Source: Salinisphaera orenii subsp. halophila YIM 95161
GTDB taxonomy: Bacteria > Pseudomonadota > Gammaproteobacteria > Nevskiales > Salinisphaeraceae
Assembly (NCBI RefSeq): GCF_003732545.1
Contig: NZ_AYKF01000132.1
Coordinates: 1-64,000 of the forward strand
DNA length: 64,000 nucleotides
Reading direction: 5' to 3'
The translations under genes were made by a program, and so were the position numbers. Below the pieces are notes generated by a model. It made no database searches and had not been told where the DNA came from. It saw nothing but the letters and a program-made list of their open reading frames with translations. Of the stretch, positions 1-64,000 are shown one piece after another (the first letter of the stretch is position 1; each line of letters begins with the position of its first letter).

Positions 1-7
1 AGACTAT

Positions 8-1810
8 ATGCTCGACACCGCAGCAGACACGAAGATTCAGAACGTGCTGTCCGCGCTCGACCGGGCGCTGGCCGAGCGCAACATCGAGGATGCGCTCGCG
101 CTGTTCACCGAGGACTGCTACTGGCGCGATCTCGTGGCCTTCACCTGGAACATCAAGACCGTGGAGGGCAAGGCCGGGGTGCGCGACATGCTCGAGACCC
201 GGCTCGACGAGGTCAAGCCCCGCGACTGGACGGTCGACGACAACGAAACACCGGCCCACGCCGACGGCGTCACCGAGGGTTTCATCGAATTCGAGACCGA
301 GGTCGCCCGCGGCTACGGCTATATCCGTCTCAAGGACGGCCTGATCTGGACGCTGCTGACCACCATGCACGAGCTCAAGGGCTACGAGGAGCCCAGCGGC
401 CACTCGCGTCCCCTGGGTGCCAAGCACGGCGACGAGCAGGGCGAGCCGACCTGGGCCGAGGAACGCGAGGCGGAGCTGGCGAATCTCGGCGTGAGCACCC
501 AGCCCTATGTGCTGATCATCGGCGGCGGCCAGGGCGGCATCGCGCTCGGCGCGCGGCTCCGCCAGCACGGCGTGCCCGCGCTGATCGTGGAGAAGAACGA
601 GCGCCCCGGCGACTCCTGGCGCAAGCGCTACAAGTCGCTCTGCCTGCACGATCCGGTCTGGTACGACCACATGCCCTACATCAAGTTTCCGAAGAACTGG
701 CCGGTGTTCGCGCCCAAGGACAAGATCGGCGACTGGCTGGAGATGTACGCGAAGGTCATGGAACTCAACTTCTGGGGTTCCACCGAAGCCAAGCGCGCCA
801 GCTACGACGAGGCCAGTGAAACCTGGACGGTGGTGGTCGAACGCGAGGGCCGCGAGATCACCCTGCAGCCGAAGCAGCTCGTGCTGGCCACCGGCATGTC
901 GGCCAAGCCCAACACACCGTCGATTCCCGGCCAGGACATCTTCGCCGGCATCCAGCAGCATTCCTCGGAACACCCGGGGCCGGACGGCATGGAGGACAAG
1001 CGGGTCGCGGTCGTCGGCTCGAACAACTCCGCCCACGACATCTGCGCCGCGCTCGCCGAGGCCGGGGTGGACGTGACCATGATCCAGCGCTCGTCGACGC
1101 ACATCACCAAGTCCGATTCGCTGATGAAGTACGCGCTCGGCCCGTTGTATTCCGAGGAGGCCGTGGCCAACGGCATCACCACCGAAAAAGCGGATCTGCT
1201 GTTCGCCTCGATCCCGTACGGCATCATGGCCGATTTTCAGAAGCCCGCCTTCGACCAGATCCGCGAGGCCGACGCCGAGTTCTACCGCGACCTGGAGCAG
1301 GCCGGATTCATGCTCGATTTCGGCCCCGACGATTCCGGCCTGTTCATGAAGTATCTGCGCCGCGCCTCCGGCTACTACATCGACGTCGGCGCCTCCCAGA
1401 TGATCATCGACGGCCGGATCAAGCTCGCCAGCGGCTCGGAAGTGGCCCGTCTCACCGAGGACAGCGTCGTGCTGGAGGACGGACGCGAGATCCCGGCGGA
1501 CGTGATCATCTACGCCACCGGCTACGGCTCGATGAACGGCTGGGCCGCAGACCTGATCTCCCAGGACGTCGCCGACAAGGTCGGCAAGGTCTGGGGGCTC
1601 GGTTCCGACACACCCAAGGACCCGGGCCCCTGGGAAGGCGAAGAGCGCAATATGTGGAAGCCGACCCAGCAGCCCGGACTATGGTTTCACGGCGGTAATC
1701 TCGCCCAATCAAGATATTACTCGCACTATCTCGCGCTTCAGCTCAAGGCGCGTATGGAGGGTTTCGAGACGCCGGTTTACGGTCTTCAGCCCACGCATCA
1801 CTTGAGTTGA
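8..1810 (+). CDS. NTF2/SnoaL-fused flavin-containing monooxygenase (copy 1)
   Basis: Class B flavoprotein monooxygenase of about 600 residues. Residues about 10-130 form a SnoaL/NTF2-like domain (note FTEDCYWRDL and FTWNIKT). The rest is the two-dinucleotide FMO fold: an FAD motif IIGGGQGGIALG near residue 170, and an NADPH-type motif VVGSNNSAHD near residue 335. A conserved HSSEHPG lies between them, and an ATGYG near the end. It probably oxygenates a small organic substrate using NADPH, FAD and O2; the substrate cannot be read from sequence. A paralog alike over its whole length lies at 26038-27849. Only seven bases precede the ATG, so the start and promoter cannot be judged, but the paralog begins at the same relative point. 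Closely related enzymes are often annotated as NAD(P)/FAD-dependent oxidoreductase. Confidence 0.88.
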   Translation: MLDTAADTKIQNVLSALDRALAERNIEDALALFTEDCYWRDLVAFTWNIKTVEGKAGVRDMLETRLDEVKPRDWTVDDNETPAHADGVTEGFIEFETEVARGYGYIRLKDGLIWTLLTTMHELKGYEEPSGHSRPLGAKHGDEQGEPTWAEEREAELANLGVSTQPYVLIIGGGQGGIALGARLRQHGVPALIVEKNERPGDSWRKRYKSLCLHDPVWYDHMPYIKFPKNWPVFAPKDKIGDWLEMYAKVMELNFWGSTEAKRASYDEASETWTVVVEREGREITLQPKQLVLATGMSAKPNTPSIPGQDIFAGIQQHSSEHPGPDGMEDKRVAVVGSNNSAHDICAALAEAGVDVTMIQRSSTHITKSDSLMKYALGPLYSEEAVANGITTEKADLLFASIPYGIMADFQKPAFDQIREADAEFYRDLEQAGFMLDFGPDDSGLFMKYLRRASGYYIDVGASQMIIDGRIKLASGSEVARLTEDSVVLEDGREIPADVIIYATGYGSMNGWAADLISQDVADKVGKVWGLGSDTPKDPGPWEGEERNMWKPTQQPGLWFHGGNLAQSRYYSHYLALQLKARMEGFETPVYGLQPTHHLS

Positions 1811-1834
1811 TGGCTATAAAATTATGAAATAAAA

Positions 1835-1864
1835 GGCCACGGCGGCTCGAGCGTCGCTGTGGCC
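1835..1864. terminator. Stem-loop after the first monooxygenase gene
   Basis: A 10-bp stem with one G-U wobble (GGCCACGGCG against CGCTGTGGCC) and a 10-base loop starts 24 bases after the stop codon. The U-rich side is on the left (AAATAAAA on the plus strand), so as an intrinsic terminator it suits minus-strand transcripts better. For the monooxygenase mRNA it may only be a 3' end stabiliser. Confidence 0.4.
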
Positions 1865-1972
1865 GGATTGTGCGCGTGCCGTGCAGGCGCCGCGTTCGTG
1901 ACGCAGCGGCGCGTCCATGCCGTGTGCGCCGATGGGTTAGACTGATGCGCGTTTGGGCCACGACGCGCTTTC

Positions 1973-2641
1973 ATGACCGCTTTCAGCGCCATAGAACAAT
2001 CGGCTCGCGAGCGCCTCGGCGGAGGCGACGCGCTCGAATCCCGTCTGATTCGCCCCGAGCCCGCCGAATCGCTCGCCATGATCGGCGACGATCGCTACCT
2101 GTCCGTCATGTGTCGCCGCATCTTCCGGGCGGGGCTGACCCATCGGCTGGTGGATGCGCGCTGGCCGGCGTTCGAGATCGCCTTTGATGACTTCGACCCG
2201 GCCGCTGTCGCTGCCCTCGATGACGACGACCTCAAGAGACTCGCCGCCGACGAGACGCTGATCCGTCATCGGAGAAAGATATTCGCCGTCCGCAACAACG
2301 CCGTGGCGATGCAGGCGATCATCGCGGAGTTCGGCAGCTTCGGATTCTGGCTGGCCGAATGGCCCGAAGACGAGATCGTGGATCTGTGGCACGAGCTGCG
2401 CCAGCGCTTCACCCAGCTCGGCGGTCGTTCCGGACCCGCTTTCCTGCGCATGGCGGGCAAGGACACGTTCATGCTGACCGACTGGGTCGTCAAGGCGATG
2501 GCGCAGTGGCAGGCCTACAGCGGCAAATCGCATACCCGCAACGCCCACGCCGAGATTCAGGCCCTGTTCAATGGCTGGCAGGCAGAATCCGACCGTCCGC
2601 TGTGCCAGATCAGCCAGATTCTCGCTTTTTCAATTGACTAG
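1973..2641 (+). CDS. DNA-3-methyladenine glycosylase I family protein (divergent Tag-like)
   Basis: A 222-residue member of the Tag/HhH-GPD superfamily. The segment FRAGLTHRLVDARWPAFEIAF followed by FDP and LIRHRRKIFAVRNNA matches the order of Tag helices, and the C-terminal half contains a GWLAEWP-like segment. In Escherichia coli, Tag removes 3-methyladenine from DNA. Here the N-terminal Cys and His zinc ligands of Tag are not seen, and the catalytic-pocket Glu region is changed to MCRRIF, so substrate range may differ. The ATG at 1973 is the first in frame after a non-coding gap. A lipoprotein gene follows 12 bases downstream, and the two may share a transcript. I am confident of the superfamily, less so of activity. 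Confidence 0.7.
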   Translation: MTAFSAIEQSARERLGGGDALESRLIRPEPAESLAMIGDDRYLSVMCRRIFRAGLTHRLVDARWPAFEIAFDDFDPAAVAALDDDDLKRLAADETLIRHRRKIFAVRNNAVAMQAIIAEFGSFGFWLAEWPEDEIVDLWHELRQRFTQLGGRSGPAFLRMAGKDTFMLTDWVVKAMAQWQAYSGKSHTRNAHAEIQALFNGWQAESDRPLCQISQILAFSID

Positions 2642-2653
2642 ACGCGGTATTTA

Positions 2654-3442
2654 ATGCACTTAAAAAAGGGTTGGGGCCGCGGGCCCCGGTATGCCTCCGT
2701 TCTATTACTGCTCCTTGTATTGCTCGGAGGTTGCGGTTCCGACCAACCCCAGCCCGTCAAGCTCATGGGCGAGTTGACCTATGCAGGCAACGCCAAGATC
2801 CCGGCCGGCTCGAACGCGCGGGTAAGCATGGTCGAGCGCAGCGAGACCGGCGCCGACAAGCGCATCGTCGCGGAACGCTCGCTGCACGAACTGGGCAGCA
2901 AGCCGATCGAGTTCGATATCTCCGTGGACCCGAGCCTGCTCGAGGGCGAGGGCCGCTACGGACTGCGTGCGGAGATCACCGACGGCGACGGCAACGTGCG
3001 CTGGACGACACCCGAGCCGCTCGCCATCGACGACATATCCACCGATACCTCCGTGACGATCGAGCTCGAGGCGACACCGCAGCCGCAGACACCCGATTTC
3101 ACCCAGTATCGCTGCGAGGACGGTTTCCATCTCGCGGCCGCAACCGCCGGAACGCGGGCGATCCTGCGCTTGGGCAATCGCCGCCTGGAGCTGCAGCCGG
3201 CCGGCGACAACCGCTACACCGACCTGCACGACAATGCACTGACCTTTCGCGAGGGCGGTGTGCGGCTGGTACTCGACGGCACCGAACACACCGACTGCCG
3301 GGTCGTCGAGAACCAGTCGCCCAGCGAGGTCGATGACGACAACGGGGACACCGATGCCGAGCCGGAAGCCGATGACGGCAGCGGCGAAGAGGACGGCACG
3401 GGCGAGCGCGAACGGGATTCCGGCGACACGACCGAGAACTGA
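2654..3442 (+). CDS. YbaY-family lipoprotein with C-terminal MliC-like domain
   Basis: Outer-membrane or periplasmic lipoprotein of 262 residues. A hydrophobic signal ends in the lipobox LLGGC near residue 27. Residues about 35-125 form a YbaY (YscW-type) beta domain, recognised by GELTYAGNAKIPAGS and the following ARVSMVE strand. Residues about 145-220 begin YRCEDGFHL and end HTDCR, with L-G-N-R-L-L strands between. This resembles the MliC fold, an inhibitor of C-type lysozyme with a conserved Cys pair. The last 45 residues are strongly acidic (D/E/G) and probably disordered. It lies 12 bases after the Tag-like gene. YbaY itself has no settled function. The MliC part suggests protection against host or predator lysozymes, which is inference. 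Confidence 0.75.
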   Translation: MHLKKGWGRGPRYASVLLLLLVLLGGCGSDQPQPVKLMGELTYAGNAKIPAGSNARVSMVERSETGADKRIVAERSLHELGSKPIEFDISVDPSLLEGEGRYGLRAEITDGDGNVRWTTPEPLAIDDISTDTSVTIELEATPQPQTPDFTQYRCEDGFHLAAATAGTRAILRLGNRRLELQPAGDNRYTDLHDNALTFREGGVRLVLDGTEHTDCRVVENQSPSEVDDDNGDTDAEPEADDGSGEEDGTGERERDSGDTTEN

Positions 3443-3582
3443 CGCCGGCGCCTCATGCAGGCATCACACCGTTGCGATGGGCTCGGATTGCGGCCGCGCC
3501 ACCGGCAACATAACGTTCACGAGGCTACTGGCACGGCTTGAGCAGGGCGGTGGCGCGTTAGCTGCCCGAGCCGGGTGAGCGG

Positions 3583-4254
3583 TCACTCCGCGTCGGGCGT
3601 GCTTGGCCAGCCGTCGATGCCGATCAGCGCGTCCAGCGAAAGACGATCCGCCCAGCCCTCGGCTTCCAGCATCGGCCGGTCGTAGAACTCGCGCACATGG
3701 CCGAGGCAGAGGATGGCGATCGGGTGCGCGCCGTCGGGCATCGACAGCAGATCGACGAGCGCGGCCGGGTCGAACATCGACACCCAGCCCACGCCGAGCC
3801 CCTCGGCGCGCGCCGCCAGCCAGAGATTCTGGATCGCACAGGCCGCCGAGGCCAGATCCATCTCGGGCAGCGTCCGGCGACCGAACACATGCCGCTCGCG
3901 ACCGTCGGTCAGGGCGACGACGAGCAGCTCGCCGCAGTCGCGGATACCTTCGACCTTGAGCTGCATGAAGGCCTGCTTGCGTGGCCCCATGATCTCGGCG
4001 GTGCGCAGACGCTCGGCCTCGACCTCGTCGTGCAGCGCCCGCCGCAGCGCTGGGCTGCAGACACGGATGAAACGCCAGGGTTGCATGTAACCGACGCTGG
4101 GCGCGTAGTGGGCGGCGGCAAGCAGCCGCCGGAGCACATCGGCATCGACCGGAGCGTCGATGAAATGACGCATATCGCGCCGCTCGGCGATCACGCGGTA
4201 GACGGCATCCAGCTCCGGCTGACTGTAACGATGGGAATCGCGGGTCTCGGTCAT
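3583..4254 (-). CDS. bluB: 5,6-dimethylbenzimidazole synthase BluB
   Basis: Nitroreductase-fold flavin-destroying enzyme of 223 residues that converts reduced FMN and O2 into 5,6-dimethylbenzimidazole, the lower ligand of B12. The N-terminal RRDMRHF carries the family's conserved Asp, [17 protein letters not shown] is the BluB signature for the FMN pocket, and [12 protein letters not shown] holds the conserved Ser. Length is normal for the family. It is transcribed away from cobG, with about 140 bases between, and is the only lower-ligand gene in the window. Its presence with CobG fits the oxygen-dependent route. Function is assigned with high confidence from the signature and the neighbourhood. 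Confidence 0.93.
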
Positions 4255-4395
4255 GGGCGTTGTCGCGGCACGCTTGGCAATTCACGGCTCGAAGCGCACA
4301 GGCTACACCAGCCCATCGGTTTGAATTCGCCGGGCCGCCTTTGCAAGGCTCTGCGCCTCGCGGCCGCCTCGGGCGATAGGCGCAGCCGCTGCGGG

Positions 4396-5790
4396 ATGGA
4401 GACCATGACGCGAACACTACCACCGACATCGCCCGCCGCCGACCCGGCCGACCGGCGTCGCGGCTGGTGTCCCAGCGCGCTGCGGCCGATGGCCGCGGCG
4501 GACGGATGGCTGTTGCGTCTGCGGCCGCCGGAAGCGCGTGTGGACGGGCCGGCGCTGCGCCGGCTCTCGGCCATCGCCCGGCGTCACGCGGACGGCGCGG
4601 TTCTGCTCACCCGGCGGGCCAAGCTCGAACTGCGCGGCATACGCGATCCCGACGCCACCACGGCGGCCCTGCGCGCAGCCGGCTGGATGGAGGACGAGAC
4701 CACCGCGGCGCTGCCCGATCAAATCATCTCGCCGGCCACCGATATCGACACCGCGGCGATCGCGGACGCGATGACGGTCCATCAGCGACTGCATGCCGCA
4801 CTCAGCGGGCGCGATGCGACGCTGGATCTGCCGGACAAGTTCGCCGTCGCCATCGACGGCGGCGGGCGCCTCGGCGTTCCCGAGGTGCATGCGGATATAC
4901 GCCTCGATGCGCTGGATGACAGGCACTGGCGGCTGGCGGTGGCCGGCAGCCGCGCCTCGGCCACGAGCCTGGGCTGCTGGCAGGCCGACGTGCTCACCGC
5001 CGCGGTCACTGCGCTCATCGATCGGTTCGCCGCCGCGCAGACCGCCGGGTCGCCGGGGCCCCGGCGCATGCGTGATCTGCTCGCCCGCGACGGCGCGCGG
5101 CGGCTGGCCGAGGCCTGCCCGCCGCCACGGGCGAAGGAGCCTCGGTCGGCGCCTCGGGCCGGCGGCCCGCCGATTCTGGGGTACCATGACGGGCTGGGCC
5201 ACGTGATCGCCTTTGCGTTCGGGCGCATCGGCGCCGACGCGCTGGAGACGATCGCCGACGGCCTGGCGCGTCGCGGCGAGCATCTGCGGCTGCTGCCGGA
5301 CCGCCGGGTGCTGCTGCCTGCCGCGGACGCCAACGACAGCGCGGCGCTACGCGCGGCCGGCGCCCTGGATACCCCCGGCGATCCGCGCCTGGGGCTGGCG
5401 GCCTGCATCGGTCGCGGCGGCTGCGCGCAGGCCACGACCGCCACCCGCGCGGACGCGCTGGCGCTGGCGGCACGGGCGCCGACCGTGGCCGGCGCCGGTG
5501 AGGTCGGGCTGCACGTATCCGGCTGTGCCAAGGGCTGCGCCCATCGCCGGCCGGCAGCGGTCACCCTCGTGGGACGCGCCGGCGGCTACGATGTGGTGGT
5601 CGCCGGAGCGCCGGACGAGCCGGCGCTGTGGACAGGGCTGGCGGTCGCGGCAGCCGGGTCGCGCCTGGCGGCGCTGGAACGCATCCACGTCGCCCAGCGG
5701 CAGGACGGCGAGACGCCGCTGGCCGTGTTCCGGCGCCTGGGCCGGCAACGATTACTTGAACTGAGCGAGGCGGAAATCGCAGGTGAGTGA
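4396..5790 (+). CDS. cobG: Precorrin-3B synthase CobG
   Basis: Fe-S/non-haem iron mono-oxygenase that hydroxylates precorrin-3A with O2 to give precorrin-3B, the committing step of the aerobic B12 pathway. The N-terminal [22 protein letters not shown] is the CobG/nitrite-sulphite reductase ferredoxin-like start. The 4Fe-4S/sirohaem-type cysteines are seen as ACIGRGGC near residue 340 and SGCAKGCAH near 378. Length, about 464 residues, is typical. ATG 4396 and ATG 4405 are both in frame; a GGAG sits very close before the second, so the exact start is uncertain. The open frame continues far upstream, but that part overlaps bluB antisense and has no family resemblance. The end overlaps cobH by 8 bases. 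Confidence 0.93.
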
Positions 5791-6427
5791 ACAACACGTC
5801 GACTACGACTACATCCGCGACGGGCGGGCCATTTACGAAAAGTCCTTCGCCATCATCGAGGCCGAGGCCGATCTGGACGGGCTGGCACCGGACCTGCGCA
5901 ACGTGGCCATTCGCATGATCCACGCCTGCGGGCAGACCGACCTGGCGGCGGATCTGCGCCATTCCGCGGGCGTGGCCGCCGCGGCGCGCACCGCGCTGCA
6001 GGCCGGTGCGCCGATCCTCTGCGACAGCGAGATGGTCGCCCACGGCGTGACCCGACGGCGTCTGCCCGCCGACAACGCCGTCGTATGCACGCTGCGCGAC
6101 CCCGACACGCCGACGCTCGCGCGCTCGATCGGCAACACGCGCACGGCCGCGGCGCTGGAACTCTGGGGCGACAATCTCGACGGCGCCGTGGTCGCCATCG
6201 GCAACGCGCCGACGGCGCTGTTTCATCTGCTCGAGCTCATCGCCGCGGGCGCGCCGCGGCCGGCCGCGGTCATCGGCCTGCCGGTGGGTTTCGTCGGCGC
6301 CATCGAGAGCAAGGAGGCACTGGCCGCGCAGGCGCTCGGCCTGGACTACCTGACGCTGTTCGGGCGCCGTGGCGGCAGCGCCATGGCCGCCGCCGCGGTC
6401 AATGCCCTGGCCAGCGAGGCGCTATGA
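5783..6427 (+). CDS. cobH: Precorrin-8X methylmutase CobH
   Basis: Moves the C11 methyl to C12, turning precorrin-8X into hydrogenobyrinic acid. The 214-residue protein has the catalytic His in MIHACGQTD near residue 50, followed by the conserved [12 protein letters not shown] and [13 protein letters not shown] stretches of the CobH/CbiC family and a [14 protein letters not shown] loop. It starts with GTG at 5783, inside the end of cobG, and ends in an ATGA overlap with cobI, so cobG-H-I-J look translationally coupled. Confidence 0.95.
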
Positions 6428-7152
6428 GCCGAGCCACGGTCTACGGCGTCGGCACGGGCCCCGGCGATCCGGAACTGATGACCGTCAAGGCCGTGCGCGC
6501 GCTCGGGCGCAGCACCGTCGTGGCCTATTTCTGCAAGCGGGCGGGGGCGGGCAACGCGCTCACGGCCGCGCGGGACTATCTGCGCGACGATCACGTCATG
6601 CTGCCCATGGTCTATCCGGTGACCACGCAGCTGTCGCATCACTGCGACGCCTACCGCGAGCAGATCGAGGGCTTCTTCGATGAATCGGCCGAGCAGGTCG
6701 CCGCCCATGTGGCCGCGGGCCGCTCGGTGGCCGTGCTCTCCGAAGGCGACCCGTTCTTCTACGGCTCATTCATGCATATATTCCTGCGCCTGCGCGAGCG
6801 CCTGCCCTGCGAGGTGGTGCCGGGCGTGCCGGCGATGCTCGCCGGCGCCGGCCGGCTGCCGCGGCCGATCGCCATGCGCGACGACATCCTCACGGTGATT
6901 CCCGGCACGCTGCCGGACGCGGCGCTGCGCGACAGCCTCGCGCTGGCCCAGGCCGCGGTGGTAATGAAGGTCGGCCGCAACCTGCCGCGGATCCGCGCCG
7001 CACTCGAAGCCCTCGGCGCCACGGACCGCGCCTGGTACGTCGAGCGCGCCAGCCAGGGCGGCGAACGCGTCATGCCGCTGTCCGAGGCCCCGGACGGGCC
7101 GGCGCCGTATTTCTCCATGGTCCTGCTGCCGGGCACGGGCCAGCGGGTATGA
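6424..7152 (+). CDS. cobI: Precorrin-2 C20-methyltransferase CobI
   Basis: SAM-dependent tetrapyrrole methylase of 242 residues that converts precorrin-2 to precorrin-3A. The N-terminal VYGVGTGPGDPELMTVKAV is the SAM-binding opening of the family. The later VAVLSEGDPFFYGSFMHIF and EVVPGVPAML are the standard motifs II and III with the C20 subgroup's YGS. The start ATG at 6424 lies in an ATGA with the cobH stop. The open frame extends upstream in the cobH region, but that part is low-complexity shadow sequence. It ends in another 4-base overlap with cobJ. Confidence 0.94.
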   Translation: MSRATVYGVGTGPGDPELMTVKAVRALGRSTVVAYFCKRAGAGNALTAARDYLRDDHVMLPMVYPVTTQLSHHCDAYREQIEGFFDESAEQVAAHVAAGRSVAVLSEGDPFFYGSFMHIFLRLRERLPCEVVPGVPAMLAGAGRLPRPIAMRDDILTVIPGTLPDAALRDSLALAQAAVVMKVGRNLPRIRAALEALGATDRAWYVERASQGGERVMPLSEAPDGPAPYFSMVLLPGTGQRV

Positions 7153-7928
7153 GCGCCGTGGTGGGCGAGGGCGGCTGGCTCGCGGTCGTGGGCACCGGCC
7201 CCGGCGATTCGGCGTGGATGACGCCCGAAACGAGTGCGGTGATCGCCGCCGCGACCGATCTGGTGGGCTACGAGCGGTATGTCGAGCGCGTCGCCGACAG
7301 CGGCCAGCGCCGGCACGTCTCGGACAATCGCGAGGAGACCGCGCGCGCGGCCCACGCGCTCGATCTGGCGGCGAGCGGCGCGCGCGTCGCCGTCATCTCC
7401 GGCGGCGACCCGGGCATCTTCGCCATGGCCGCCGCGGTCTGGGAGACCCTCGAACGGGCCGATCACGAACGCTGGGCCGCGGTCGAGATCCGCGTCACCC
7501 CCGCGGTATCGGCGATCCAGGCGGTCGCCGCCCGCGCCGGCGCGCCGCTCGGCAACGACTTCTGCGTGATCTCGCTGTCCGACAACCTCAAGCCCTGGGC
7601 CGTGATCGAGCGGCGTGTGCGTCTGGCCGCCGAGGCCGATTTCGCGCTGGCCTTCTACAACCCGATATCGCGCGCCCGGCCGTGGCAGCTCGGCGCGGCG
7701 ATCGAGGCCGTGGCCGCGCATCGCGCCCCGGCCACCCCGGTGGTCCTCGGCACCGCCGTCGGCCGGGCCGACGAGGCGCTGACGATCACCGACCTGGCTC
7801 GTTTCGACCCGGCCGCGGCGGACATGCGCACGCTGGTCATCGTCGGTGCCAGCACCACGCGGGTGATCGCCGCGGCCGACGGCCGACCCCGCGTCTACAC
7901 CCCGCGCCTGTACCCGGCGGACTACTGA
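7149..7928 (+). CDS. cobJ: Precorrin-3B C17-methyltransferase CobJ
   Basis: Ring-contraction enzyme: methylates C17 of precorrin-3B and yields precorrin-4. In 259 residues it shows LAVVGTGPGDSAWMTPE, the YERYVERV loop, VISGGDPGIFAMAAA and VTPAVSAIQAVAARAGAPLGNDFC, all typical of CobJ/CbiH. No CbiG-like fusion partner is attached; the separate cobE gene at 13059-13547 carries the CbiG C-terminal homology. The stop overlaps the end of cobK, which runs the other way, by 7 bases. Confidence 0.94.
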   Translation: MSAVVGEGGWLAVVGTGPGDSAWMTPETSAVIAAATDLVGYERYVERVADSGQRRHVSDNREETARAAHALDLAASGARVAVISGGDPGIFAMAAAVWETLERADHERWAAVEIRVTPAVSAIQAVAARAGAPLGNDFCVISLSDNLKPWAVIERRVRLAAEADFALAFYNPISRARPWQLGAAIEAVAAHRAPATPVVLGTAVGRADEALTITDLARFDPAAADMRTLVIVGASTTRVIAAADGRPRVYTPRLYPADY

Positions 7929-8671
7929 TGCCCGGCCTGGTCGGAAAGCGCCGCGCAGGCGGCATCGACCGTGGCGAAGACCGCGTCCGCCGCGGGCAGG
8001 GCGGGGCGCTCGACCATCACCACGCGCACGCCGCGCTGTCGGGCCGCATCGAGTTTGGCCCGCATCGCCGGCGCGCCGCTGTTCTTGGTGACCAGCACGT
8101 CGATGGCATGGCGGGCCAGCAGCGCGCTTTCGTCAGCCACCGTGAACGGGCCGCGGGCAGTGATCAGGCGCCAGTCATCGAACGCCGGCGGCGGCTCGGG
8201 CGGGTCGATGCTGCGCACCAGCCAGAAGCGGCCGGGCGCATCGGCGAACGGGCCGAGGCTGCGCGCCCCAACGGTCAGAAACACGCGACGGCCGAGGTCG
8301 TCGAGGCACGCGGACGCCGCTGTCAGGTCGGCGACGTGAATCCAGTCGTCCTCCGCACCCGGGCGCCAGGGCGGACGCGCCAGGCGCCAGAGGGCGACCC
8401 CGCAGCGGCGACAGGCGATCGCGGCGTGGTGCGACATGGCCGCCGCGAACGGGTGGGTGGCATCGATCACCCGGTCGATCGCGTGGCGTTCCAGATAGGC
8501 GGCAAGCCCGTCGATGCCGCCGAAGCCGCCCACCCGCGTGGCCAGCGGCGAAGCGGCCGGCCGGCGGGTCGCGCCGGCCAGCGACAGGGTGGCCTCGACG
8601 CCGGGCCGCACCGCCAGACGCTCGGCCAGCAGGCGGGCCTCGCGGGTACCGCCGAGCAGCAGCAGTTTCAT
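7922..8671 (-). CDS. cobK: Precorrin-6A reductase CobK
   Basis: NADPH-dependent reductase of precorrin-6A (precorrin-6A to precorrin-6B). The N-terminal MKLLLLGGTREARLLAERL is the CobK/CbiJ Rossmann opening. Later come RVIDATHPFAAAMS and VFLTVGARSLGPF, then the family's LVTKNSGAPAMRAKLDAA and VMVERP near the C-terminus. The 249-residue length is normal. It lies on the minus strand between cobJ and cobL, meeting cobJ tail to tail and diverging from cobL over only about 23 bases. An in-frame ATG at 8689 is an alternative start, but 8671 gives the usual N-terminus. Confidence 0.93.
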   Translation of the reverse strand: MKLLLLGGTREARLLAERLAVRPGVEATLSLAGATRRPAASPLATRVGGFGGIDGLAAYLERHAIDRVIDATHPFAAAMSHHAAIACRRCGVALWRLARPPWRPGAEDDWIHVADLTAASACLDDLGRRVFLTVGARSLGPFADAPGRFWLVRSIDPPEPPPAFDDWRLITARGPFTVADESALLARHAIDVLVTKNSGAPAMRAKLDAARQRGVRVVMVERPALPAADAVFATVDAACAALSDQAGHQ

Positions 8672-8694
8672 CGAGACAACGCTCGTCATATCGG

Positions 8695-9957
8695 ATGGGC
8701 CGGCTAATGTGCAGCGTCCACGCCGATCAAGTCCAGACGCCGTGGCTGTCGGTGGTGGGCATCGGCCTCGACGGCTGGTCCGGCGTGCCCGAGCCGGCCC
8801 GACGCGCGCTGCAGGAGGCGGAACTCGTGGTCGGCGGTGCGCGCCATCTGGCCCTGCTCCCGAACTCGGTGCGCGGCCGGCGCATGGTCTGGCCGTCGCC
8901 GCTGAGCCAGGGCATCGATGCCATCCTCGCCCGGCGCGGTACTGCAGTGGCGGTGCTGGCCAGCGGCGATCCCTTCTGGTACGGCGTCGGTGCCACGCTC
9001 GCACGCCACGTGCCCGCCGACCGCATGCGGGTATGGCCGCAGCCTTCGGCGTTCTCGCTGGCCGCGGCACGCATGGGCTGGGCGCTGCAGGACGTCACCT
9101 GCCTGTCGGTCCACGGCCGCCGGCTCTCGCGCGTGCGCCCGGCGCTGCATGACGGCGCCCGCCTGCTGCTGCTGTCCTGGGACGGCCATACCGCCGCCCG
9201 GCTGGCCGCCTGGCTCACGGCGCAGGGTTTCGGCCCGTCGCAGCTGAGCGTGCTCGCCCATCTGGGCGGCGACGCCGAGCGGCGTGTCGACGGCCACGCC
9301 GAGAGCTGGGCCACCGCCGAGACCGAGGCCCTGAACACCATCGCGGTGCGCTGTGTCGCCGCCCCCGGTACGCGGGCCCTCGGCCGGACGCCCGGCCGGC
9401 CCGAGGGGCTGTTCGCCCACGACGGCCAGATCAGCAAGCGCGAGGTCCGCGCCGCGATCCTGGCACTGCTCGCACCCGGCCAGAACGAGACTCTGTGGGA
9501 TATCGGCGCGGGCTCGGGCGCGATCGCTATCGAGTGGATGCTTAGCGATCGCAGCAACCGCGCGGTGGCGATCGAGGCCCGGACCGACCGGCTCGACCGG
9601 GTCCGGGCCAACGCCGAGGCGCTCGGCGTGCCCGCGCTCGAGACAGTGGCCGGGCGCGCACCGGATGCGCTCGCGGGGCTGAGTACGCCGAACGCCGTGT
9701 TCATCGGCGGCGGGTTGACCGAACCGGGGCTGGTGGCCCGCTGTCGGGCCGCGCTGGCGCCGGGCGGGCGGATCGTGGCCAGCAGCGTGACCGTCGAGGG
9801 CGATGCCGCGCTCGCCGCGCTGCACGCCGACAGCGGCGGCAGCCTGCGCCGCATCGCAGTCAGCCGTGCCGAACCGCTGGGCGGCTTTGCCGGCTGGCGC
9901 GCCCTGCGCCCGATCACGCTCTGGTGCAACATCGACGACACGGACGAGAACGCATGA
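8695..9957 (+). CDS. cobL: Precorrin-6Y C5,15-methyltransferase (decarboxylating) CobL
   Basis: Two-domain enzyme that methylates C5 and C15 and removes the C12 acetate carboxyl of precorrin-6B, giving precorrin-8X. Residues about 1-210 are the CbiE-type tetrapyrrole methylase ([29 protein letters not shown]). Residues about 230-420 are the CbiT-type Rossmann methylase with [15 protein letters not shown] near residue 270. The 420-residue length fits the fused aerobic enzyme. ATG 8695 and ATG 8707 are both possible starts. The stop is shared with cobM in an ATGA. Confidence 0.95.
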
Positions 9958-10727
9958 CCGTGCACTTCATCGGCGCCGGTCCGGGCGCGGCCGATCTGCT
10001 CACGCTGCGCGGGCGCGACCGCATCGCGGCCTGCGGTCTGTGCCTGTACGCCGGGTCGCTGGTGCCGGACGGCGTACTGGCGCATCTGCCGGCCGGCGTG
10101 GCGGCGATCAACACCGCCGGCATGGCGCTCGACGAGATCATCGCCCGTATTCGCGAGGCCACCGCCGCCGGGCACGACGTCGCCCGCCTGCATTCGGGGG
10201 ATCTGGCCGTCTACAGCGCCCTGGCGGAACAGCTGCGGCGGCTGCGCGCGGCGGGCATCGACTACACGCTGACGCCCGGCGTGCCGGCGTTCGCGGCGGC
10301 CGCGGCGGCGCTCGGCCAGGAGCTGACCGTGCCCGAGGTGGGGCAGTCGCTGGTTCTGACCCGGACCCAGGGCCGCGCCTCGGCCATGCCGCCGGGCGAG
10401 ACGCTCGAAGCGTTTGCCGCCAGTCGCGCGACGCTGGCGGTGCATCTGTCGCTGCAGGCCGTCGAGGATGTGGTCGCGCGGCTGCAACCGTATTACGGCG
10501 ACGACTGTCCGGCGGCGATCGTGCAGCGTGCCTCCTGGGCCGAGGAGCGCGTCGTCCGCGCCCGGCTGGATGCGCTCGTCGAAGCCGCGGCGGACCTGCC
10601 CGCGCGCCGCAGCGCCATCATCTTCGTCGGCCGGGTGTTGGGGGCGCTGGACAGCGGCGCCTTCCGCGACAGCGCCCTCTACGACCCCGCGCACGTCAGC
10701 CAGTACCGCTGGGCCAGCGAGGACTGA
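9954..10727 (+). CDS. cobM: Precorrin-4 C11-methyltransferase CobM
   Basis: SAM-dependent methylase of 257 residues acting on precorrin-4 at C11 to give precorrin-5. The opening [19 protein letters not shown], the [12 protein letters not shown] and [10 protein letters not shown] segments, [17 protein letters not shown] and [15 protein letters not shown] are characteristic of CobM/CbiF. It is coupled to cobL by the ATGA at 9954. The next gene, cbiD, lies on the other strand and converges, 24 bases away. Confidence 0.95.
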
Positions 10728-10751
10728 CGACCGACGCGCGCGGTAAACGGC

Positions 10752-11891
10752 TCAGCCGCGGGCGAGATCCGCCAGCGACACGTCCAGCCGGCCCGCGCGG
10801 GCGAGCAGACGTCCGGGCTTGTCGATCACCCAGACCTCCAGCGCGCTCGAGGGCGGCAGATAGCCGGCAGCCACCTCCCAGGCACGCTCGGCCACGCGGC
10901 GATCAAGGTCGATGCCGGCTTCGCCAGCATGCGACAGCGCCTCGAGGCTGGTGTTGCTGGCGCGCACCGCGGCCTGCAGCGTCGCGCCGCCGTCCGCGCA
11001 GAGCTCGGCCAGGAAATCGAAGTCCACGCCGCCGCGGCGGCTGTGCAGATCGAGCCGCCCGGTCGCCAGCTTGCTGAACTTGCCGAAGCCGCCGACCAGC
11101 GACAGCTGCGGGAGCGGGTTGCGGCGAAGATACTTGAGCACCGCGCCGGCGAAGTCGCCCATCTCGATCAGCGCCATGTCCGGCAGGCCGTAGTGGGTCT
11201 GGATCGCGTTTTCGCTGGTCGAGCCGGTACAGGCCGCGACGTGGGCGCGGCCGTTGGCGCGGGCGACGTCGATGGACTGGTGGATGGAGGCGATGTAGGC
11301 GGCGCAGGAAAACGGCCGCACGATGCCCGTGGTCCCAAGGATCGACAGCCCGCCGAGGATGCCGAGGCGCGCGTTCATGGTCCGCTGGGCGATCGCTTCG
11401 CCGTCGTCGACGCCGACCGTCACGTCGAAGCCGCCCGTGTGGCCCAGTTCCGTCGCCACGCGGGCCAGATGCTCGCCGATCATCCGCCGCGGCACGGGAT
11501 TGATCGCCGGCTCGCCGATCGCCAGCGCCAGCCCGGCGCGGGTCACCGTGCCCACCCCGGCGCCGGCCCGGAAGACGACGCCGGGGGCCTCGGTCAGGGT
11601 CAGCCGGACCCAGACCCGAGCGCCGTGGGTGGCGTCCGGATCGTCGCCGGCGTCCTTGATCAGACCCGCTTCGGCGCAGACGCTCGGGGTGATCAGGCGG
11701 CAGTCGTGAACGTCCAGATCCGCTTCGCGATTTTTCGGCAGCGACAGATGCACGCGTTCCAGCGTGCGATCCGCCAGCACTTGGTAGGCGGCGGCCATCG
11801 CCGCGGCCGTGGCCGTGGCGCCCGTGGTCCAGCCGGTGCGCAGCGGCCGATCGCCGTTCTCTGCGGTCTCTTCGCGCATGGGGATCGCCAT
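10752..11891 (-). CDS. cbiD: Cobalt-precorrin-5B / precorrin-5 C1-methyltransferase CbiD
   Basis: CbiD methylates C1 and expels the two-carbon unit at the precorrin-5 stage. The 379-residue protein opens with the signature LRTGWTTGATATAAAMAA, continues with LITPSVCAEAGLIKDAGDDPDATHG, and has the VTRAGLAL, ILGTTGIVRPFS and GGFGKFSKLA blocks of the family. CbiD is the C1 methylase of the anaerobic pathway, yet here it sits beside CobG. The aerobic C1 methylase CobF is absent from the window, so CbiD probably replaces it. It is the last gene of the minus-strand run cobE-cobA-cbiD, 13 bases after cobA. ATG 11879 is an alternative start. Confidence 0.94.
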   Translation of the reverse strand: MAIPMREETAENGDRPLRTGWTTGATATAAAMAAAYQVLADRTLERVHLSLPKNREADLDVHDCRLITPSVCAEAGLIKDAGDDPDATHGARVWVRLTLTEAPGVVFRAGAGVGTVTRAGLALAIGEPAINPVPRRMIGEHLARVATELGHTGGFDVTVGVDDGEAIAQRTMNARLGILGGLSILGTTGIVRPFSCAAYIASIHQSIDVARANGRAHVAACTGSTSENAIQTHYGLPDMALIEMGDFAGAVLKYLRRNPLPQLSLVGGFGKFSKLATGRLDLHSRRGGVDFDFLAELCADGGATLQAAVRASNTSLEALSHAGEAGIDLDRRVAERAWEVAAGYLPPSSALEVWVIDKPGRLLARAGRLDVSLADLARG

Positions 11892-11904
11892 GGTCGTTGC
11901 GGCG

Positions 11905-13071
11905 TCAGGCCCGGGGTACGGGCGGATGGTCGACGGCGGGGTCGGGCAGGCGACCGCGACGCGCGGCGCGCACCGTCTCGCGCAGACTCACGACCGAACC
12001 CACGATCAGCACGGCCGGCGAGGTGACGGTATGGCGTCGCGCCGTCGCGGGCAGGCTGGTCACGGACCCCGTGAGCACCCGCTGCTCCGGCGTGGTACCG
12101 CGCTCGATGAGCGCCGCCGGCGTATCCGGATCCATCCCGTGCGCCACCAGCGCCGGACAGAGATTGGTCAGCGCCATTACCCCCATGTAGATCACCAGCG
12201 TATGCCGGCTGCGCACCAGGGCGGCCCAGTCGTGGCGCATCTCGCCGGCCTGGCCGTGGGCGGTGAGGAATTCGCAGCCGGCGGCGTGATCGCGATGGGT
12301 CAGCGGGATGTCGGCGTAGGTCGCGCAGCCGGAACCGGCGGTGATGCCCGGAATGGCGCGTGTGGCGACCCCGGCCGCGGCCAGTTCGACCAGCTCCTCG
12401 CCGCCGCGCCCGAACACGAACGGATCGCCGCCCTTGAGACGCAGCACGCGACGGCCCGCGCGGGCCAGGGCGATCATGTGGCGATTCAGCTCGGCCTGAC
12501 GGTAATGATGATGACCGCGGCGCTTGCCGACGAACACACGCTCCGCGTGGGCGGGCGCCCAGGACAGCAATCGGGGCGAGACCAGCCGGTCGTAGAGAAC
12601 GACGTCGGCGCCGCGCAGGGCGCGCTCGCCGTCCAGCGTCAAAAGACCCGGATCGCCGGGGCCGGCGCCGACCAGACAGACCTGGACATGCTGCCAGGGA
12701 TCGTCGCGCGCGGCGGGCGTCGACTCCGGTGGCTCGAAGACGAAATCGCCGCCGCCGGTGACGGCGTCGTGGAACGGCCGGCCGGCGTCGGTGGCCAGCC
12801 GGCGCAGATCGCGAACGCATGCCGGTTCGGCGCTGGCGGCGATCACCAGCCGCGCGGCGGCCACGTCGGCGGCCGTCGCCGGCCGTGGGCGCCAGTCGAT
12901 GGCCCGGCTCTCGATCAGATCACGCAGCCACGGTTCGGGATCGGCGCAGCACAGACGCACGGTCAGCCCGGCGCGGGCGAGCGCCGCCAGCGGCCGTGCC
13001 GCGGCACGATCGCCGCCGCCGATCACGGCCGGCCGCTCGTCCGCATTGAGCTGGATGTTCAGACCCGCCAT
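11905..13071 (-). CDS. cobA: Uroporphyrinogen-III C-methyltransferase with cut-down CysG-like N-domain
   Basis: Makes precorrin-2 from uroporphyrinogen III with two SAM, the entry to B12 and sirohaem. Residues about 130-370 are a complete SUMT: VCLVGAGPGDPGLLTLDGE, VLYDRLVS, KRRGHHHYRQ, RLKGGDPFVFGRGGEE, and AIPGITAGSGCATYADIPLTHR. Residues 1-110 resemble only the Rossmann half of CysG/Met8 (VIGGGDRAAARPLA), then pass straight to the SUMT domain, so the dimerisation/ferrochelatase part is missing. An AGGTG lies five bases before the ATG at 13071. That start makes a 13-base overlap with the end of cobE. Full-length CysG is about 460 residues; this is 388. Confidence 0.9.
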   Translation of the reverse strand: MAGLNIQLNADERPAVIGGGDRAAARPLAALARAGLTVRLCCADPEPWLRDLIESRAIDWRPRPATAADVAAARLVIAASAEPACVRDLRRLATDAGRPFHDAVTGGGDFVFEPPESTPAARDDPWQHVQVCLVGAGPGDPGLLTLDGERALRGADVVLYDRLVSPRLLSWAPAHAERVFVGKRRGHHHYRQAELNRHMIALARAGRRVLRLKGGDPFVFGRGGEELVELAAAGVATRAIPGITAGSGCATYADIPLTHRDHAAGCEFLTAHGQAGEMRHDWAALVRSRHTLVIYMGVMALTNLCPALVAHGMDPDTPAALIERGTTPEQRVLTGSVTSLPATARRHTVTSPAVLIVGSVVSLRETVRAARRGRLPDPAVDHPPVPRA

Positions 13072-13547
13072 GGGCACCTGTGGTCTCGGGCGAGGCGACA
13101 CTGTACGTCCTCTCGCGCATCGGTTGCGACAGCCACGGTGGCACGGGCTCCGGCCCGGCGCGGTCCGAGCAGCCGCGTCTTCGCGCGATCGCCGCCGCAG
13201 GCAGCGGCAGCCGCAAGAGCGGCGCATTCGGCCACGCTGGCCACGCCGAAACGCGCCCGGGCCGCGGCGGACGGGCGTGCCACCTGCGCATCGAAACACG
13301 CGAGTTGGGCCGCCGTTCCGAACCAGAGTTCGCAGCCCAGGACCGCGGCCAGCTCGCGCATTGCCGGCGCCTCGCGCTTGTCGGCGATACTGGCGATGAC
13401 CCGGACATCACGGACGTCGAAGGCAAGCGCCGCCGCGGTCTCGTCGAGCAGCTGTCGAAGCACGTCCGACCCGCAGCCGTGTCGACAACCGATGCCGACG
13501 AACAGCGGTGTTCGTTGTACCGAGGCGTATGACGAATTCGGCGGCAC
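13059..13547 (-). CDS. cobE: Cobalamin biosynthesis protein CobE (CbiG C-terminal domain)
   Basis: A 162-residue stand-alone homolog of the C-terminal domain of CbiG. VGIGCRHGCGSDVLRQLLDE, VRVIASIADKREAPAMRELA, and PSAAARARFGVASVAECAAL with a final VAVATD strand follow the CobE/CbiG_C pattern. CobE is required for B12 in pseudomonads, but its exact role in the aerobic route is unsettled. It is the first gene of the minus-strand cobE-cobA-cbiD run and overlaps cobA by 13 bases. Its promoter must lie between 13548 and about 13650, back-to-back with the riboswitch leader of the cbtB operon. Confidence 0.88.
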   Translation of the reverse strand: MPPNSSYASVQRTPLFVGIGCRHGCGSDVLRQLLDETAAALAFDVRDVRVIASIADKREAPAMRELAAVLGCELWFGTAAQLACFDAQVARPSAAARARFGVASVAECAALAAAAACGGDRAKTRLLGPRRAGARATVAVATDAREDVQCRLARDHRCPWRV

Positions 13548-13654
13548 TGAGTCTCCCTGGACCGTGAACAGGCGTTATCGAACCCCGTATGCCCACCGAT
13601 CCCTCCGCGACCAGCGGTTTGACCGGAGGCACGCGCCTGCCTAGACTCCGCTCG

Positions 13655-13837
13655 GACAGGGTGCCTTGATCCGACAGGACAAGGATAATCGGGAAAGTGG
13701 TGCGTGCCCACGGGCACCAGTCCACTGCTGCCCCCGCAACGGTAAGCGATTCAGGTTCGCACACGGCCACTGCGCACAGCGCGGGAAGGCGCGAACCCGG
13801 GCATCCGCCCGCTCGCAAGCCCGGAGACCGGCCCTGG
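13655..13837 (+). promoter_or_regulatory. Cobalamin riboswitch ahead of cbtB
   Basis: The leader shows the conserved blocks of an adenosylcobalamin riboswitch in order: ACAGGGTGCC at the P2/P3 start, GGGAAAGTGGTGCG, CCACTGCTGCCCCCGCAACGG, GCCACTG, GCGGGAAGGCG and the closing B12 box AAGCCCGGAGACCGGCC. This part of the window is plus-strand only, so it controls cbtB, cbtA, the chelatase subunit, cobB, cobW and cobN, shutting them when B12 is plentiful. The switch to the cbtB start is about 50 bases, consistent with translational or attenuation control. Confidence 0.93.
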
Positions 13838-13887
13838 CTCGACGCGGTCACACGACCGCCGACAACTCATGACGTACGGGTGTGTAC

Positions 13888-14082
13888 ATGCAGAACCAGC
13901 AGTCGAATCCGGCCCGGAGCGCGCAGGCGCGGCCGACGGCCATTTCCAGTGAGATCGTTCAGCTCGCCGGCGCGGCGCTCATCGGCGCGTTCGTCGTCTA
14001 CGGCGTCGGCTTCTCGCACCTGATGCCGGTGCACAACGCGGCGCACGACACCCGGCACTCCGCGACCTTCCCCTGCCACTGA
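13888..14082 (+). CDS. cbtB: Cobalt transporter subunit CbtB
   Basis: A 64-residue protein with one transmembrane helix (about residues 24-42) and the C-terminal metal-binding motif HNAAHDTRHSATFPCH typical of CbtB. Together with CbtA it is a predicted B12-regulated cobalt importer. It is the first gene behind the riboswitch. An ACGGG lies 7 bases before ATG 13888; a GTG at 13882 is a less likely alternative start. Confidence 0.92.
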   Translation: MQNQQSNPARSAQARPTAISSEIVQLAGAALIGAFVVYGVGFSHLMPVHNAAHDTRHSATFPCH

Positions 14083-14193
14083 TCCGATGACCCGCCCGCG
14101 CCGCGGCTCCCGCCGTGCGCGCTGCCAGTCATACGGATCATTCGCGCCGGCCGCCGACCCGCGGCGTTCCGGTGCATGCCAACGGGATACGCG

Positions 14194-14964
14194 ATGCTCT
14201 TTCGACGCTTGATTCTCAGCGCCGTGCTGGTGGGCGCCCTCGTGGGCGCGCTGCTCGGTCTCGGCGAGCAGTTCTCCACCGCGCCGCTGATCGCCGCGGC
14301 CGAACACCAGGCCGAGGGCCACGGGCACGCCCATGGCCACGAACACGAACACAGCGCCGAGGCTGGCCACGGCCATCACGGTGACGGCACGGCCTGGGCG
14401 CCCGCCGACGGCGCCCAGCGCATCGGCTTCACGATCGTCACCAACATGGGCGTGGCCATCGGCTTCAGCCTGCTGCTGATGGTGGCCATGTATATCGCCG
14501 CCCGCGGCCGCGGCGCACCGGTGAATGCCGCCACCGGCGCGGCCTGGGGGCTGGCCGGCTTCGCCGTGGTGTTCGTCGCGCCCTCGCTGGGGCTGCCGCC
14601 CGAGGTGCCCGGCGCGGCCTCGGCCGGCCTGACCGAGCGCCAGCTCTGGTGGCTGTTCACGGCCGCGGTGACCGCGGCGGCCCTGGCCATCGCCGTGTTC
14701 GCGCCGGGCTGGCGGAAGCTGCCGGCGCTCGTGCTGCTGCCGTTGCCCTATCTGTTCGGCGCACCGGAGATGCCCGCTTCGCCCTATGGCGGCCACGACG
14801 CCGCCACCGCGGCCGCGCTGGAGACCATTCACGGCCAGTTCGTCTGGGCCGCCGGGCTGACCAATGCCGTGTTCTGGCTGGTGCTGGGCGTGGCCTGCGG
14901 CTGGGCGATGCAACGCTGGGTGCTCGATCGCGACGTGATCGGCGGGGCGCATGCCGCGGGCTGA
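14194..14964 (+). CDS. cbtA: Cobalt transporter subunit CbtA
   Basis: Integral membrane protein of about 256 residues with roughly five or six hydrophobic helices. The first starts MLFRRLILSAVLVGALVGAL, as in known CbtA. A His-rich loop after it (residues about 30-60, HGHAHGHEHEHS) is a likely Co(II) capture site. Later segments include PPEVPG, ERQLWWLFTA and LPLPYLFGAPE. Known CbtA proteins pair with CbtB. ATG 14194 has an ACGGGA at good distance; an upstream in-frame ATG at 14176 would add six residues. Its 3' end overlaps the chelatase gene by 14 bases. Confidence 0.9.
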   Translation: MLFRRLILSAVLVGALVGALLGLGEQFSTAPLIAAAEHQAEGHGHAHGHEHEHSAEAGHGHHGDGTAWAPADGAQRIGFTIVTNMGVAIGFSLLLMVAMYIAARGRGAPVNAATGAAWGLAGFAVVFVAPSLGLPPEVPGAASAGLTERQLWWLFTAAVTAAALAIAVFAPGWRKLPALVLLPLPYLFGAPEMPASPYGGHDAATAAALETIHGQFVWAAGLTNAVFWLVLGVACGWAMQRWVLDRDVIGGAHAAG

Positions 14965-16651
14965 TTTCCCCTTCGCGGCGGTCGTCGGCCAGGAGCGGCT
15001 GAAGACCGCGCTGCTGCTCGCCGCGATCGAGCCGGGCCTGGCCGGCGTGCTCATCTCCGGCCCGCGCGGCTCGGCGAAATCGACGCTGGCCCGCGCACTG
15101 GCCGCGATCGATCGGCGGGCCGACGGTCGTTTCGTGACGCTGCCGCTGGGGGCGACCGAAGAACAGGTCGTCGGCACGCTCGATCTGGAACGCGCGCTGG
15201 GCACCGGCGAAGTCGCCCACCAGCCCGGCGTCATCGGCCGCGCCCACGGCGGCTATCTCTACATCGACGAAGTCAATCTGCTCGCCGATGCGCTGGTGGA
15301 CGTACTGCTGGACGTGGCCGCCTCCGGGGTCAATCGCATCGAGCGCGACGGCATCAGCCACGAGCACGCCGCGGAATTCGTGCTCATGGGCACGATGAAT
15401 CCGGACGAGGGCGACCTGCGGCCCCAGTTCGCGGACCGGTTCGGGCTGTGCGTGGTGCTCAATACCGATTACGACGCCGAAACGCGTCGTCGGATCGTGG
15501 ATCAGCGACTGGCCTACACGCGCGACCCCGAGGGCTTCGCCGCCGAGCACGCCCCGGCCCAGGCCGCGCTCGCCGAACGCCTCGAGGCCGCCCGCGCCCG
15601 GCTGCCGCAGGTCGACTGCAACGACGAGATCAAGAACGCGATCGCCGAGCGCTGCCTGGCCGCGGGTGTCGAGGGCGTTCGCGCGGACATCCACTGGCGC
15701 CAGGCCGCCGTCGCCCACGCCGCTTGGCAGGCACGCGAGCACGTGACCGCGGAAGACGTGGACGCGGTCGCCGAGTTCGTGCTCTGTCATCGGCGGAACG
15801 TCGACGACGGCGAGGGCTCCGGTGGCGCCGCCGGCGGGCAGGGCGGTGCCGAGGGGTCGAGCGAGCGGGCCGATAGCGGCCAGGGCGACACCTGGGGCGG
15901 ACTGCCGCCCCGACGAATCGCGCCGCAGCGCGCCGTCACAACCGATCCCGCGGCACTGCCGAACGCCGACCCGGTCGGTCGAGCCGCGCAGACCGCCGTC
16001 GCCGGGCGAGGCGCGGGGCCCGGACGCGACCCGCGCGGCGGCGCGTCGCTCGCAGGCCCGGCCGGGCGGCGCGTCGACTGGTTCCGCACCCTGGGCGATG
16101 CGGCGCGCACCGCGCATCGGCGTCCGCGCCGGCTCGTGCACCGTCCGGCCAGCACCCGGCCGGCCACACTGAACTGCATTCTCCTCGACACCTCGGCCTC
16201 GACCCTGGGGCAGGCCGCCCAGGACGAGGCCCGGTCGGCGGTCGCCGGCATCGCCCGGCACGCCTGGCGCGCCCGCGAACGGCTGGCGATACTGGCCTTC
16301 GGCGGCGACCGGATCGACTGGCTGATCGCCCCTAAAAGGGCGCCGAAACAGTGCGAGCGCGCGCTCGCCGAATGGCCCGCCGGCGGCGGCACGCCGCTGC
16401 GCGCCGCGCTGCGCATCGCCGAGGAGCGGCTGCGACGGCTGGTACGCCGGGAACCCGGGCTGCGCACGCGCACGCTGCTGTTCACCGACGGCCGCTGTCG
16501 CGACGACATCCCGGAGCTGTGCTGGCCCGGCGCGCTGGCCGTGGTCGACACCGAGCGCGCCCGCGTGCCGCTCGGCCGCGCCCGCCGACTGGCGAATCGA
16601 CTCGGCGGCGGTTACATCGCCAGCCCCCGGGCACTGGCGGTATCGTCATGA
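14951..16651 (+). CDS. Fused ChlI/ChlD-type cobaltochelatase ATPase-VWA subunit
   Basis: Probable AAA+ and integrin-I subunit for CobN, inserting cobalt into hydrogenobyrinate a,c-diamide using ATP. Residues 1-280 are a ChlI/BchI AAA+ module with Walker A GPRGSAKST near residue 36, Walker B YLYIDEVNLL near 100 and a VLMGTMNPDEG sensor region. A Gly/Ser/Pro/Arg-rich linker runs to about 385. Residues about 405-566 are a VWA domain with the MIDAS LDTSAS near 413 and GGGTPLRAA. Alphaproteobacteria use CobS and CobT here; this single ChlI-ChlD fusion is the alternative form. It overlaps cbtA by 14 bases and cobB by 4 (ATGA). Confidence 0.86.
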   Translation: MPRADFPFAAVVGQERLKTALLLAAIEPGLAGVLISGPRGSAKSTLARALAAIDRRADGRFVTLPLGATEEQVVGTLDLERALGTGEVAHQPGVIGRAHGGYLYIDEVNLLADALVDVLLDVAASGVNRIERDGISHEHAAEFVLMGTMNPDEGDLRPQFADRFGLCVVLNTDYDAETRRRIVDQRLAYTRDPEGFAAEHAPAQAALAERLEAARARLPQVDCNDEIKNAIAERCLAAGVEGVRADIHWRQAAVAHAAWQAREHVTAEDVDAVAEFVLCHRRNVDDGEGSGGAAGGQGGAEGSSERADSGQGDTWGGLPPRRIAPQRAVTTDPAALPNADPVGRAAQTAVAGRGAGPGRDPRGGASLAGPAGRRVDWFRTLGDAARTAHRRPRRLVHRPASTRPATLNCILLDTSASTLGQAAQDEARSAVAGIARHAWRARERLAILAFGGDRIDWLIAPKRAPKQCERALAEWPAGGGTPLRAALRIAEERLRRLVRREPGLRTRTLLFTDGRCRDDIPELCWPGALAVVDTERARVPLGRARRLANRLGGGYIASPRALAVSS

Positions 16652-18006
16652 GCCGCGAAACCGAGACACGCGCCTGTCCGGCGCTGCTTATCGGCGCGGC
16701 CGCCTCGGGGCAGGGCAAGACCACGGTGACGGCCGCGCTGGCACGTGCCGCCCGCCGTCGCGGCCGGCGCGTGGCGGTATTCAAGGCGGGCCCGGATTAT
16801 CTCGATCCGCAGATTCTGGCCGCGGCAGCCGGGAGTGCGGTCGAGCCGCTCGATCTGTGGATGGCCGGCGCCGACTACTGTGGCCAGCGCCTGTTCGAGG
16901 CCGCGGGAGAGGCCGATCTGATTCTGGTCGAAGGCACCATGGGCCTTCACGACGGCCAGCCGTCAAGCGCGGACTTCGCCGCCGAATTCGGTCTGCCCGT
17001 GGCCCTGGTGCTGGACTGCCGGGGCATGGCCCAGACCGCGGCCGCCGTGGCCGCCGGACTGCAGCACGCCCGCGAGGAACTGGCGGTCGCCGGCCTGGTG
17101 GCCAACGGTGTCGGCAGCGCGCGCCATGCCGACCTGATCGCCGAGGCGCTGCCCGCGGACCTGACGCTGCTGGCCTGCCTGGCCCGGGACGAGGCGGTGG
17201 CCCTGCCGCATCGGCATCTCGGCCTGGTCCAGGCGCAGGAGCAGGGCGCGTCTCTGGAGGCGGCCCTCGACGCCGCGGCCGAGCGCATCGAAAGAACATC
17301 GCTGCCGGACGCTCCGCTTCCGGTCGCTTTCACCCGAAAGCCGGCGGCCGTGCCCGGGCCGTGGCTCGCGGGCCACCGCATCGGCGTCGCCCGGGACGCC
17401 GCATTCAGCTTCGCCTATGCCGCCAACGAGCGGCTGCTGGAAAGCATGGGTACGGAACTGCGGTATTTCTCGCCGCTTGACGACACCGCGCTGCCGGACG
17501 TGGACGCGCTCTGGCTGCCCGGGGGCTATCCCGAGCTGCACGCGGCCGATCTGGCCGCCAACACCGCGATGCACGCCGCGCTGCAGGCGTTTCATCGCTC
17601 GGGCCGGCCGATGCTCGCCGAATGCGGCGGCATGCTTTATCTGCAGGACAGCCTCACCGAGCTGGACGGGCCGACGCATCGGATGGTCGGTCTGATTCCC
17701 GGCGCCGGGCGGATGCGCGCGAAGGGCGGCTGCCAGGGCATGCAGACCGCGCCGCTGCCCGAGGGCGAGATCCGCGGTCACGCCCACCATCGTTCGGCCA
17801 CTGACGACGGCGCGGTGCCGATCGCGCACGGGCGCCGGCCGCGGCATCCCGCGCCCGGTGAAGCGATCGTGCGAGATCGCGGCCTCACCGCGACCTATCT
17901 GCATCTGTTCTTCGCCTCGAATCCGGCGGCCACGGCAGCCCTGCTCGGCGGCGCCGCGCGGTCATCGACCGCCGGCGCACAGACCGCCACGACCGCCGTC
18001 TCCTGA
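16648..18006 (+). CDS. cobB: Hydrogenobyrinate/cobyrinate a,c-diamide synthase CobB
   Basis: Glutamine-dependent amidase of 452 residues that amidates the a and c side chains before cobalt insertion. Residues 1-220 carry the P-loop IGAAASGQGKTTVTAALA, FKAGPDYLDPQILA and EGTMGLHDG. Residues about 245-440 are a class I glutamine amidotransferase-like domain with nucleophile Cys in LAECGGMLYLQ near residue 326 and a C-terminal YLHLFFASNP. The start ATG at 16648 shares ATGA with the chelatase subunit. This is the B12 CobB/CbiA, not the sirtuin that shares the name. Confidence 0.94.
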   Translation: MSRETETRACPALLIGAAASGQGKTTVTAALARAARRRGRRVAVFKAGPDYLDPQILAAAAGSAVEPLDLWMAGADYCGQRLFEAAGEADLILVEGTMGLHDGQPSSADFAAEFGLPVALVLDCRGMAQTAAAVAAGLQHAREELAVAGLVANGVGSARHADLIAEALPADLTLLACLARDEAVALPHRHLGLVQAQEQGASLEAALDAAAERIERTSLPDAPLPVAFTRKPAAVPGPWLAGHRIGVARDAAFSFAYAANERLLESMGTELRYFSPLDDTALPDVDALWLPGGYPELHAADLAANTAMHAALQAFHRSGRPMLAECGGMLYLQDSLTELDGPTHRMVGLIPGAGRMRAKGGCQGMQTAPLPEGEIRGHAHHRSATDDGAVPIAHGRRPRHPAPGEAIVRDRGLTATYLHLFFASNPAATAALLGGAARSSTAGAQTATTAVS

Positions 18007-18035
18007 TTCTCCAACCGACGCTTCGGAGTCCGATC

Positions 18036-19118
18036 ATGCAACTCGACAAGATCCACGCCACGGTCGTCACCGGTTTTCTCGGCAGCGGCAAGACCACGCT
18101 TCTGTCGAACCTGATCCGCAACGCGCAGGACAAGCGCATCGCCGTGATCGTCAACGAGTTCGGCGAAATGGATATCGACGCCGAGCTGCTGCGCGGCTGT
18201 CCGCTGGCCTGTGGCGACGAGGGTGAGGGCGAAGACGGCATCTTCGAACTCGCCAACGGCTGCATCTGCTGCACGGTCGAGGAGGAGTTCGTGCCGGTGA
18301 TGAAAAAGCTCATCGAAAAGCGCGATACGATCGACCACATCGTCATCGAAACCTCCGGTCTGGCGCTGCCCAAGCCGCTGGTCCAGGCCTTCAACTGGCC
18401 CGAGATCAAGCAGCACTGCACGGTCGACTCGGTCATCGCGGTGCTCGACGGCCCGGCGATCGCGGCCGGCACCTGGGCGCACGAGCCGGAGCGCGTGGAC
18501 GCCGCCCGGCTCGCCGACGATGCCCTGGATCACGACCCAACGCTGGAGGAACTGCTCGACGATCAGCTCGCCGCCGCGGATCTGGCGATCGTGAGCAAGG
18601 CCGACCGACTGAGCGCGACCGATCGCGACACGGTCGACGAGTGGCTGCGGTCACGGCTGCCGGCGCGGGTGAAGACGCTGTTCGTGGACAACGGCGCCGC
18701 CGATCCGGAGTTGCTGACGGGGCTGGACTCGGCGACCGAAGATCGCATCGAGGCGCTCCAGACCCATCACGACGCCCACCACGCGGCCGGCGAGGCGCAC
18801 GAGCACGCCCACGACCACTTCGATTCGACCGTGATCAGCCTCGGGGCGGTCGACAGCGAGCGCCTGCTGGCGGGCATGCAGCAGCTCATCGCGGAACAGA
18901 CGATCTATCGCGCCAAGGGCTTTGCCGCCGTGGGCGACAAGCCGATGCGCCAGGTCGTCCAGGCGGTGGGCGAACGCGTCGCCCATTACTTCGATCGCCT
19001 GTGGGCGGCCGAGGAGCGCCGCGAGACGCGGCTGGTGTTCATCGGCCACGATCTCGACCGGGACCGCATCCGCGCGGTGCTGGGCGAGGCCGAGGTGGCC
19101 ACCGCCGACGCCGACTGA
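18036..19118 (+). CDS. cobW: CobW-type G3E GTPase metallochaperone
   Basis: A 360-residue SIMIBI P-loop GTPase thought to deliver Co(II) to the CobN chelatase. Walker A is GFLGSGKTTLL near residue 13. The metal-binding C-x-C-C is NGCICCTVEEEF near residue 78, and the G-motif SKADRLS is near 187. A His-rich stretch, HHDAHHAAGEAHEHAHDH near residues 245-263, is a likely extra metal site. It sits between cobB and cobN, the usual place, 29 bases after cobB. ATG 18036 follows CGGAG at proper distance. Confidence 0.93.
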   Translation: MQLDKIHATVVTGFLGSGKTTLLSNLIRNAQDKRIAVIVNEFGEMDIDAELLRGCPLACGDEGEGEDGIFELANGCICCTVEEEFVPVMKKLIEKRDTIDHIVIETSGLALPKPLVQAFNWPEIKQHCTVDSVIAVLDGPAIAAGTWAHEPERVDAARLADDALDHDPTLEELLDDQLAAADLAIVSKADRLSATDRDTVDEWLRSRLPARVKTLFVDNGAADPELLTGLDSATEDRIEALQTHHDAHHAAGEAHEHAHDHFDSTVISLGAVDSERLLAGMQQLIAEQTIYRAKGFAAVGDKPMRQVVQAVGERVAHYFDRLWAAEERRETRLVFIGHDLDRDRIRAVLGEAEVATADAD

Positions 19119-19159
19119 AACGGCGCCGCGTTCGACGCGCGTACCGGCCCGAGAGCGAC

Positions 19160-22100
19160 ATGCATCTACTGGCGGCACAACCGGGCGGCTTCGCCGACGG
19201 CGAGGGCATCATCGACCTCGACCAGTCGCCGGCCGACATGGTGATCCTGAGCGCGGCCGACGGCGTGCTGGCGATGCTGGCCGAGGCCGCCGAACGGCTG
19301 CCGGCGGAATTTCCGAGCCTGCGTCTGGCGAACTGGCGCAATCTGTCCAAGCCCGCGGCGCTGGATCTGTATCGCGACCGCACGCTGGACCGGGCCCGGG
19401 TGGTGGTCGTATCGCTGATCGGCGGCCGCGCCTACTGGCCGTACGGGGTCGAGCAGTTGACCGACTGGGCCACTGCGGCTTCCGACCGCCAGCTGATCGT
19501 GGTTCCCGGCGAGGACTACCACGACGACGAGGTCTTCGCGCTTTCGACGGTCGACTACGACACTGCCCACCGCGTGTGGCGCTACACCCGCGAGGGCGGG
19601 GCGGACAATGCCGAGGCGCTGATGCGCTTCGTCGCCGCCACCTGTCTCGACCGGGACTTCGACTGGCGCGAGCCGACAGTGCTGGCGCGGGCGCTGATCC
19701 ATCACCCCCAGCGGCTGCCGGCCACGCTCGCGGACTGGCGTGCCCGCTGGCCGGCGGGCCACGACCGGCCGGTAGCCGTCGTCGTGCTCTATCGCAGTCA
19801 TCTGCAGAACGGCAACACCGCGGTGTTCGAGGCCCTGTATGAGGTGCTCATGGCCCGGGGGCTGAACCCGCTGCCGGTGGCCGTCGCCTCGCTCAAGGAG
19901 CCCGCCTGTCTCGCCGCGATCGACGAGCTGATCGAGGCGGCCGACGCCGCGGTCGTGCTCAACACCACCGGCTTCGCGCTGCGGGCGGCGACCAACGCGG
20001 CCACGGCCTCTGACCCCGGCACCGGTCGCGCCACCTTCGCCCGCGACATCCCGGTCCTGCAGCTGATCCCGGCCAGCACCACCGAAGCGGATTGGACAGA
20101 GCAGAACGCGGGCCTGCGGTCGCGCGATCTGGCAATGTACGTGGTGCTGCCCGAGCTCGACGGCCGCATCGTCACCCGCGCGGTGGCCTTCAAGACCCTG
20201 GCGTACCGTAGCCGACGCTGCGAGATCGATGTCGTTCGCCACGAGCTGATGCCCGAACGTGCCGCTTTCGTGGCCGATCTGGCCCGACGTTGGGCCCGTC
20301 TGCAGACGCGGCCGAACGCCGACAAGCGCATCGCCCTGATCCTCGCCAACAACCCCGGCACCGACGGGCGCATCGGCAACGGCGTGGGGCTGGACACGCC
20401 GGCCTCGACGCTGGAGCTGCTGGCCGCGCTGCGCGCGGACGGCTACGACACCGGCGCGCTGCCCGACGATCCGACCGCGCTGATGGAGCACCTGCGGGCG
20501 GCGGTCTCCAACGATGCCGCGCGCAACGAGTTCAAGCCGAGTCACCAGAGTCTGGACATCGCCGTCTACGAGGACTGGTTCGCGACCCTGCCGGCCGCCA
20601 GTCAGGCCGCGGTCCTCGAGCGCTGGGGCGAACCGCGGGCGGATCCGAAACATCAGGACGGGCGTCTGCAGATCGCCGGGCTGCGCTTCGGCAACGTGTT
20701 CGTCGGGCCGCAGCCGGCGCGCGGCTTCGGGATCGACCTGGCCGCCAACTACCACGACCCCGATCTGGTGCCGCCCCACGGCTATCTGGCCTTCTACGCC
20801 TGGCTGCGCGAAGTCTATGCGGTGGATGCCGTGATCCACGTCGGCAAGCACGGCAACCTCGAGTGGCTGCCGGGCAAGAGCGTGGCGCTGTCACGACACT
20901 GCTGGCCGGACATCGCCCTCGGCCCGATGCCGCAACTCTATCCGTTCATCGTCAACGATCCGGGCGAGGGCGCCCAGGCCAAGCGCCGCAGCCAGGCCGT
21001 GATCATCGACCACATGACGCCGCCGATCGTGCGCGCGGAAAGCCACGGCGCGCTGGCCGAGCTGGAAGGCCTGGTCGACGAATACTTCGAGGCCGCGGGC
21101 CTGGATCGCCGGCGCGAGACCTATCTGCGCGATCGCATTCTGGAGATCGCCCGCCGCAGCCACGTCGCCGACGAGATCGCCGAGGACCCGAGCGACGACG
21201 AGGCGATCCTGGCCCGGCTCGACACCTATATCTGCGATCTCAAGGAAGCCCAGATCCGGGGCGGCCTGCATTGCCTCGGCCGGCTGCCGGATCGGGCGCA
21301 GCTGGCCGAGACTCTGGTCTCGCTGACCCGCATGCAGCGCGGGGAGGGCGCGACCGACCGCGGTCTGCTGCACGCCCTCGCGGCCGATCTGGAACTGGGG
21401 GATTTCGACCCGCTCCGGGTGGACGGCCAGGCCTGGGACGGGCCGAAGCCGGCGATCCTCGCCTCGCTGTCGTCTCAGGGCTGGCGCACGGATCATCACA
21501 CCCGCGAACGCCTCGAGCAGCTGGCGGTCGATCTCGTCGCCCGGGCGGTGATCGACGGCGATATGGCGGCCGTGCGGGGCCTCACCCAGACCGCGGCGCT
21601 GCTGAGCTACGTCCGCGACACGCTGCTGCCGGCGCTCACGCGCGGCGTCACCGACGAGATCGCGCACACACTCGGCGGGCTGAACGGGCGTTTCGTCCCG
21701 CCGGGGCCGAGCGGTGCGCCCACCCGCGGACGCCTGGACACGCTCCCCACCGGCCGCAACTTCTACACCGTCGACAGCCGCGCGATTCCGACGACGACGG
21801 CCTGGGAACTGGGCAAGACATCGGCCGAGGCGCTGGTCACGCGGCATCTGCAGGAGCAGGGCGACTATCCGCGCCGGATCGGGCTGTCCGTCTGGGGCAC
21901 GGCCACGATGCGCACCGGCGGCGACGACATCGCCCAGGCGTTCGCGCTGATGGGCATCAAGCCGGTCTGGGCCCCGGGCTCCAATCGTCTGGTGGACTTC
22001 GAGATCGTGCCCGCCTTCCAGCTCGGCCGGCCGCGGGTGGACGTCACCCTGCGCGTCTCCGGCTTCTTTCGCGATGCCTTCGCCGGCATCATCCGGCTGT

Positions 22101-22963
22101 TCGATGCCGCGGTGCGCCAGCTGGCCACGTTCGAGGACCCGGGCGACGGCAACACCATCCGGACGAACGTCGAGCATCGGGTGGCCGAACTTCTGGCCCA
22201 GGGCCACGACCACGACAGCGCCATGCGCCAGGCCTGCTTCCGAGTGTTCGGCTCGCGGCCCGGCACCTACGGCTCGGGCCTGAGCGAGCGGATCGACGCC
22301 GGCGACTGGGGTGACGGCGACGATCTGGCCGACGCCTACGTCGAGCGCGGCGGCTACGCCTACGGCGAACGCGAATACGGCGAGGCGGCCTTCGAGGCGT
22401 TCAACGACCGCCTCGAAGGGCTCGAGGCGGTCATCCAGAACCAGGACAACCGCGAGCACGACATCCTCGATTCCGCGGACTACTACCAGTTCCAGGGCGG
22501 CATGGCCAACGCCGCCCGCAGCCGCCGCAGCGGCCGCATGCCGACCGTCTACCACGGCGACCACAGCAACCCGGGCGCGCCGCGCATCCGCACGCTCACC
22601 GAGGAGATCAACCGCGTGATCCGGGCCCGGGTGACCAACCCCAAATGGATTGGCGCGATGCAGCGCCACGGCTACAAGGGCGCCTTCGAGATGGCCGCCA
22701 CGGTCGACTACCTGTTCGCCTACGACGCCACCACGCAGGTGGTCGCCGATTACCAGTACGCCGCCGTTTCGGATGCGCTGATCCTCGACGAGGACAACCG
22801 GGCGTTCGTGGAGGCTCACAACCCGGATGCGCTGCGCAACATGTCCGAACGCATGCTCGAAGCCATGCAGCGCGGCCTCTGGCACGAACCCGGCGCCTAT
22901 CGCGAACACATCGAGAACGCGATTCTGGAACTCGAGGAAGGCTACGAACAACCGCTCGAATAG
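19160..22963 (+). CDS. cobN: Cobaltochelatase large subunit CobN
   Basis: ATP-dependent chelatase core of 1267 residues, H-subunit/BchH family, which binds the corrin and accepts cobalt. Family landmarks include YWPYGVEQL, VVLYRSHLQNGNT, VLNTTGFAL, IGNGVGLDTPAS and HVGKHGNLEWLPGK near residue 560. Also present are NLYAxY-type blocks, the GTATMRTGGDDIAQ stretch and KWIGAMQRHGYKGAFEMAATVDYLFAYDA close to the end. The ATG at 19160 gives the normal N-terminus (MHLLAAQPGG); the upstream extension of the frame overlaps cobW. Start is 41 bases after cobW. It is the last gene of the riboswitch operon. Confidence 0.96.
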   Translation: MHLLAAQPGGFADGEGIIDLDQSPADMVILSAADGVLAMLAEAAERLPAEFPSLRLANWRNLSKPAALDLYRDRTLDRARVVVVSLIGGRAYWPYGVEQLTDWATAASDRQLIVVPGEDYHDDEVFALSTVDYDTAHRVWRYTREGGADNAEALMRFVAATCLDRDFDWREPTVLARALIHHPQRLPATLADWRARWPAGHDRPVAVVVLYRSHLQNGNTAVFEALYEVLMARGLNPLPVAVASLKEPACLAAIDELIEAADAAVVLNTTGFALRAATNAATASDPGTGRATFARDIPVLQLIPASTTEADWTEQNAGLRSRDLAMYVVLPELDGRIVTRAVAFKTLAYRSRRCEIDVVRHELMPERAAFVADLARRWARLQTRPNADKRIALILANNPGTDGRIGNGVGLDTPASTLELLAALRADGYDTGALPDDPTALMEHLRAAVSNDAARNEFKPSHQSLDIAVYEDWFATLPAASQAAVLERWGEPRADPKHQDGRLQIAGLRFGNVFVGPQPARGFGIDLAANYHDPDLVPPHGYLAFYAWLREVYAVDAVIHVGKHGNLEWLPGKSVALSRHCWPDIALGPMPQLYPFIVNDPGEGAQAKRRSQAVIIDHMTPPIVRAESHGALAELEGLVDEYFEAAGLDRRRETYLRDRILEIARRSHVADEIAEDPSDDEAILARLDTYICDLKEAQIRGGLHCLGRLPDRAQLAETLVSLTRMQRGEGATDRGLLHALAADLELGDFDPLRVDGQAWDGPKPAILASLSSQGWRTDHHTRERLEQLAVDLVARAVIDGDMAAVRGLTQTAALLSYVRDTLLPALTRGVTDEIAHTLGGLNGRFVPPGPSGAPTRGRLDTLPTGRNFYTVDSRAIPTTTAWELGKTSAEALVTRHLQEQGDYPRRIGLSVWGTATMRTGGDDIAQAFALMGIKPVWAPGSNRLVDFEIVPAFQLGRPRVDVTLRVSGFFRDAFAGIIRLFDAAVRQLATFEDPGDGNTIRTNVEHRVAELLAQGHDHDSAMRQACFRVFGSRPGTYGSGLSERIDAGDWGDGDDLADAYVERGGYAYGEREYGEAAFEAFNDRLEGLEAVIQNQDNREHDILDSADYYQFQGGMANAARSRRSGRMPTVYHGDHSNPGAPRIRTLTEEINRVIRARVTNPKWIGAMQRHGYKGAFEMAATVDYLFAYDATTQVVADYQYAAVSDALILDEDNRAFVEAHNPDALRNMSERMLEAMQRGLWHEPGAYREHIENAILELEEGYEQPLE

Positions 22964-23552
22964 GTGCGCCACGAGAACAGGCGCTGCCGGCCACGCGGAA
23001 AGACATTGTCCGCATCCGATCGTCAGGCCAGCTCAGACCAACAGGGTGTTGAGCAACCGCATCGGACCACGTCATCCGGTCCATGTCAGCGGCAAGCGCC
23101 TGACTTGGTCGCAGACTCGTCGCCGTTCGCGAACTCCCGTTCGCTGTTCAACCTCGACATCACAGACGGCGGGCTCGTCGCGCCCGATAACACCCAGTGA
23201 TTCGACGCGATAACCATCGGAGTGCGTCTTCACGATGCGCTCGCGGACACGCACGCGGTGACGCAATCGATAACATCAACGAGCGTCAGGCCTGACTGGA
23301 CAACAGGCTCGCTCGTTCGAGCTAGAGCGAAGAGGTCGTGGCCGATGCCCTGAGTGTGGGCGTCGAAACGCGCCGTTGCCACGCGGATACCAGCAGTGAT
23401 GACCTTCACACTGAATGCGCGTCGCAATAGTGGAGTGGCAGCCGAAGAACTAGCGATGTGCTTCACATCTGCTCAGCCCGACACAATATTTAACATAATA
23501 TACATTATGCGTATTACATAGCCTAGCGAAGCGAGCGCGCCGTGCGCCTTCT
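22964..23552. other. Gene-poor stretch after cobN with a short inverted repeat
   Basis: I see no intact gene in these 590 bases. Two short minus-strand frames (about 23072-23266 and 23230-23466) abut in different frames and read like one eroded protein, but no family is recognisable. Base composition falls here compared with the B12 cluster. At 23494-23509 there is CATAAT-ATAC-ATTATG, an inverted repeat in an AT-rich patch that may be a promoter or operator element. The stretch may mark the left edge of an accessory region. Confidence 0.4.
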
Positions 23553-23561
23553 GTGAATTGG

Positions 23562-23975
23562 CTACCGAGGACGCAGACTGCCCGTCTGCAAATAACGACC
23601 ATAGCGGTCGCAGTGAAACTCCGCGTTGATCCGGGTCGTTTCCGTAGGCGTCATGCGCTGATTCCTGCGCCACTCGGCGCATGTGTGTCGCAATTGTTTA
23701 CCTTTGGGTGTCTGGGCTCGGCGATTCTCGGCCTGACGTTGGCGCTGGCGGGCTTGGGCCTGTCGTTCAGTTGCCTGGGCGTCGCGGTATTGGCGACTAC
23801 TGGTCACTGACGACTCCGGCGTGCTGTCGAACTCGATGGCGTCACTAATGCTGGACATCAGTCCGCCGATCACGACCGCGCCTAACAGCATTGCGATCAA
23901 CCTCATCGCGATCCAGCCAATGACAAGGCCGCCGGCGACAGCGAACGCCATCCGAACGTAGTTGATGTCGCGCAT
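23562..23975 (-). CDS. Small membrane protein of unknown function
   Basis: Unrecognised 137-residue protein. Residues about 9-45 are hydrophobic (VRMAFAVAGGLVIGWIAMRL then AMLLGAVVIGGLMSS), giving one long or two short membrane helices. Residues about 65-95 are Gln/Arg/Ala-rich (QATERQAQARQRQRQAENRR) and could form a coiled coil. The C-terminus holds two Cys (HTCAEW, EFHCDRY) spaced like a small domain or disulphide pair. An AGGG lies 8 bases before the ATG. It follows the fic gene on the same strand with about 160 bases between, so the two might be co-transcribed. Nothing in it suggests a specific role. Confidence 0.55.
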   Translation of the reverse strand: MRDINYVRMAFAVAGGLVIGWIAMRLIAMLLGAVVIGGLMSSISDAIEFDSTPESSVTSSRQYRDAQATERQAQARQRQRQAENRRAQTPKGKQLRHTCAEWRRNQRMTPTETTRINAEFHCDRYGRYLQTGSLRPR

Positions 23976-24133
23976 GGTTGCCCTATCCGGTCCCCATAGC
24001 GATATCGGCTAGCGTCACAGCCGCTGAACCGTTGGTGGTTACATCGAAGCGATAAACGCGAGCAGCGCGGCGATCGTCCATTGGTCCATCAGCGCGCCGC
24101 CGAGCAGTGGTACGTATGGAGGGCAGTGCCGCA

Positions 24134-25330
24134 TCAGTTCACCAGCCCCGCCATCTTCGGGAATAGATAATCCAGGTAGGTGGCGGGAAATGCCGGTCGA
24201 ACCGGACCTCGTTGATTCGAGCTGACGAGCAAGCCTTCTTTAAGGAGTTCGCTAACCACCTGTCTCCCCATACGCTCTTTGTATCCGGTACGTCGGCCGG
24301 CCTCCGCTCGGGTCAACTCGCCCTCAATGAACGCCGCCTTAAGTACGCCTTCGGCGCCGCGGTCGAGCGCGGGTACGTCCGGAAGTGCCCGCTCGCTGGC
24401 CTGACGAACCAGATATTCGACCCGCCGCTTGTAGCCCTCGATGCCAAGTACGTCGGCCATGTAGTCGACCTGGTCCACGCAGGTATCCAGGAAAAACTTG
24501 CAGAACGCATACAGCGCCCGTTCGCTGCGCTGCCCGCGCCCATCGAGAGCGCCTTGTCGCGGCGCATCCGCATCCGCCAAGTGACTGTAGTAGCGCTGGC
24601 GGGCACGCGCGAGCCCGCGTGAGAGGCTCCAGATCGCGGGCTGTTCCAGCACACAATCGATATAGACCTCGCTGAAAAGGCGCGCGACGCGGCCGTTGCC
24701 ATCGACAAAGGGATGCAGAAAGGCCAGCCGATGATGTGCGGCAGCGGCCGCTATCAGGCCCTGGTCACCGCGCAGGCTCGCTCGATCAGGACGATACGCG
24801 TCAGCAAAACAGGCCAGTGCCGCGCTCAGCTGATCATGGCTGATTGCGACATGTCTTGCGACGCGCACATCGGTCGTTCGCAGCTCGCCGGGTCGAACGA
24901 CAACGCTTTGATTGCCGTTGGAATCAGAAATGCGCCGTTCCGACTCGGGTGCCGTCTCAAAGATGAGCTGGTGGATCCGGCGAATGAAATCGGGATCGGT
25001 TGGACGCTCGTGGCTGCCGGCTTCATCGCGTGCGGCGATGATCTGCTGTGCCTCACGCAGCGCCAGAGAAATCATCACCCCCGGGGTTTGCATCTGCTCA
25101 CCAGCGCGCACCGCCCGATCGACCTCGACCGGATGGGTGTTCTGCCCTTCGATCAAATTCGAATAGTAGGTATTGACCATCCGAAGCATGTCCTGCAACG
25201 CACCCCGTGTCGCAGCCGGCAAGCCGCTCAACGCCGCCGATTTCTGTGCCAATTGATACGCCCTGGACGCGAGTTCGCGTGAGGGGTCGGACGGCATCCA
25301 CGGTGCAAGCCCGTACGTCAGGTCAGTCAT
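24134..25330 (-). CDS. fic: Fic family protein (AMPylator), class II, with C-terminal winged helix
   Basis: A 398-residue Fic enzyme, predicted to transfer AMP from ATP to a protein hydroxyl. The active motif is LHPFVDGNGRVARL near residue 212. The N-terminal inhibitory helix motif (S/T)xxxE(G/N) is present as S57-N-L-I-E61-G62, which marks class II Fic proteins that are autoinhibited. Residues about 325-398 look like a winged helix-turn-helix (LTRAEAGRRTGYKERMGRQVV, LLKEGLLVSS), suggesting DNA binding. A 16-base perfect palindrome lies 10 bases before the start codon and may be its own operator. The target protein is unknown. No antitoxin gene is evident next to it; the inhibitory helix is internal. 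Confidence 0.9.
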   Translation of the reverse strand: MTDLTYGLAPWMPSDPSRELASRAYQLAQKSAALSGLPAATRGALQDMLRMVNTYYSNLIEGQNTHPVEVDRAVRAGEQMQTPGVMISLALREAQQIIAARDEAGSHERPTDPDFIRRIHQLIFETAPESERRISDSNGNQSVVVRPGELRTTDVRVARHVAISHDQLSAALACFADAYRPDRASLRGDQGLIAAAAAHHRLAFLHPFVDGNGRVARLFSEVYIDCVLEQPAIWSLSRGLARARQRYYSHLADADAPRQGALDGRGQRSERALYAFCKFFLDTCVDQVDYMADVLGIEGYKRRVEYLVRQASERALPDVPALDRGAEGVLKAAFIEGELTRAEAGRRTGYKERMGRQVVSELLKEGLLVSSNQRGPVRPAFPATYLDYLFPKMAGLVN

Positions 25331-25340
25331 TGATTCATAA

Positions 25341-25356
25341 GGCGAAATATTTCGCC
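25341..25356. promoter_or_regulatory. 16-base perfect palindrome before fic
   Basis: GGCGAAATATTTCGCC is identical to its reverse complement and lies 10 bases upstream of the fic start codon, in a clearly AT-rich stretch. Its place over the expected ribosome-binding and promoter-proximal region fits a repressor site, perhaps for the Fic winged helix itself. Imperfect copies of TGCCGGTT/TGCCG follow at 25372-25400 and 25472-25505. Confidence 0.55.
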
Positions 25357-26025
25357 GATTATGCCAAATTTTTGCCGGTTCTTCTGCCGCTCTAACGGAA
25401 AATATAATGGCGTTTAGATTTATGATTATTAATAATTAAATCGAATATTTTCGACGCAAACCATCGAGATAAAAGCCGGTTTCTGCCGGTTAGTATGCCG
25501 CTTATAGGACTTTATACGCGGCACGACCTCTCAATGACCACGTTTACTGGAGCCCGAGCATCTCGCATGAGGCCCTGATCATCCAGCCGGATGCAGACTC
25601 TCTTGCCACGCCGCCCGCGCCCAGGGCGACGGCCGCGTGAGAATTGATCTCCAACACTCTCAGCCGGTGGCGGTTGCCATCGACATGAGTGACCTCTTCG
25701 CCGGCCGTGATCAGCAGACCGGGCGAGCCATACAGCAGCGTAACGGCGCAAGCGAGGCGACAGGCGGTCGAACCGGCCGTTCGCTTGCGCGATATTGGAG
25801 AACGCAGGTCGTCGCCATGCGACTGCCTCAAACCGCATGAAATCCGCTTACGGCAATATTTCCAACGCATTGCAGGCCCGAGGTGGCGAATCGTCAGTAA
25901 CGGGCAAACCTGATAGGTTCGATCCAAAAGGCATAAATAAGCCTTTTGTGCGTTTTCCCGATGCCCAAGCCGTCGGCCGAGAACCGTATCCATGCGACAA
26001 CCGGGGTGGATCGATTCACCCGTCC
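25357..26025. other. AT-rich then degenerate intergenic stretch between fic and the second monooxygenase
   Basis: No intact gene seen. Bases 25357-25510 are strongly AT-rich (TTATGATTATTAATAATTAAAT) and probably hold the fic promoter. Bases 25544-25800 in the minus direction read as fragments such as GEEVTHVDGNRHRLRVLEIN that shift frame into KRVCIRLDDQGLMRDAR, suggesting a decayed gene I cannot identify. A stem-loop lies at 25926-25947. Confidence 0.4.
25926..25947. other. AAAAGGC/GCCTTTT stem-loop upstream of the second monooxygenase
   Basis: A 7-bp stem AAAAGGC / GCCTTTT with an 8-base AT loop, followed by GTGCGTTTT. It resembles a weak intrinsic terminator or attenuator placed about 90 bases before the gene start, so it may end leftover upstream transcription or form part of the leader. 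Confidence 0.35.
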
Positions 26026-26035
26026 AAAGGAGGAG
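26026..26035 (+). promoter_or_regulatory. Strong ribosome-binding site deciding the start of monooxygenase copy 2
   Basis: AAAGGAGGAG ends 2 bases before ATG 26038, containing the near-complete anti-SD match GGAGG. It fixes the start at 26038 although the frame is open from 25795. Confidence 0.75.
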
Positions 26036-26037
26036 AT

Positions 26038-27849
26038 ATGGGCTCAACCCAGCGTGAGGCGCGTGCGCTTACCGAGTGGCTCGCCGCATTCGAGACTGCG
26101 CTCGGCAACAACGACGTCGACGCTGTCAGTGCGCTGTTCGCAGATGATTGCTACTGGCGCGATCTGGTCGTGTTCACCTGGAATATCAAGACGCTGGAGG
26201 GCCGCGATTCGATTCGCGACATGCTGGGCGCGATGCTGGGCAACGTGCGCCCCCATGACTTCACGATCGACGGCGAGGCCACCGAACTCGAGGGCGTCGT
26301 GGAAGGCTGGTTTACCTTCAACACCGGCGTAGCCCATGCACAGGGCCATGTCCGCCTGATCAATGGCAAGGCGTGGACCCTGCTCACCGCCATCACGGAT
26401 CTCGTCGATCACCCCGAAGCCACGGGCCATCACCGGCCTCTCGGCACCGTGCACCGGATCGAGCCCGAGCGCCCGAACTGGCTCGAGCGCCAGAAAGAGC
26501 ATCAGGCGCGCCTCGGCCATTCCGAGCAGCCCTATTGCGTGATCGTCGGCGGTGGTCAGGCCGGCATCGCGCTGGCGGCGCGTCTCAAACAGCTGGACGT
26601 ACCGACGCTGGTCGTCGAGCGCAACGAACGGGCCGGCGATTCCTGGCGTAACCGTTACCGATCGCTGTGCCTGCACGACCCGGTCTGGTATGACCATCTG
26701 CCTTATATTCGTTTCCCCGAGAACTGGCCGGTGTTCACGCCCAAGGACAAGATGGGCGATTGGCTGGAGATGTACACCAAGGTGATGGAGCTCGACTACT
26801 GGAGCGCCACGGAATGTAAAAGTGCCCAATACGACGAAACACGCGAGGAATGGCGCGTTGACGTCGAGTTCACCGGCGACGGCGAACGCCAGACGCACAC
26901 GCTGCGGCCCAAGCACCTGATCATGGCCACTGGCGCACTGGGCATGCCCAATGTGCCGGAGATCCCGGGGGCGAGCGATTTTAACGGCACGCTCCACCAC
27001 TCGAGTGAGCACCCCGGCGGCCAGGGGTACGCCGGCAAGCGCTGCATCGTGTTGGGCGCCAACAACTCGGCCCACGATATCGCGGCCGATCTGTGGGCGA
27101 ACGGGGCCGACGTGACCATGATTCAGCGGTCGTCGACACACGTAGTGAAGTCGGATTCGTTCTGCGAACTGTCCCTGGGTGCACTCTATTCCCAGGAAGC
27201 CACCGAGAATGGTCTGGATGTCGATCAGGCCGACATGCTTTTCGCATCGACGCCCTATGCGGTTCTGCCCCAGATGGCCGGCGGGATGGGCGCACTGCTT
27301 CGCGAGCGGGACGCCGATTTTTATGAGCGTCTGGAACAGACCGGGTTCGTGCTCGATTTCGGCGGCGACGACACGGGCCTGCTGATGAAAGCGCTTCGGC
27401 GCGGCGGCGGCTACTACATCGATGTCGGCGCTTCGGAGCTCCTGATCGAGGGCAAGATCGGCTTGCGCAGCCGCGTGAGTATTGACCACATCAAGTCGGA
27501 TTCCGTGGTCCTCACGGATGGTGAGGAGCTGCCGGCGGATGTGATCATCCTCGCGACCGGGTACGGCTCGATGAATAACTTCGCGGCCGAACTGATCTCG
27601 CAGGAGGTGGCCGACCGCGTCGGCAAATGCTGGGGCCTGGGGTCGGATACACCCAAGGATCCCGGCCCCTGGGAAGGCGAACTGCGCAACATGTGGAAAC
27701 CCACGCAGCAACCCGGGCTGTGGTTTCATAGCGGCAATCTGCACCTGTCGCGTCACTACTCGCGTTATCTCGCACTCCAACTCAAGGCGCGAATGGAAGG
27801 CATCGATACCCCGGTGTATGGCATTCCCGAGGTTCACCATCTGGAATGA
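26038..27849 (+). CDS. NTF2/SnoaL-fused flavin-containing monooxygenase (copy 2)
   Basis: A 603-residue paralog of the protein at 8-1810, with the same domain order. An NTF2-like domain (FADDCYWRDLVVFTWNIKT) comes first, an FAD motif IVGGGQAGIALAARL near residue 172, an NADPH motif VLGANNSAHD near 340, and the same C-terminal GLWFHSGNLHLSRHYS. Residues around the flavin are conserved between copies, whereas stretches such as SIPYGIMADFQK versus STPYAVLPQMAG differ, so substrates may differ. It stands alone between a fic gene and a decayed SRAP gene. The strong RBS and the stem-loop leader suggest its own promoter. Its base use is slightly less GC-rich at third positions than copy 1. The substrate is unknown. 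Confidence 0.88.
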   Translation: MGSTQREARALTEWLAAFETALGNNDVDAVSALFADDCYWRDLVVFTWNIKTLEGRDSIRDMLGAMLGNVRPHDFTIDGEATELEGVVEGWFTFNTGVAHAQGHVRLINGKAWTLLTAITDLVDHPEATGHHRPLGTVHRIEPERPNWLERQKEHQARLGHSEQPYCVIVGGGQAGIALAARLKQLDVPTLVVERNERAGDSWRNRYRSLCLHDPVWYDHLPYIRFPENWPVFTPKDKMGDWLEMYTKVMELDYWSATECKSAQYDETREEWRVDVEFTGDGERQTHTLRPKHLIMATGALGMPNVPEIPGASDFNGTLHHSSEHPGGQGYAGKRCIVLGANNSAHDIAADLWANGADVTMIQRSSTHVVKSDSFCELSLGALYSQEATENGLDVDQADMLFASTPYAVLPQMAGGMGALLRERDADFYERLEQTGFVLDFGGDDTGLLMKALRRGGGYYIDVGASELLIEGKIGLRSRVSIDHIKSDSVVLTDGEELPADVIILATGYGSMNNFAAELISQEVADRVGKCWGLGSDTPKDPGPWEGELRNMWKPTQQPGLWFHSGNLHLSRHYSRYLALQLKARMEGIDTPVYGIPEVHHLE

Positions 27850-29106
27850 ACGCTCGCCAGCGTGAGCGTGTCAACTTGCAGCCGCAATTCGTGCCAGGGT
27901 AGCCCGCAGGCAAAGTGCCCGACGGGAGCAATGGCCCAAGATGGCATGGCCTGAAAGGTTTGGCGGTGGCAGTGCGAATGTGCCGCTACCGCCAGCAACT
28001 GCGCACGAGCAACGGCGGCGCCGGCTGGTCGCTCAAATAGGCCAAACAGCCATGCGTCGTTCTTCGCCGGGCTGCCGACACCCGGGGCAAGATGGGCCAA
28101 TTCTCGTCGGCCTTCTAGCGGCTCTCGGCGAGCACCTCATGCAGGTTGTTGGCTGACTGTCGGGATCCAGCCATTGCCTACCGCCTGTCAGCGTAAGCGC
28201 CTGCGGTTGGCGGTCGCGGATATGGGATATGATCGAGATCGGCGTTCGGAACACCGGTCAGAATCGCAAATGTCACCTGCCCGCTGACTTGATGGTCCTT
28301 GGACAGACTTGTGGGGCTTGCTCCAGATCCCGGCAAAGAAGCACGGGTTGGCCTCCTCCGGTCGTATCAGGTGTGGTTGCTTACCCCCTACTCCGCTGCC
28401 ACTCGATCCAATAGTTCGCCGGCAGGTACGCACGCTGATGCACGAAGGCGCGCACCAACAGCCTCCTTTCGTGCGCGGTTTCACTGCGCGCTTGATGGGC
28501 GACAACTTCGTATAGATCGCTTAGTTCGGGATGAACTCCATCAGCTCGCCACTCGATCTGGCATGTGGCAGAGCCAAACTTGCCCTGACACCGCTATACG
28601 ATATCAACAGCCTCCACCCGTTTTTCCTACGGCAAAAACGGTCTGCCGAGCGAGCATGCGCAAGAGAGCGGCGCCAGCGAAAGCGTGGACAGGACTGTGA
28701 CGTGTTTGCCTAATACCCGGCCGCAGATCGGTTGTCGGGTCAGAGCGAGCACGAACGGGCGCTGCAGGAAGACAGCGCGGTTGCGTTCAAGCCCTGTCCA
28801 AGCCGATAAGCGTACCTTTTGATACGCCCCCGCTCGCGCCGTATCTCTGATCGCCCATCCTGCCAGGCAAGGCAGTGACGATTTCTCAGGCGCTGAACCG
28901 CCGCAAGACGGCAGAACGAGGGGCCGACCGGCTTTGAACGTACGGTCGCAACCACGCTCCTCCCCGGTTTGCGATTCGAGTTCGAGTTCTGGTTCGAGAG
29001 ATTCGCGCGGATCAGCCGTTGGCGTCAGGCGATGCCGCAACGCACGGTCGCCCATACAGGGACTTGAGTCGGCCGAATGACCGGAGGCTGGCCACGGCGC
29101 CTATAA
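27850..29106. other. Intergenic stretch apart from the SRAP remnant
   Basis: Outside the SRAP remnant (28050-28740) I see no supported gene. Bases 27850-28050 and 28740-29106 contain only short frames without recognisable families. The right end carries the SOS promoter region of imuA. Confidence 0.4.
28050..28740 (-). pseudogene. Decayed SOS response-associated peptidase (SRAP/YedK-HMCES) gene
   Basis: Read on the minus strand across several frames, this stretch reproduces the SRAP family in order. It begins CGR near 28730, then ARSETAHERRLLVRAFVHQR at 28430-28495 and LPANYWIEWQ. After a frameshift come GKQPHLIRPEEANPCFFAGIWSK (28310-28385) and, after another, QVTFAILTGVPNADLDHI (28229-28281). 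It ends LTLTGGRQWLDPDSQP and ADENWPILPRVS. Multiple indels and an in-frame stop make it non-functional. Intact SRAP shields abasic sites by a Cys2 cross-link; here the initiating MCGR is also eroded. It lies divergently beside the imuA-imuB-dnaE2 cassette, where SRAP genes often occur. Confidence 0.75.
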
Positions 29107-29122
29107 CTGTATATAAATACAG
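29107..29122. promoter_or_regulatory. LexA (SOS) box of the imuA-imuB-dnaE2 operon
   Basis: CTGTATATAAATACAG matches the gammaproteobacterial LexA consensus CTGT-N8-ACAG with the preferred AT core. It ends two bases before the imuA ATG, so a bound LexA would cover the transcription or translation start. Confidence 0.9.
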
Positions 29123-29124
29123 TC

Positions 29125-29907
29125 ATGCGATCCGCGCGACCCATCAAGACACAGCGCCGCCATTCGTTGCCGGGCGACACGAGCCAGTGGCAGCGACTGG
29201 GGCTGCGCCGGGCCAGTCAGCAGGCGCGTCAGTCCATCGTGGGCAGCAGCTGGAGTGCCCTCGATCGCCTGCTGCCGGGTGGCGGCTATCCGGCCCACGC
29301 CGTGACGGAGTTTCTGGTCGAGACGGCCGGGACGGGCGAATTCAGTCTGCTCCTGACGTGTCTTGGGCAACGGCTGAGTGCGCATCCCGACAGCCGAATC
29401 GGTCTGGTCGCCCCGCCCCGCCCGCTCAATGCCCCGGCGCTGGCGGCCCAGGGGCTGGATATCCGGCGCCTGCCGCTGATCGCCGGCGGGAATGACGGTG
29501 AATGTGTCTGGGCCATCGAGCAGATGGCGCGCTCGGGCGGCTTCGTGGGCTTCGTGTTCTGGTCTGACGGCCTGACGAACACGGCCCTGCGCAAGCTGCA
29601 ACTGGCCGCCGAGAACGCCGCCTGCCCGATCTTCGTCTATCGCGATCTGGCCTGCGCCGGGCAGCGCTCGCCGGCGGCCCTTCGGCTTGCGATCACCCGG
29701 GGCGACCGAGGCCAGCGGATCGAGGTCCGCAAATGTCGCGGTCCGGCCGGCGCCCGCCTCGACGGTCTGCAGCCGGGTCCTGACCGGCCCTGGATCTTCA
29801 TGCCCGAGTCGTCGCCCGCGACCCGAGGATTCGAAACCCATGCCGAGGCCTGCAATGACGACGGCACTGTGGCTCGCTCTGCGTTTCCCCCACTGGCCCC
29901 TCGATAG
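29125..29907 (+). CDS. imuA: Mutasome accessory protein ImuA
   Basis: RecA-like accessory factor of 260 residues in the DNA-damage mutasome with ImuB and DnaE2. The core SALDRLLPGGGYPAHAVTEFLVETAGTGEFSLLL aligns with ImuA, where a Walker-like loop lacks the GKT of RecA. Later VFWSDGLTNTALRKLQLAAE and CPIFVYRD are typical. It is the first gene of the operon and is preceded directly by a LexA box; no ribosome-binding site fits between the box and the ATG, so translation may be leaderless. It overlaps imuB by 53 bases. Confidence 0.86.
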   Translation: MRSARPIKTQRRHSLPGDTSQWQRLGLRRASQQARQSIVGSSWSALDRLLPGGGYPAHAVTEFLVETAGTGEFSLLLTCLGQRLSAHPDSRIGLVAPPRPLNAPALAAQGLDIRRLPLIAGGNDGECVWAIEQMARSGGFVGFVFWSDGLTNTALRKLQLAAENAACPIFVYRDLACAGQRSPAALRLAITRGDRGQRIEVRKCRGPAGARLDGLQPGPDRPWIFMPESSPATRGFETHAEACNDDGTVARSAFPPLAPR

Positions 29908-31306
29908 CCGCACCGGGGAAACGGCCGACGGTTCGTGGCTGGTGGTCGAGACCCGCGGCAGCCGCTGCTTCGTGGTCGCGGCCACGGCCGATGCGGTGGC
30001 CGCCGGTGTGCGCCATGGCATGGACCTGGCGGATGCACGACTGCGACAGCCGGATGCCGGCGTGCTGTCGCGTCGTCCGGCCGGCGAGCGGGCCGCCCTG
30101 ACGCGTCTGGCCGGCTGGGCCTGGCAATACAGCGATCACGTGCACCTCGCCTGCGCCGGCGAGCCGCCATACGACACCGCCGGCGGCAGCCATCTCGTGT
30201 TCGAGATCGGGGCCAGTCTGCGTCTGTTCGGCGGCCGGCGCGCGCTGCGCCGGCGCATCGCGTTGGATCTGAAGCGCTTCGGCCATCGCCATGTAGCCGG
30301 TATCGACAGCACGCCGCAGGTCGCCCTGGCACGAACCCGCGCGCCCCGATCCCGGGCGCGGATAGAGCGGGCGGCACTGCCGCTGTCCTGTCTGGCCCTC
30401 GACGCGGGCACGCTCGCCTCGCTGCAGGCCAGCGGCTTCCGAACGCTCGGCGAACTGCTCGCGCTGCCCCCGGCCACCCTGATGCGGCGTTACGGCGCCG
30501 CCCTGCTCGATGATCTGGACCGGCTCCAGGGCCACAGGCCGCACGGCCTGCCCCTGTATCGACTGCCCGCCCGCTATCGCACCCGTCACGAACTCACCGG
30601 CGCCGTGGTCACGACCCAGGGGCTGGTCTTCGTGCTGCGGCGTGTTCTCGCCGATCTGGCCGCGTTCCTGCGCGGCGCCGACGCCGCCATCCAGCATCTG
30701 CGGCTCATCCTCATCCACGAGGACGATAGCCGCACTCGACTGGATCTGCGCCTGAACAGCCCGGCCCACGACGCCGCGCACTTCGAGCGGGTGGTTAACG
30801 ATCGCCTGACCCGGGTCGAGCTGACGGCCCCGGTGGTCGAGATCGGCCTGGCCAGCGAACGCCTGCGACGGCGCGAGCAGGCCCAGAGCCAGCTCTTGTC
30901 AGAGGCCGCCCGGCCGGGCGTCGAGCCGGGCGCATGGCCGGCCGTGCTCGACCGGCTGCGCGCCCGGCTCGGGCACGACGCCGTCGGGTGGCTGCACGCG
31001 CCGGACGCGCATCGCCCCGAAAAAGCCAGCGCCACAGGCGATCGGCCGCCGATCGAAGCGCCGACCGGCAACGCCATGCGGCCGCTGTGGCTCTACGCGC
31101 ATCCCCGGCCGATCGCGGCACCGGAGACGCTGACCTTCATCGCCGGCCCCGAGCGCATCGAAAGCGGCTGGTGGGACGCGCAGGCCGTGCGCCGCGACTA
31201 TTATCGGGCCCGCGACCGGCGCGGCCGCCTGCTCTGGATCTATCGCGATCTCGACGCGGCCCGCGGCGGTCCGTCGCCCTACTATCTGCACGGCCTGTTC
31301 GGATGA
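29855..31306 (+). CDS. imuB: Y-family polymerase-like protein ImuB
   Basis: Catalytically dead Y-family polymerase homolog of 483 residues that links DnaE2 to the sliding clamp during SOS mutagenesis. The start reads LWLALRFPHWPLD, so the first catalytic Asp pair of active DinB/UmuC enzymes is absent, as expected for ImuB. The finger/palm region holds RCFVVAATADAVAAGVRHGMDLADAR, then the helix-hairpin-helix part GFRTLGELLALPPATLMRRYG and a little-finger part. The C-terminal RDYYRARDRRGRLLWIYRD is the ImuB tail. ATG 29855 follows a GAGG; upstream frame belongs to imuA. It shares ATGA with dnaE2. Confidence 0.92.
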   Translation: MTTALWLALRFPHWPLDSRTGETADGSWLVVETRGSRCFVVAATADAVAAGVRHGMDLADARLRQPDAGVLSRRPAGERAALTRLAGWAWQYSDHVHLACAGEPPYDTAGGSHLVFEIGASLRLFGGRRALRRRIALDLKRFGHRHVAGIDSTPQVALARTRAPRSRARIERAALPLSCLALDAGTLASLQASGFRTLGELLALPPATLMRRYGAALLDDLDRLQGHRPHGLPLYRLPARYRTRHELTGAVVTTQGLVFVLRRVLADLAAFLRGADAAIQHLRLILIHEDDSRTRLDLRLNSPAHDAAHFERVVNDRLTRVELTAPVVEIGLASERLRRREQAQSQLLSEAARPGVEPGAWPAVLDRLRARLGHDAVGWLHAPDAHRPEKASATGDRPPIEAPTGNAMRPLWLYAHPRPIAAPETLTFIAGPERIESGWWDAQAVRRDYYRARDRRGRLLWIYRDLDAARGGPSPYYLHGLFG

Positions 31307-34300
31307 GCGCAACGCACGCCGAGCTGTGCTGCCTGTCCGCGTTTTCCTTCCAGCGCGGCGCCTCGACCCCGGAGGAGCTCGTCGCCCGGGCCGCGGCACT
31401 CGGCTACGAGGCCATCGCGCTGACCGACGAGGCCAGCCTGGCCGGTGCCGTACGCGCCCTGCAGACCGCCGAAAAGATCGGCATCAAGCTCATTCTCGGG
31501 GCGCGCTTCACCTGCAGCGACGGCGTCACGCTGGGTGTCCTGGTGCGCAACCGCCACGGCTACACTCGTCTCTGCCAGTTGATCACCACCGCCCGGCGAC
31601 GGGCGGACAAGGGCGGCTATCGCATCGAACGGGCGGACTTCGAGGCCATGGATCTCGACGACTGCTGGCTGATCGTCCTGCCCGAGCACGACACCCCGCC
31701 CGGGCCCGCGCTGCACGCCACCCTCGCCTGGCTGGCCACGCGCTACCCGGGTACCGCCCGGATCGCCCTGGCGCTGCATCGACGGGTTCGTGATACGGCC
31801 CACAGGGATACGCTGGCCGCCCTGCGCGCCCAGTACGGCCTGCCGCTGATCGCCACGGGCGATGTCCACATGCACAGCCGCGCGCGGCGTGCCCTGCAGG
31901 ATGTATTCACCGCCCTGCGCCACGGCACCACGGTCGCCGCGGCCGGCACCCGGCTGGCCGGCAACGGCGAACGCTACCTGCGTCCGGTCGCCACCCTGCA
32001 CCGGCTCTATCCGGCCGCAGCGCTGGCGGCCGCGCGCCGGGTGGCCGCGGACTGCGATTTCTCGCTGCGCGAGATCCACTACGACTACCCGGCGGAACTG
32101 GTGCCGGCCGGCGAGACCGCCCTGTCGCATCTGCGTCGTCTGGTCGAACGCGGCAGCGCGCGACGCTGGCCGCAGGGGCCGAGCCCGCGCCTGCGCCGGC
32201 AGATCGAGCACGAACTGGCGCTGATCGGCGAAATGAACTATCCGCACTATTTCCTCACCGTGCACGACATCGTCGCTCATGCCCGCAGCCGGGACATTCT
32301 CTGCCAGGGCCGCGGCTCGTCGGCCAATTCGGTGGTCTGCTTCTGCCTGGGCATCACCGAGGTCGATCCAGCCCGCCACGAGCTGCTGTTCGAGCGCTTC
32401 ATCTCCCGCGATCGCGACGAACCGCCGGACATCGACGTGGACTTCGAGCACGAGCGCCGCGAGGAGGTCATCCAGTACATCTACCGCAAGTACGGCCGCG
32501 GCCGGGCCGCGCTCGCGGCCACCGTCATCCATTACCGGCCGCGCAGCGCCATGCGCGACGTGGGCCGGGCCATGGGTCTGAGCGCGGACGGCATCGACAC
32601 CCTGGCCTCGGCGCTATCCAGCCGCAGCGCCGACGGCACGCTGGCTGCGCAGCTGGCCGAGCGGGGGATCGACATCGGCCAGCGCAGCCTCGAACGCATC
32701 CTCTGGCTGGTGGACGACCTGATCGGCTTCCCGCGCCATCTGTCCCAGCACGTGGGCGGTTTCGTGCTCTCCGACCGGCCGCTCGAGGAACTGGTGCCGG
32801 TGGAGAACGCGGCGATGGCCGAACGCACCATCATCCAGTGGGACAAGGACGATCTTGAGGCCGTCGGCCTGCTCAAGATCGACGTGCTGGCGCTGGGCAT
32901 GCTCACCTGCATCCGTCGCTGTCTGGACCTCGTCGAAGCGAGCCGCGGCGTGCGCTGGACGATGGCGGAGATTCCCGGCGGCGATACCGCCACCTACGAC
33001 ATGATCAGCGCCGCCGATACGGTGGGGGTGTTCCAGATCGAGTCCCGCGCCCAGATGAGCATGCTGCCGCGGCTCCGGCCCCGGCGTTTCTTCGACCTGG
33101 TGGTGGAGGTCGCCATCGTGCGGCCGGGCCCGATCCAGGGCGGCATGGTCCACCCCTATCTGCTCAACCGGGCACGGGATCCCGCCGAGATCGAATATCC
33201 CAGCGAGGCGCTGCGCGGCGTGCTCGAACGCACCCACGGCGTGCCCATCTTTCAGGAGCAGGTGATGAAGATCGCCATGGTCGCGGCCGACTTCAGCGCT
33301 GCGGAAGCCGACGGCCTGCGCCGTTCGATGGCGGCCTGGAAGAAGAAAGGGGGCCTGGAGCCCTGGCGCGAACGCCTGAAGCGCGGCATGCGCGACAACG
33401 GCTATGCCGACGAATTCGCCGACCGCATCTTCGAACAGATCAAGGGCTTCGGCAGCTACGGCTTTCCCGAGTCCCACGCGGTGAGTTTCGCCCTGCTGGT
33501 CTATGTCTCGTCGTATCTGAAATGCCACGAGCCGGCCGCCTTCGCGGCCGCCCTGCTCAACAGCCAGCCGATGGGCTTCTATGCGCCTGCCCAGATCGTG
33601 GCCGATGCCCGCCGCCACAGCGTCGCGGTACGCCCGACCGACGTGCGCCATTCGCACGTCGACTGCAGCCTGGAGGCCGAGCCCGGCGTCGCCGCGGCCG
33701 CCGGCGATCGGCCGGCGCTGCGCCTCGGACTGCGGCTGGTGCGCGGCCTGGCCCCGGCCGCGGCCGAACGCATCGCCGCCGCACGCGCCGAGGCGCCCTT
33801 TCAGAGCGTCGCCGACCTGGTCCAGCGGGCACGGCTCGACCGCCGCGCCCGCAACGCCCTCGCCCGCGCCGATGCCCTGCGCGGACTGGCCGGACACCGC
33901 CACAGCGCCCAGTGGCAGATCGCCGCCACCGGCGTCCAGGACGATCTGTTCGCCGGCCTGGATGCGCCCGAGCCGTCGGTGACGCTGGCCGAGCCGCGCG
34001 AAGCCGCCGACATCGTCGCCGACTACGCCAGCACCGGCCTGACCCTGCGCCGCCATCCGATGGCCCTGCTGCGCGACCGGCTGCGCGCCACCGGCGTGCT
34101 CTGCGCGGCCGACTTCAACCGTCAGGCCGACGGCCGCAACGTGCATGTGGCCGGGATCGTGACCATGCGCCAGCGCCCCGGCAGCGCCAAGGGCACCACG
34201 TTCGTCACGCTGGAGGACGAGACCGGACAGGTGAATCTGATCATCCATGCCCGCCTGCTGGCGCGCTATCGGGTGGCGGTCGTGAGCGCCCGGCTGCTGC

Positions 34301-34416
34301 GGGTGCTCGGCGTCATGCAGCGCAACGGGCCGGTCACCCACTGCGTGGCGCGGCATATCATCGACGACACTCCGCTGCTGGGCCAGCTCGACGTGCGGTC
34401 ACGGGATTTTCACTGA
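31303..34416 (+). CDS. dnaE2: Error-prone DNA polymerase DnaE2 (ImuC)
   Basis: C-family polymerase of 1037 residues that performs translesion synthesis in the SOS mutasome. It has an N-terminal PHP domain (AELCCLSAFSFQRGAS, GYEAIALTDE, ATGDVHMHSR). The palm follows with CQGRGSSANSVVCFCLGITEVDP and PDIDVDFEHERREEV, whose Asp residues form the active site, and KGFGSYGFPESHAVSFALLVY. A helix-hairpin-helix and an OB fold (VHVAGIVTMRQRPGSAKGTTFVTLEDE) close the protein. Length matches DnaE2 rather than the about 1160-residue DnaE1. ATG 31303 sits in an ATGA with the imuB stop; the frame upstream belongs to imuB. Confidence 0.95.
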   Translation: MSATHAELCCLSAFSFQRGASTPEELVARAAALGYEAIALTDEASLAGAVRALQTAEKIGIKLILGARFTCSDGVTLGVLVRNRHGYTRLCQLITTARRRADKGGYRIERADFEAMDLDDCWLIVLPEHDTPPGPALHATLAWLATRYPGTARIALALHRRVRDTAHRDTLAALRAQYGLPLIATGDVHMHSRARRALQDVFTALRHGTTVAAAGTRLAGNGERYLRPVATLHRLYPAAALAAARRVAADCDFSLREIHYDYPAELVPAGETALSHLRRLVERGSARRWPQGPSPRLRRQIEHELALIGEMNYPHYFLTVHDIVAHARSRDILCQGRGSSANSVVCFCLGITEVDPARHELLFERFISRDRDEPPDIDVDFEHERREEVIQYIYRKYGRGRAALAATVIHYRPRSAMRDVGRAMGLSADGIDTLASALSSRSADGTLAAQLAERGIDIGQRSLERILWLVDDLIGFPRHLSQHVGGFVLSDRPLEELVPVENAAMAERTIIQWDKDDLEAVGLLKIDVLALGMLTCIRRCLDLVEASRGVRWTMAEIPGGDTATYDMISAADTVGVFQIESRAQMSMLPRLRPRRFFDLVVEVAIVRPGPIQGGMVHPYLLNRARDPAEIEYPSEALRGVLERTHGVPIFQEQVMKIAMVAADFSAAEADGLRRSMAAWKKKGGLEPWRERLKRGMRDNGYADEFADRIFEQIKGFGSYGFPESHAVSFALLVYVSSYLKCHEPAAFAAALLNSQPMGFYAPAQIVADARRHSVAVRPTDVRHSHVDCSLEAEPGVAAAAGDRPALRLGLRLVRGLAPAAAERIAAARAEAPFQSVADLVQRARLDRRARNALARADALRGLAGHRHSAQWQIAATGVQDDLFAGLDAPEPSVTLAEPREAADIVADYASTGLTLRRHPMALLRDRLRATGVLCAADFNRQADGRNVHVAGIVTMRQRPGSAKGTTFVTLEDETGQVNLIIHARLLARYRVAVVSARLLRVLGVMQRNGPVTHCVARHIIDDTPLLGQLDVRSRDFH

Positions 34417-35356
34417 CGGCCTCGGCCGCGTGTCAGGGGGGCGGGCCGGTATGCCCGCGGGCCAAATCATCGCCGCGGACTGGATTCGCCCTTGCGACAT
34501 CGCCGGTCTCGCATCGCAGGCGTACGCATTCGCGCCGGCGAGCCCAGGTTAGATGCCGGCAGGCCAATCCGACCCCGATCGGCCGCGGCACACGCCGGCC
34601 GACTCGTTCACCCGTGACGGCCAGCCAACGCTCCGGGCCATAACGCCGCCAGGCCACGCGACGGCGCCGCATCGACAACGCGGCATCGAAACCGCAGGTT
34701 GGATCGATTGCATTAATGCCGGAAGGCAGTCGACACGACAAGAGCCCGGTGGCGGCCACTGGCGAACCTGCATGCCGGATGCGCGCCGCACCGGTTCGCT
34801 TGCGGGCCGTGCGAATTCGCCATGTCGCCGGAGCCTCCGTTTCGCCCATGGTCATGCCAGTCCCCGGGCAAGCGATGGCCGGGTGGCGGCGGCTCGCACG
34901 CACCGTCGCGGCCCTGCAGCGACGCCGCGCAGCGCCGCCGACACTCGATTCTCGACTTAGTCCGCGGACGTCAGGGCCTATCAACATTGCATTCGAGCGC
35001 CGCATTGGAGACCGTACATGGTGCGCGGCAAGGCGCGAATTGCCGATCGTGGCGAGCCACGATCCAGGCGGGCAACGCCGCAGCGCGGGATGTGTGACCC
35101 AACCCGAAAAGCCAAGCGCTGTGGCACGACAATCCAGCGTTGTTGCACGTTGGCACAATGACTGCCCGGCGCGCATGACGCCCCGACTTGCCGCACCACG
35201 ACGCTCGGCACGGCCTCGCATGAAGCGTTAACCGCCCCAGCCCGAGCGCCGAGGCGACATCGCCGCCTTTGCTGGCCGGCCGACCCACGGTGATGTGCCC
35301 AACCCTGGCGTCGTCCCCGCCAGGCTGCGACGACGGCCCCAAGGCGGAACAGGAAG
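34417..35356. other. 940-base stretch without a recognisable gene, with two adjacent hairpins
   Basis: No real gene seen. A 262-codon minus-strand frame (34433-35221) exists, but its Arg-rich, low-order sequence matches no family and has no good start. CGGCAA/TTGCCG (35026-35045) and GATCGTGG-CGAG-CCACGATC (35045-35064) are two hairpins placed end to end. The right end runs into the 3' end of the VOC gene. It could hold an RNA gene or decayed DNA; neither can be shown. Confidence 0.35.
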
Positions 35357-35773
35357 CTAGTGGTTCGGCCAGATGCCGGGGGTGACGACCTCCAGCAGAT
35401 GGCCGTCGGGATCCCGGAAATAGAGGCTCTCGGCCCCTTTCGGCCAGTGCGTACGGCCTTCGATGGCGACCTCGTGCGCGGCGAGTTGTGCCTCCCATGC
35501 CGCGAGCTCGTCCTCGGGGATCGCCAGCGCGATGTGCTGGCGCCCGCCGCCGTCGTGCGGCGGAATCGTGCCCATGCCGTCGGGCAGCTCGACCGTTTCC
35601 AGGGTCTCGCCCTGGGCGAACAGGAGCAGCATGTTCGTGCCGACGGGGTAGGCGGTGAAGCGATGATCGGCCACGTGCGCCGTCAGCCCCATGACCTGCT
35701 CGAAAAAAGCCCGCGCACGCCCCATATCGGCGGTATAAAGAATGGTCTCGATGACGCCGTTCAAACGCGGCAT
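35357..35773 (-). CDS. VOC (glyoxalase/bleomycin-resistance) family protein
   Basis: A 138-residue vicinal-oxygen-chelate fold protein, probably a lyase or dioxygenase-like enzyme. It shows ILYTADMGRARAFFEQVMGL in the first beta-alpha unit and SLYFRDPDGHLLEVVTPG in the second, the usual VOC ending with a metal-binding Glu. A GGAG lies six bases before the ATG at 35773, which sets the start. The frame upstream overlaps the aldo-keto reductase and is not used. It is last in a minus-strand series with the reductase, an SDR and a thiolase, 32 bases behind the reductase. Substrate unknown. Confidence 0.8.
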   Translation of the reverse strand: MPRLNGVIETILYTADMGRARAFFEQVMGLTAHVADHRFTAYPVGTNMLLLFAQGETLETVELPDGMGTIPPHDGGGRQHIALAIPEDELAAWEAQLAAHEVAIEGRTHWPKGAESLYFRDPDGHLLEVVTPGIWPNH

Positions 35774-35805
35774 GTCGGTCTCCGGGAAATGACGGGTCAG
35801 ACGGG

Positions 35806-36639
35806 TCAGTAGATCTGCAGCGGCTCCGGCCCGGCCGGCGGCGCGAACAGCCGGTCGAGCTCGGCCCGATCGTCGGCGCCGAGCGTGACCTCGAGTGCTG
35901 CGGCGTTCTCGGCCACGCGATCCGGGTCGCCGGATTTCGGGATGGAGATCACCCCGTCCCGATCGAGCAGCCAGGCCAGCGCGGCCTGGGCCGGCGTCAG
36001 GTCGCGCTCCCTGGCGAAAGCGGCCAGACCCGCGTGCCGCAGCAGCCCGCCGTGGTCGAAGGGCGAATACGCCATCGTTGCGATCCCGCGTTCCCGAAGC
36101 CAATCCAGCAGATCCCATTCGATGCCGCGCTGGGCCAGGTTGTAGAGCAGCTGGTTGGCCTGGATCGCCGCCCCACCCTCACAGTCGACGAAGCGCCGGC
36201 TCGCCGCCAGATCGAGATTGCTCACGCCAAAGTGGCGGATGCGGCCGTCCGCCTGCAGCCGCCGGAACGCTTCGAGCGTGGCCTCGAAGGGCACGCTGCC
36301 CTGCCAGTGCAGCAGATACAGATCGAGATGATCGGTGCCGAGCCGTTCGAGGCTGGCTTCGCAGGCGGCGATGGCCGAGGACGTGTCCGCGTTCGACGGC
36401 AGCACCTTGCTGACCAGGAACACCTCGTCGCGGCGGCCGGCGATCGCCTCGCCGACCAGTCGTTCGGCGCGGCCGCTGCCGTACATCTCGGCGGTATCGA
36501 TCAGGCGCATGCCGTGATCGATGCCGGCGCGTAGCGCGGCCACCTCGGTGTCGCGCGTCGCCGGATCGTCGCCCAGAAACCAGGTGCCCTGGCCGAGCGC
36601 GGGCACCGACTCGCCGCAGGGCAGTGTCACCGTCTTCAT
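35806..36639 (-). CDS. Aldo/keto reductase
   Basis: NAD(P)H-dependent AKR of 277 residues, TIM-barrel. The four catalytic residues are present: Asp and Tyr in RLIDTAEMYGSG, Lys in VSKVLP, His in LYLLHWQG. The NADPH-binding tail ISIPKSGDPDRV is also seen. It resembles YeaE/DkgA-type reductases acting on aldehydes or keto groups. It lies third in the minus-strand operon thiolase-SDR-AKR-VOC, with gaps of 24 and 32 bases on either side. It could take part in reducing a keto intermediate, but that is inference. Confidence 0.88.
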   Translation of the reverse strand: MKTVTLPCGESVPALGQGTWFLGDDPATRDTEVAALRAGIDHGMRLIDTAEMYGSGRAERLVGEAIAGRRDEVFLVSKVLPSNADTSSAIAACEASLERLGTDHLDLYLLHWQGSVPFEATLEAFRRLQADGRIRHFGVSNLDLAASRRFVDCEGGAAIQANQLLYNLAQRGIEWDLLDWLRERGIATMAYSPFDHGGLLRHAGLAAFARERDLTPAQAALAWLLDRDGVISIPKSGDPDRVAENAAALEVTLGADDRAELDRLFAPPAGPEPLQIY

Positions 36640-36663
36640 GTCTTGAACTCTGCTGTGGTGGTG

Positions 36664-37365
36664 CTACCAGCGCTCGCCGAACGGCCGCAGATCGAACTCG
36701 AACGTCCACGCCGACGGCGGCTGACGCGTGATCTGATAGACGGATTCCGCGATCGCATCGGCATCGAGAAAGAAGGTATCGGGCCTGTCCGGCATCATCT
36801 CACGGGTGCGCGGGGTGGCGACGACGCCGTCGATGATCGCGATCGCCACGTGGATGCCCTCGGGTCCGAGCTGGCGGGCGAGCGACTGCGCGAGGCTGTA
36901 CTGCGCGGCCTTGGCCTGGGCGAACCCGGCGAAACGCGCCCCGCCCTTGCGGCTCGCGGTGGCGCCGGAAACCACGATGTGGCCGGCGCCGGCCGCACGC
37001 ATGCCGGGCAGGACCGCGCGCGTGCAGTGGAACAGGCCGAGCGTGTTCGTGCGCCAGGCGGCTTCGAGATCCGCGGCTTCGACCTCGTCCACGCTGCCGA
37101 ACACGGCGTTACCCGCGTTGTAGAGCAGCGTCTCGACGGGGCCGAGCTCCGTCGCGATGGTCTTGAACGTCGCCTCGACGGCCGCGCCGTCGGTCACGTC
37201 GCAGACATAGCCGTGCGCCGCGTCCAACCCCTCGGCGCTCGCGGCGACCGTCTCGTCGCGGCGCGCGATCAGGGCCACGCGATAGCCCGCCGCCGCGAAG
37301 CGCCGGGCCAGCGCCCGGCCGTTGCCCGGGCCGGCACCGGGAATCGCACAGACCGGAGGACTCAT
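36664..37365 (-). CDS. SDR-family protein lacking the catalytic tyrosine
   Basis: Short-chain dehydrogenase/reductase fold of 233 residues. The nucleotide-binding loop reads PGAGPGNG instead of TGxxxGxG, NAG is present (LLYNAGNAV), and the catalytic region is SGATASRKGGARFAGFAQAKAAQ, with Phe where the YxxxK Tyr would be. Proteins with the GFAxAK pattern form a known subgroup whose activity is unclear. It ends with EFDLRPFGERW. The start at 37365 follows a GGAGG three bases upstream. It is second in the thiolase operon, 16 bases behind the thiolase. Confidence 0.8.
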   Translation of the reverse strand: MSPPVCAIPGAGPGNGRALARRFAAAGYRVALIARRDETVAASAEGLDAAHGYVCDVTDGAAVEATFKTIATELGPVETLLYNAGNAVFGSVDEVEAADLEAAWRTNTLGLFHCTRAVLPGMRAAGAGHIVVSGATASRKGGARFAGFAQAKAAQYSLAQSLARQLGPEGIHVAIAIIDGVVATPRTREMMPDRPDTFFLDADAIAESVYQITRQPPSAWTFEFDLRPFGERW

Positions 37366-37381
37366 GCCAGACACCCTGGTC

Positions 37382-38560
37382 TCACAGCCGCTCCACGATC
37401 GTGACGTTGGCCATGCCGCCGCCTTCGCACATCGTCTGCAGCCCGTAGCGCCCACCGTGGCGATGCAGCCCGTGCACCAGCGTCGTCATGAGCCGGGTGC
37501 CGGAGGCGCCGAGCGGGTGCCCGAGCGCGATCGCGCCGCCGTGCACGTTCATCCGCTGCGGATCGGCGCCGGTCGCCGCCAGCCAGGCCAGCGGGATCGG
37601 GGCGAAGGCCTCGTTGACCTCGAACAGGTCGATGTCGTCGACCGACAGATCGGTGCGCGCCAGCGCCCGGTCCGTGGCCGGCAGCGGCGCCTCCAGCATG
37701 ATCACCGGGTCGTGGCCGATGACGCTCATGTGGTGGACCCGCGCCATCGGCGTCACGCCCAACCGCCGCAGACCGTTCTCGTTGACCACCAGCACGCCGC
37801 TGGCACCGTCGCAGATCTGGCTCGCGGTCGCGGCACTGATGCGCCCGTTCTCGGCCAGCGGCGAGACGCCGGCGATGGCCTGCCGCGTGGCGTCGAAGCG
37901 AATGCCCTCGTCGACCGCGTGCATGCACTGGCCGCCGGTCTCGGGATCGAGCACGGAGACCGGCAGGATCTCGTCGTCGAAGGCGCCGGCTTCGGCCGCC
38001 TGTGCGGCCCGGCGATGGCTGTCGAGCGCGAACTCGTCCAGCGCGTAACGTTCGAGGCCGTATTTCTCGGCCACCATTTCGGCGCCCTCGAACTGGCTGA
38101 ACAGCTCCGTCGCGGGATAGCGCGTCCGGATCGCGGGGCTCATGTACAGACCCATGTCGGCCTGCTTCGCCAGCGTGAGCGGCGCCCCCATGGGCACGCG
38201 GGTCATGCTCTCCACCCCGCCGGCGACGACCACGTCCTGACAGCCCGACATCACGGCCTGGGCGGCGAAGTGCAGGGCCTGCTGCGACGAACCGCACTGC
38301 CGGTCGACGCTGGTACCCGGCACGGCTTCGGGCAGGCTCGAGGCCAGCACCGCGTTGCGGGCGACGTTGACCGCCTGCTCGCCGACCTGGCCGACGCAGC
38401 CGAGAATGACGTCGTCGACCGCATCCGGTGCGACGCCGGTGGAGTCCACGAGTCCGTCGATCATCGTGCCGGCGAGATCCACCGGATGCCAGCCCGACAG
38501 GCGTCCGCCCCGGCGTCCGCCGGCCGTGCGCATTGCCGATACGATGTACGCTTCACCCAT
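37382..38560 (-). CDS. Acetyl-CoA C-acyltransferase (thiolase)
   Basis: Thiolase of 392 residues that condenses or cleaves acyl-CoA by a Claisen mechanism. The nucleophilic Cys lies in VDRQCGSSQQAL near residue 92. The His of GGAIALGHPLGASG and the second Cys of CEGGGMANV complete the active site. The N-terminus MGEAYIVSAMRTAGG is typical. It heads the minus-strand run of thiolase, SDR, AKR and VOC genes. Probably beta-oxidation or degradation of a beta-keto acyl-CoA; direction unknown. The frame upstream of 38560 overlaps the alkyltransferase-like gene and is not used. Confidence 0.9.
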   Translation of the reverse strand: MGEAYIVSAMRTAGGRRGGRLSGWHPVDLAGTMIDGLVDSTGVAPDAVDDVILGCVGQVGEQAVNVARNAVLASSLPEAVPGTSVDRQCGSSQQALHFAAQAVMSGCQDVVVAGGVESMTRVPMGAPLTLAKQADMGLYMSPAIRTRYPATELFSQFEGAEMVAEKYGLERYALDEFALDSHRRAAQAAEAGAFDDEILPVSVLDPETGGQCMHAVDEGIRFDATRQAIAGVSPLAENGRISAATASQICDGASGVLVVNENGLRRLGVTPMARVHHMSVIGHDPVIMLEAPLPATDRALARTDLSVDDIDLFEVNEAFAPIPLAWLAATGADPQRMNVHGGAIALGHPLGASGTRLMTTLVHGLHRHGGRYGLQTMCEGGGMANVTIVERL

Positions 38561-38633
38561 GACGCAATGTCCTGCTCTGCCCGCAACGCTGAGCCTACGT
38601 TTGTGCCAGCCTGCCCGAACCCTGTAAAGCGCG

Positions 38634-38966
38634 ATGTCCGCGCCCATGTCCGCAAGCCGCAAGTCAAAGCTCACCCACGCCGCGATCTTCACCCTGGTGC
38701 GCAGGATCCCCGAGGGCCGTGTCGCCACCTACGGCCAGATCGCCCGGCTGGCCGGGCATCCCCGGGCCGCGCGCCAGGTCGGCTATGCGATGCATCAATG
38801 TCCGCCGGGACTGCCGTGGCATCGCGTGATCAACGCCCGCGGACGGCTGTCGCTGCCGGAGGGCAGCACCGGTGCGCTCACCCAGCGGCGACGGCTGGAG
38901 ACCGAGGGCGTAGTCTTCATCGGCGGACGTATCGACCTCGAGCGTCACGGCTGGCAACCCGACTGA
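38634..38966 (+). CDS. atl: Alkyltransferase-like protein (Atl)
   Basis: A 110-residue member of the MGMT fold that binds O6-alkylguanine and hands it to nucleotide excision repair. The active-site motif of MGMT, PCHRV, is PWHRV here, with Trp in place of Cys, which is the Atl hallmark. The helix-turn-helix RVATYGQIARLAGHPRAARQVGYAMH carries the Arg finger. Start 38634 or ATG 38646. It diverges from the thiolase operon with about 70 bases between. Confidence 0.9.
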   Translation: MSAPMSASRKSKLTHAAIFTLVRRIPEGRVATYGQIARLAGHPRAARQVGYAMHQCPPGLPWHRVINARGRLSLPEGSTGALTQRRRLETEGVVFIGGRIDLERHGWQPD

Positions 38967-39372
38967 TACGGCAGTCAGCCGCCCGAGCTGCGCCCCGGCC
39001 GGCGCTCGCGCACAGGGGGCTCGGAGCGACCGGACGCCGTGGTTTCCGCGATCGCGTCGTGCTTGGGCCGCTGGCCGCCCCGCCAAGTGGACGCGGTGCG
39101 AGGCTGCCGCGCAGACAACCGCCCGTGCGCACCCCAACAACAATCAACACCAGGCGTGCACAAGCCTGTGAACAAACGGCGACAGCCCCGCTGTACCAAG
39201 GGATTGCGGCCGGCGGTCATTTTCTGACCAGGCGCCTCGCACGCCGCGGGCTATCGTCCAGCACAGGGCGCGCCGGGGCGCAACGGCGGCCCGAGGGGGT
39301 AAATTACCGGATGGACGCACGTCGCAGCCGCGTGGCGAAATGAGGATCGCCATAACACAGGAGGAGATCGCC
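38967..39372. other. 406-base intergenic stretch
   Basis: No gene seen. A GC-rich stretch with short minus-strand frames of no recognisable family precedes a promoter-proximal part (about 39250-39372) in front of the next gene, which carries an ACAGGAGGAG ribosome-binding site at 39357-39366. Confidence 0.3.
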
Positions 39373-39897
39373 ATGCTTCTGAGCCATCGAACGCGACGAA
39401 TGCGCATGACGGCGAGCTGGTACCGGATCGCCCTCGATGCCAATGCGCTGACGCGCGGCGAACGCGAGCGTGTGAAACAAGCGTTCGAAAACGCCCATCG
39501 GGCCGCAGGCAGCCCCGAGGACGTCAGCCTGTGGTCGGAACCGCAATCCGACGGCGGCGTCCACCTGTTCCTGTCGCCACTCGCGGTGATGAACGAGCCG
39601 GGGCTGGTCCATCGTTTCAACGCCATTCACTGCGCCCGCCCGCGACAGCCGCTGCAGCTGCTGGCCGGCCGCCATCGCATGTCGGCGTGCGCGGCCGGCA
39701 GCAGCAGCCGGCCCGCCTCGACACGCACCGTGCGTGGATCTGGACTGCCGGCGACCTATCGATGCCGCTCCGTGCGTCGATTCAACGTCGCGCGCGCCTG
39801 TCAGCCACATGACCTGGCCCCGTTCGTCAGACGCTGGATCGGCGCCTGGTCGGCTGGCGCCACGTCCGCGCCCAAGCCCGGATCGCATCGACGCTGA
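39373..39897 (+). CDS. Conserved hypothetical protein, 174 residues
   Basis: Not recognised. The N-terminal 75 residues look like a small alpha/beta domain: SWYRIALDANALTRGERERVKQAFENAHRAAG and VHLFLSPLAVMNEPG. The rest is Arg/Ser-rich and less ordered, so a frameshift after about residue 80 or a disordered tail is possible. An ACAGGAGGAG ribosome-binding site ends six bases before ATG 39373 and selects it over the upstream ATG. Not obviously linked in function to the downstream SDR gene. Confidence 0.55.
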   Translation: MLLSHRTRRMRMTASWYRIALDANALTRGERERVKQAFENAHRAAGSPEDVSLWSEPQSDGGVHLFLSPLAVMNEPGLVHRFNAIHCARPRQPLQLLAGRHRMSACAAGSSSRPASTRTVRGSGLPATYRCRSVRRFNVARACQPHDLAPFVRRWIGAWSAGATSAPKPGSHRR

Positions 39898-39981
39898 GTC
39901 GCGAAACGCCCGCGCCTGCGCCCTGCGGGCCGGGCCTGCTAGGCTGCGATCCGGCGTTCATGCAGATAACAAGGACAGATC

Positions 39982-40749
39982 ATGCGCATCGAGGATCGCT
40001 GTTTCCTGATCACCGGCGGCGGCTCCGGACTCGGCGCCGCCAGCGCTCGCGCGCTGGTCGAGGCGGGCGCCCGTGTCGTGCTGGCGGATATCGACGACAC
40101 CAAGGCACGCGAGACCGCCGACGCCATCGGCAGCTCCGCCCACTACGTCCACTGCGACGTCACGCGCGAGGAGGACGGCCGCGCGGCCGTGGCCGCGGCA
40201 CGCGAGCACGGCGGCGGGCTGCACGGGCTGATCAACTGCGCGGGCATCGGCATCCCGGCCAAGGTGCTCGGCCGGGACGGCCCCCACGACCTGACCCAGT
40301 TCAGTCGCGTCATCCAGATCAATCTGATCGGCAGCTTCAATATGATCCGGCTGGCCAGCGAGGCGATCGCCGCGGAGACGCCCGACGACGACGGCGAACG
40401 CGGCGTCATCATCAACACGGCTTCGGTGGCGGCCTTCGAGGGCCAGATCGGCCAGGCCTCCTATGCCGCCTCCAAGGGCGGCGTCGTCGGCATGACGCTG
40501 CCCATCGCCCGCGAGATGGCACGCCACGGCATTCGCGTGATGACCATCGCGCCGGGGCTGTTCGACACGCCGATGATGGCCGAACTGCCCGAGGATGTCC
40601 GCGATTCGCTCGGGGCGATGGTGCCCTTCCCGTCGCGCCTGGGGCAGCCGGCCGAGTACGCCCGCCTGGCCCGCGACATCATCGAGAATCCGATGCTCAA
40701 CGGCAGCACCATCCGGCTCGACGGCGCCATCCGGATGCAGCCCAAGTAG
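39982..40749 (+). CDS. HSD10-like 3-hydroxyacyl-CoA dehydrogenase (SDR)
   Basis: Classical SDR of 255 residues. [15 protein letters not shown] is the NAD-binding loop, [12 protein letters not shown] and [10 protein letters not shown] follow, and the catalytic Ser-Tyr-Lys is [23 protein letters not shown]. The pattern [14 protein letters not shown] and a FPSRLGQP loop match type II 3-hydroxyacyl-CoA dehydrogenase (17-beta-HSD10). It oxidises 3-hydroxyacyl-CoA or steroid-like alcohols with NAD+. The ATG at 39982 follows AAGGACAG. A crotonase-like gene starts 62 bases later, so beta-oxidation is the likely setting. Confidence 0.88.
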
Positions 40750-40811
40750 TAGGCCGTGGCTCGTGGCGGTATGTGGCATGATCGGCTGAAAATCGCTCGG
40801 TGCTAAATCCG

Positions 40812-41630
40812 ATGACTCCATCCGAGACCGCTCCCACGCGAATCGACGACACCGACGCTTTGGTGCTGCAGAGCGTCGACGCTCGCGGTGTCTGCACCCT
40901 GACACTGAATCGACCCCGGCAGTACAACGCCCTGTCCGACGCGGTGCTGGACGAACTCGACGCCGCGCTCCTGGCCAGCGGCGAGAACCCGGAGGTCCGC
41001 TGCGTGGTGATCGCCGCGAACGGGCCCGCGTTCTGTGCCGGCCACGATCTCCGGGAACTGCGCGCCAGCGAGGACCGGCGCGTCCACGAGGCCACCTTCG
41101 CCCGCTGCAGCGGGCTCATGCAGCGCATCGTCGCTCACCCCGTGCCCGTGATCGCACGAGTGCAGGGCCTGGCCACCGCCGCCGGCTGTCAGCTCGTGGC
41201 CAGCTGCGATCTGGCGGTCGCCGCCGAACGGGCGCAGTTCGCGGTTTCCGGTATCCGAGCCGGCCTGTTCTGCTCGACGCCGGCCGTGGCGCTCAGCCGT
41301 GCGATCGCGCCCAAGCGCGCCTTCGAGATGCTCGTCACCGGCGATTTCATCGACGCCGTGACCGCACGCGACTGGGGCCTCGTGAACGCCGTCGTCACCG
41401 ACGCCGCGCTCGACGAGGGCGTGGCCCGCTACACCGACAGCATCTGTGCCAAGAGCCGTCACGCCATTCGGCGCGGCAAGGCGCTCTTCCATCGCCAGAT
41501 CGAGCGCCCCCTGGCCGAGGCCTACGCCGATGCGAGCGAGGCCATCACCTGCGACCTGTCCTCGCACGACGCACGGGAAGGCATCGACGCCTTCCTCGAG
41601 AAACGCGCGCCGCACTGGCGCGATCGCTGA
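40812..41630 (+). CDS. Enoyl-CoA hydratase/isomerase family protein (ECHDC3-like)
   Basis: Crotonase-fold protein of 272 residues. The oxyanion-hole motif PAFCAGHDLREL and the GLATAAGCQLVASCDLAVA helix are those of ECHDC3-type proteins. In the latter the first catalytic Glu of true hydratases is Gln (CQL), and the second, in QPEI of rat hydratase, is changed (VSGI), so ordinary hydratase activity is unlikely. SGIRAGLFCSTP is also ECHDC3-like. It probably acts on acyl-CoA in another way or binds it. A GTG at 40800 is an alternative start. It follows the HSD10-like gene on the same strand. Confidence 0.86.
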   Translation: MTPSETAPTRIDDTDALVLQSVDARGVCTLTLNRPRQYNALSDAVLDELDAALLASGENPEVRCVVIAANGPAFCAGHDLRELRASEDRRVHEATFARCSGLMQRIVAHPVPVIARVQGLATAAGCQLVASCDLAVAAERAQFAVSGIRAGLFCSTPAVALSRAIAPKRAFEMLVTGDFIDAVTARDWGLVNAVVTDAALDEGVARYTDSICAKSRHAIRRGKALFHRQIERPLAEAYADASEAITCDLSSHDAREGIDAFLEKRAPHWRDR

Positions 41631-42368
41631 GGGCGGTGTCCGCTTCGGTGTGGGCGTCTTGCCCGCCCCCTATGAGCCCGCACTTCGAGGCGCATGATTA
41701 AGACGCCCGAAGCCCGACGGGACACGGTGGCAGCGGCGCCGATTCCCTGCCGGCGCCGGCAGGCGTGTCGCACTGAGCCGTCGGCGGCGCGTATCGGAGC
41801 GTCCACTCCATGGCAAGGGATGGCACACCTCGACATATATTCCGCTTAGCGATACTATCTTTCGCCCATTGGCACAGGCGAGTGTGCGAATGACATTATC
41901 GGGCCGGCAAGTCCGCTTCGGCGAACCTCCCGGTGGAATCTGTGCGAAGTTGAGCACCTCTTTGTTCGCGGCTCGACGCTACTCAACTTTCACAGCGAAC
42001 TCAATGTCTCGAGCCTTTTGTACACCGGACTCGGCGCGGCGACAAGGGCTTCGTATTCTGTATACGAACATCGGTCTCGGGTACGCTCGCAGCGGCGCAT
42101 GTCGATTCAATATTCCGCCGTCGACGGCAAATACGAAATAAGTTCAGTCCTTCGTTATTTCTCCCGTTTTTTAAAAACAATTCACCCTTCAAGAGCCGCA
42201 TTCCATCGTGCTCGATAAATATATTGACGCTCGAACGACGGCCGTTTAGGCTTGCGAACGCCGCTTTCCGGTGGTCCGGCCAAAGCGTGTTTCCCCATCG
42301 CGGGATCGAAATCGTACCGGGCCGCCAAATACGACGCTTTTACAATAAAACCGGAGATCAAGCAGCCC
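41631..42368. other. 738-base intergenic stretch with AT-rich right half
   Basis: No supported gene. Base composition falls between about 41820 and 42240 (TTTTTTAAAAACAATTCA at 42166-42183), which looks like the promoter and control region for the following TRAP operon. Small frames within (for instance 41869-42141) have no family match. The first gene of the operon is preceded by a GGAG 12 bases from the ATG. Confidence 0.4.
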
Positions 42369-43526
42369 ATGCTCATCGATTCCTTTCTGCGTCCACTGTC
42401 CGCCTCGCTCGTGCTCGGCGCCCTTGCGCTCGCGCCGATGACGCAGGCCGTCGCCGACGAGGACAGCAAGCCCGACCTGCCCGGCACCATGACCTGGTCG
42501 TCCTATGACGTCGGTTCCGCCGGCTACGCCGAGGCGTCCGCGATCGCCGACGCCTTCGGCCGCGAGTTCGGCACCCGGATCCGCATCCAGCCCTCGGGCT
42601 CGGCGATCGGCCGGCTGCAGCCGCTGCTGCGCGATCGCGCCCAGGTCGGGTTCCTGGCGACCGAGACCTTCTTCGCGACCGAAGGCGTCGCCGACTTCGG
42701 CCAGCGCAAATGGGGCCCGCAGGACCTCCGCACGATGGCCGGCCGGCCGTCCTCGTTCGGTATCTTCACCGCGCGCGATGCGGACATCACGTCGATGGAG
42801 GAACTCGAGGGCCAGCGTTTCGCCTATGTGGCAGGCAACCCCTCGATCAACGAGAAGTGCGATGCGCTGCTCGCCTTCGCCGGCCTGAGCCGCGACGACG
42901 TCGATGCGCGCATGTTCCCGACCTACAACGCGGCGATGAGTTCTCTGGCCCAGGACAAGGCCGACGCCTCCTGCACCACGACCACGCCGAGCCAGGTCTA
43001 TGAGCTCGCGGAGTCGCCGCGCGGCATCCGCTGGCTCGAGGTCGATCCGGACAACACCGAAGGCTGGGACCGCCTGAAGAAGGTCGCCCCCTTCCTCCAG
43101 CCCTACCGCGAGACCGCGGGCGCGGGCCTGAGCGAGGACAATCCGGTCGACATCTTCGCCTATCGCTATCCGGTGCTGGTGGTCCAGGCGGACGCGGACG
43201 AGGACTTCGTCTACAACTTCCTCAAGGCGTTCGACCAGACCTATTCGATGTACAAGGACGGCACTTCGGTGATGCAGCGCTGGGACCTCGATCGCGCCGG
43301 CACGCCGCCGATCGACGCGCCGTTCCACCCGGGCGCGATCAAGTATCTCGAGGAAAAGGGCATCTGGACCGACGAGATGCAGGCCTGGAACGATCAGCGT
43401 CTGGCCCGGCTCAACGCGCTGAAATCGGCCTGGAAGGAGGCCGTCGCTGAGGGCGAGGGCAAGGACGAGGACGCCTTCGCCGAGATCTGGCAGAAGCACC
43501 GCCAGGACGCACTCGACTCCCTCTAG
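42369..43526 (+). CDS. TAXI-family TRAP transporter substrate-binding protein
   Basis: Periplasmic binding protein of 385 residues, TAXI class, that hands an organic acid or similar solute to a TRAP permease. A signal peptide of about 27 residues (ASLVLGALALAPMTQAVA) is followed by MTWSSYDVGSAGYAEASAIADAF, the usual TAXI N-terminus, and IRIQPSGSAIGRLQPLLRDRAQVGF. The gene starts at 42369 inside a longer frame. It is first in an operon with the fused permease and both CoA-transferase subunits, so the substrate is probably a keto acid; this is inference. Confidence 0.88.
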   Translation: MLIDSFLRPLSASLVLGALALAPMTQAVADEDSKPDLPGTMTWSSYDVGSAGYAEASAIADAFGREFGTRIRIQPSGSAIGRLQPLLRDRAQVGFLATETFFATEGVADFGQRKWGPQDLRTMAGRPSSFGIFTARDADITSMEELEGQRFAYVAGNPSINEKCDALLAFAGLSRDDVDARMFPTYNAAMSSLAQDKADASCTTTTPSQVYELAESPRGIRWLEVDPDNTEGWDRLKKVAPFLQPYRETAGAGLSEDNPVDIFAYRYPVLVVQADADEDFVYNFLKAFDQTYSMYKDGTSVMQRWDLDRAGTPPIDAPFHPGAIKYLEEKGIWTDEMQAWNDQRLARLNALKSAWKEAVAEGEGKDEDAFAEIWQKHRQDALDSL

Positions 43527-43542
43527 ACCGAGCGCCGTGGCC

Positions 43543-43574
43543 CGTCGGGCGCAGGCGGAGACCTGCGCCCGACG
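43543..43574. terminator. 13-bp perfect stem-loop between binding protein and permease
   Basis: CGTCGGGCGCAGG and CCTGCGCCCGACG form a perfect 13-bp stem with a 6-base loop, 17 bases after the binding-protein stop. No U-run follows, so it more likely stabilises the upstream message or partly attenuates transcription, giving more binding protein than permease. Confidence 0.6.
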
Positions 43575-43604
43575 CTTATCCCGTTTGCAACGGAGACCGG
43601 TTTC

Positions 43605-45620
43605 ATGAGCACCCAAACCCCCTCGGCGACCGAGCTGAACATGGAAGCCGAGCGCGAAGCTGGCAGTCGACTTTCCGGTGTGTCCTACTGGATCGTGCTG
43701 CTGCTGGGCACCGTCGGCCTGCTGCTGACCATCAACCAGACGTTCAATATCGGCCCGTTCGGCTTTCAGCCGCTGGGCAACTCGTTTCTCTATTACCTGA
43801 TCGGCATCTTCCTCGCCGCCACCTTCCTCTACTATCCGGCCTGGTCCGGCGCCAAGCACCACGTGCCGCTGTATGACTGGGTTCTGGCGATCGCGGCGAT
43901 CATCCCCGCGCTCTATCTCGGCTATCACGGCCTCGAGATCATCCGCGAGGGCTGGGATTTCAGTGCACCGCTCGAAGCCACCATCGCCTCCGGCGTCCTG
44001 CTGGCGCTGATCCTGGAGGGCACGCGACGCTGCGGCGGGATTCCGCTACTGCTCGTTGCGATTCTGTTCGGCAGCTATCCGCTGTTCGCGGATTACATGC
44101 CCGGGTTTCTGTGGGGCACGCAGTACGGCTTCGGCGAGACGCTGCGCGCACACGTCATGGGTGTGGAGTCGGTCATCGGCATTCCGATGCAGGTGGTGGC
44201 CAACCTGATCATCGGCTTCGTCGTCTTCGGCGCCGCACTCACGGTGACCGGCGGTGGCGACTTCTTCATGGATTTCGCGCTTGCGCTCATGGGCCGCAGC
44301 CGCGGCGGTCCGGCCAAGGTGGCCGTGGTCTCCAGCGGGATCATGGGCAGCCTGTCGGGCAGCGTGATCTCGAACATCCTGACCACCGGCCCGATCACCA
44401 TCCCGACGATGAAAAAGGCCGGCTATCCGGCCCACTACGCCGGCGCGATCGAGGCCTGTGCATCGACCGGCGGCACGCTCATGCCGCCCGTGATGGGCGC
44501 GGTGGCCTTCATCATGGCCTCGTTTCTGAACGTACCCTACGCCGAGGTGATGATCGCGGCCTTCCTGCCGGCCCTGCTGTTCTACATGGCGCTGCTGTTC
44601 CAGGTCGACGCCTACGCCGCCCGGCGCGGACTCATCGGCATGCCGGAGTCGCAGATTCCGAAGGTGCTGGATACGCTGAAGACGGGCTGGCCGTATCTGT
44701 TCAGCCTGGCGATGCTCATCTACATGCTGCTGGTCATGCGCCTGGACGCCTACGCGCCCTATTACGCGACCGTCGTTCTGCTGGTGATTTCGGTGTTCAA
44801 GCGCCAGTACCGGATGAACTGGACACGGCTTCAGTATCTGATCATGACGCTGACGAGCAGCGTCGGCAGCCTGGTCTCCATTCTCGCGGGCATCGGCCTG
44901 GTCGTCGGCGGGCTGTCCTATACCGGCGTGGCCGGCGCGTTCTCGCGCGAACTGCTGCTCTATGCCGACGGCAACATCGCGCTGATGCTCGGCGCCGGCG
45001 CGATCACCAGCTTCGTGCTGGGCATGGGCATGACGGTCAGCGCCTGCTACATCTTCCTGTCGATCCTGCTGGCGCCGGCGCTGGTACAGGCCGGGCTGAA
45101 TCCGCTGGCCAGCCATCTGTTCATCCTGTACTGGGGCATGATGTCCTACATCCCCCCGCCGGTGGCGCTGGCGGCGATCACGGCGGCCGGCGTGGCCGGC
45201 TCCAAGGCCTCGCGGACGGGACTCTACGCCATGCGTCTGGGCAGCATTCTGTTCGTGCTGCCCTTCCTGTTCGTGACCAATCCGTCGCTGATCCTGCAGG
45301 GTGACCTGCTCCATATCGTCATCTCGGCGGCCACCGCGCTCACCGCGATCTGGCTGGTGGCCTCCGCGCTCGAGGGCTATCTCTACCGCGTCGGCACGAT
45401 CAACCCGGCCATGCGCCTGATCGTGCTGGTCGCGGCCGCGGCCCTCATCTATCCGGAGCGCCAGACGGACCTGGCCGGCCTTGCGATCATCGTCGGCGTC
45501 TACATCGCCGACGCCGCCCTGGGCGGCCGCCTGGGCTCGAAGGAGGCCCAGCGGTATGCCCGCGAACGGGCCGAACAGCAGGCCGCCGAAGACAAGCCCG
45601 CGACCCACGAGGGAATCTGA
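43605..45620 (+). CDS. TRAP transporter fused permease (DctQM-type)
   Basis: Inner-membrane permease of 671 residues in which the small four-helix DctQ and large twelve-helix DctM parts are one chain, usual for TAXI systems. GSVISNILTTGPITIPTMKKAGYPAHYAGAIEA and STGGTLMPPVMGAVAFIM are strong DctM motifs in the middle; hydrophobic helices follow to about residue 640, and the tail is charged. It uses a Na+ or H+ gradient. It follows the binding protein after a hairpin and directly abuts the CoA-transferase A gene: its TGA ends at 45620 and the next ATG starts at 45621. Confidence 0.92.
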   Translation: MSTQTPSATELNMEAEREAGSRLSGVSYWIVLLLGTVGLLLTINQTFNIGPFGFQPLGNSFLYYLIGIFLAATFLYYPAWSGAKHHVPLYDWVLAIAAIIPALYLGYHGLEIIREGWDFSAPLEATIASGVLLALILEGTRRCGGIPLLLVAILFGSYPLFADYMPGFLWGTQYGFGETLRAHVMGVESVIGIPMQVVANLIIGFVVFGAALTVTGGGDFFMDFALALMGRSRGGPAKVAVVSSGIMGSLSGSVISNILTTGPITIPTMKKAGYPAHYAGAIEACASTGGTLMPPVMGAVAFIMASFLNVPYAEVMIAAFLPALLFYMALLFQVDAYAARRGLIGMPESQIPKVLDTLKTGWPYLFSLAMLIYMLLVMRLDAYAPYYATVVLLVISVFKRQYRMNWTRLQYLIMTLTSSVGSLVSILAGIGLVVGGLSYTGVAGAFSRELLLYADGNIALMLGAGAITSFVLGMGMTVSACYIFLSILLAPALVQAGLNPLASHLFILYWGMMSYIPPPVALAAITAAGVAGSKASRTGLYAMRLGSILFVLPFLFVTNPSLILQGDLLHIVISAATALTAIWLVASALEGYLYRVGTINPAMRLIVLVAAAALIYPERQTDLAGLAIIVGVYIADAALGGRLGSKEAQRYARERAEQQAAEDKPATHEGI

Positions 45621-46292
45621 ATGATAGACAAGCGTATCGCCTCCATGCGCGAGGCCCTGACCGACGTCGCGCCGGGCAGCGCGGTGATGATCGGCGGCTT
45701 CGGCAGTTCGGGCATTCCGTTCGAACTGATCGAGGCCCTGCGTCAGCACGGCGCCGGCGATCTGACCATCATCTCCAACAACGCCGGCGTGGCCGAGGAA
45801 GGCATCGCCGCCCTGCTGCGCGATCGCCTGGTGCGCAAGGTGGTCTGCAGCTACCCGCGTTCCCAGGGTTCGATCTGGTTCGAGCGCCTGTTTGAGGAAG
45901 GCGCGATCGAACTGGAGCTGATCCCGCAGGGGACCTTCGCCGAGCGCATGCGTGCGGCCGGCGCGGGCCTGGGCGGCTTCTTCACGCCGACCGGATACGG
46001 CACCAAGATGGCCGAAGGCAAGGAGACCCGCGAGATCGACGGTCGCGGCTATGTGCTCGAACATCCGCTGTCGGCGGATTTCGCCCTGGTCCGCGCCCAC
46101 AAGGGCGACCGCTGGGGCAACCTCGCCTACAACACCGCCGGCCGCAACTTCAATCCGGTGATGGCGATGGCCGCCGAGGTCACCGTGGCCGAAGTCGAGC
46201 ATCTCGTCGAGCTCGGCGATCTCAACCCCGAAAGCGTCGCCACCCCCGGCGTGTTCGTGAACCGCGTCGTCGCACAGGAGGGCATGAACTGA
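45621..46292 (+). CDS. scoA: 3-oxoacid CoA-transferase subunit A
   Basis: Alpha subunit of a family I CoA-transferase, 223 residues. VMIGGFGSSGIPFELIEAL, DLTIISNNAG, GRGYVLEHPLSADFALVRAHKGDRWGNLAY and the C-terminal TPGVFVNRVV are the standard blocks. Together with subunit B it moves CoA between succinyl-CoA or acetyl-CoA and a 3-oxoacid such as acetoacetate or 3-oxoadipate. It abuts the permease gene with no spacer and shares one base with subunit B (TGATG), so expression is tightly coupled. Which acid is used is not visible. Confidence 0.92.
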   Translation: MIDKRIASMREALTDVAPGSAVMIGGFGSSGIPFELIEALRQHGAGDLTIISNNAGVAEEGIAALLRDRLVRKVVCSYPRSQGSIWFERLFEEGAIELELIPQGTFAERMRAAGAGLGGFFTPTGYGTKMAEGKETREIDGRGYVLEHPLSADFALVRAHKGDRWGNLAYNTAGRNFNPVMAMAAEVTVAEVEHLVELGDLNPESVATPGVFVNRVVAQEGMN

Positions 46293-46936
46293 TGCAGCGC
46301 CTGACACCCGAACAGATGGCCGAACGGCTGGCCCAGGACATTCCCGACGGCAGCTACGTGAATCTCGGCATCGGCATGCCGGTGATGGTCGCCAATTTCG
46401 TGCCCGAGGGCCGGGATGTGATCTATCACAGCGAGAACGGCATCCTCGGCGTCGGCCCCACGCCGGCGCCGGGCACCGAGGATCCGGATCTGATCAATGC
46501 GGCCAAGCAGTACGTCACCCTGATCAAGGGCGGCTGCTTCTTCGATACGGCCGAATCCTTCGCCATGATGCGCGGCGGCCATCTGGACATCGCTGTGCTC
46601 GGCGGCTTCCAGGTCTCCGCGGCCGGCGATCTGGCCAACTGGGCGACCGACAACGAGAAATACCCGCCGGCCGTGGGCGGCGCCATGGATCTGTCGGTGG
46701 GCGCGAAGGCGGTGTACGTGCTCATGCGGCACACCACCAAGGACGGCCAGCCCAAGATCCTCGACGAGTGCAGCTATCCGCTGACCGGCACCGGGGTGGT
46801 CCGTCGGATCTACACCGATCTCGCCGTGATCGAGGTCACCGACGCGGGGCTGCAGGTCGTGGAACTGCACGACGGCAACAGCTTCGAAGACGTCCAAGCG
46901 GCGACCGGCACCCGGCTGCTGCCGCCGGCGGCCTGA
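46292..46936 (+). CDS. scoB: 3-oxoacid CoA-transferase subunit B
   Basis: Beta subunit of the CoA-transferase, 214 residues. The catalytic Glu is in HSENGILG near residue 50, and NLGIGMPVMVANF, GGHLDIAVLGGFQVS and VIEVTDAGLQVVEL are typical. It begins in a one-base overlap with subunit A and ends in CTGA, where the next frame may start. Acts as the partner of the A subunit in the TRAP operon. The 3-oxoadipate enzyme (PcaJ) cannot be excluded. Confidence 0.92.
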   Translation: MQRLTPEQMAERLAQDIPDGSYVNLGIGMPVMVANFVPEGRDVIYHSENGILGVGPTPAPGTEDPDLINAAKQYVTLIKGGCFFDTAESFAMMRGGHLDIAVLGGFQVSAAGDLANWATDNEKYPPAVGGAMDLSVGAKAVYVLMRHTTKDGQPKILDECSYPLTGTGVVRRIYTDLAVIEVTDAGLQVVELHDGNSFEDVQAATGTRLLPPAA

Positions 46937-48255
46937 ACGCGAACCTCGACAGCGCCCGGCTGCGCAGCGCGCTCGCCTACATCGCGCTGGCCGCCGGTGT
47001 CGCCGGCGTGGGCCACGGGGCGGCCTTCGTCGGCGCGCCGGCGGTATTGGCCTATGTGGCCCTCGCCTGGCCGTCGCTGAACCGCGTCCCCCGGTTCATC
47101 CTCGCGGTCGCCGCCGCAACCACGGGGGTCTGCCTGCTCGCCGCACCCGCGCTGCTGGTGGACGGCGGCCGCACGCTGACCCGGCTGGCCGCCCTGATCA
47201 TCGCCGTCATGCTGCTCGCGCATACGCTCGGCCGCTCGCGGCATCTGGGCGTGATCTCGGAGCATCTGTTCTCCGGACGGGCGCTGACGCGCTATCTCAG
47301 CGTGACCTTCGGCAGTCTGTTCCTGGCGGTACCGCTGAACTTCGGCGCGGTCAGCGTCGTCGGCACGCTCATCGGCCGCGAGATCGAACGTCACGGCGAC
47401 TCCGCCGGGACACGGAACGCGGCCCGCGGCGTGCTCAGGGGCTTTGGTTCGGCGTCACTGTGCTCGCCGCTGTCGATCGCGGTCGTGCTCACCCTGACCC
47501 TGGTTCCCGGCATCGACGGCACGTCGCTGATCGCACTGACCTTTCCGCTGGCGGCAACCTATCTGTCCCTCGGCGCCTGGTTTCGCGAGCCCGAATCCGA
47601 CGCGGGCCGGGTGCCGGACCGGTCCGCCGGCCAGGTGGCCGCATCCTGGCTGTTCTTTGCCGGCTGCATCGGACTGATCTGTGTGGGCACGGGCCTGCTG
47701 CGCCAGCTCGCCGGCTTCGACTACGCCCGCGCGGTCACCTGCAGCTGCCTTGCAGTGGTCGCGCTCGGGCTGCTCGGCGCCCCGCGCGCCGAGCGCGTGC
47801 CGGCCATGGGCGGCATCGGCAACGAGCTGGCGATCATCGGCGGTTCGGCATTTCTGGGCGCGACCCTGAGTGCGTTCGTCGCCACCCGGCTCGGCGCCGA
47901 CTTCGCGCTGCCCCTGTGGTCCTTCCCGCTGATCGCGCTGGGCACGCCCTGGCTGCTGTTCGGCGGCGGGCTCTGCGGCCTCAATCCCCTGGTGCTGGTG
48001 ACGCTGCTCGGCGGTCTCGCCGGCCGGTTGTGGCCGCCGGCGGCCGGTCTCGGTCTCGGCATCGCACTGGTCTCCGGCTGGGGGCTGACCATCGCCGGCA
48101 CGCCCTATTCCGCGAACGCCCTGCTCGTCCAGCGGCTCACCGGCTACGACAACTGGCGGGTGTCGGTAACCTGGAGCGGGCACCTGTCGCTATGCGCCCT
48201 GACGCTCGCCTCGACGCTCGCCGCCGCCGTGACCGTGATCGCGCTTTTCGGTTAG
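46933..48255 (+). CDS. Uncharacterised polytopic membrane protein
   Basis: Roughly 440 residues with eleven or twelve hydrophobic helices, starting LRSALAYIALAAGVAGVGHG. Conserved-looking loops include AVPLNFGAVSVVGTLIGREIERHG, SASLCSPLSIAVVLT and LCGLNPLVLVTLLGGL. Its order resembles ion-transporter-superfamily permeases but I cannot name the family. No ATG or TTG is available at the right place: a CTG at 46933 overlapping the scoB stop (CTGA) is the likeliest start, GTG 47008 another; the ATG at 46768 would overlap scoB by 169 bases. Being last in the TRAP/CoA-transferase operon it may be a second carrier for the same pathway. Confidence 0.65.
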   Translation: MNANLDSARLRSALAYIALAAGVAGVGHGAAFVGAPAVLAYVALAWPSLNRVPRFILAVAAATTGVCLLAAPALLVDGGRTLTRLAALIIAVMLLAHTLGRSRHLGVISEHLFSGRALTRYLSVTFGSLFLAVPLNFGAVSVVGTLIGREIERHGDSAGTRNAARGVLRGFGSASLCSPLSIAVVLTLTLVPGIDGTSLIALTFPLAATYLSLGAWFREPESDAGRVPDRSAGQVAASWLFFAGCIGLICVGTGLLRQLAGFDYARAVTCSCLAVVALGLLGAPRAERVPAMGGIGNELAIIGGSAFLGATLSAFVATRLGADFALPLWSFPLIALGTPWLLFGGGLCGLNPLVLVTLLGGLAGRLWPPAAGLGLGIALVSGWGLTIAGTPYSANALLVQRLTGYDNWRVSVTWSGHLSLCALTLASTLAAAVTVIALFG

Positions 48256-48310
48256 CGGCCCGTACCGGCCGCGATGATAGCCTGAGCGGATATCCCATGG
48301 CCTCATCCTG

Positions 48311-49276
48311 ATGACCGATCACACGTTTCGTGCCCTCTACCCGGAGATCGAGCCCTTCGACAGTGGCCGTCTCGCCGTGTCCGAGCGCCACACGCTCTAC
48401 TACGAGCAGTGCGGGCGTCCCGACGGCAAGCCGGTGGTGTTCCTGCACGGCGGCCCGGGCGGCGGTTGCGCCCCGGCAAGCCGACGCTTCTTCGATCCCG
48501 AGCGCTATCGCATTGTGCTGTTCGACCAGCGCGGCTGCGGACGCTCGACGCCACATGCGGACCTCGTCGACAACACGACCCAGCACCTGGTCGCCGACAT
48601 CGAACGTCTGCGACAGCATCTGGCCGTCGACCGCTGGCAGGTCTTCGGCGGTTCCTGGGGCTCGACGCTCGCCCTCGCCTACGCCGAAGCGCACCCACAG
48701 CGGGTGACCGAGCTCGTGCTGCGCGGCATCTTCATGCTGCGCCGCGCCGAGATGCTCTGGTTCTATCAACAGGGCGCCAACGCGCTGTTCCCGGATGCCT
48801 TCGAAGCTTATCGCGATCACATTCCCGCGGCCGAGCGCGGCGACATGATCGGCGCCTACTATCGGCGCCTGACCAGCGACGATCCGGAGGTCCGTATGGC
48901 GGCGGCCCGGCACTGGTCCACCTGGGAAGGCGCGACGAGCCATCTCCAGCCCAGCCGCGACTATCTCGAGACCACCGCCGGCAGCCGTTTCGCGCTGGCC
49001 TTCGCCCGCATCGAATGCCACTACTTCGTGCACGGCGGCTTCTTCGAACACGACGATCAGCTGCTGCGGGAGATCGACCGCATCCGCCACATCCCGACCG
49101 TCATCGTGCACGGCCGCTACGACGTGGTCTGCCCGCTGGCCAACGCCTGGGATCTGCATCGCGCCTGGCCGGAGGCGGAGTTGCGGATCAGCCCCGCCGC
49201 CGGCCATTCGGCTTTCGAGCCCGCAAACCGGCATGCCTTGCTCGAGGCGACCGACCGGTTCGCCGCCCGCGACTGA
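48311..49276 (+). CDS. pip: Proline iminopeptidase (prolyl aminopeptidase)
   Basis: Alpha/beta hydrolase of 321 residues that removes N-terminal proline. The oxyanion motif VFLHGGPGGGC lies near residue 48, the nucleophile Ser in GGSWGSTLALAY near 114, and GVFMLRRAE is the family's cap. The Asp (GRYDVVCP) and His (AAGHSAFEP) complete the triad. Length and the DQRGCGRSTPH block match S33 Pip closely. It stands alone; the next gene is on the other strand. Confidence 0.93.
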   Translation: MTDHTFRALYPEIEPFDSGRLAVSERHTLYYEQCGRPDGKPVVFLHGGPGGGCAPASRRFFDPERYRIVLFDQRGCGRSTPHADLVDNTTQHLVADIERLRQHLAVDRWQVFGGSWGSTLALAYAEAHPQRVTELVLRGIFMLRRAEMLWFYQQGANALFPDAFEAYRDHIPAAERGDMIGAYYRRLTSDDPEVRMAAARHWSTWEGATSHLQPSRDYLETTAGSRFALAFARIECHYFVHGGFFEHDDQLLREIDRIRHIPTVIVHGRYDVVCPLANAWDLHRAWPEAELRISPAAGHSAFEPANRHALLEATDRFAARD

Positions 49277-49422
49277 GTTTCGTTTGCCAGCGCGCGGTCA
49301 GGGGGCCGATCCGGGCCGCGGCGCGAAAGGGGAAGCCGAGGATCGCGAGTGACCCGGGCCCGGCCGACGCGTATTCGCGGTCCGATCCGGTATAGACACC
49401 GGGAGCGAACGCCCCGGGGCGC

Positions 49423-50364
49423 TCAGGCCACCTCGACCGCGCCGACCGCCCGCCCGCGACCGCTGGTCTTGGCCTCGAACAACGCCCGGTCGGCGCGTTC
49501 TACGGCTTCCGCCGGCCGCATCCCCGCCTTGGGGGTGACCACGACGTGACCGACGCTGATGGTCAGACGCGCTCCGGGCGCTTCCGGGTTCGGCAGTTCG
49601 AGCGCCTCGATCCGCTCGCACAGGCGCTGCGCGAAGCGCGCCGCCGGCTCGCGGGCCATGCCGCTGGCCAGCACCACGAATTCCTCGCCACCGTAGCGGG
49701 CCAGGACGTCGGAGCCGCGCTGGAAGATCTCCGCGAGGCGCTGTGCCACCTGCACAAGCGCCCGATCGCCGGCGGGATGGCCGAAGGCGTCGTTGTAGTG
49801 CTTGAAGTGGTCGATGTCGATGAAGAAGAGCGCGATCGGATCGGCGTTGCGCGCGGCGAACTCCCAGAGCACGGCCAGCCGCTCATCGAAGTGGCGCCGA
49901 TTGTAGATGCCCGTCAGCGCATCGAGCGCCACCAGCTTCTCCAGTTCGGCGTTGGCGGTGGCCAGGTCGCGCGTCTTGGAACGCAGTTCACGTTCCAGCA
50001 GCACGCGCTGGGTCACGTCCTTGTGGATGCCGATGTAATGGGTCAGGGTCCCGTCGGCCTCGTAGATCGGCGAGATGCTGACCTCGTTCCAGAAACGGCT
50101 GCCGTCGCGCCGGCGGCTCGCGAACGTCGCTTCGCAGCCGTCCCCGTCGTCGAGAACCGTGCGTGCGGCATCCGCGGACGCATCTTCGGCGGGCCGCATG
50201 ATGCCGCAGGGATGGCCGACCAGCCTGTCCAGCGGGTAGCCGGTCATGCGCTCGAAGGCGGGATTGGCGAAGATGATCGGCAGGTCGCTCCGGCGCGCGT
50301 CGGTGATGGTGATGCCATCCCGCGAGTCCATGACAGCCTGCTTGAGCAGCTCGAGATTGATCAT
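49423..50364 (-). CDS. LOV/PAS-domain diguanylate cyclase
   Basis: Probable c-di-GMP synthase of 313 residues. Residues about 8-118 form a PAS domain near the LOV type: NPAFERMTGYPLDRLVGHPCGIMR has Cys at the photoactive position of GxNCRFLQ, and RRRDGSRFWNEVSISPIYEADG is LOV-like, although the neighbouring Asn, Arg and Gln residues differ. A coiled coil leads to the GGDEF domain with FIDIDHFKHYND and active site YGGEEF near residue 222. An inhibitory I-site RGSD lies five residues before it. AAGGA precedes ATG 50364, chosen over 50433. Whether it senses light is unknown. Confidence 0.85.
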   Translation of the reverse strand: MINLELLKQAVMDSRDGITITDARRSDLPIIFANPAFERMTGYPLDRLVGHPCGIMRPAEDASADAARTVLDDGDGCEATFASRRRDGSRFWNEVSISPIYEADGTLTHYIGIHKDVTQRVLLERELRSKTRDLATANAELEKLVALDALTGIYNRRHFDERLAVLWEFAARNADPIALFFIDIDHFKHYNDAFGHPAGDRALVQVAQRLAEIFQRGSDVLARYGGEEFVVLASGMAREPAARFAQRLCERIEALELPNPEAPGARLTISVGHVVVTPKAGMRPAEAVERADRALFEAKTSGRGRAVGAVEVA

Positions 50365-50545
50365 CCAGTAGCGTTCCTTGCCTATCGGCTGCCCATGAAA
50401 CCATGTCGTGCCGCTCGCCGCCATCCCGGCCACTACCTAGACGCGCCGCGTCACCCGCCGTAGCGGCAGTCACGGCACCGGCATCGCACCCGTCGCCTGC
50501 GACAGGATAAGCTCGGCCCCGCACCCTATTCTGACCGGAGGAAAC

Positions 50546-50914
50546 ATGTCACAGGATAACTGCTGTTCCATCGCGCCCTATTTCGAAGTGCCGGCGGACC
50601 GCATGGACGAGTTCCAGACCCTGGTGGATCAGTTCGTCGAGGCGACGCGCAACGAACCCGCATGCCTGTACTACGGCTTTCTGTTCGACGGCAACACGGC
50701 GACCTGTCGCGAGGGCTACGACGACGCCGACGGCGTGCTCGCCCATCTGGACAACGTCGGCGAACTCTTCGCCAAGGCCCAGACCGTCGCCCGCCTGGTG
50801 CGCATGGAAGTCCACGGCCCCAAGGCCGAACTGGATCGGCTGCGCGAACCCTTGTCCGGCCTCGACGTGGACTTCTACGAGCTGGCCGAAGGCTTTCGTA
50901 ACCCGCCGAGCTAG
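50546..50914 (+). CDS. Antibiotic-biosynthesis-monooxygenase-like (quinol monooxygenase/YgiN type) protein
   Basis: Small dimeric alpha-beta barrel protein of 122 residues. The pattern IAPYFEVPADRMDEFQTLVDQFVEATRNEPACLYYGF followed by a central REGYDDADGVLAHLDNVGELF is that of ABM domains. Members oxidise quinols or bind small ligands without cofactor. The ATG 50546 follows CCGGAGGAAAC, a good ribosome-binding site. It sits alone between genes of the other and the same strand. Confidence 0.75.
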   Translation: MSQDNCCSIAPYFEVPADRMDEFQTLVDQFVEATRNEPACLYYGFLFDGNTATCREGYDDADGVLAHLDNVGELFAKAQTVARLVRMEVHGPKAELDRLREPLSGLDVDFYELAEGFRNPPS

Positions 50915-51264
50915 CACGGGCGCCCGGTGGGTCGTCCCGGCGGGGCGCGACTGGCCGGGCGCAACGCGTCAGGAGCCGGTTGTCGCCATCGAACGGCCCG
51001 CCGGCTCGCCTCCGGCCGGCCTACCGGCGACGGCCGTCGGGCCGATGGGCGGCGCAGTCTCGCCGCAACGGCGCTCGGCCGCGCTCGGCCGCGCTCGGCC
51101 GCGCTCGGCTTCGTGACACGGCGTCGGGCGCGCGACGGTCGGCGCCGTACGGGCCCGGGGCGACACGGACGATCGGCGTGATGATGCGGTAGACTTCTGA
51201 CAATACCTCTGGTCAGATGCGTGATCGGAGACCGCGCAGACAACCCATCGTCAAGACACCCGCC
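50915..51264. other. 350-base intergenic stretch with a 10-base tandem repeat
   Basis: No gene seen. It contains the tandem repeat described at 51071-51109. The rest is GC-rich with no clear terminator. Confidence 0.35.
51071..51109. repeat. Four-copy 10-base tandem repeat
   Basis: The unit GCGCTCGGCC occurs just under four times in a row (the last copy is one base short), in the non-coding gap before the alpha/beta hydrolase gene. A ten-base period matches one helix turn and could vary in copy number by slippage. Confidence 0.8.
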
Positions 51265-52308
51265 ATGCCGACACCCGCCCTGCCGCCGCGCCTCGAGGCC
51301 GCCGCCGCCCGCGGCCTGCTCAATCTGCCGGCGCCGATGCTGCGCCTGCTCGCCGGCACGCCCATCGTGCGCGACGGTCAGACCCTCGACGTCCAGACCC
51401 AGCTGCTGCTGCGCCTGCAGCGGCTGCAGGGCAACGCGGCGCTCGGCGGTCGCGACCCGGCCCACGAGCGCCGGGTTATGGACGCCCAGTGCCGCCTGCT
51501 GGAGCCGAGGGCCGTCGGGGCGATCCAGACGCGCGCCGTGCGCCTTTCGGGCGGCGCGGGCCCGATCGACGGTCGCCTCTACCGCCCGGACGGTGCCCCC
51601 GCCCGGGCGCCGGCGCTCGTCTTCTACCACGGCGGCGGTTTCGTGATCGGCTCGCTCGACTCGCACGACGGCATCTGCCGGGCGCTTGCGGCGCGCGCGG
51701 GCTGCGTGGTGGTCTCGGTGGCCTACCGCCTGGCCCCCGAGCATCCGGCACCGGCCGCCGTCGAGGACGCGGTGGCGGCATTCCGCGATATCGCCCACCG
51801 CGCCGACAGCCTCGGCCTCGATCCGACACGGCTGGCCGTCGGCGGCGACAGCGCCGGCGGCAATCTCGCGACGGTGGTCGCCCAGCAGACGGCCGACGAC
51901 GACATCGCCCCGGCCTTCCAGCTCCTGTTCTACCCGGCGGTCGACTTCGCCGAGGACCGCGAGTCGGTGCGGACCTTCGCGCGCGGCTTCCTGCTCGAGA
52001 AGGCCTCCATGGATTGGTTCCACGGACACTACATACCGGCGTCGATGGACAATGGCGACCCGCGCGTATCGCCGATTCACGGTCGGCTCGCCGACCTGGC
52101 CCCGGCCCACATCATCACCGGCGGCTTCGATCCGCTGCGTGACGAGGGCGAAGCCTATGCCGCCGCCCTCGCCGCGGCCGGCACGAAAGCGACCCACCGC
52201 CGGCTGCCGAGCATGATCCACGGTTTTCTCAACTTCGCCGGCGCGGTGCGTGGGGCCGACGCCGCGATAACGCGCGCAGCGCAGGTCCTAGCCGAGGCTC
52301 TGCGCTGA
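51265..52308 (+). CDS. Alpha/beta hydrolase of the hormone-sensitive lipase family
   Basis: Esterase/lipase of 347 residues. The family oxyanion motif VFYHGGGFVIGS lies near residue 122, the nucleophile Ser in GGDSAGGNLA near 195, Asp in GGFDPLRDEGEAY near 290, and His in SMIHGFLNF near 325. Closest in form to acetyl esterase Aes-like proteins. ATG 51265 is preferred; ATG 51217 would add 16 residues. A short tandem repeat lies upstream. Substrate unknown. Confidence 0.88.
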   Translation: MPTPALPPRLEAAAARGLLNLPAPMLRLLAGTPIVRDGQTLDVQTQLLLRLQRLQGNAALGGRDPAHERRVMDAQCRLLEPRAVGAIQTRAVRLSGGAGPIDGRLYRPDGAPARAPALVFYHGGGFVIGSLDSHDGICRALAARAGCVVVSVAYRLAPEHPAPAAVEDAVAAFRDIAHRADSLGLDPTRLAVGGDSAGGNLATVVAQQTADDDIAPAFQLLFYPAVDFAEDRESVRTFARGFLLEKASMDWFHGHYIPASMDNGDPRVSPIHGRLADLAPAHIITGGFDPLRDEGEAYAAALAAAGTKATHRRLPSMIHGFLNFAGAVRGADAAITRAAQVLAEALR

Positions 52309-52506
52309 CGCCGACGCGGATCGACACGCCACGGCGTCCCCTCGCTGCGAGCGCCGCATCGCGCCGGCATGGCATATTGACGGGTACCGCGCGACACGAA
52401 GACAGGCTGATCGCCGGCTTCCGGAAAAGCCCGAGCCAACGATCTTCGGATGGCCACGCGGCACATCGCGCGCGCCGGAAGGAGCAGGCATGCCGATGGA
52501 GCGACC

Positions 52507-52974
52507 ATGGATACCAAACCCCCGATTCCACCCTTCGACGAGGCCAGCGCGCTGCGCAAGGTGCGGCTGGCCGAGGATGCCTGGAACACCCGCGATCCCG
52601 AGGCGATCGCCGCCGTGTACACCCCGGACACCAGCTGGCGCAATCGGGTCGAATTCCCGCAGGGCCGTGCGGAGGTCATCGCCTTTCTGCAGCGCAAGTG
52701 GCGCCGCGAGCTCGACTATCGCCTGATCAAGGAACTCTGGGCCCATCGGGACGACCGACTGGCCGTCCGATTCGCCTACGAATGGCATGACGACAGCGGC
52801 CAGTGGTACCGGGCCTACGGCAACGAGAACTGGGCGTTCGACGCACAGGGTCTGATGCACACACGGTTGGCGAGCATCAACGACCTGCCCATCAGGGCCA
52901 GCGACCGTCTGTTCTTCTGGCCACAGGGCCGTCGTCCCGACGATCACCCGTCGCTGAGCGCGCTCGGGCTCTGA
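52507..52974 (+). CDS. DUF1348/NTF2-like small protein
   Basis: A 155-residue SnoaL-fold protein. [32 protein letters not shown] and [31 protein letters not shown], then [21 protein letters not shown], make the DUF1348 pattern; the final [13 protein letters not shown] is also typical. Members are of unknown role and may bind small hydrophobic molecules. The start at 52507 gives the common MDTKPP-like N-terminus; the frame extends to 52450. Confidence 0.82.
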
Positions 52975-53142
52975 ACGAGCACGATCGGCTGTCCGGCCGC
53001 CGCCTACGACGCGTCCCCGAACGCCGGGCGCCTGCGTTCGACGCCGCGCGCATCGACTGGAGCGCGGTCGTGTTCACGCGGCTCGCCGACGCACCAGGAC
53101 CACCGGATCCGGGCAACGTCGATCGGGGCGGGACGAACGCCT

Positions 53143-53604
53143 TCAGCCGCCGCCCTGTTCCTCGAGCCCGTAGCCCTGACGGAGCTCTTCCGGATCGATC
53201 TCGCCGTTGTCGTCGGCATCCAGCTGATCGAAGTACGGCGTCATCGCCGCCTGATACTCCTCCAGCGATATGCCCCCGCTGTCGTCCCGGTCGAGGTTGT
53301 CGATCCAGCGCTCGCGCGCGGCCTCGCGGGCGCGCCGGACCGCGGGACTCGACGTGTCGCCCTCGATGGCCGCCTGGGCCGGCTCGAGCTCCTCGCGCGT
53401 GATCGTGCCGTCGCCGTCGGTGTCCATCCGGCGAAACGAGGCGACCTGGGCGTCCATCGCCTCCTGGCGGCTGATGACGCCATCGTCGTTGGCATCCAGC
53501 GCGTCGATGCCGCCGCGCGGCCCCTGCGCTGCAGCGGTACCGGCCAGGCCGGCAAGGAGCAGCGCGCCGATGACATATCCGGTCGGAGACGCATTCGTGT
53601 TCAT
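53143..53604 (-). CDS. Exported four-EF-hand calcium-binding protein
   Basis: A 153-residue protein with a signal peptide (YVIGALLLAGLAGTAAAQ) and four EF-hand loops: DANDDGVISRQE, DTDGDGTITREE, DRDDSGGISLEE and DADDNGEIDPEE. Each has Asp at positions 1, 3 and 5 and Glu at 12, the usual Ca2+ ligands. It is probably periplasmic. It follows, about 140 bases upstream on the same strand, the PhoD-like phosphatase gene, and PhoD enzymes need Ca2+, so a supportive role is conceivable. An upstream in-frame ATG at 53625 would add eight residues. Confidence 0.87.
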   Translation of the reverse strand: MNTNASPTGYVIGALLLAGLAGTAAAQGPRGGIDALDANDDGVISRQEAMDAQVASFRRMDTDGDGTITREELEPAQAAIEGDTSSPAVRRAREAARERWIDNLDRDDSGGISLEEYQAAMTPYFDQLDADDNGEIDPEELRQGYGLEEQGGG

Positions 53605-53741
53605 TGCTTGATCCCGTGTCTGCATGATCGCGGCCGACGCCGCACTCGGGTCTTGGGCAGCGTCGATGCGGCTGCGTTCGCTTGAAACGGCCGAAAAAGC
53701 GCGATCCGGCACCGGGCGCATCCCACCCCGCCGCCGCGTCT

Positions 53742-55691
53742 TCAGAATCGGCCGTGGCCGTTCTCGTCCTCCGAGTCGGGATAATCGAAGACCACGTCGG
53801 GGGCATCCGCGCGAAGCTCGGTGATCGCGACCGGCCGGCCGGCGGCGTCGAAGCGCACGTGCCCGATGCCCGAGCCGTTGACGAGCCGCTCGCCGCGCTC
53901 GGCCGGTGAAGGCCGTCTCGGCACGATGCGCATGCGGCGACGCTTGGTGAACCAGTTCAGCGGCGAATACGGCGCATACAGCCAGCGGTTGAGGCGATCG
54001 AACCAGTCCAGCAGCGTGCGCGGAAACTCGTTCTTGACGCCGGAACTCGTGATCTGCCAGATGCGCTGGCGCATCGCAGAGAATCGCAGCGTGACGTCGT
54101 AAACAAACGAATAGTGCACATCGCCGGACAGGATCGTGAACGTGCGCGGCGTGCCCCGGTGACGAAAGATGTTGAGCAGCGTATGCGCCGCGCCGCGGTG
54201 GGCCATCCAGTTCTCCGCATCCACCATCAGCGGCTTGCCGAAAAAGGTAAACACGCGCTGGATATTCTCGATCAGCTTCACGCCGAAGATCGGGGCGGGT
54301 GAGACCATGACCACCGCATCGCGGCCGAGCAACCGGCCCTGCATCTCGCTGAGGGCCTCCCAGTCCATCAGCCCGGAGGGTCGGGTGGGCTGGCGCTGGC
54401 GCCGCCACCGCCGCGTGCGCGTGTCGAGCACCACGACCGCGGGCTCGGTGTCGAGGGTGAAGTGCCACTGGTCAAAGGACAGCAGCCGATCGATCAATGC
54501 GTCCTGGCTGGCCCCGTCGCGCCGTGCGATGAAGTGATCGACCTGGTCGAGCACCCCGTCGTCGAAGGCCTCCGGGCGATTGCCCCAGCCCTGGCAGAGC
54601 AGATAGGCGATCAGCGCGTTGCCGATGATCCGGCATGAGAACGGGTGGCCATAGGCGCTGTCCATCCACTCGCCGGTGAGGTTCCAGTCGTCGGTGATGT
54701 CGTGATCGTCGAAGATCATCGCGGTCGGCAGATTCGCCATCAGTCGGCGCGCGGCCGGCAGTTCTGCCACGAAGCGCTCGATGACCGGCCGTTCCGCATC
54801 GTAGGTCGCATTCTCGTCGCCCTGGAGTTCCGGACGCGTGAAGGTCAGGCCTCGCCACGGCGCGTCCGACCAGCACAGCAGATACATGGCCAGGACTTCG
54901 GCCAACGTGATCAGGTGATTGCCGGCCGTAGCCGAAGTGAACACGGGCTTGCGCGTGCCGCCGAAGAACCGGTCCCGCAGGTCGCGGGTGGTCTTTTCCA
55001 TCGGCAGCAGTTCCTCGCGCTGGTAGTAGCAGTATTCGCAGGCGTACAGCGCTTCGCTGTCCGGCAGGGTCGCGCCGGCGAGCGTCTCCGACCACAGACC
55101 GAGCCGTGCGATCAGGGCATGGATCGCCCGGAGCATCGGCCCGGCCACGTCGTCGGCATAGATCTGATCCCCGGTCAGCAGGAGCACCGAAGGCCACTCC
55201 GCGGTATCATCGCGCTGCGCGCCGAGCCAGCGATCGGCGCGCGCCATGCCGTCGCCGGAATCGTGATGCGGTCGCCGGCAGGAGCCGTGCAGCAGGTTCG
55301 TCAGCCGGGGGCGGATGGCGAATCGCGGCCGCCGCTCGCCCGGATAGCACAGCCCCGGTTCGGCCGCGGCCAGCGAGGTCCGCGCGGCGCCGAGTTCGAG
55401 GTCGTAGCCGATGGGGACGTCGACCGGCAGCGGCGGGACCGCGTGTGCCGCCAGATCGACATCGATCAGCTGAATCCAGGCGTGCCTGCCGATGCGCACG
55501 CCCCGGGTGGCCGCGGCCAGCGGTATGCGCGCGGCGGGCTCCTGGGCGCGACCGTCATCGTCGGGATACAGCGCCAGCGTGAGCGGCATGTCGCGGCTCG
55601 TCACGAGCCACAACACGACGCGCTCCGGTTCGGCGCGGCGCACTATCGGGCCCGCGAGAACAGCGGGCAGGCCATCGGTAGGGGCAATCAT
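53742..55691 (-). CDS. PhoD-like alkaline phosphatase family metallophosphatase
   Basis: A 649-residue PhoD-type enzyme, probably cleaving phosphomonoesters or diesters. Metal ligands are seen in LLTGDQIYADDV near residue 185, AMIFDDHDITDDWN near 330 and LSGDVHYSF near 530. The N-terminal part resembles the beta-rich PhoD N-domain. No signal peptide or Tat motif is seen, unlike secreted Bacillus PhoD, so it may be cytoplasmic or use another route. The start at 55691 is set by the ATG of MIAPTDGLP. It diverges from mntH. Confidence 0.83.
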   Translation of the reverse strand: MIAPTDGLPAVLAGPIVRRAEPERVVLWLVTSRDMPLTLALYPDDDGRAQEPAARIPLAAATRGVRIGRHAWIQLIDVDLAAHAVPPLPVDVPIGYDLELGAARTSLAAAEPGLCYPGERRPRFAIRPRLTNLLHGSCRRPHHDSGDGMARADRWLGAQRDDTAEWPSVLLLTGDQIYADDVAGPMLRAIHALIARLGLWSETLAGATLPDSEALYACEYCYYQREELLPMEKTTRDLRDRFFGGTRKPVFTSATAGNHLITLAEVLAMYLLCWSDAPWRGLTFTRPELQGDENATYDAERPVIERFVAELPAARRLMANLPTAMIFDDHDITDDWNLTGEWMDSAYGHPFSCRIIGNALIAYLLCQGWGNRPEAFDDGVLDQVDHFIARRDGASQDALIDRLLSFDQWHFTLDTEPAVVVLDTRTRRWRRQRQPTRPSGLMDWEALSEMQGRLLGRDAVVMVSPAPIFGVKLIENIQRVFTFFGKPLMVDAENWMAHRGAAHTLLNIFRHRGTPRTFTILSGDVHYSFVYDVTLRFSAMRQRIWQITSSGVKNEFPRTLLDWFDRLNRWLYAPYSPLNWFTKRRRMRIVPRRPSPAERGERLVNGSGIGHVRFDAAGRPVAITELRADAPDVVFDYPDSEDENGHGRF

Positions 55692-55764
55692 CGCGCGATT
55701 GTACGTCGGCGGCCGGCCGCCGGCATGCCCCATGACGTCGATGCGGCTTGACCCGGGCTGTCAA

Positions 55765-55800
55765 CGCATCAAAAATAAGCCTTAGCTAATTTTTGATGCG
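55765..55800. promoter_or_regulatory. Long palindrome, probable MntR-type operator before mntH
   Basis: CGCATCAAAAAT and ATTTTTGATGCG flank AAGCCTTAGCTA, nearly a complete 36-base inverted repeat. Read on the other strand the core is TTAGCTAAGGCTTA, close to the gammaproteobacterial MntR site (ATAGCAAAGGCTAT). It lies in the divergent gap between the PhoD-like gene and the Mn transporter, about 105 bases before the latter, so it likely represses mntH when Mn2+ is plentiful. It could also be a terminator-like fold, but there is no gene ending here. Confidence 0.65.
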
Positions 55801-55905
55801 CGAGCCGAAGACTGTCGTTCGAGCCCGCCGCGTCCGGACCCAACACCACCCCTTGATGCAATACGAACGACCACGACATCGCCGTTGCCCGAGAGCGGTT
55901 CCGGC

Positions 55906-57216
55906 GTGACGCAGTCACGTGCCGCCGCCGATGCCGCCGTGGATCCGCTGCCCGGCGAGAACGCCACCGCGCGCGCCGCGGAAGCCGCTTTGGCCGGCCG
56001 ACAGCGCGGCCTGCGGCGATTCCTGCCCTTCCTCGGGCCGGCCTTCATCGCATCCGTGGCCTATATCGACCCCGGCAACTTCGCCACCAATATCCAGGCC
56101 GGTTCCAGCTACGGCTACATGCTGCTCTGGGTCGTCGCCGTGTCGAATCTCATGGCGGTGCTCATACAGTCCATGTCGGCCAAGCTCGGCATCGCCACCG
56201 GCCGCAATCTGCCGGAACTCTCGCGTGAACGCTTTCCAAGACCGGTGACGATCGGGCTGTGGATCCAGGCCGAGATCATCGCGATCGCGACCGATCTGGC
56301 CGAATTCATCGGCGGCGCGCTTGGCCTGTATCTGCTGTTCGGGATCCCGCTGTTTCCGGCGGCGGTGATCACCGGGGTGTTCTCATTCGGGCTGCTGGAA
56401 CTCCAGCGCCGCGGCTTTCGCCCGCTGGAGGCCGGTATCTCCGCCCTGCTCGGTGTCGTCGTCGCGGCGTTTGCCTACGAGGTCTGGATCGCGCGCCCGG
56501 ACGGCGGCGACCTGCTGACCGGATTGTTCGTGCCGCGGCTGGCGGGCACCGACAGCCTGTTGCTGGCCGCCGGCATTCTCGGCGCCACGGTCATGCCGCA
56601 CGTCATCTATCTGCATTCGGCGCTGACCCAGCGACGCGTCGTGGGCCGCGACGCTGCCCAGCGGCGCCTCATCTTCCACTTCGAGCTGATCGACATCCTC
56701 ATCGCCATGGGCCTGGCCGGGCTCATCAACGGCGCCATGCTGGTGATGGCCGCGGGCCTGTTCTTCGGCGCGGTCGAGCCGGTCTCCACGCTCGAGGGCG
56801 CCTTCGCGCATCTGGAGGCCGTGTCCGGCTCGCTGGCGGCCACGCTGTTCGGCATCGGCCTGCTGGCCAGCGGTTTCTCGAGCTCGTCGGTCGGCACGAT
56901 GAGCGGGCAGATCGTGATGCAGGGCTACATCAACCGCCGCATCCCGATATTCCTGCGACGGCTGATCACCATGGGCCCGGCCCTGCTGATTCTGGCGCTC
57001 GGCGTGGATGCGACCACGGCACTGGTCATGAGCCAGGTCGTGCTGTCCTTCGGCATCCCGTTCGCACTGATTCCGCTGCTGATCTTCTGCTCGGATCGGG
57101 AACTCATGGGCACGCTCGTCAATCGCCGCGCGACGTCAATCGCGGCCTGGACCGTAGCCGGCCTCATCATCGGTCTGAACGTGTTTCTGCTCTACCGCAC
57201 GCTGTTCGGTATCTGA
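55906..57216 (+). CDS. mntH: NRAMP-family divalent metal (Mn2+) transporter MntH
   Basis: H+-coupled Mn2+/Fe2+ importer of about 436 residues with eleven or so helices. The metal site is DPGN in SVAYIDPGNFATNIQAG near residue 53 and MPH in GATVMPHVIYLHSAL near 230, both conserved in NRAMP. GTMSGQIVMQGYINRRIP is also typical. No ATG is available: GTG 55906 is a reasonable start, TTG 55885 an alternative. A probable MntR-type palindrome lies upstream. It converges on an MFS gene with only 11 bases between. Confidence 0.92.
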   Translation: MTQSRAAADAAVDPLPGENATARAAEAALAGRQRGLRRFLPFLGPAFIASVAYIDPGNFATNIQAGSSYGYMLLWVVAVSNLMAVLIQSMSAKLGIATGRNLPELSRERFPRPVTIGLWIQAEIIAIATDLAEFIGGALGLYLLFGIPLFPAAVITGVFSFGLLELQRRGFRPLEAGISALLGVVVAAFAYEVWIARPDGGDLLTGLFVPRLAGTDSLLLAAGILGATVMPHVIYLHSALTQRRVVGRDAAQRRLIFHFELIDILIAMGLAGLINGAMLVMAAGLFFGAVEPVSTLEGAFAHLEAVSGSLAATLFGIGLLASGFSSSSVGTMSGQIVMQGYINRRIPIFLRRLITMGPALLILALGVDATTALVMSQVVLSFGIPFALIPLLIFCSDRELMGTLVNRRATSIAAWTVAGLIIGLNVFLLYRTLFGI

Positions 57217-57227
57217 AGCGCCCAGTC

Positions 57228-58439
57228 TCAGCCGCGTCTCTGCCACAGTGCGAGGCGGATGGTCGCCAGCATGCCCAGCGCCGTGAGCGTGCCGACCATG
57301 GCTGCCACGCCGGGCCAGCCGTAGCGCGACCAGACCACCCCGCCGAGCGCGCCGACGATGCTCGATCCCAGGTAATAGGCCAGCAGATACAGCCCGGCGG
57401 CCTGGCCCTTGCCGGCTCCCGCGAGCGGACCGACCCAGCCGCTGGCCACCGAGTGGCCCGCGAAAAAGCCCACGGTGACCAGAGCGATCCCCGCCACGAT
57501 GAACGGCAGCGACGCCGGCAGCATCAGCAGCAAGCCGAGGCTCATGACCGACAGCGCGGCCACCAGTACGGGCGCACGCCCGTAGCGATCGGCCAGGCGC
57601 CCGAACAGCGCCGAAGCCGCGATCCCCAGCAGATAGACCACGAAGATCGCGCCGATCGCGCTCTGGCTCAGCCCGAACGGCGGCGCCGCCAGCCGATAGC
57701 CGATGTAGTTGTAGACCGTGACGAACGCGCCCATGAGGATGAAGCCGCAGGCGAACAGCCACGGCAGTGCCGGGTGGCGCAGATGGCGGGCGATCGGCTC
57801 GAAGTGCTCCGACAGCGCGAGCCCGCGCCGGGCCCGGAAATGACGCGACGGCGGCAGCAGCAGGATGAACACCGCGGCACAGAACAGCCCCAGCCCGCCG
57901 ATCATCGCCATCGACGCGCGCCAGCCGCCGATATCGGCGACCACGCCGGCGAGCACGCGCCCGGACATCCCGCCGAAGGCGCTGCCGCCGATATACAGGC
58001 CCATGGCGAAGCCGAGATCGCCGGCCCGCATCTCCTCCGACAGATAGGCCATCGCCAGCGCCGGCACGCCGCCGAGCGCGATCCCTTCGAGGGCGCGCGC
58101 GGCCAGCAGGGCATGCCATCCGGGCGAGAACGCGGCCGCGATCGACAGGCCGGCCGAGATCAGCAGGGAGGCGGCCATCATCCGTTTGCGATCGATCGCC
58201 TCGGACATCAGCCCGGCCACGAACAGCGTCAGAGCGAGCACGCCCGTGGTCAGCGACAGCGACAGGCTGCTCTCGGCCGGGGAGACGCCGAAAGTCTGCG
58301 AAAACAGGGGCATCAGCGCCTGTACGCTGTACAGCGACGAGAATGTCGCGAAACCGGCGGCGAACAGCGCGACCAGCGCACGCCGCGCGCCCGGTGTGCC
58401 GCGGGCCAGACCGGTACCGTCGCGTGAAGCCTCATTCAT
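57228..58439 (-). CDS. MFS transporter (YnfM/arabinose-efflux type)
   Basis: Twelve-helix secondary carrier of 403 residues. It opens with [48 protein letters not shown], the start common to YnfM-type carriers, and has [21 protein letters not shown] as the motif after helix 4 and a second repeat from [26 protein letters not shown] onward. Its substrate is unknown; relatives export small metabolites or drugs. ATG 58439 chosen; the frame runs to 58511. It diverges from typA. Confidence 0.88.
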
Positions 58440-58580
58440 CGCCGAATTATCGCATGCACCCGCTCGCGGGCGGCCCGTCGCGACCCGATTCTGAAAATCG
58501 ATGCCGCACACGGCTGGCCGGGGGCCGATCTATGCCCGATAATGCGCGCGTTTTCCTCCGACCCCCGCGGCCCACACTTT

Positions 58581-60416
<1,836 letters not shown>

Positions 60417-60419
60417 CTC

Positions 60420-60439
60420 GCCGCCTTGTGCGAGGCGGC
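60420..60439 (+). terminator. Possible terminator stem-loop after typA
   Basis: GCCGCCT and AGGCGGC form a 7-bp stem with a 6-base loop right after the typA stop. There is no U-run, so it may only protect the mRNA end; a further palindromic CGGCCG repeat follows to about 60480. Confidence 0.3.
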
Positions 60440-60502
60440 CGCCGGCTTCACGGGTCGGCGGTCGCCGGCCGTTTCCGTTCCGATCGATCGAGGGGTTTGC
60501 CC

Positions 60503-62083
60503 ATGTCCCGCAACAGCCGTTCCCGTCTGATCGTCCGTACTGCTCGGCTCGCCGACATTCCGGCGATCAACCGCGTCGTCCAGCGCACCTATCCGAATCT
60601 GGACGATTACACCTACGATGAACTGCGCGGCCAGATCAACAACTTCCCCGAAGGCCAGCTCGTCGCGGTCTACGAGGACACGGTGGTCGGCTACTGCGCC
60701 ACGCTGTGCCTGCCCGAGGAGCAGGTCATGCGCCCGCATACCTGGGCCAAGATCACCGGCAACGGCTACGGCTCGACCCACGACACCGACGGCGACTATC
60801 TCTACGGCTACGAGATCTGCGTCGATCCCGGCTATCGCGGCCTGCGCATCGGCCAGCGGCTGTATCGGGAGCGCGAGGCGCTCTGCGTCAAGCTCGGCCT
60901 CAAGGGCATCGTGTTCTCCGGCCGTCTGCCGGGCCTCAGGCGGCGCTTCAAGCAGTTTGGCAGCGCGGAGGCCTACGTCGAGGCGGTCAAGGACAAGCAG
61001 ATCCGCGACTCGGTGCTGTCCTTCCAGCTCGGCCAGGGCTACGAGCTGCTCGGCGTGATGCCCAACTACCTGCCGCCGGACGTGGCCTCCATGGGCTACG
61101 GCGCGCACCTGCTGTGGCGCAACCCCGAATACAAGTATCGCGAGGACGTCGCCGGCGACTCGCACGTGCACCTGCAGCGCCCGGCCACCGTGCGCATCGC
61201 GGTCGTGCAGTACATGCAGCGGGCGATCGACTCCTTCGACGAATTCGCCCAGATCGTGACCTACTTCGTTCAGGAGACCGCCGACGCCAAGGCCGACTTC
61301 GTGGTGTTTCCGGAGTTGTTCACGGTCCAGCTGCTCTCGATCAAGAACGAGGAGCTGCGCCACCGCGCCGCGATCCAGCGACTGGCGGATTTCGTGGACG
61401 AGTTCCGCGAGCTGATGGCCTCGCTGGCCGTCAAGTACAACATCAACATCATCGCCGGCTCGCACCCGACCTGGGTCGGCGACGATCTGCAGAACATCGG
61501 CTACATCTACCTGCGCGACGGCTCCGAGTACCAGCAGCCCAAGATCCACCCGACGCCCGGCGAACGCCACTACTGGAACATCGTGGGCGGCGACTCGCTC
61601 AACGCCATCGAGACCGACTGCGGCCCCATCGGCGTGCTCGTCTGCTACGACAGCGAGTTTCCCGAGCTGTCGCGGCATCTAGTCGACCAGGGCATCAACA
61701 TGCTATTCGTGCCGTTCTCCACCGAGGACCGCAACGGCTACCTGCGGGTACGCTATTCGGCCCACGCCCGCGCGGTGGAGAACCAGATCTACGTCGCCAC
61801 CGCCGGCAACACCGGCAACCTGCCGCGCGTCCACGCCATGGACCTGCACTACGCCCAGTCCGCGATCGTCACCCCCTGCGACTTCGCCTTCGCCCGCGAC
61901 GGCATCGCCGCCGACACCACCCCGAACGTGGAGATGGTCGCGATCGCCGACGTGCGCCTCGACGTGCTCGCCGACGCCCGCACCACGGGGTCGGTACAGA
62001 ACATGCTCGATCGCCGGCACGACCTCTACCATGTGCAGTGGAAGCCGCGCCGGCGGGCGGTCAAGGGCGCCAAGGCCCGCTGA
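60503..62083 (+). CDS. GNAT acetyltransferase-nitrilase fusion protein
   Basis: Bifunctional protein of 526 residues. Residues 1-190 are a GNAT domain with the acetyl-CoA loop YEICVDPGYRGLRIGQRLYR. Residues about 230-500 are a carbon-nitrogen hydrolase (nitrilase/amidase) with the triad Glu in FVVFPELF, Lys in PKIHPTPGERHYW and Cys in VLVCYDSEFPE. The combination is known in several proteobacteria but has no established substrate; amide hydrolysis followed by acylation is conceivable. A GAGGGG lies seven bases before ATG 60503. The next gene is a sirtuin deacylase 43 bases on. Confidence 0.9.
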   Translation: MSRNSRSRLIVRTARLADIPAINRVVQRTYPNLDDYTYDELRGQINNFPEGQLVAVYEDTVVGYCATLCLPEEQVMRPHTWAKITGNGYGSTHDTDGDYLYGYEICVDPGYRGLRIGQRLYREREALCVKLGLKGIVFSGRLPGLRRRFKQFGSAEAYVEAVKDKQIRDSVLSFQLGQGYELLGVMPNYLPPDVASMGYGAHLLWRNPEYKYREDVAGDSHVHLQRPATVRIAVVQYMQRAIDSFDEFAQIVTYFVQETADAKADFVVFPELFTVQLLSIKNEELRHRAAIQRLADFVDEFRELMASLAVKYNINIIAGSHPTWVGDDLQNIGYIYLRDGSEYQQPKIHPTPGERHYWNIVGGDSLNAIETDCGPIGVLVCYDSEFPELSRHLVDQGINMLFVPFSTEDRNGYLRVRYSAHARAVENQIYVATAGNTGNLPRVHAMDLHYAQSAIVTPCDFAFARDGIAADTTPNVEMVAIADVRLDVLADARTTGSVQNMLDRRHDLYHVQWKPRRRAVKGAKAR

Positions 62084-62126
62084 GGCGGCCGGCCCGCACC
62101 CCGCTTCCGGCACACGAGGCAGCCGT

Positions 62127-62897
62127 ATGAACGAACTCGACACCCATGCGCGTGACGCCGCCGTGCGGGCTCTGGCCGATGCGCGGCGCATACTCGCGCT
62201 CACCGGCGCCGGCATCTCGGCGGAGTCCGGCATCCCGACCTTCCGCGAGGCGCAGACGGGCCTGTGGGCGCGGTTCTCGCCTGAGGATCTGGCCACACCG
62301 GAGGCCTTCGCCTGCGATCCGGAACGGGTCTGGGGCTGGTATCGCTGGCGGCGGACGCTGATCGCCCGCGGCGGCGTCAACGCCGGCCACGAGGCACTCG
62401 CCGCGCTCGAACGCCACCGGGATGTGCGGATCGCGACCCAGAACGTCGACGGCCTGCACGCCGCGGCCGGCAGTTCCGACATCGCCGAACTGCACGGCAA
62501 CATCTGGCGCGAGCGCTGCAGCGCCTGTGCCGCGAACACCACCACCGCCGTGGCGCCGGCCGACGAGGACGCGCCACTGCCGGCCTGCTCGCGCTGCGGC
62601 GCGCCGACACGGCCGGATATCGTCTGGTTCGGCGAAATGCTCCCGGCCGACGCCCTGGCCCGGGCCGAACAGGGGCTCAACGAGGCCGACTGCGTGCTCG
62701 TCGTGGGCACCTCCAATCGCGTCTATCCGGCCGCCGCGCTGGTCGAGACGGCGATCGCCGGGCCGGCGACAGTGATCGAGGTCAACCCCGAGGCCACGCC
62801 GGTGTCGACCGCCGTCGATGTCGCCCTGCGCGCCTCCGCGAGCCACGCCCTGCCCGCGCTGGTCGCCGCGCTCGACGCCGCGCCCGCGCGCCGATAG
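62127..62897 (+). CDS. NAD-dependent sirtuin deacylase, class III (SIRT5-like)
   Basis: A 256-residue sirtuin that removes acyl groups from lysine using NAD+. Motifs: LTGAGISAESGIPTFR, TQNVDGLH with the catalytic His in ELHGN, and a zinc site formed by RCSACAAN and PACSRCGAP. The class III markers WYRWRR (Tyr-x-x-Arg) and RPDIVWFGEM suggest preference for succinyl- or malonyl-lysine. The GAGG before ATG 62127 fixes the start. It follows the GNAT-nitrilase gene by 43 bases and may be transcribed with it. Confidence 0.92.
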   Translation: MNELDTHARDAAVRALADARRILALTGAGISAESGIPTFREAQTGLWARFSPEDLATPEAFACDPERVWGWYRWRRTLIARGGVNAGHEALAALERHRDVRIATQNVDGLHAAAGSSDIAELHGNIWRERCSACAANTTTAVAPADEDAPLPACSRCGAPTRPDIVWFGEMLPADALARAEQGLNEADCVLVVGTSNRVYPAAALVETAIAGPATVIEVNPEATPVSTAVDVALRASASHALPALVAALDAAPARR

Positions 62898-62968
62898 TCT
62901 GAGCGTATTCGGAAAACACGTCGTTTCGCCATAGTGGATACGGGCGACGATCGCCAAAGGAGCCGGGA

Positions 62969-63733
62969 ATGACGCGTCGGGTCGTGTTCAATCAGAAAGG
63001 CGGCGTGGGCAAGACCACGCTGCTGTGCAATCTCGCGGCCATTGCGGCCGCCCGCGGCCGGCGCACGCTGGTGATCGATCTCGACGCCCAGTGCAACGCC
63101 AGCCAGTACCTGCTGTCCTCCGACGGCCGCCAGGCCGAGGCCGGCAGCGCGGACTTCTTCGAGGCCACGCTGACCCGCGGCCGTCGCAGCGGCGGTCTCG
63201 GCGACTACGTCACGCCCACCCCGTTCGACAATCTCTCGGTGATGGCCGCGCATCCCGATCTGGAGGCGCTGCGGGTCAAACTCGAGGCCAAGCACAAGAT
63301 CTACAAGCTGCGGCAATCGTTGGACCAGCTCCAGGAGTTCGACGCGATCTTCATCGATACCCCGCCGGCGCTGAATTTCTATTCCCAGTCGGCGCTGATC
63401 GCCGCCGATCGCTGCCTTGTGCCCTTCGACTGCGACGATTTCGCGCGTCAGGCGCTCTATTCGCTGTTCGACAACATCCACGAGATCCAGGACGACCACA
63501 ACCCCGACCTCGTCATCGACGGCATCGTCGTCAACCAGTTCCAGCCGCGGGCGCGGCTGCCGGCCCGCATGCTCGAGGAACTGCGCGCCGAGGGCCATCC
63601 GCTGATCGACACCCGCATCACCGCCTCGGTGAAGGTGCGCGAGTCGCACGATGCCTCGGTTCCGCTGATCCATTACGCGCCGAAGCACAAGGTCACCGAG
63701 CAGCTGATCGCCCTCTATGAGCGCCTCGACTAG
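62969..63733 (+). CDS. ParA-family ATPase (orphan)
   Basis: Deviant-Walker ATPase of 254 residues. Walker A is FNQKGGVGKTTLLCN near the N-terminus, Walker A' is IDLDAQCNASQYLL, Walker B is FIDTPPALNFYSQSAL. It most likely positions or segregates a cargo. No parB, MinD partner or plasmid genes lie nearby, so its partner is elsewhere or unknown. The tail SVKVRESHDASVPLIHYAPKHK resembles chromosomal ParA-like proteins with unknown cargo. The ATG follows AAAGGAGCC. Confidence 0.9.
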   Translation: MTRRVVFNQKGGVGKTTLLCNLAAIAAARGRRTLVIDLDAQCNASQYLLSSDGRQAEAGSADFFEATLTRGRRSGGLGDYVTPTPFDNLSVMAAHPDLEALRVKLEAKHKIYKLRQSLDQLQEFDAIFIDTPPALNFYSQSALIAADRCLVPFDCDDFARQALYSLFDNIHEIQDDHNPDLVIDGIVVNQFQPRARLPARMLEELRAEGHPLIDTRITASVKVRESHDASVPLIHYAPKHKVTEQLIALYERLD

Positions 63734-63796
63734 CCGGCGACGGATCCGTCCGCCGCCGGCAGGCATCGCCAGCCGCCCGGCGCGCGTAGTCTGATC

Positions 63797-64000
63797 ATGC
63801 GACTGCGGGCCTCTCACATCGGAATGGCGCTGTGCCTGCTGGCCCTCGGCCTGCTCGCCGCGGGCGGCGTGCTCGCGCAGAACGACGGCGCCTACGACGC
63901 GGCCAAGAACGAGACCACCGCCGTACAGGAGATCGCGATCGACGGTGCCATCGGCCCGGCGACCAGCGACTATATCCGCGGCGCGCTGACCGACGCGGCG
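63797..64000 (+). CDS. NfeD-type membrane-bound serine protease, 5' part only
   Basis: The first 68 codons of a gene that continues past the window. A signal anchor (LCLLALGLLAAGGVLAQ) is followed by AVQEIAIDGAIGPATSDYIRGAL, the usual N-terminal part of NfeD/STOPP proteases, which cleave stomatin partners. The Ser-Lys dyad and C-terminal NfeD domain are not in view. A stomatin-like partner would be expected downstream. Confidence 0.7.
   Translation, partial: MRLRASHIGMALCLLALGLLAAGGVLAQNDGAYDAAKNETTAVQEIAIDGAIGPATSDYIRGALTDAA

Follow-up and report, generated by a model that had tools for sequence, protein, structure and literature searches.

We report here the remnant of a gene of the SRAP family (YedK/HMCES) next to the imuA-imuB-dnaE2 mutasome locus of Salinisphaera, an identity confirmed by sequence comparison over positions 28044-28548, minus strand, of the window (the whole stretch of 64,000 nucleotides that was analysed, from contig NZ_AYKF01000132.1). 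The remnant is very probably an ordinary decayed pseudogene, that is, a redundant and probably imported SRAP copy in a variable block, and the neighbouring mutasome genes are intact. A preliminary description had proposed an eroded SRAP gene at this site, spread over at least three reading frames, and had taken from it a loss of abasic-site shielding with a possible effect on mutation outcome. The eroded gene is borne out by the results below; the two consequences are not.

When the minus strand of 28147-28503 is read through its stops (two TGA and one TAA), it matches the SRAP profile PF02586 at positions 75-187 of 214 with 27.8 bits (E 2.8e-6), above the curated cut-off of 27.1 bits. By blastn, positions 28045-28548 share 72% DNA identity with the intact SRAP gene of another Salinisphaera, G009:C2 (E 5e-64 to 1.3e-63); for 28030-28740 as a whole, aligned identity is just 383/636. 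With intact SRAPs as tblastn queries, all three minus frames were matched in successive, overlapping pieces, in agreement with the preliminary description. That description had suggested a frameshift-aware search, for example against the SRAP profile. A frameshift-tolerant alignment to the G009:C2 protein scores 488 vs 30-48 for six base shuffles of the same DNA; it covers residues 61-222, with 110/157 aligned residues identical, and needs six frame changes while crossing two stops. The corresponding alignment to G005:C16 (98/156 identical, again six frame changes and two stops) scores 422 vs 30-40 for six shuffles. In a DNA tree the remnant and G009:C2 form a clade with a support of 0.978. 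No single open frame spans the roughly 220 residues of a SRAP protein: the best, 28188-28505, reaches 16.2 bits, under the SRAP cut-off, and three further single open frames have no SRAP profile match.

SRAP residues 1-60 have no significant alignment in the remnant, by either blastn or frameshift-tolerant alignment, and an N-terminal Met-Cys with the Cys2 nucleophile was not found. The SRAP motifs listed in the preliminary description lie within the recognisable part of the remnant with the exception of CGR, three residues in the unaligned N terminus whose codons (28725-28717) are near the expected place of Cys2, with no ATG before them at 28728-28717. Because residues 1-60 do not align significantly, this triplet is indistinguishable from chance and is not evidence for the family. 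The active site of YedK comprises Glu105, His160 and a conserved Asn, according to PMC9436759, and the catalytic His, 160 in YedK, is 165 in our alignment of four SRAPs. In the remnant the Glu is kept in WIEW, the Asn codon falls inside a frame change and the His varies with the alignment path; a supposed replacement of the catalytic His was dropped, since it depends on that path. The likeness to the SRAP family (PF02586; E. coli YedK, human HMCES) is thus the profile match above the cut-off, and the difference is the lack of a single open frame and of a recognisable N terminus. For these last two reasons no Cys2-dependent cross-link is expected of the remnant, which makes no SRAP protein.

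Table. Features of the window at and around the SRAP remnant (positions in the window)
Feature	Position	Strand	Evidence
5.3-kb block not present at this site in S. orenii MK-B5	23516..28807	.	DNA alignment, GC
Small hypothetical protein	23562..23975	-	31% identical counterpart at same spot and in same orientation in S. orenii
Fic/DOC-family protein	24134..25330	-	PF02661 over cut-off; all NCBIfam matches below cut-off
Flavin monooxygenase (FMO)-like gene	25945..27849	+	S. orenii match (94% DNA, 97% protein) on different contig
SRAP pseudogene, recognisable part (about residues 57-222)	28044..28548	-	Profile, blastn, tblastn, frameshift-tolerant alignment
Expected site of SRAP N terminus	28549..28728	-	Unrecognisable except three-residue CGR; no significant alignment
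LexA-box-like palindrome CTGT-N8-ACAG just before imuA	29107..29122	+	Pattern search; present in S. orenii too
imuA, intact frame, start approximate	29125..29907	+	NF033429, 156.2 bits vs cut-off 150
imuB, intact frame	29846..31306	+	Conserved in 12/12 genus relatives searched; IMS 20.7 bits vs cut-off 23.2 (below)
dnaE2, error-prone DNA polymerase, intact frame, start approximate	31267..34416	+	NF004225, 1439.9 bits vs cut-off 939

The genome (3.79 Mb, 153 contigs, completeness 98.66%) has two intact SRAP genes at other sites, both found by the profile search: C122 (168.8 bits) and C46 (145.4 bits). Both keep Cys2, Asn75, Glu105 and the IH-motif His, all four invariant in the four-SRAP alignment; for C46 this alignment begins at the MCGR Met, which we assume to be the true start and which lies 30 residues inside the longest open frame. 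The C122 protein has matches among solved YedK chains (E 3.6e-29). A loss of SRAP function in the organism is therefore not indicated, and the proposed loss of abasic-site shielding is not supported. The remnant DNA itself, searched against its own genome, had no match but itself.

The intact gene on C122 lies within 3,147 bases (G000:C122, L089, 2581-5727) that are 99.87% identical to G009:C11. Since the ImuB proteins of these two genomes, G000 and G009, are only 57% identical, the 3.1-kb stretch common to both contigs is, judged from its sequence, a recent transfer. A Mutator-family transposase is encoded on the same 12-kb contig as the C122 SRAP. A 54-base unit, repeated six times in tandem and with a consensus that by eye contains a 16-base palindrome, is found at 2372-2694 of C122, at the edge of the transferred stretch.

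The block in which the remnant lies is situated between imuA and the gene for CobN, and holds the small hypothetical gene, the Fic-family gene, the FMO-like gene and the remnant. In the sister species Salinisphaera orenii MK-B5 (G012), whose ImuB shares 99% identity with that of the window over 486 residues, a single contig aligns with window positions 28808-32000 at 96.9% and 15294-23515 at 98%, and 754 bases of other sequence lie between the two. The GC content, about 68-73% for cobN and the imu genes, falls to about 54-65% in the block. This drop is no guide to the block ends, because the flanking intergenic DNA common to S. orenii is also low in GC (60% at 22800-23499). The small hypothetical gene has only 31% identity to its S. 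orenii counterpart vs 97-98% in the flanks. A search of seven short frames from the block and its surroundings, at E up to 0.1, gave only the 16.2-bit SRAP match and one between the 137-aa hypothetical protein and a family of viral antigens; both are below cut-off, and the latter is judged to be chance. The FMO-like gene of S. orenii is on another contig and is followed there by a recQ-like helicase. In G009, an FMO-like gene lies 2.7 kb before imuB, and a methyladenine-glycosylase-like repair gene (G009:C22, L087, 5954-6622) between the FMO-like gene and imuA, with no SRAP match there. By profile search, the only SRAP of S. orenii is of the C46 type.

In our reading, the remnant is a pseudogene from a class of SRAP genes whose location varies from one Salinisphaera genome to another. 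A relative of the G009:C2 gene probably arrived with, or in, the variable block between cobN and imuA and, redundant beside two intact SRAP genes, decayed by indels, stops and unconstrained substitutions, with imuA-imuB-dnaE2 remaining intact next to it. Because no transposase or integrase was found among the block frames scanned, and the repeat search of the block gave only short, weak pairs with no clear flanking repeat or element boundary, arrival by horizontal transfer is something that we infer; redundancy as the cause of decay, likewise, is presumed. Loss of the block in S. orenii, rather than gain here, could also explain the difference between the two, and the FMO-like gene ahead of imuB in G009 likewise counts against our reading. 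It is conceivable, if unlikely, that the cobN-imuA gap is a landing site for SRAP and other cargo, and that the mutasome-adjacent SRAP was discarded as the travelling C122 took over.

The distribution of SRAP genes across the genus is uneven. A SRAP match is present in 8 of 14 genomes, including the one studied here, and absent from 6 of the 13 with imuB (G001, G002, G006, G007, G010 and G011), three of which, G007, G010 and G011, are only 81-87% complete. Neighbouring frames (at least 100 aa, no more than 5 kb away) were compared across 14 SRAP loci of the genus; apart from two orthologous pairs, the recent 3.1-kb transfer and a single small neighbour family, none was shared. Most SRAP genes of the genus have differing neighbours, which fits a moving gene. 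The nearest intact relative of the remnant, G009:C2, adjoins a plasmid-type KfrA_N gene, and relatives of its SRAP are on 1,703 of 72,556 plasmid records, all under 60% identical. At 5532-11935 of G009:C8 (L100), an intact SRAP gene lies near a protein with a JetD_C domain (Wadjet-type) and a 1,363-aa protein without a Pfam match.

Of the mutasome genes, imuB is present in all 12 genus relatives searched. We name ImuB from its place between imuA and dnaE2 and from this conservation, as its IMS match is under the cut-off. The window contains one LexA-box-like site vs 0.57 expected by chance, and the 13-kb locus of S. orenii also contains one, at the same place before imuA, vs 0.07 expected. SRAP genes in imuA-imuB-dnaE2 neighbourhoods of other bacteria are described in PMC3765255, and for this reason the neighbourhood itself is not new and a former SRAP-mutasome partnership here is possible. 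In the view of the preliminary description, a SRAP protein that formerly partnered ImuA-ImuB-DnaE2 would have been lost, with altered mutation outcome under stress. In keeping with such a loss are the adjacency and divergent layout of the remnant and imuA as well as the reported neighbourhoods, which resemble the present one in placing SRAP next to the same three genes; the remnant differs in lying on the other strand, in being broken and in having no counterpart in 11 related loci. We consider this explanation very unlikely. Two intact SRAP genes remain, and a SRAP match upstream of imuA was seen in 0 of 11 relatives (tblastn, E 1e-6, two SRAP queries, at least 3 kb readable upstream), a search that a strongly eroded SRAP could escape. 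In the twelfth relative, G007, the contig begins inside imuA. Nor was there a SRAP match in the stretches fetched from five more distant named loci (L135-L139). Because of these empty upstream regions, the six of 13 imuB-bearing genomes without a SRAP match (three of the six under 90% complete) and the sister species without the block at this spot, the SRAP-mutasome link here looks accidental. With the paralogues intact and the adjacency not conserved, the suggested change in mutation outcome is not supported, and we infer that the remnant would have no effect on mutagenesis.

Decay as a pseudogene is also reflected in the substitutions. At sites invariant in an outgroup of seven genus SRAP genes (G003:C32, G004:C2, G005:C16, G008:C1, G009:C8, G013:C45 and G000:C122), the remnant lineage changed at 26/112, 23/124 and 6/23 of codon positions 1, 2 and 3, vs 3/112, 3/124 and 3/23 at the same sites in its intact sister G009:C2; few sites are available at the third position, and the counts take in the N-terminal part, which aligns poorly. 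The outgroup left out the divergent G004:C6, the C46-type pair (G000, G012) and the broken or partial copies G003:C37 and G005:C21; G009:C11, the same protein as C122, was in the alignment and tree only. Changes in the remnant are about equal across the three codon positions, as expected of sequence without selection on the protein. It is highly improbable that an intact SRAP gene was broken by assembly or sequencing errors, as might be imagined in a draft genome of 153 contigs: there are six separate frame changes plus stops within 0.5 kb, the N-terminal third is unrecognisable, the substitutions are without codon-position bias and the neighbouring genes have intact frames. Another SRAP gene of the genus, G003:C37 (L102, about 5566-6206), is split over two frames, and the syntenic copy G005:C16 is intact; this could be another broken SRAP of the genus, or a mistake in the draft.

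A new role for the remnant, such as that of a regulatory or small-peptide region upstream of imuA, might be suggested by its occupying the gap of roughly 1.3 kb between the FMO-like gene and imuA, but is scarcely credible given that no Rfam family reached its gathering score in 22900-29300 and that the search for the remnant, which scored 19 of 41 candidates, reported no match in the sister species.

In conclusion, the significance of this remnant is small, as a plain example of pseudogene decay. It also carries a caution: repair is not necessarily lost when a gene beside a repair operon is broken, since paralogues elsewhere in a genome must be checked first.
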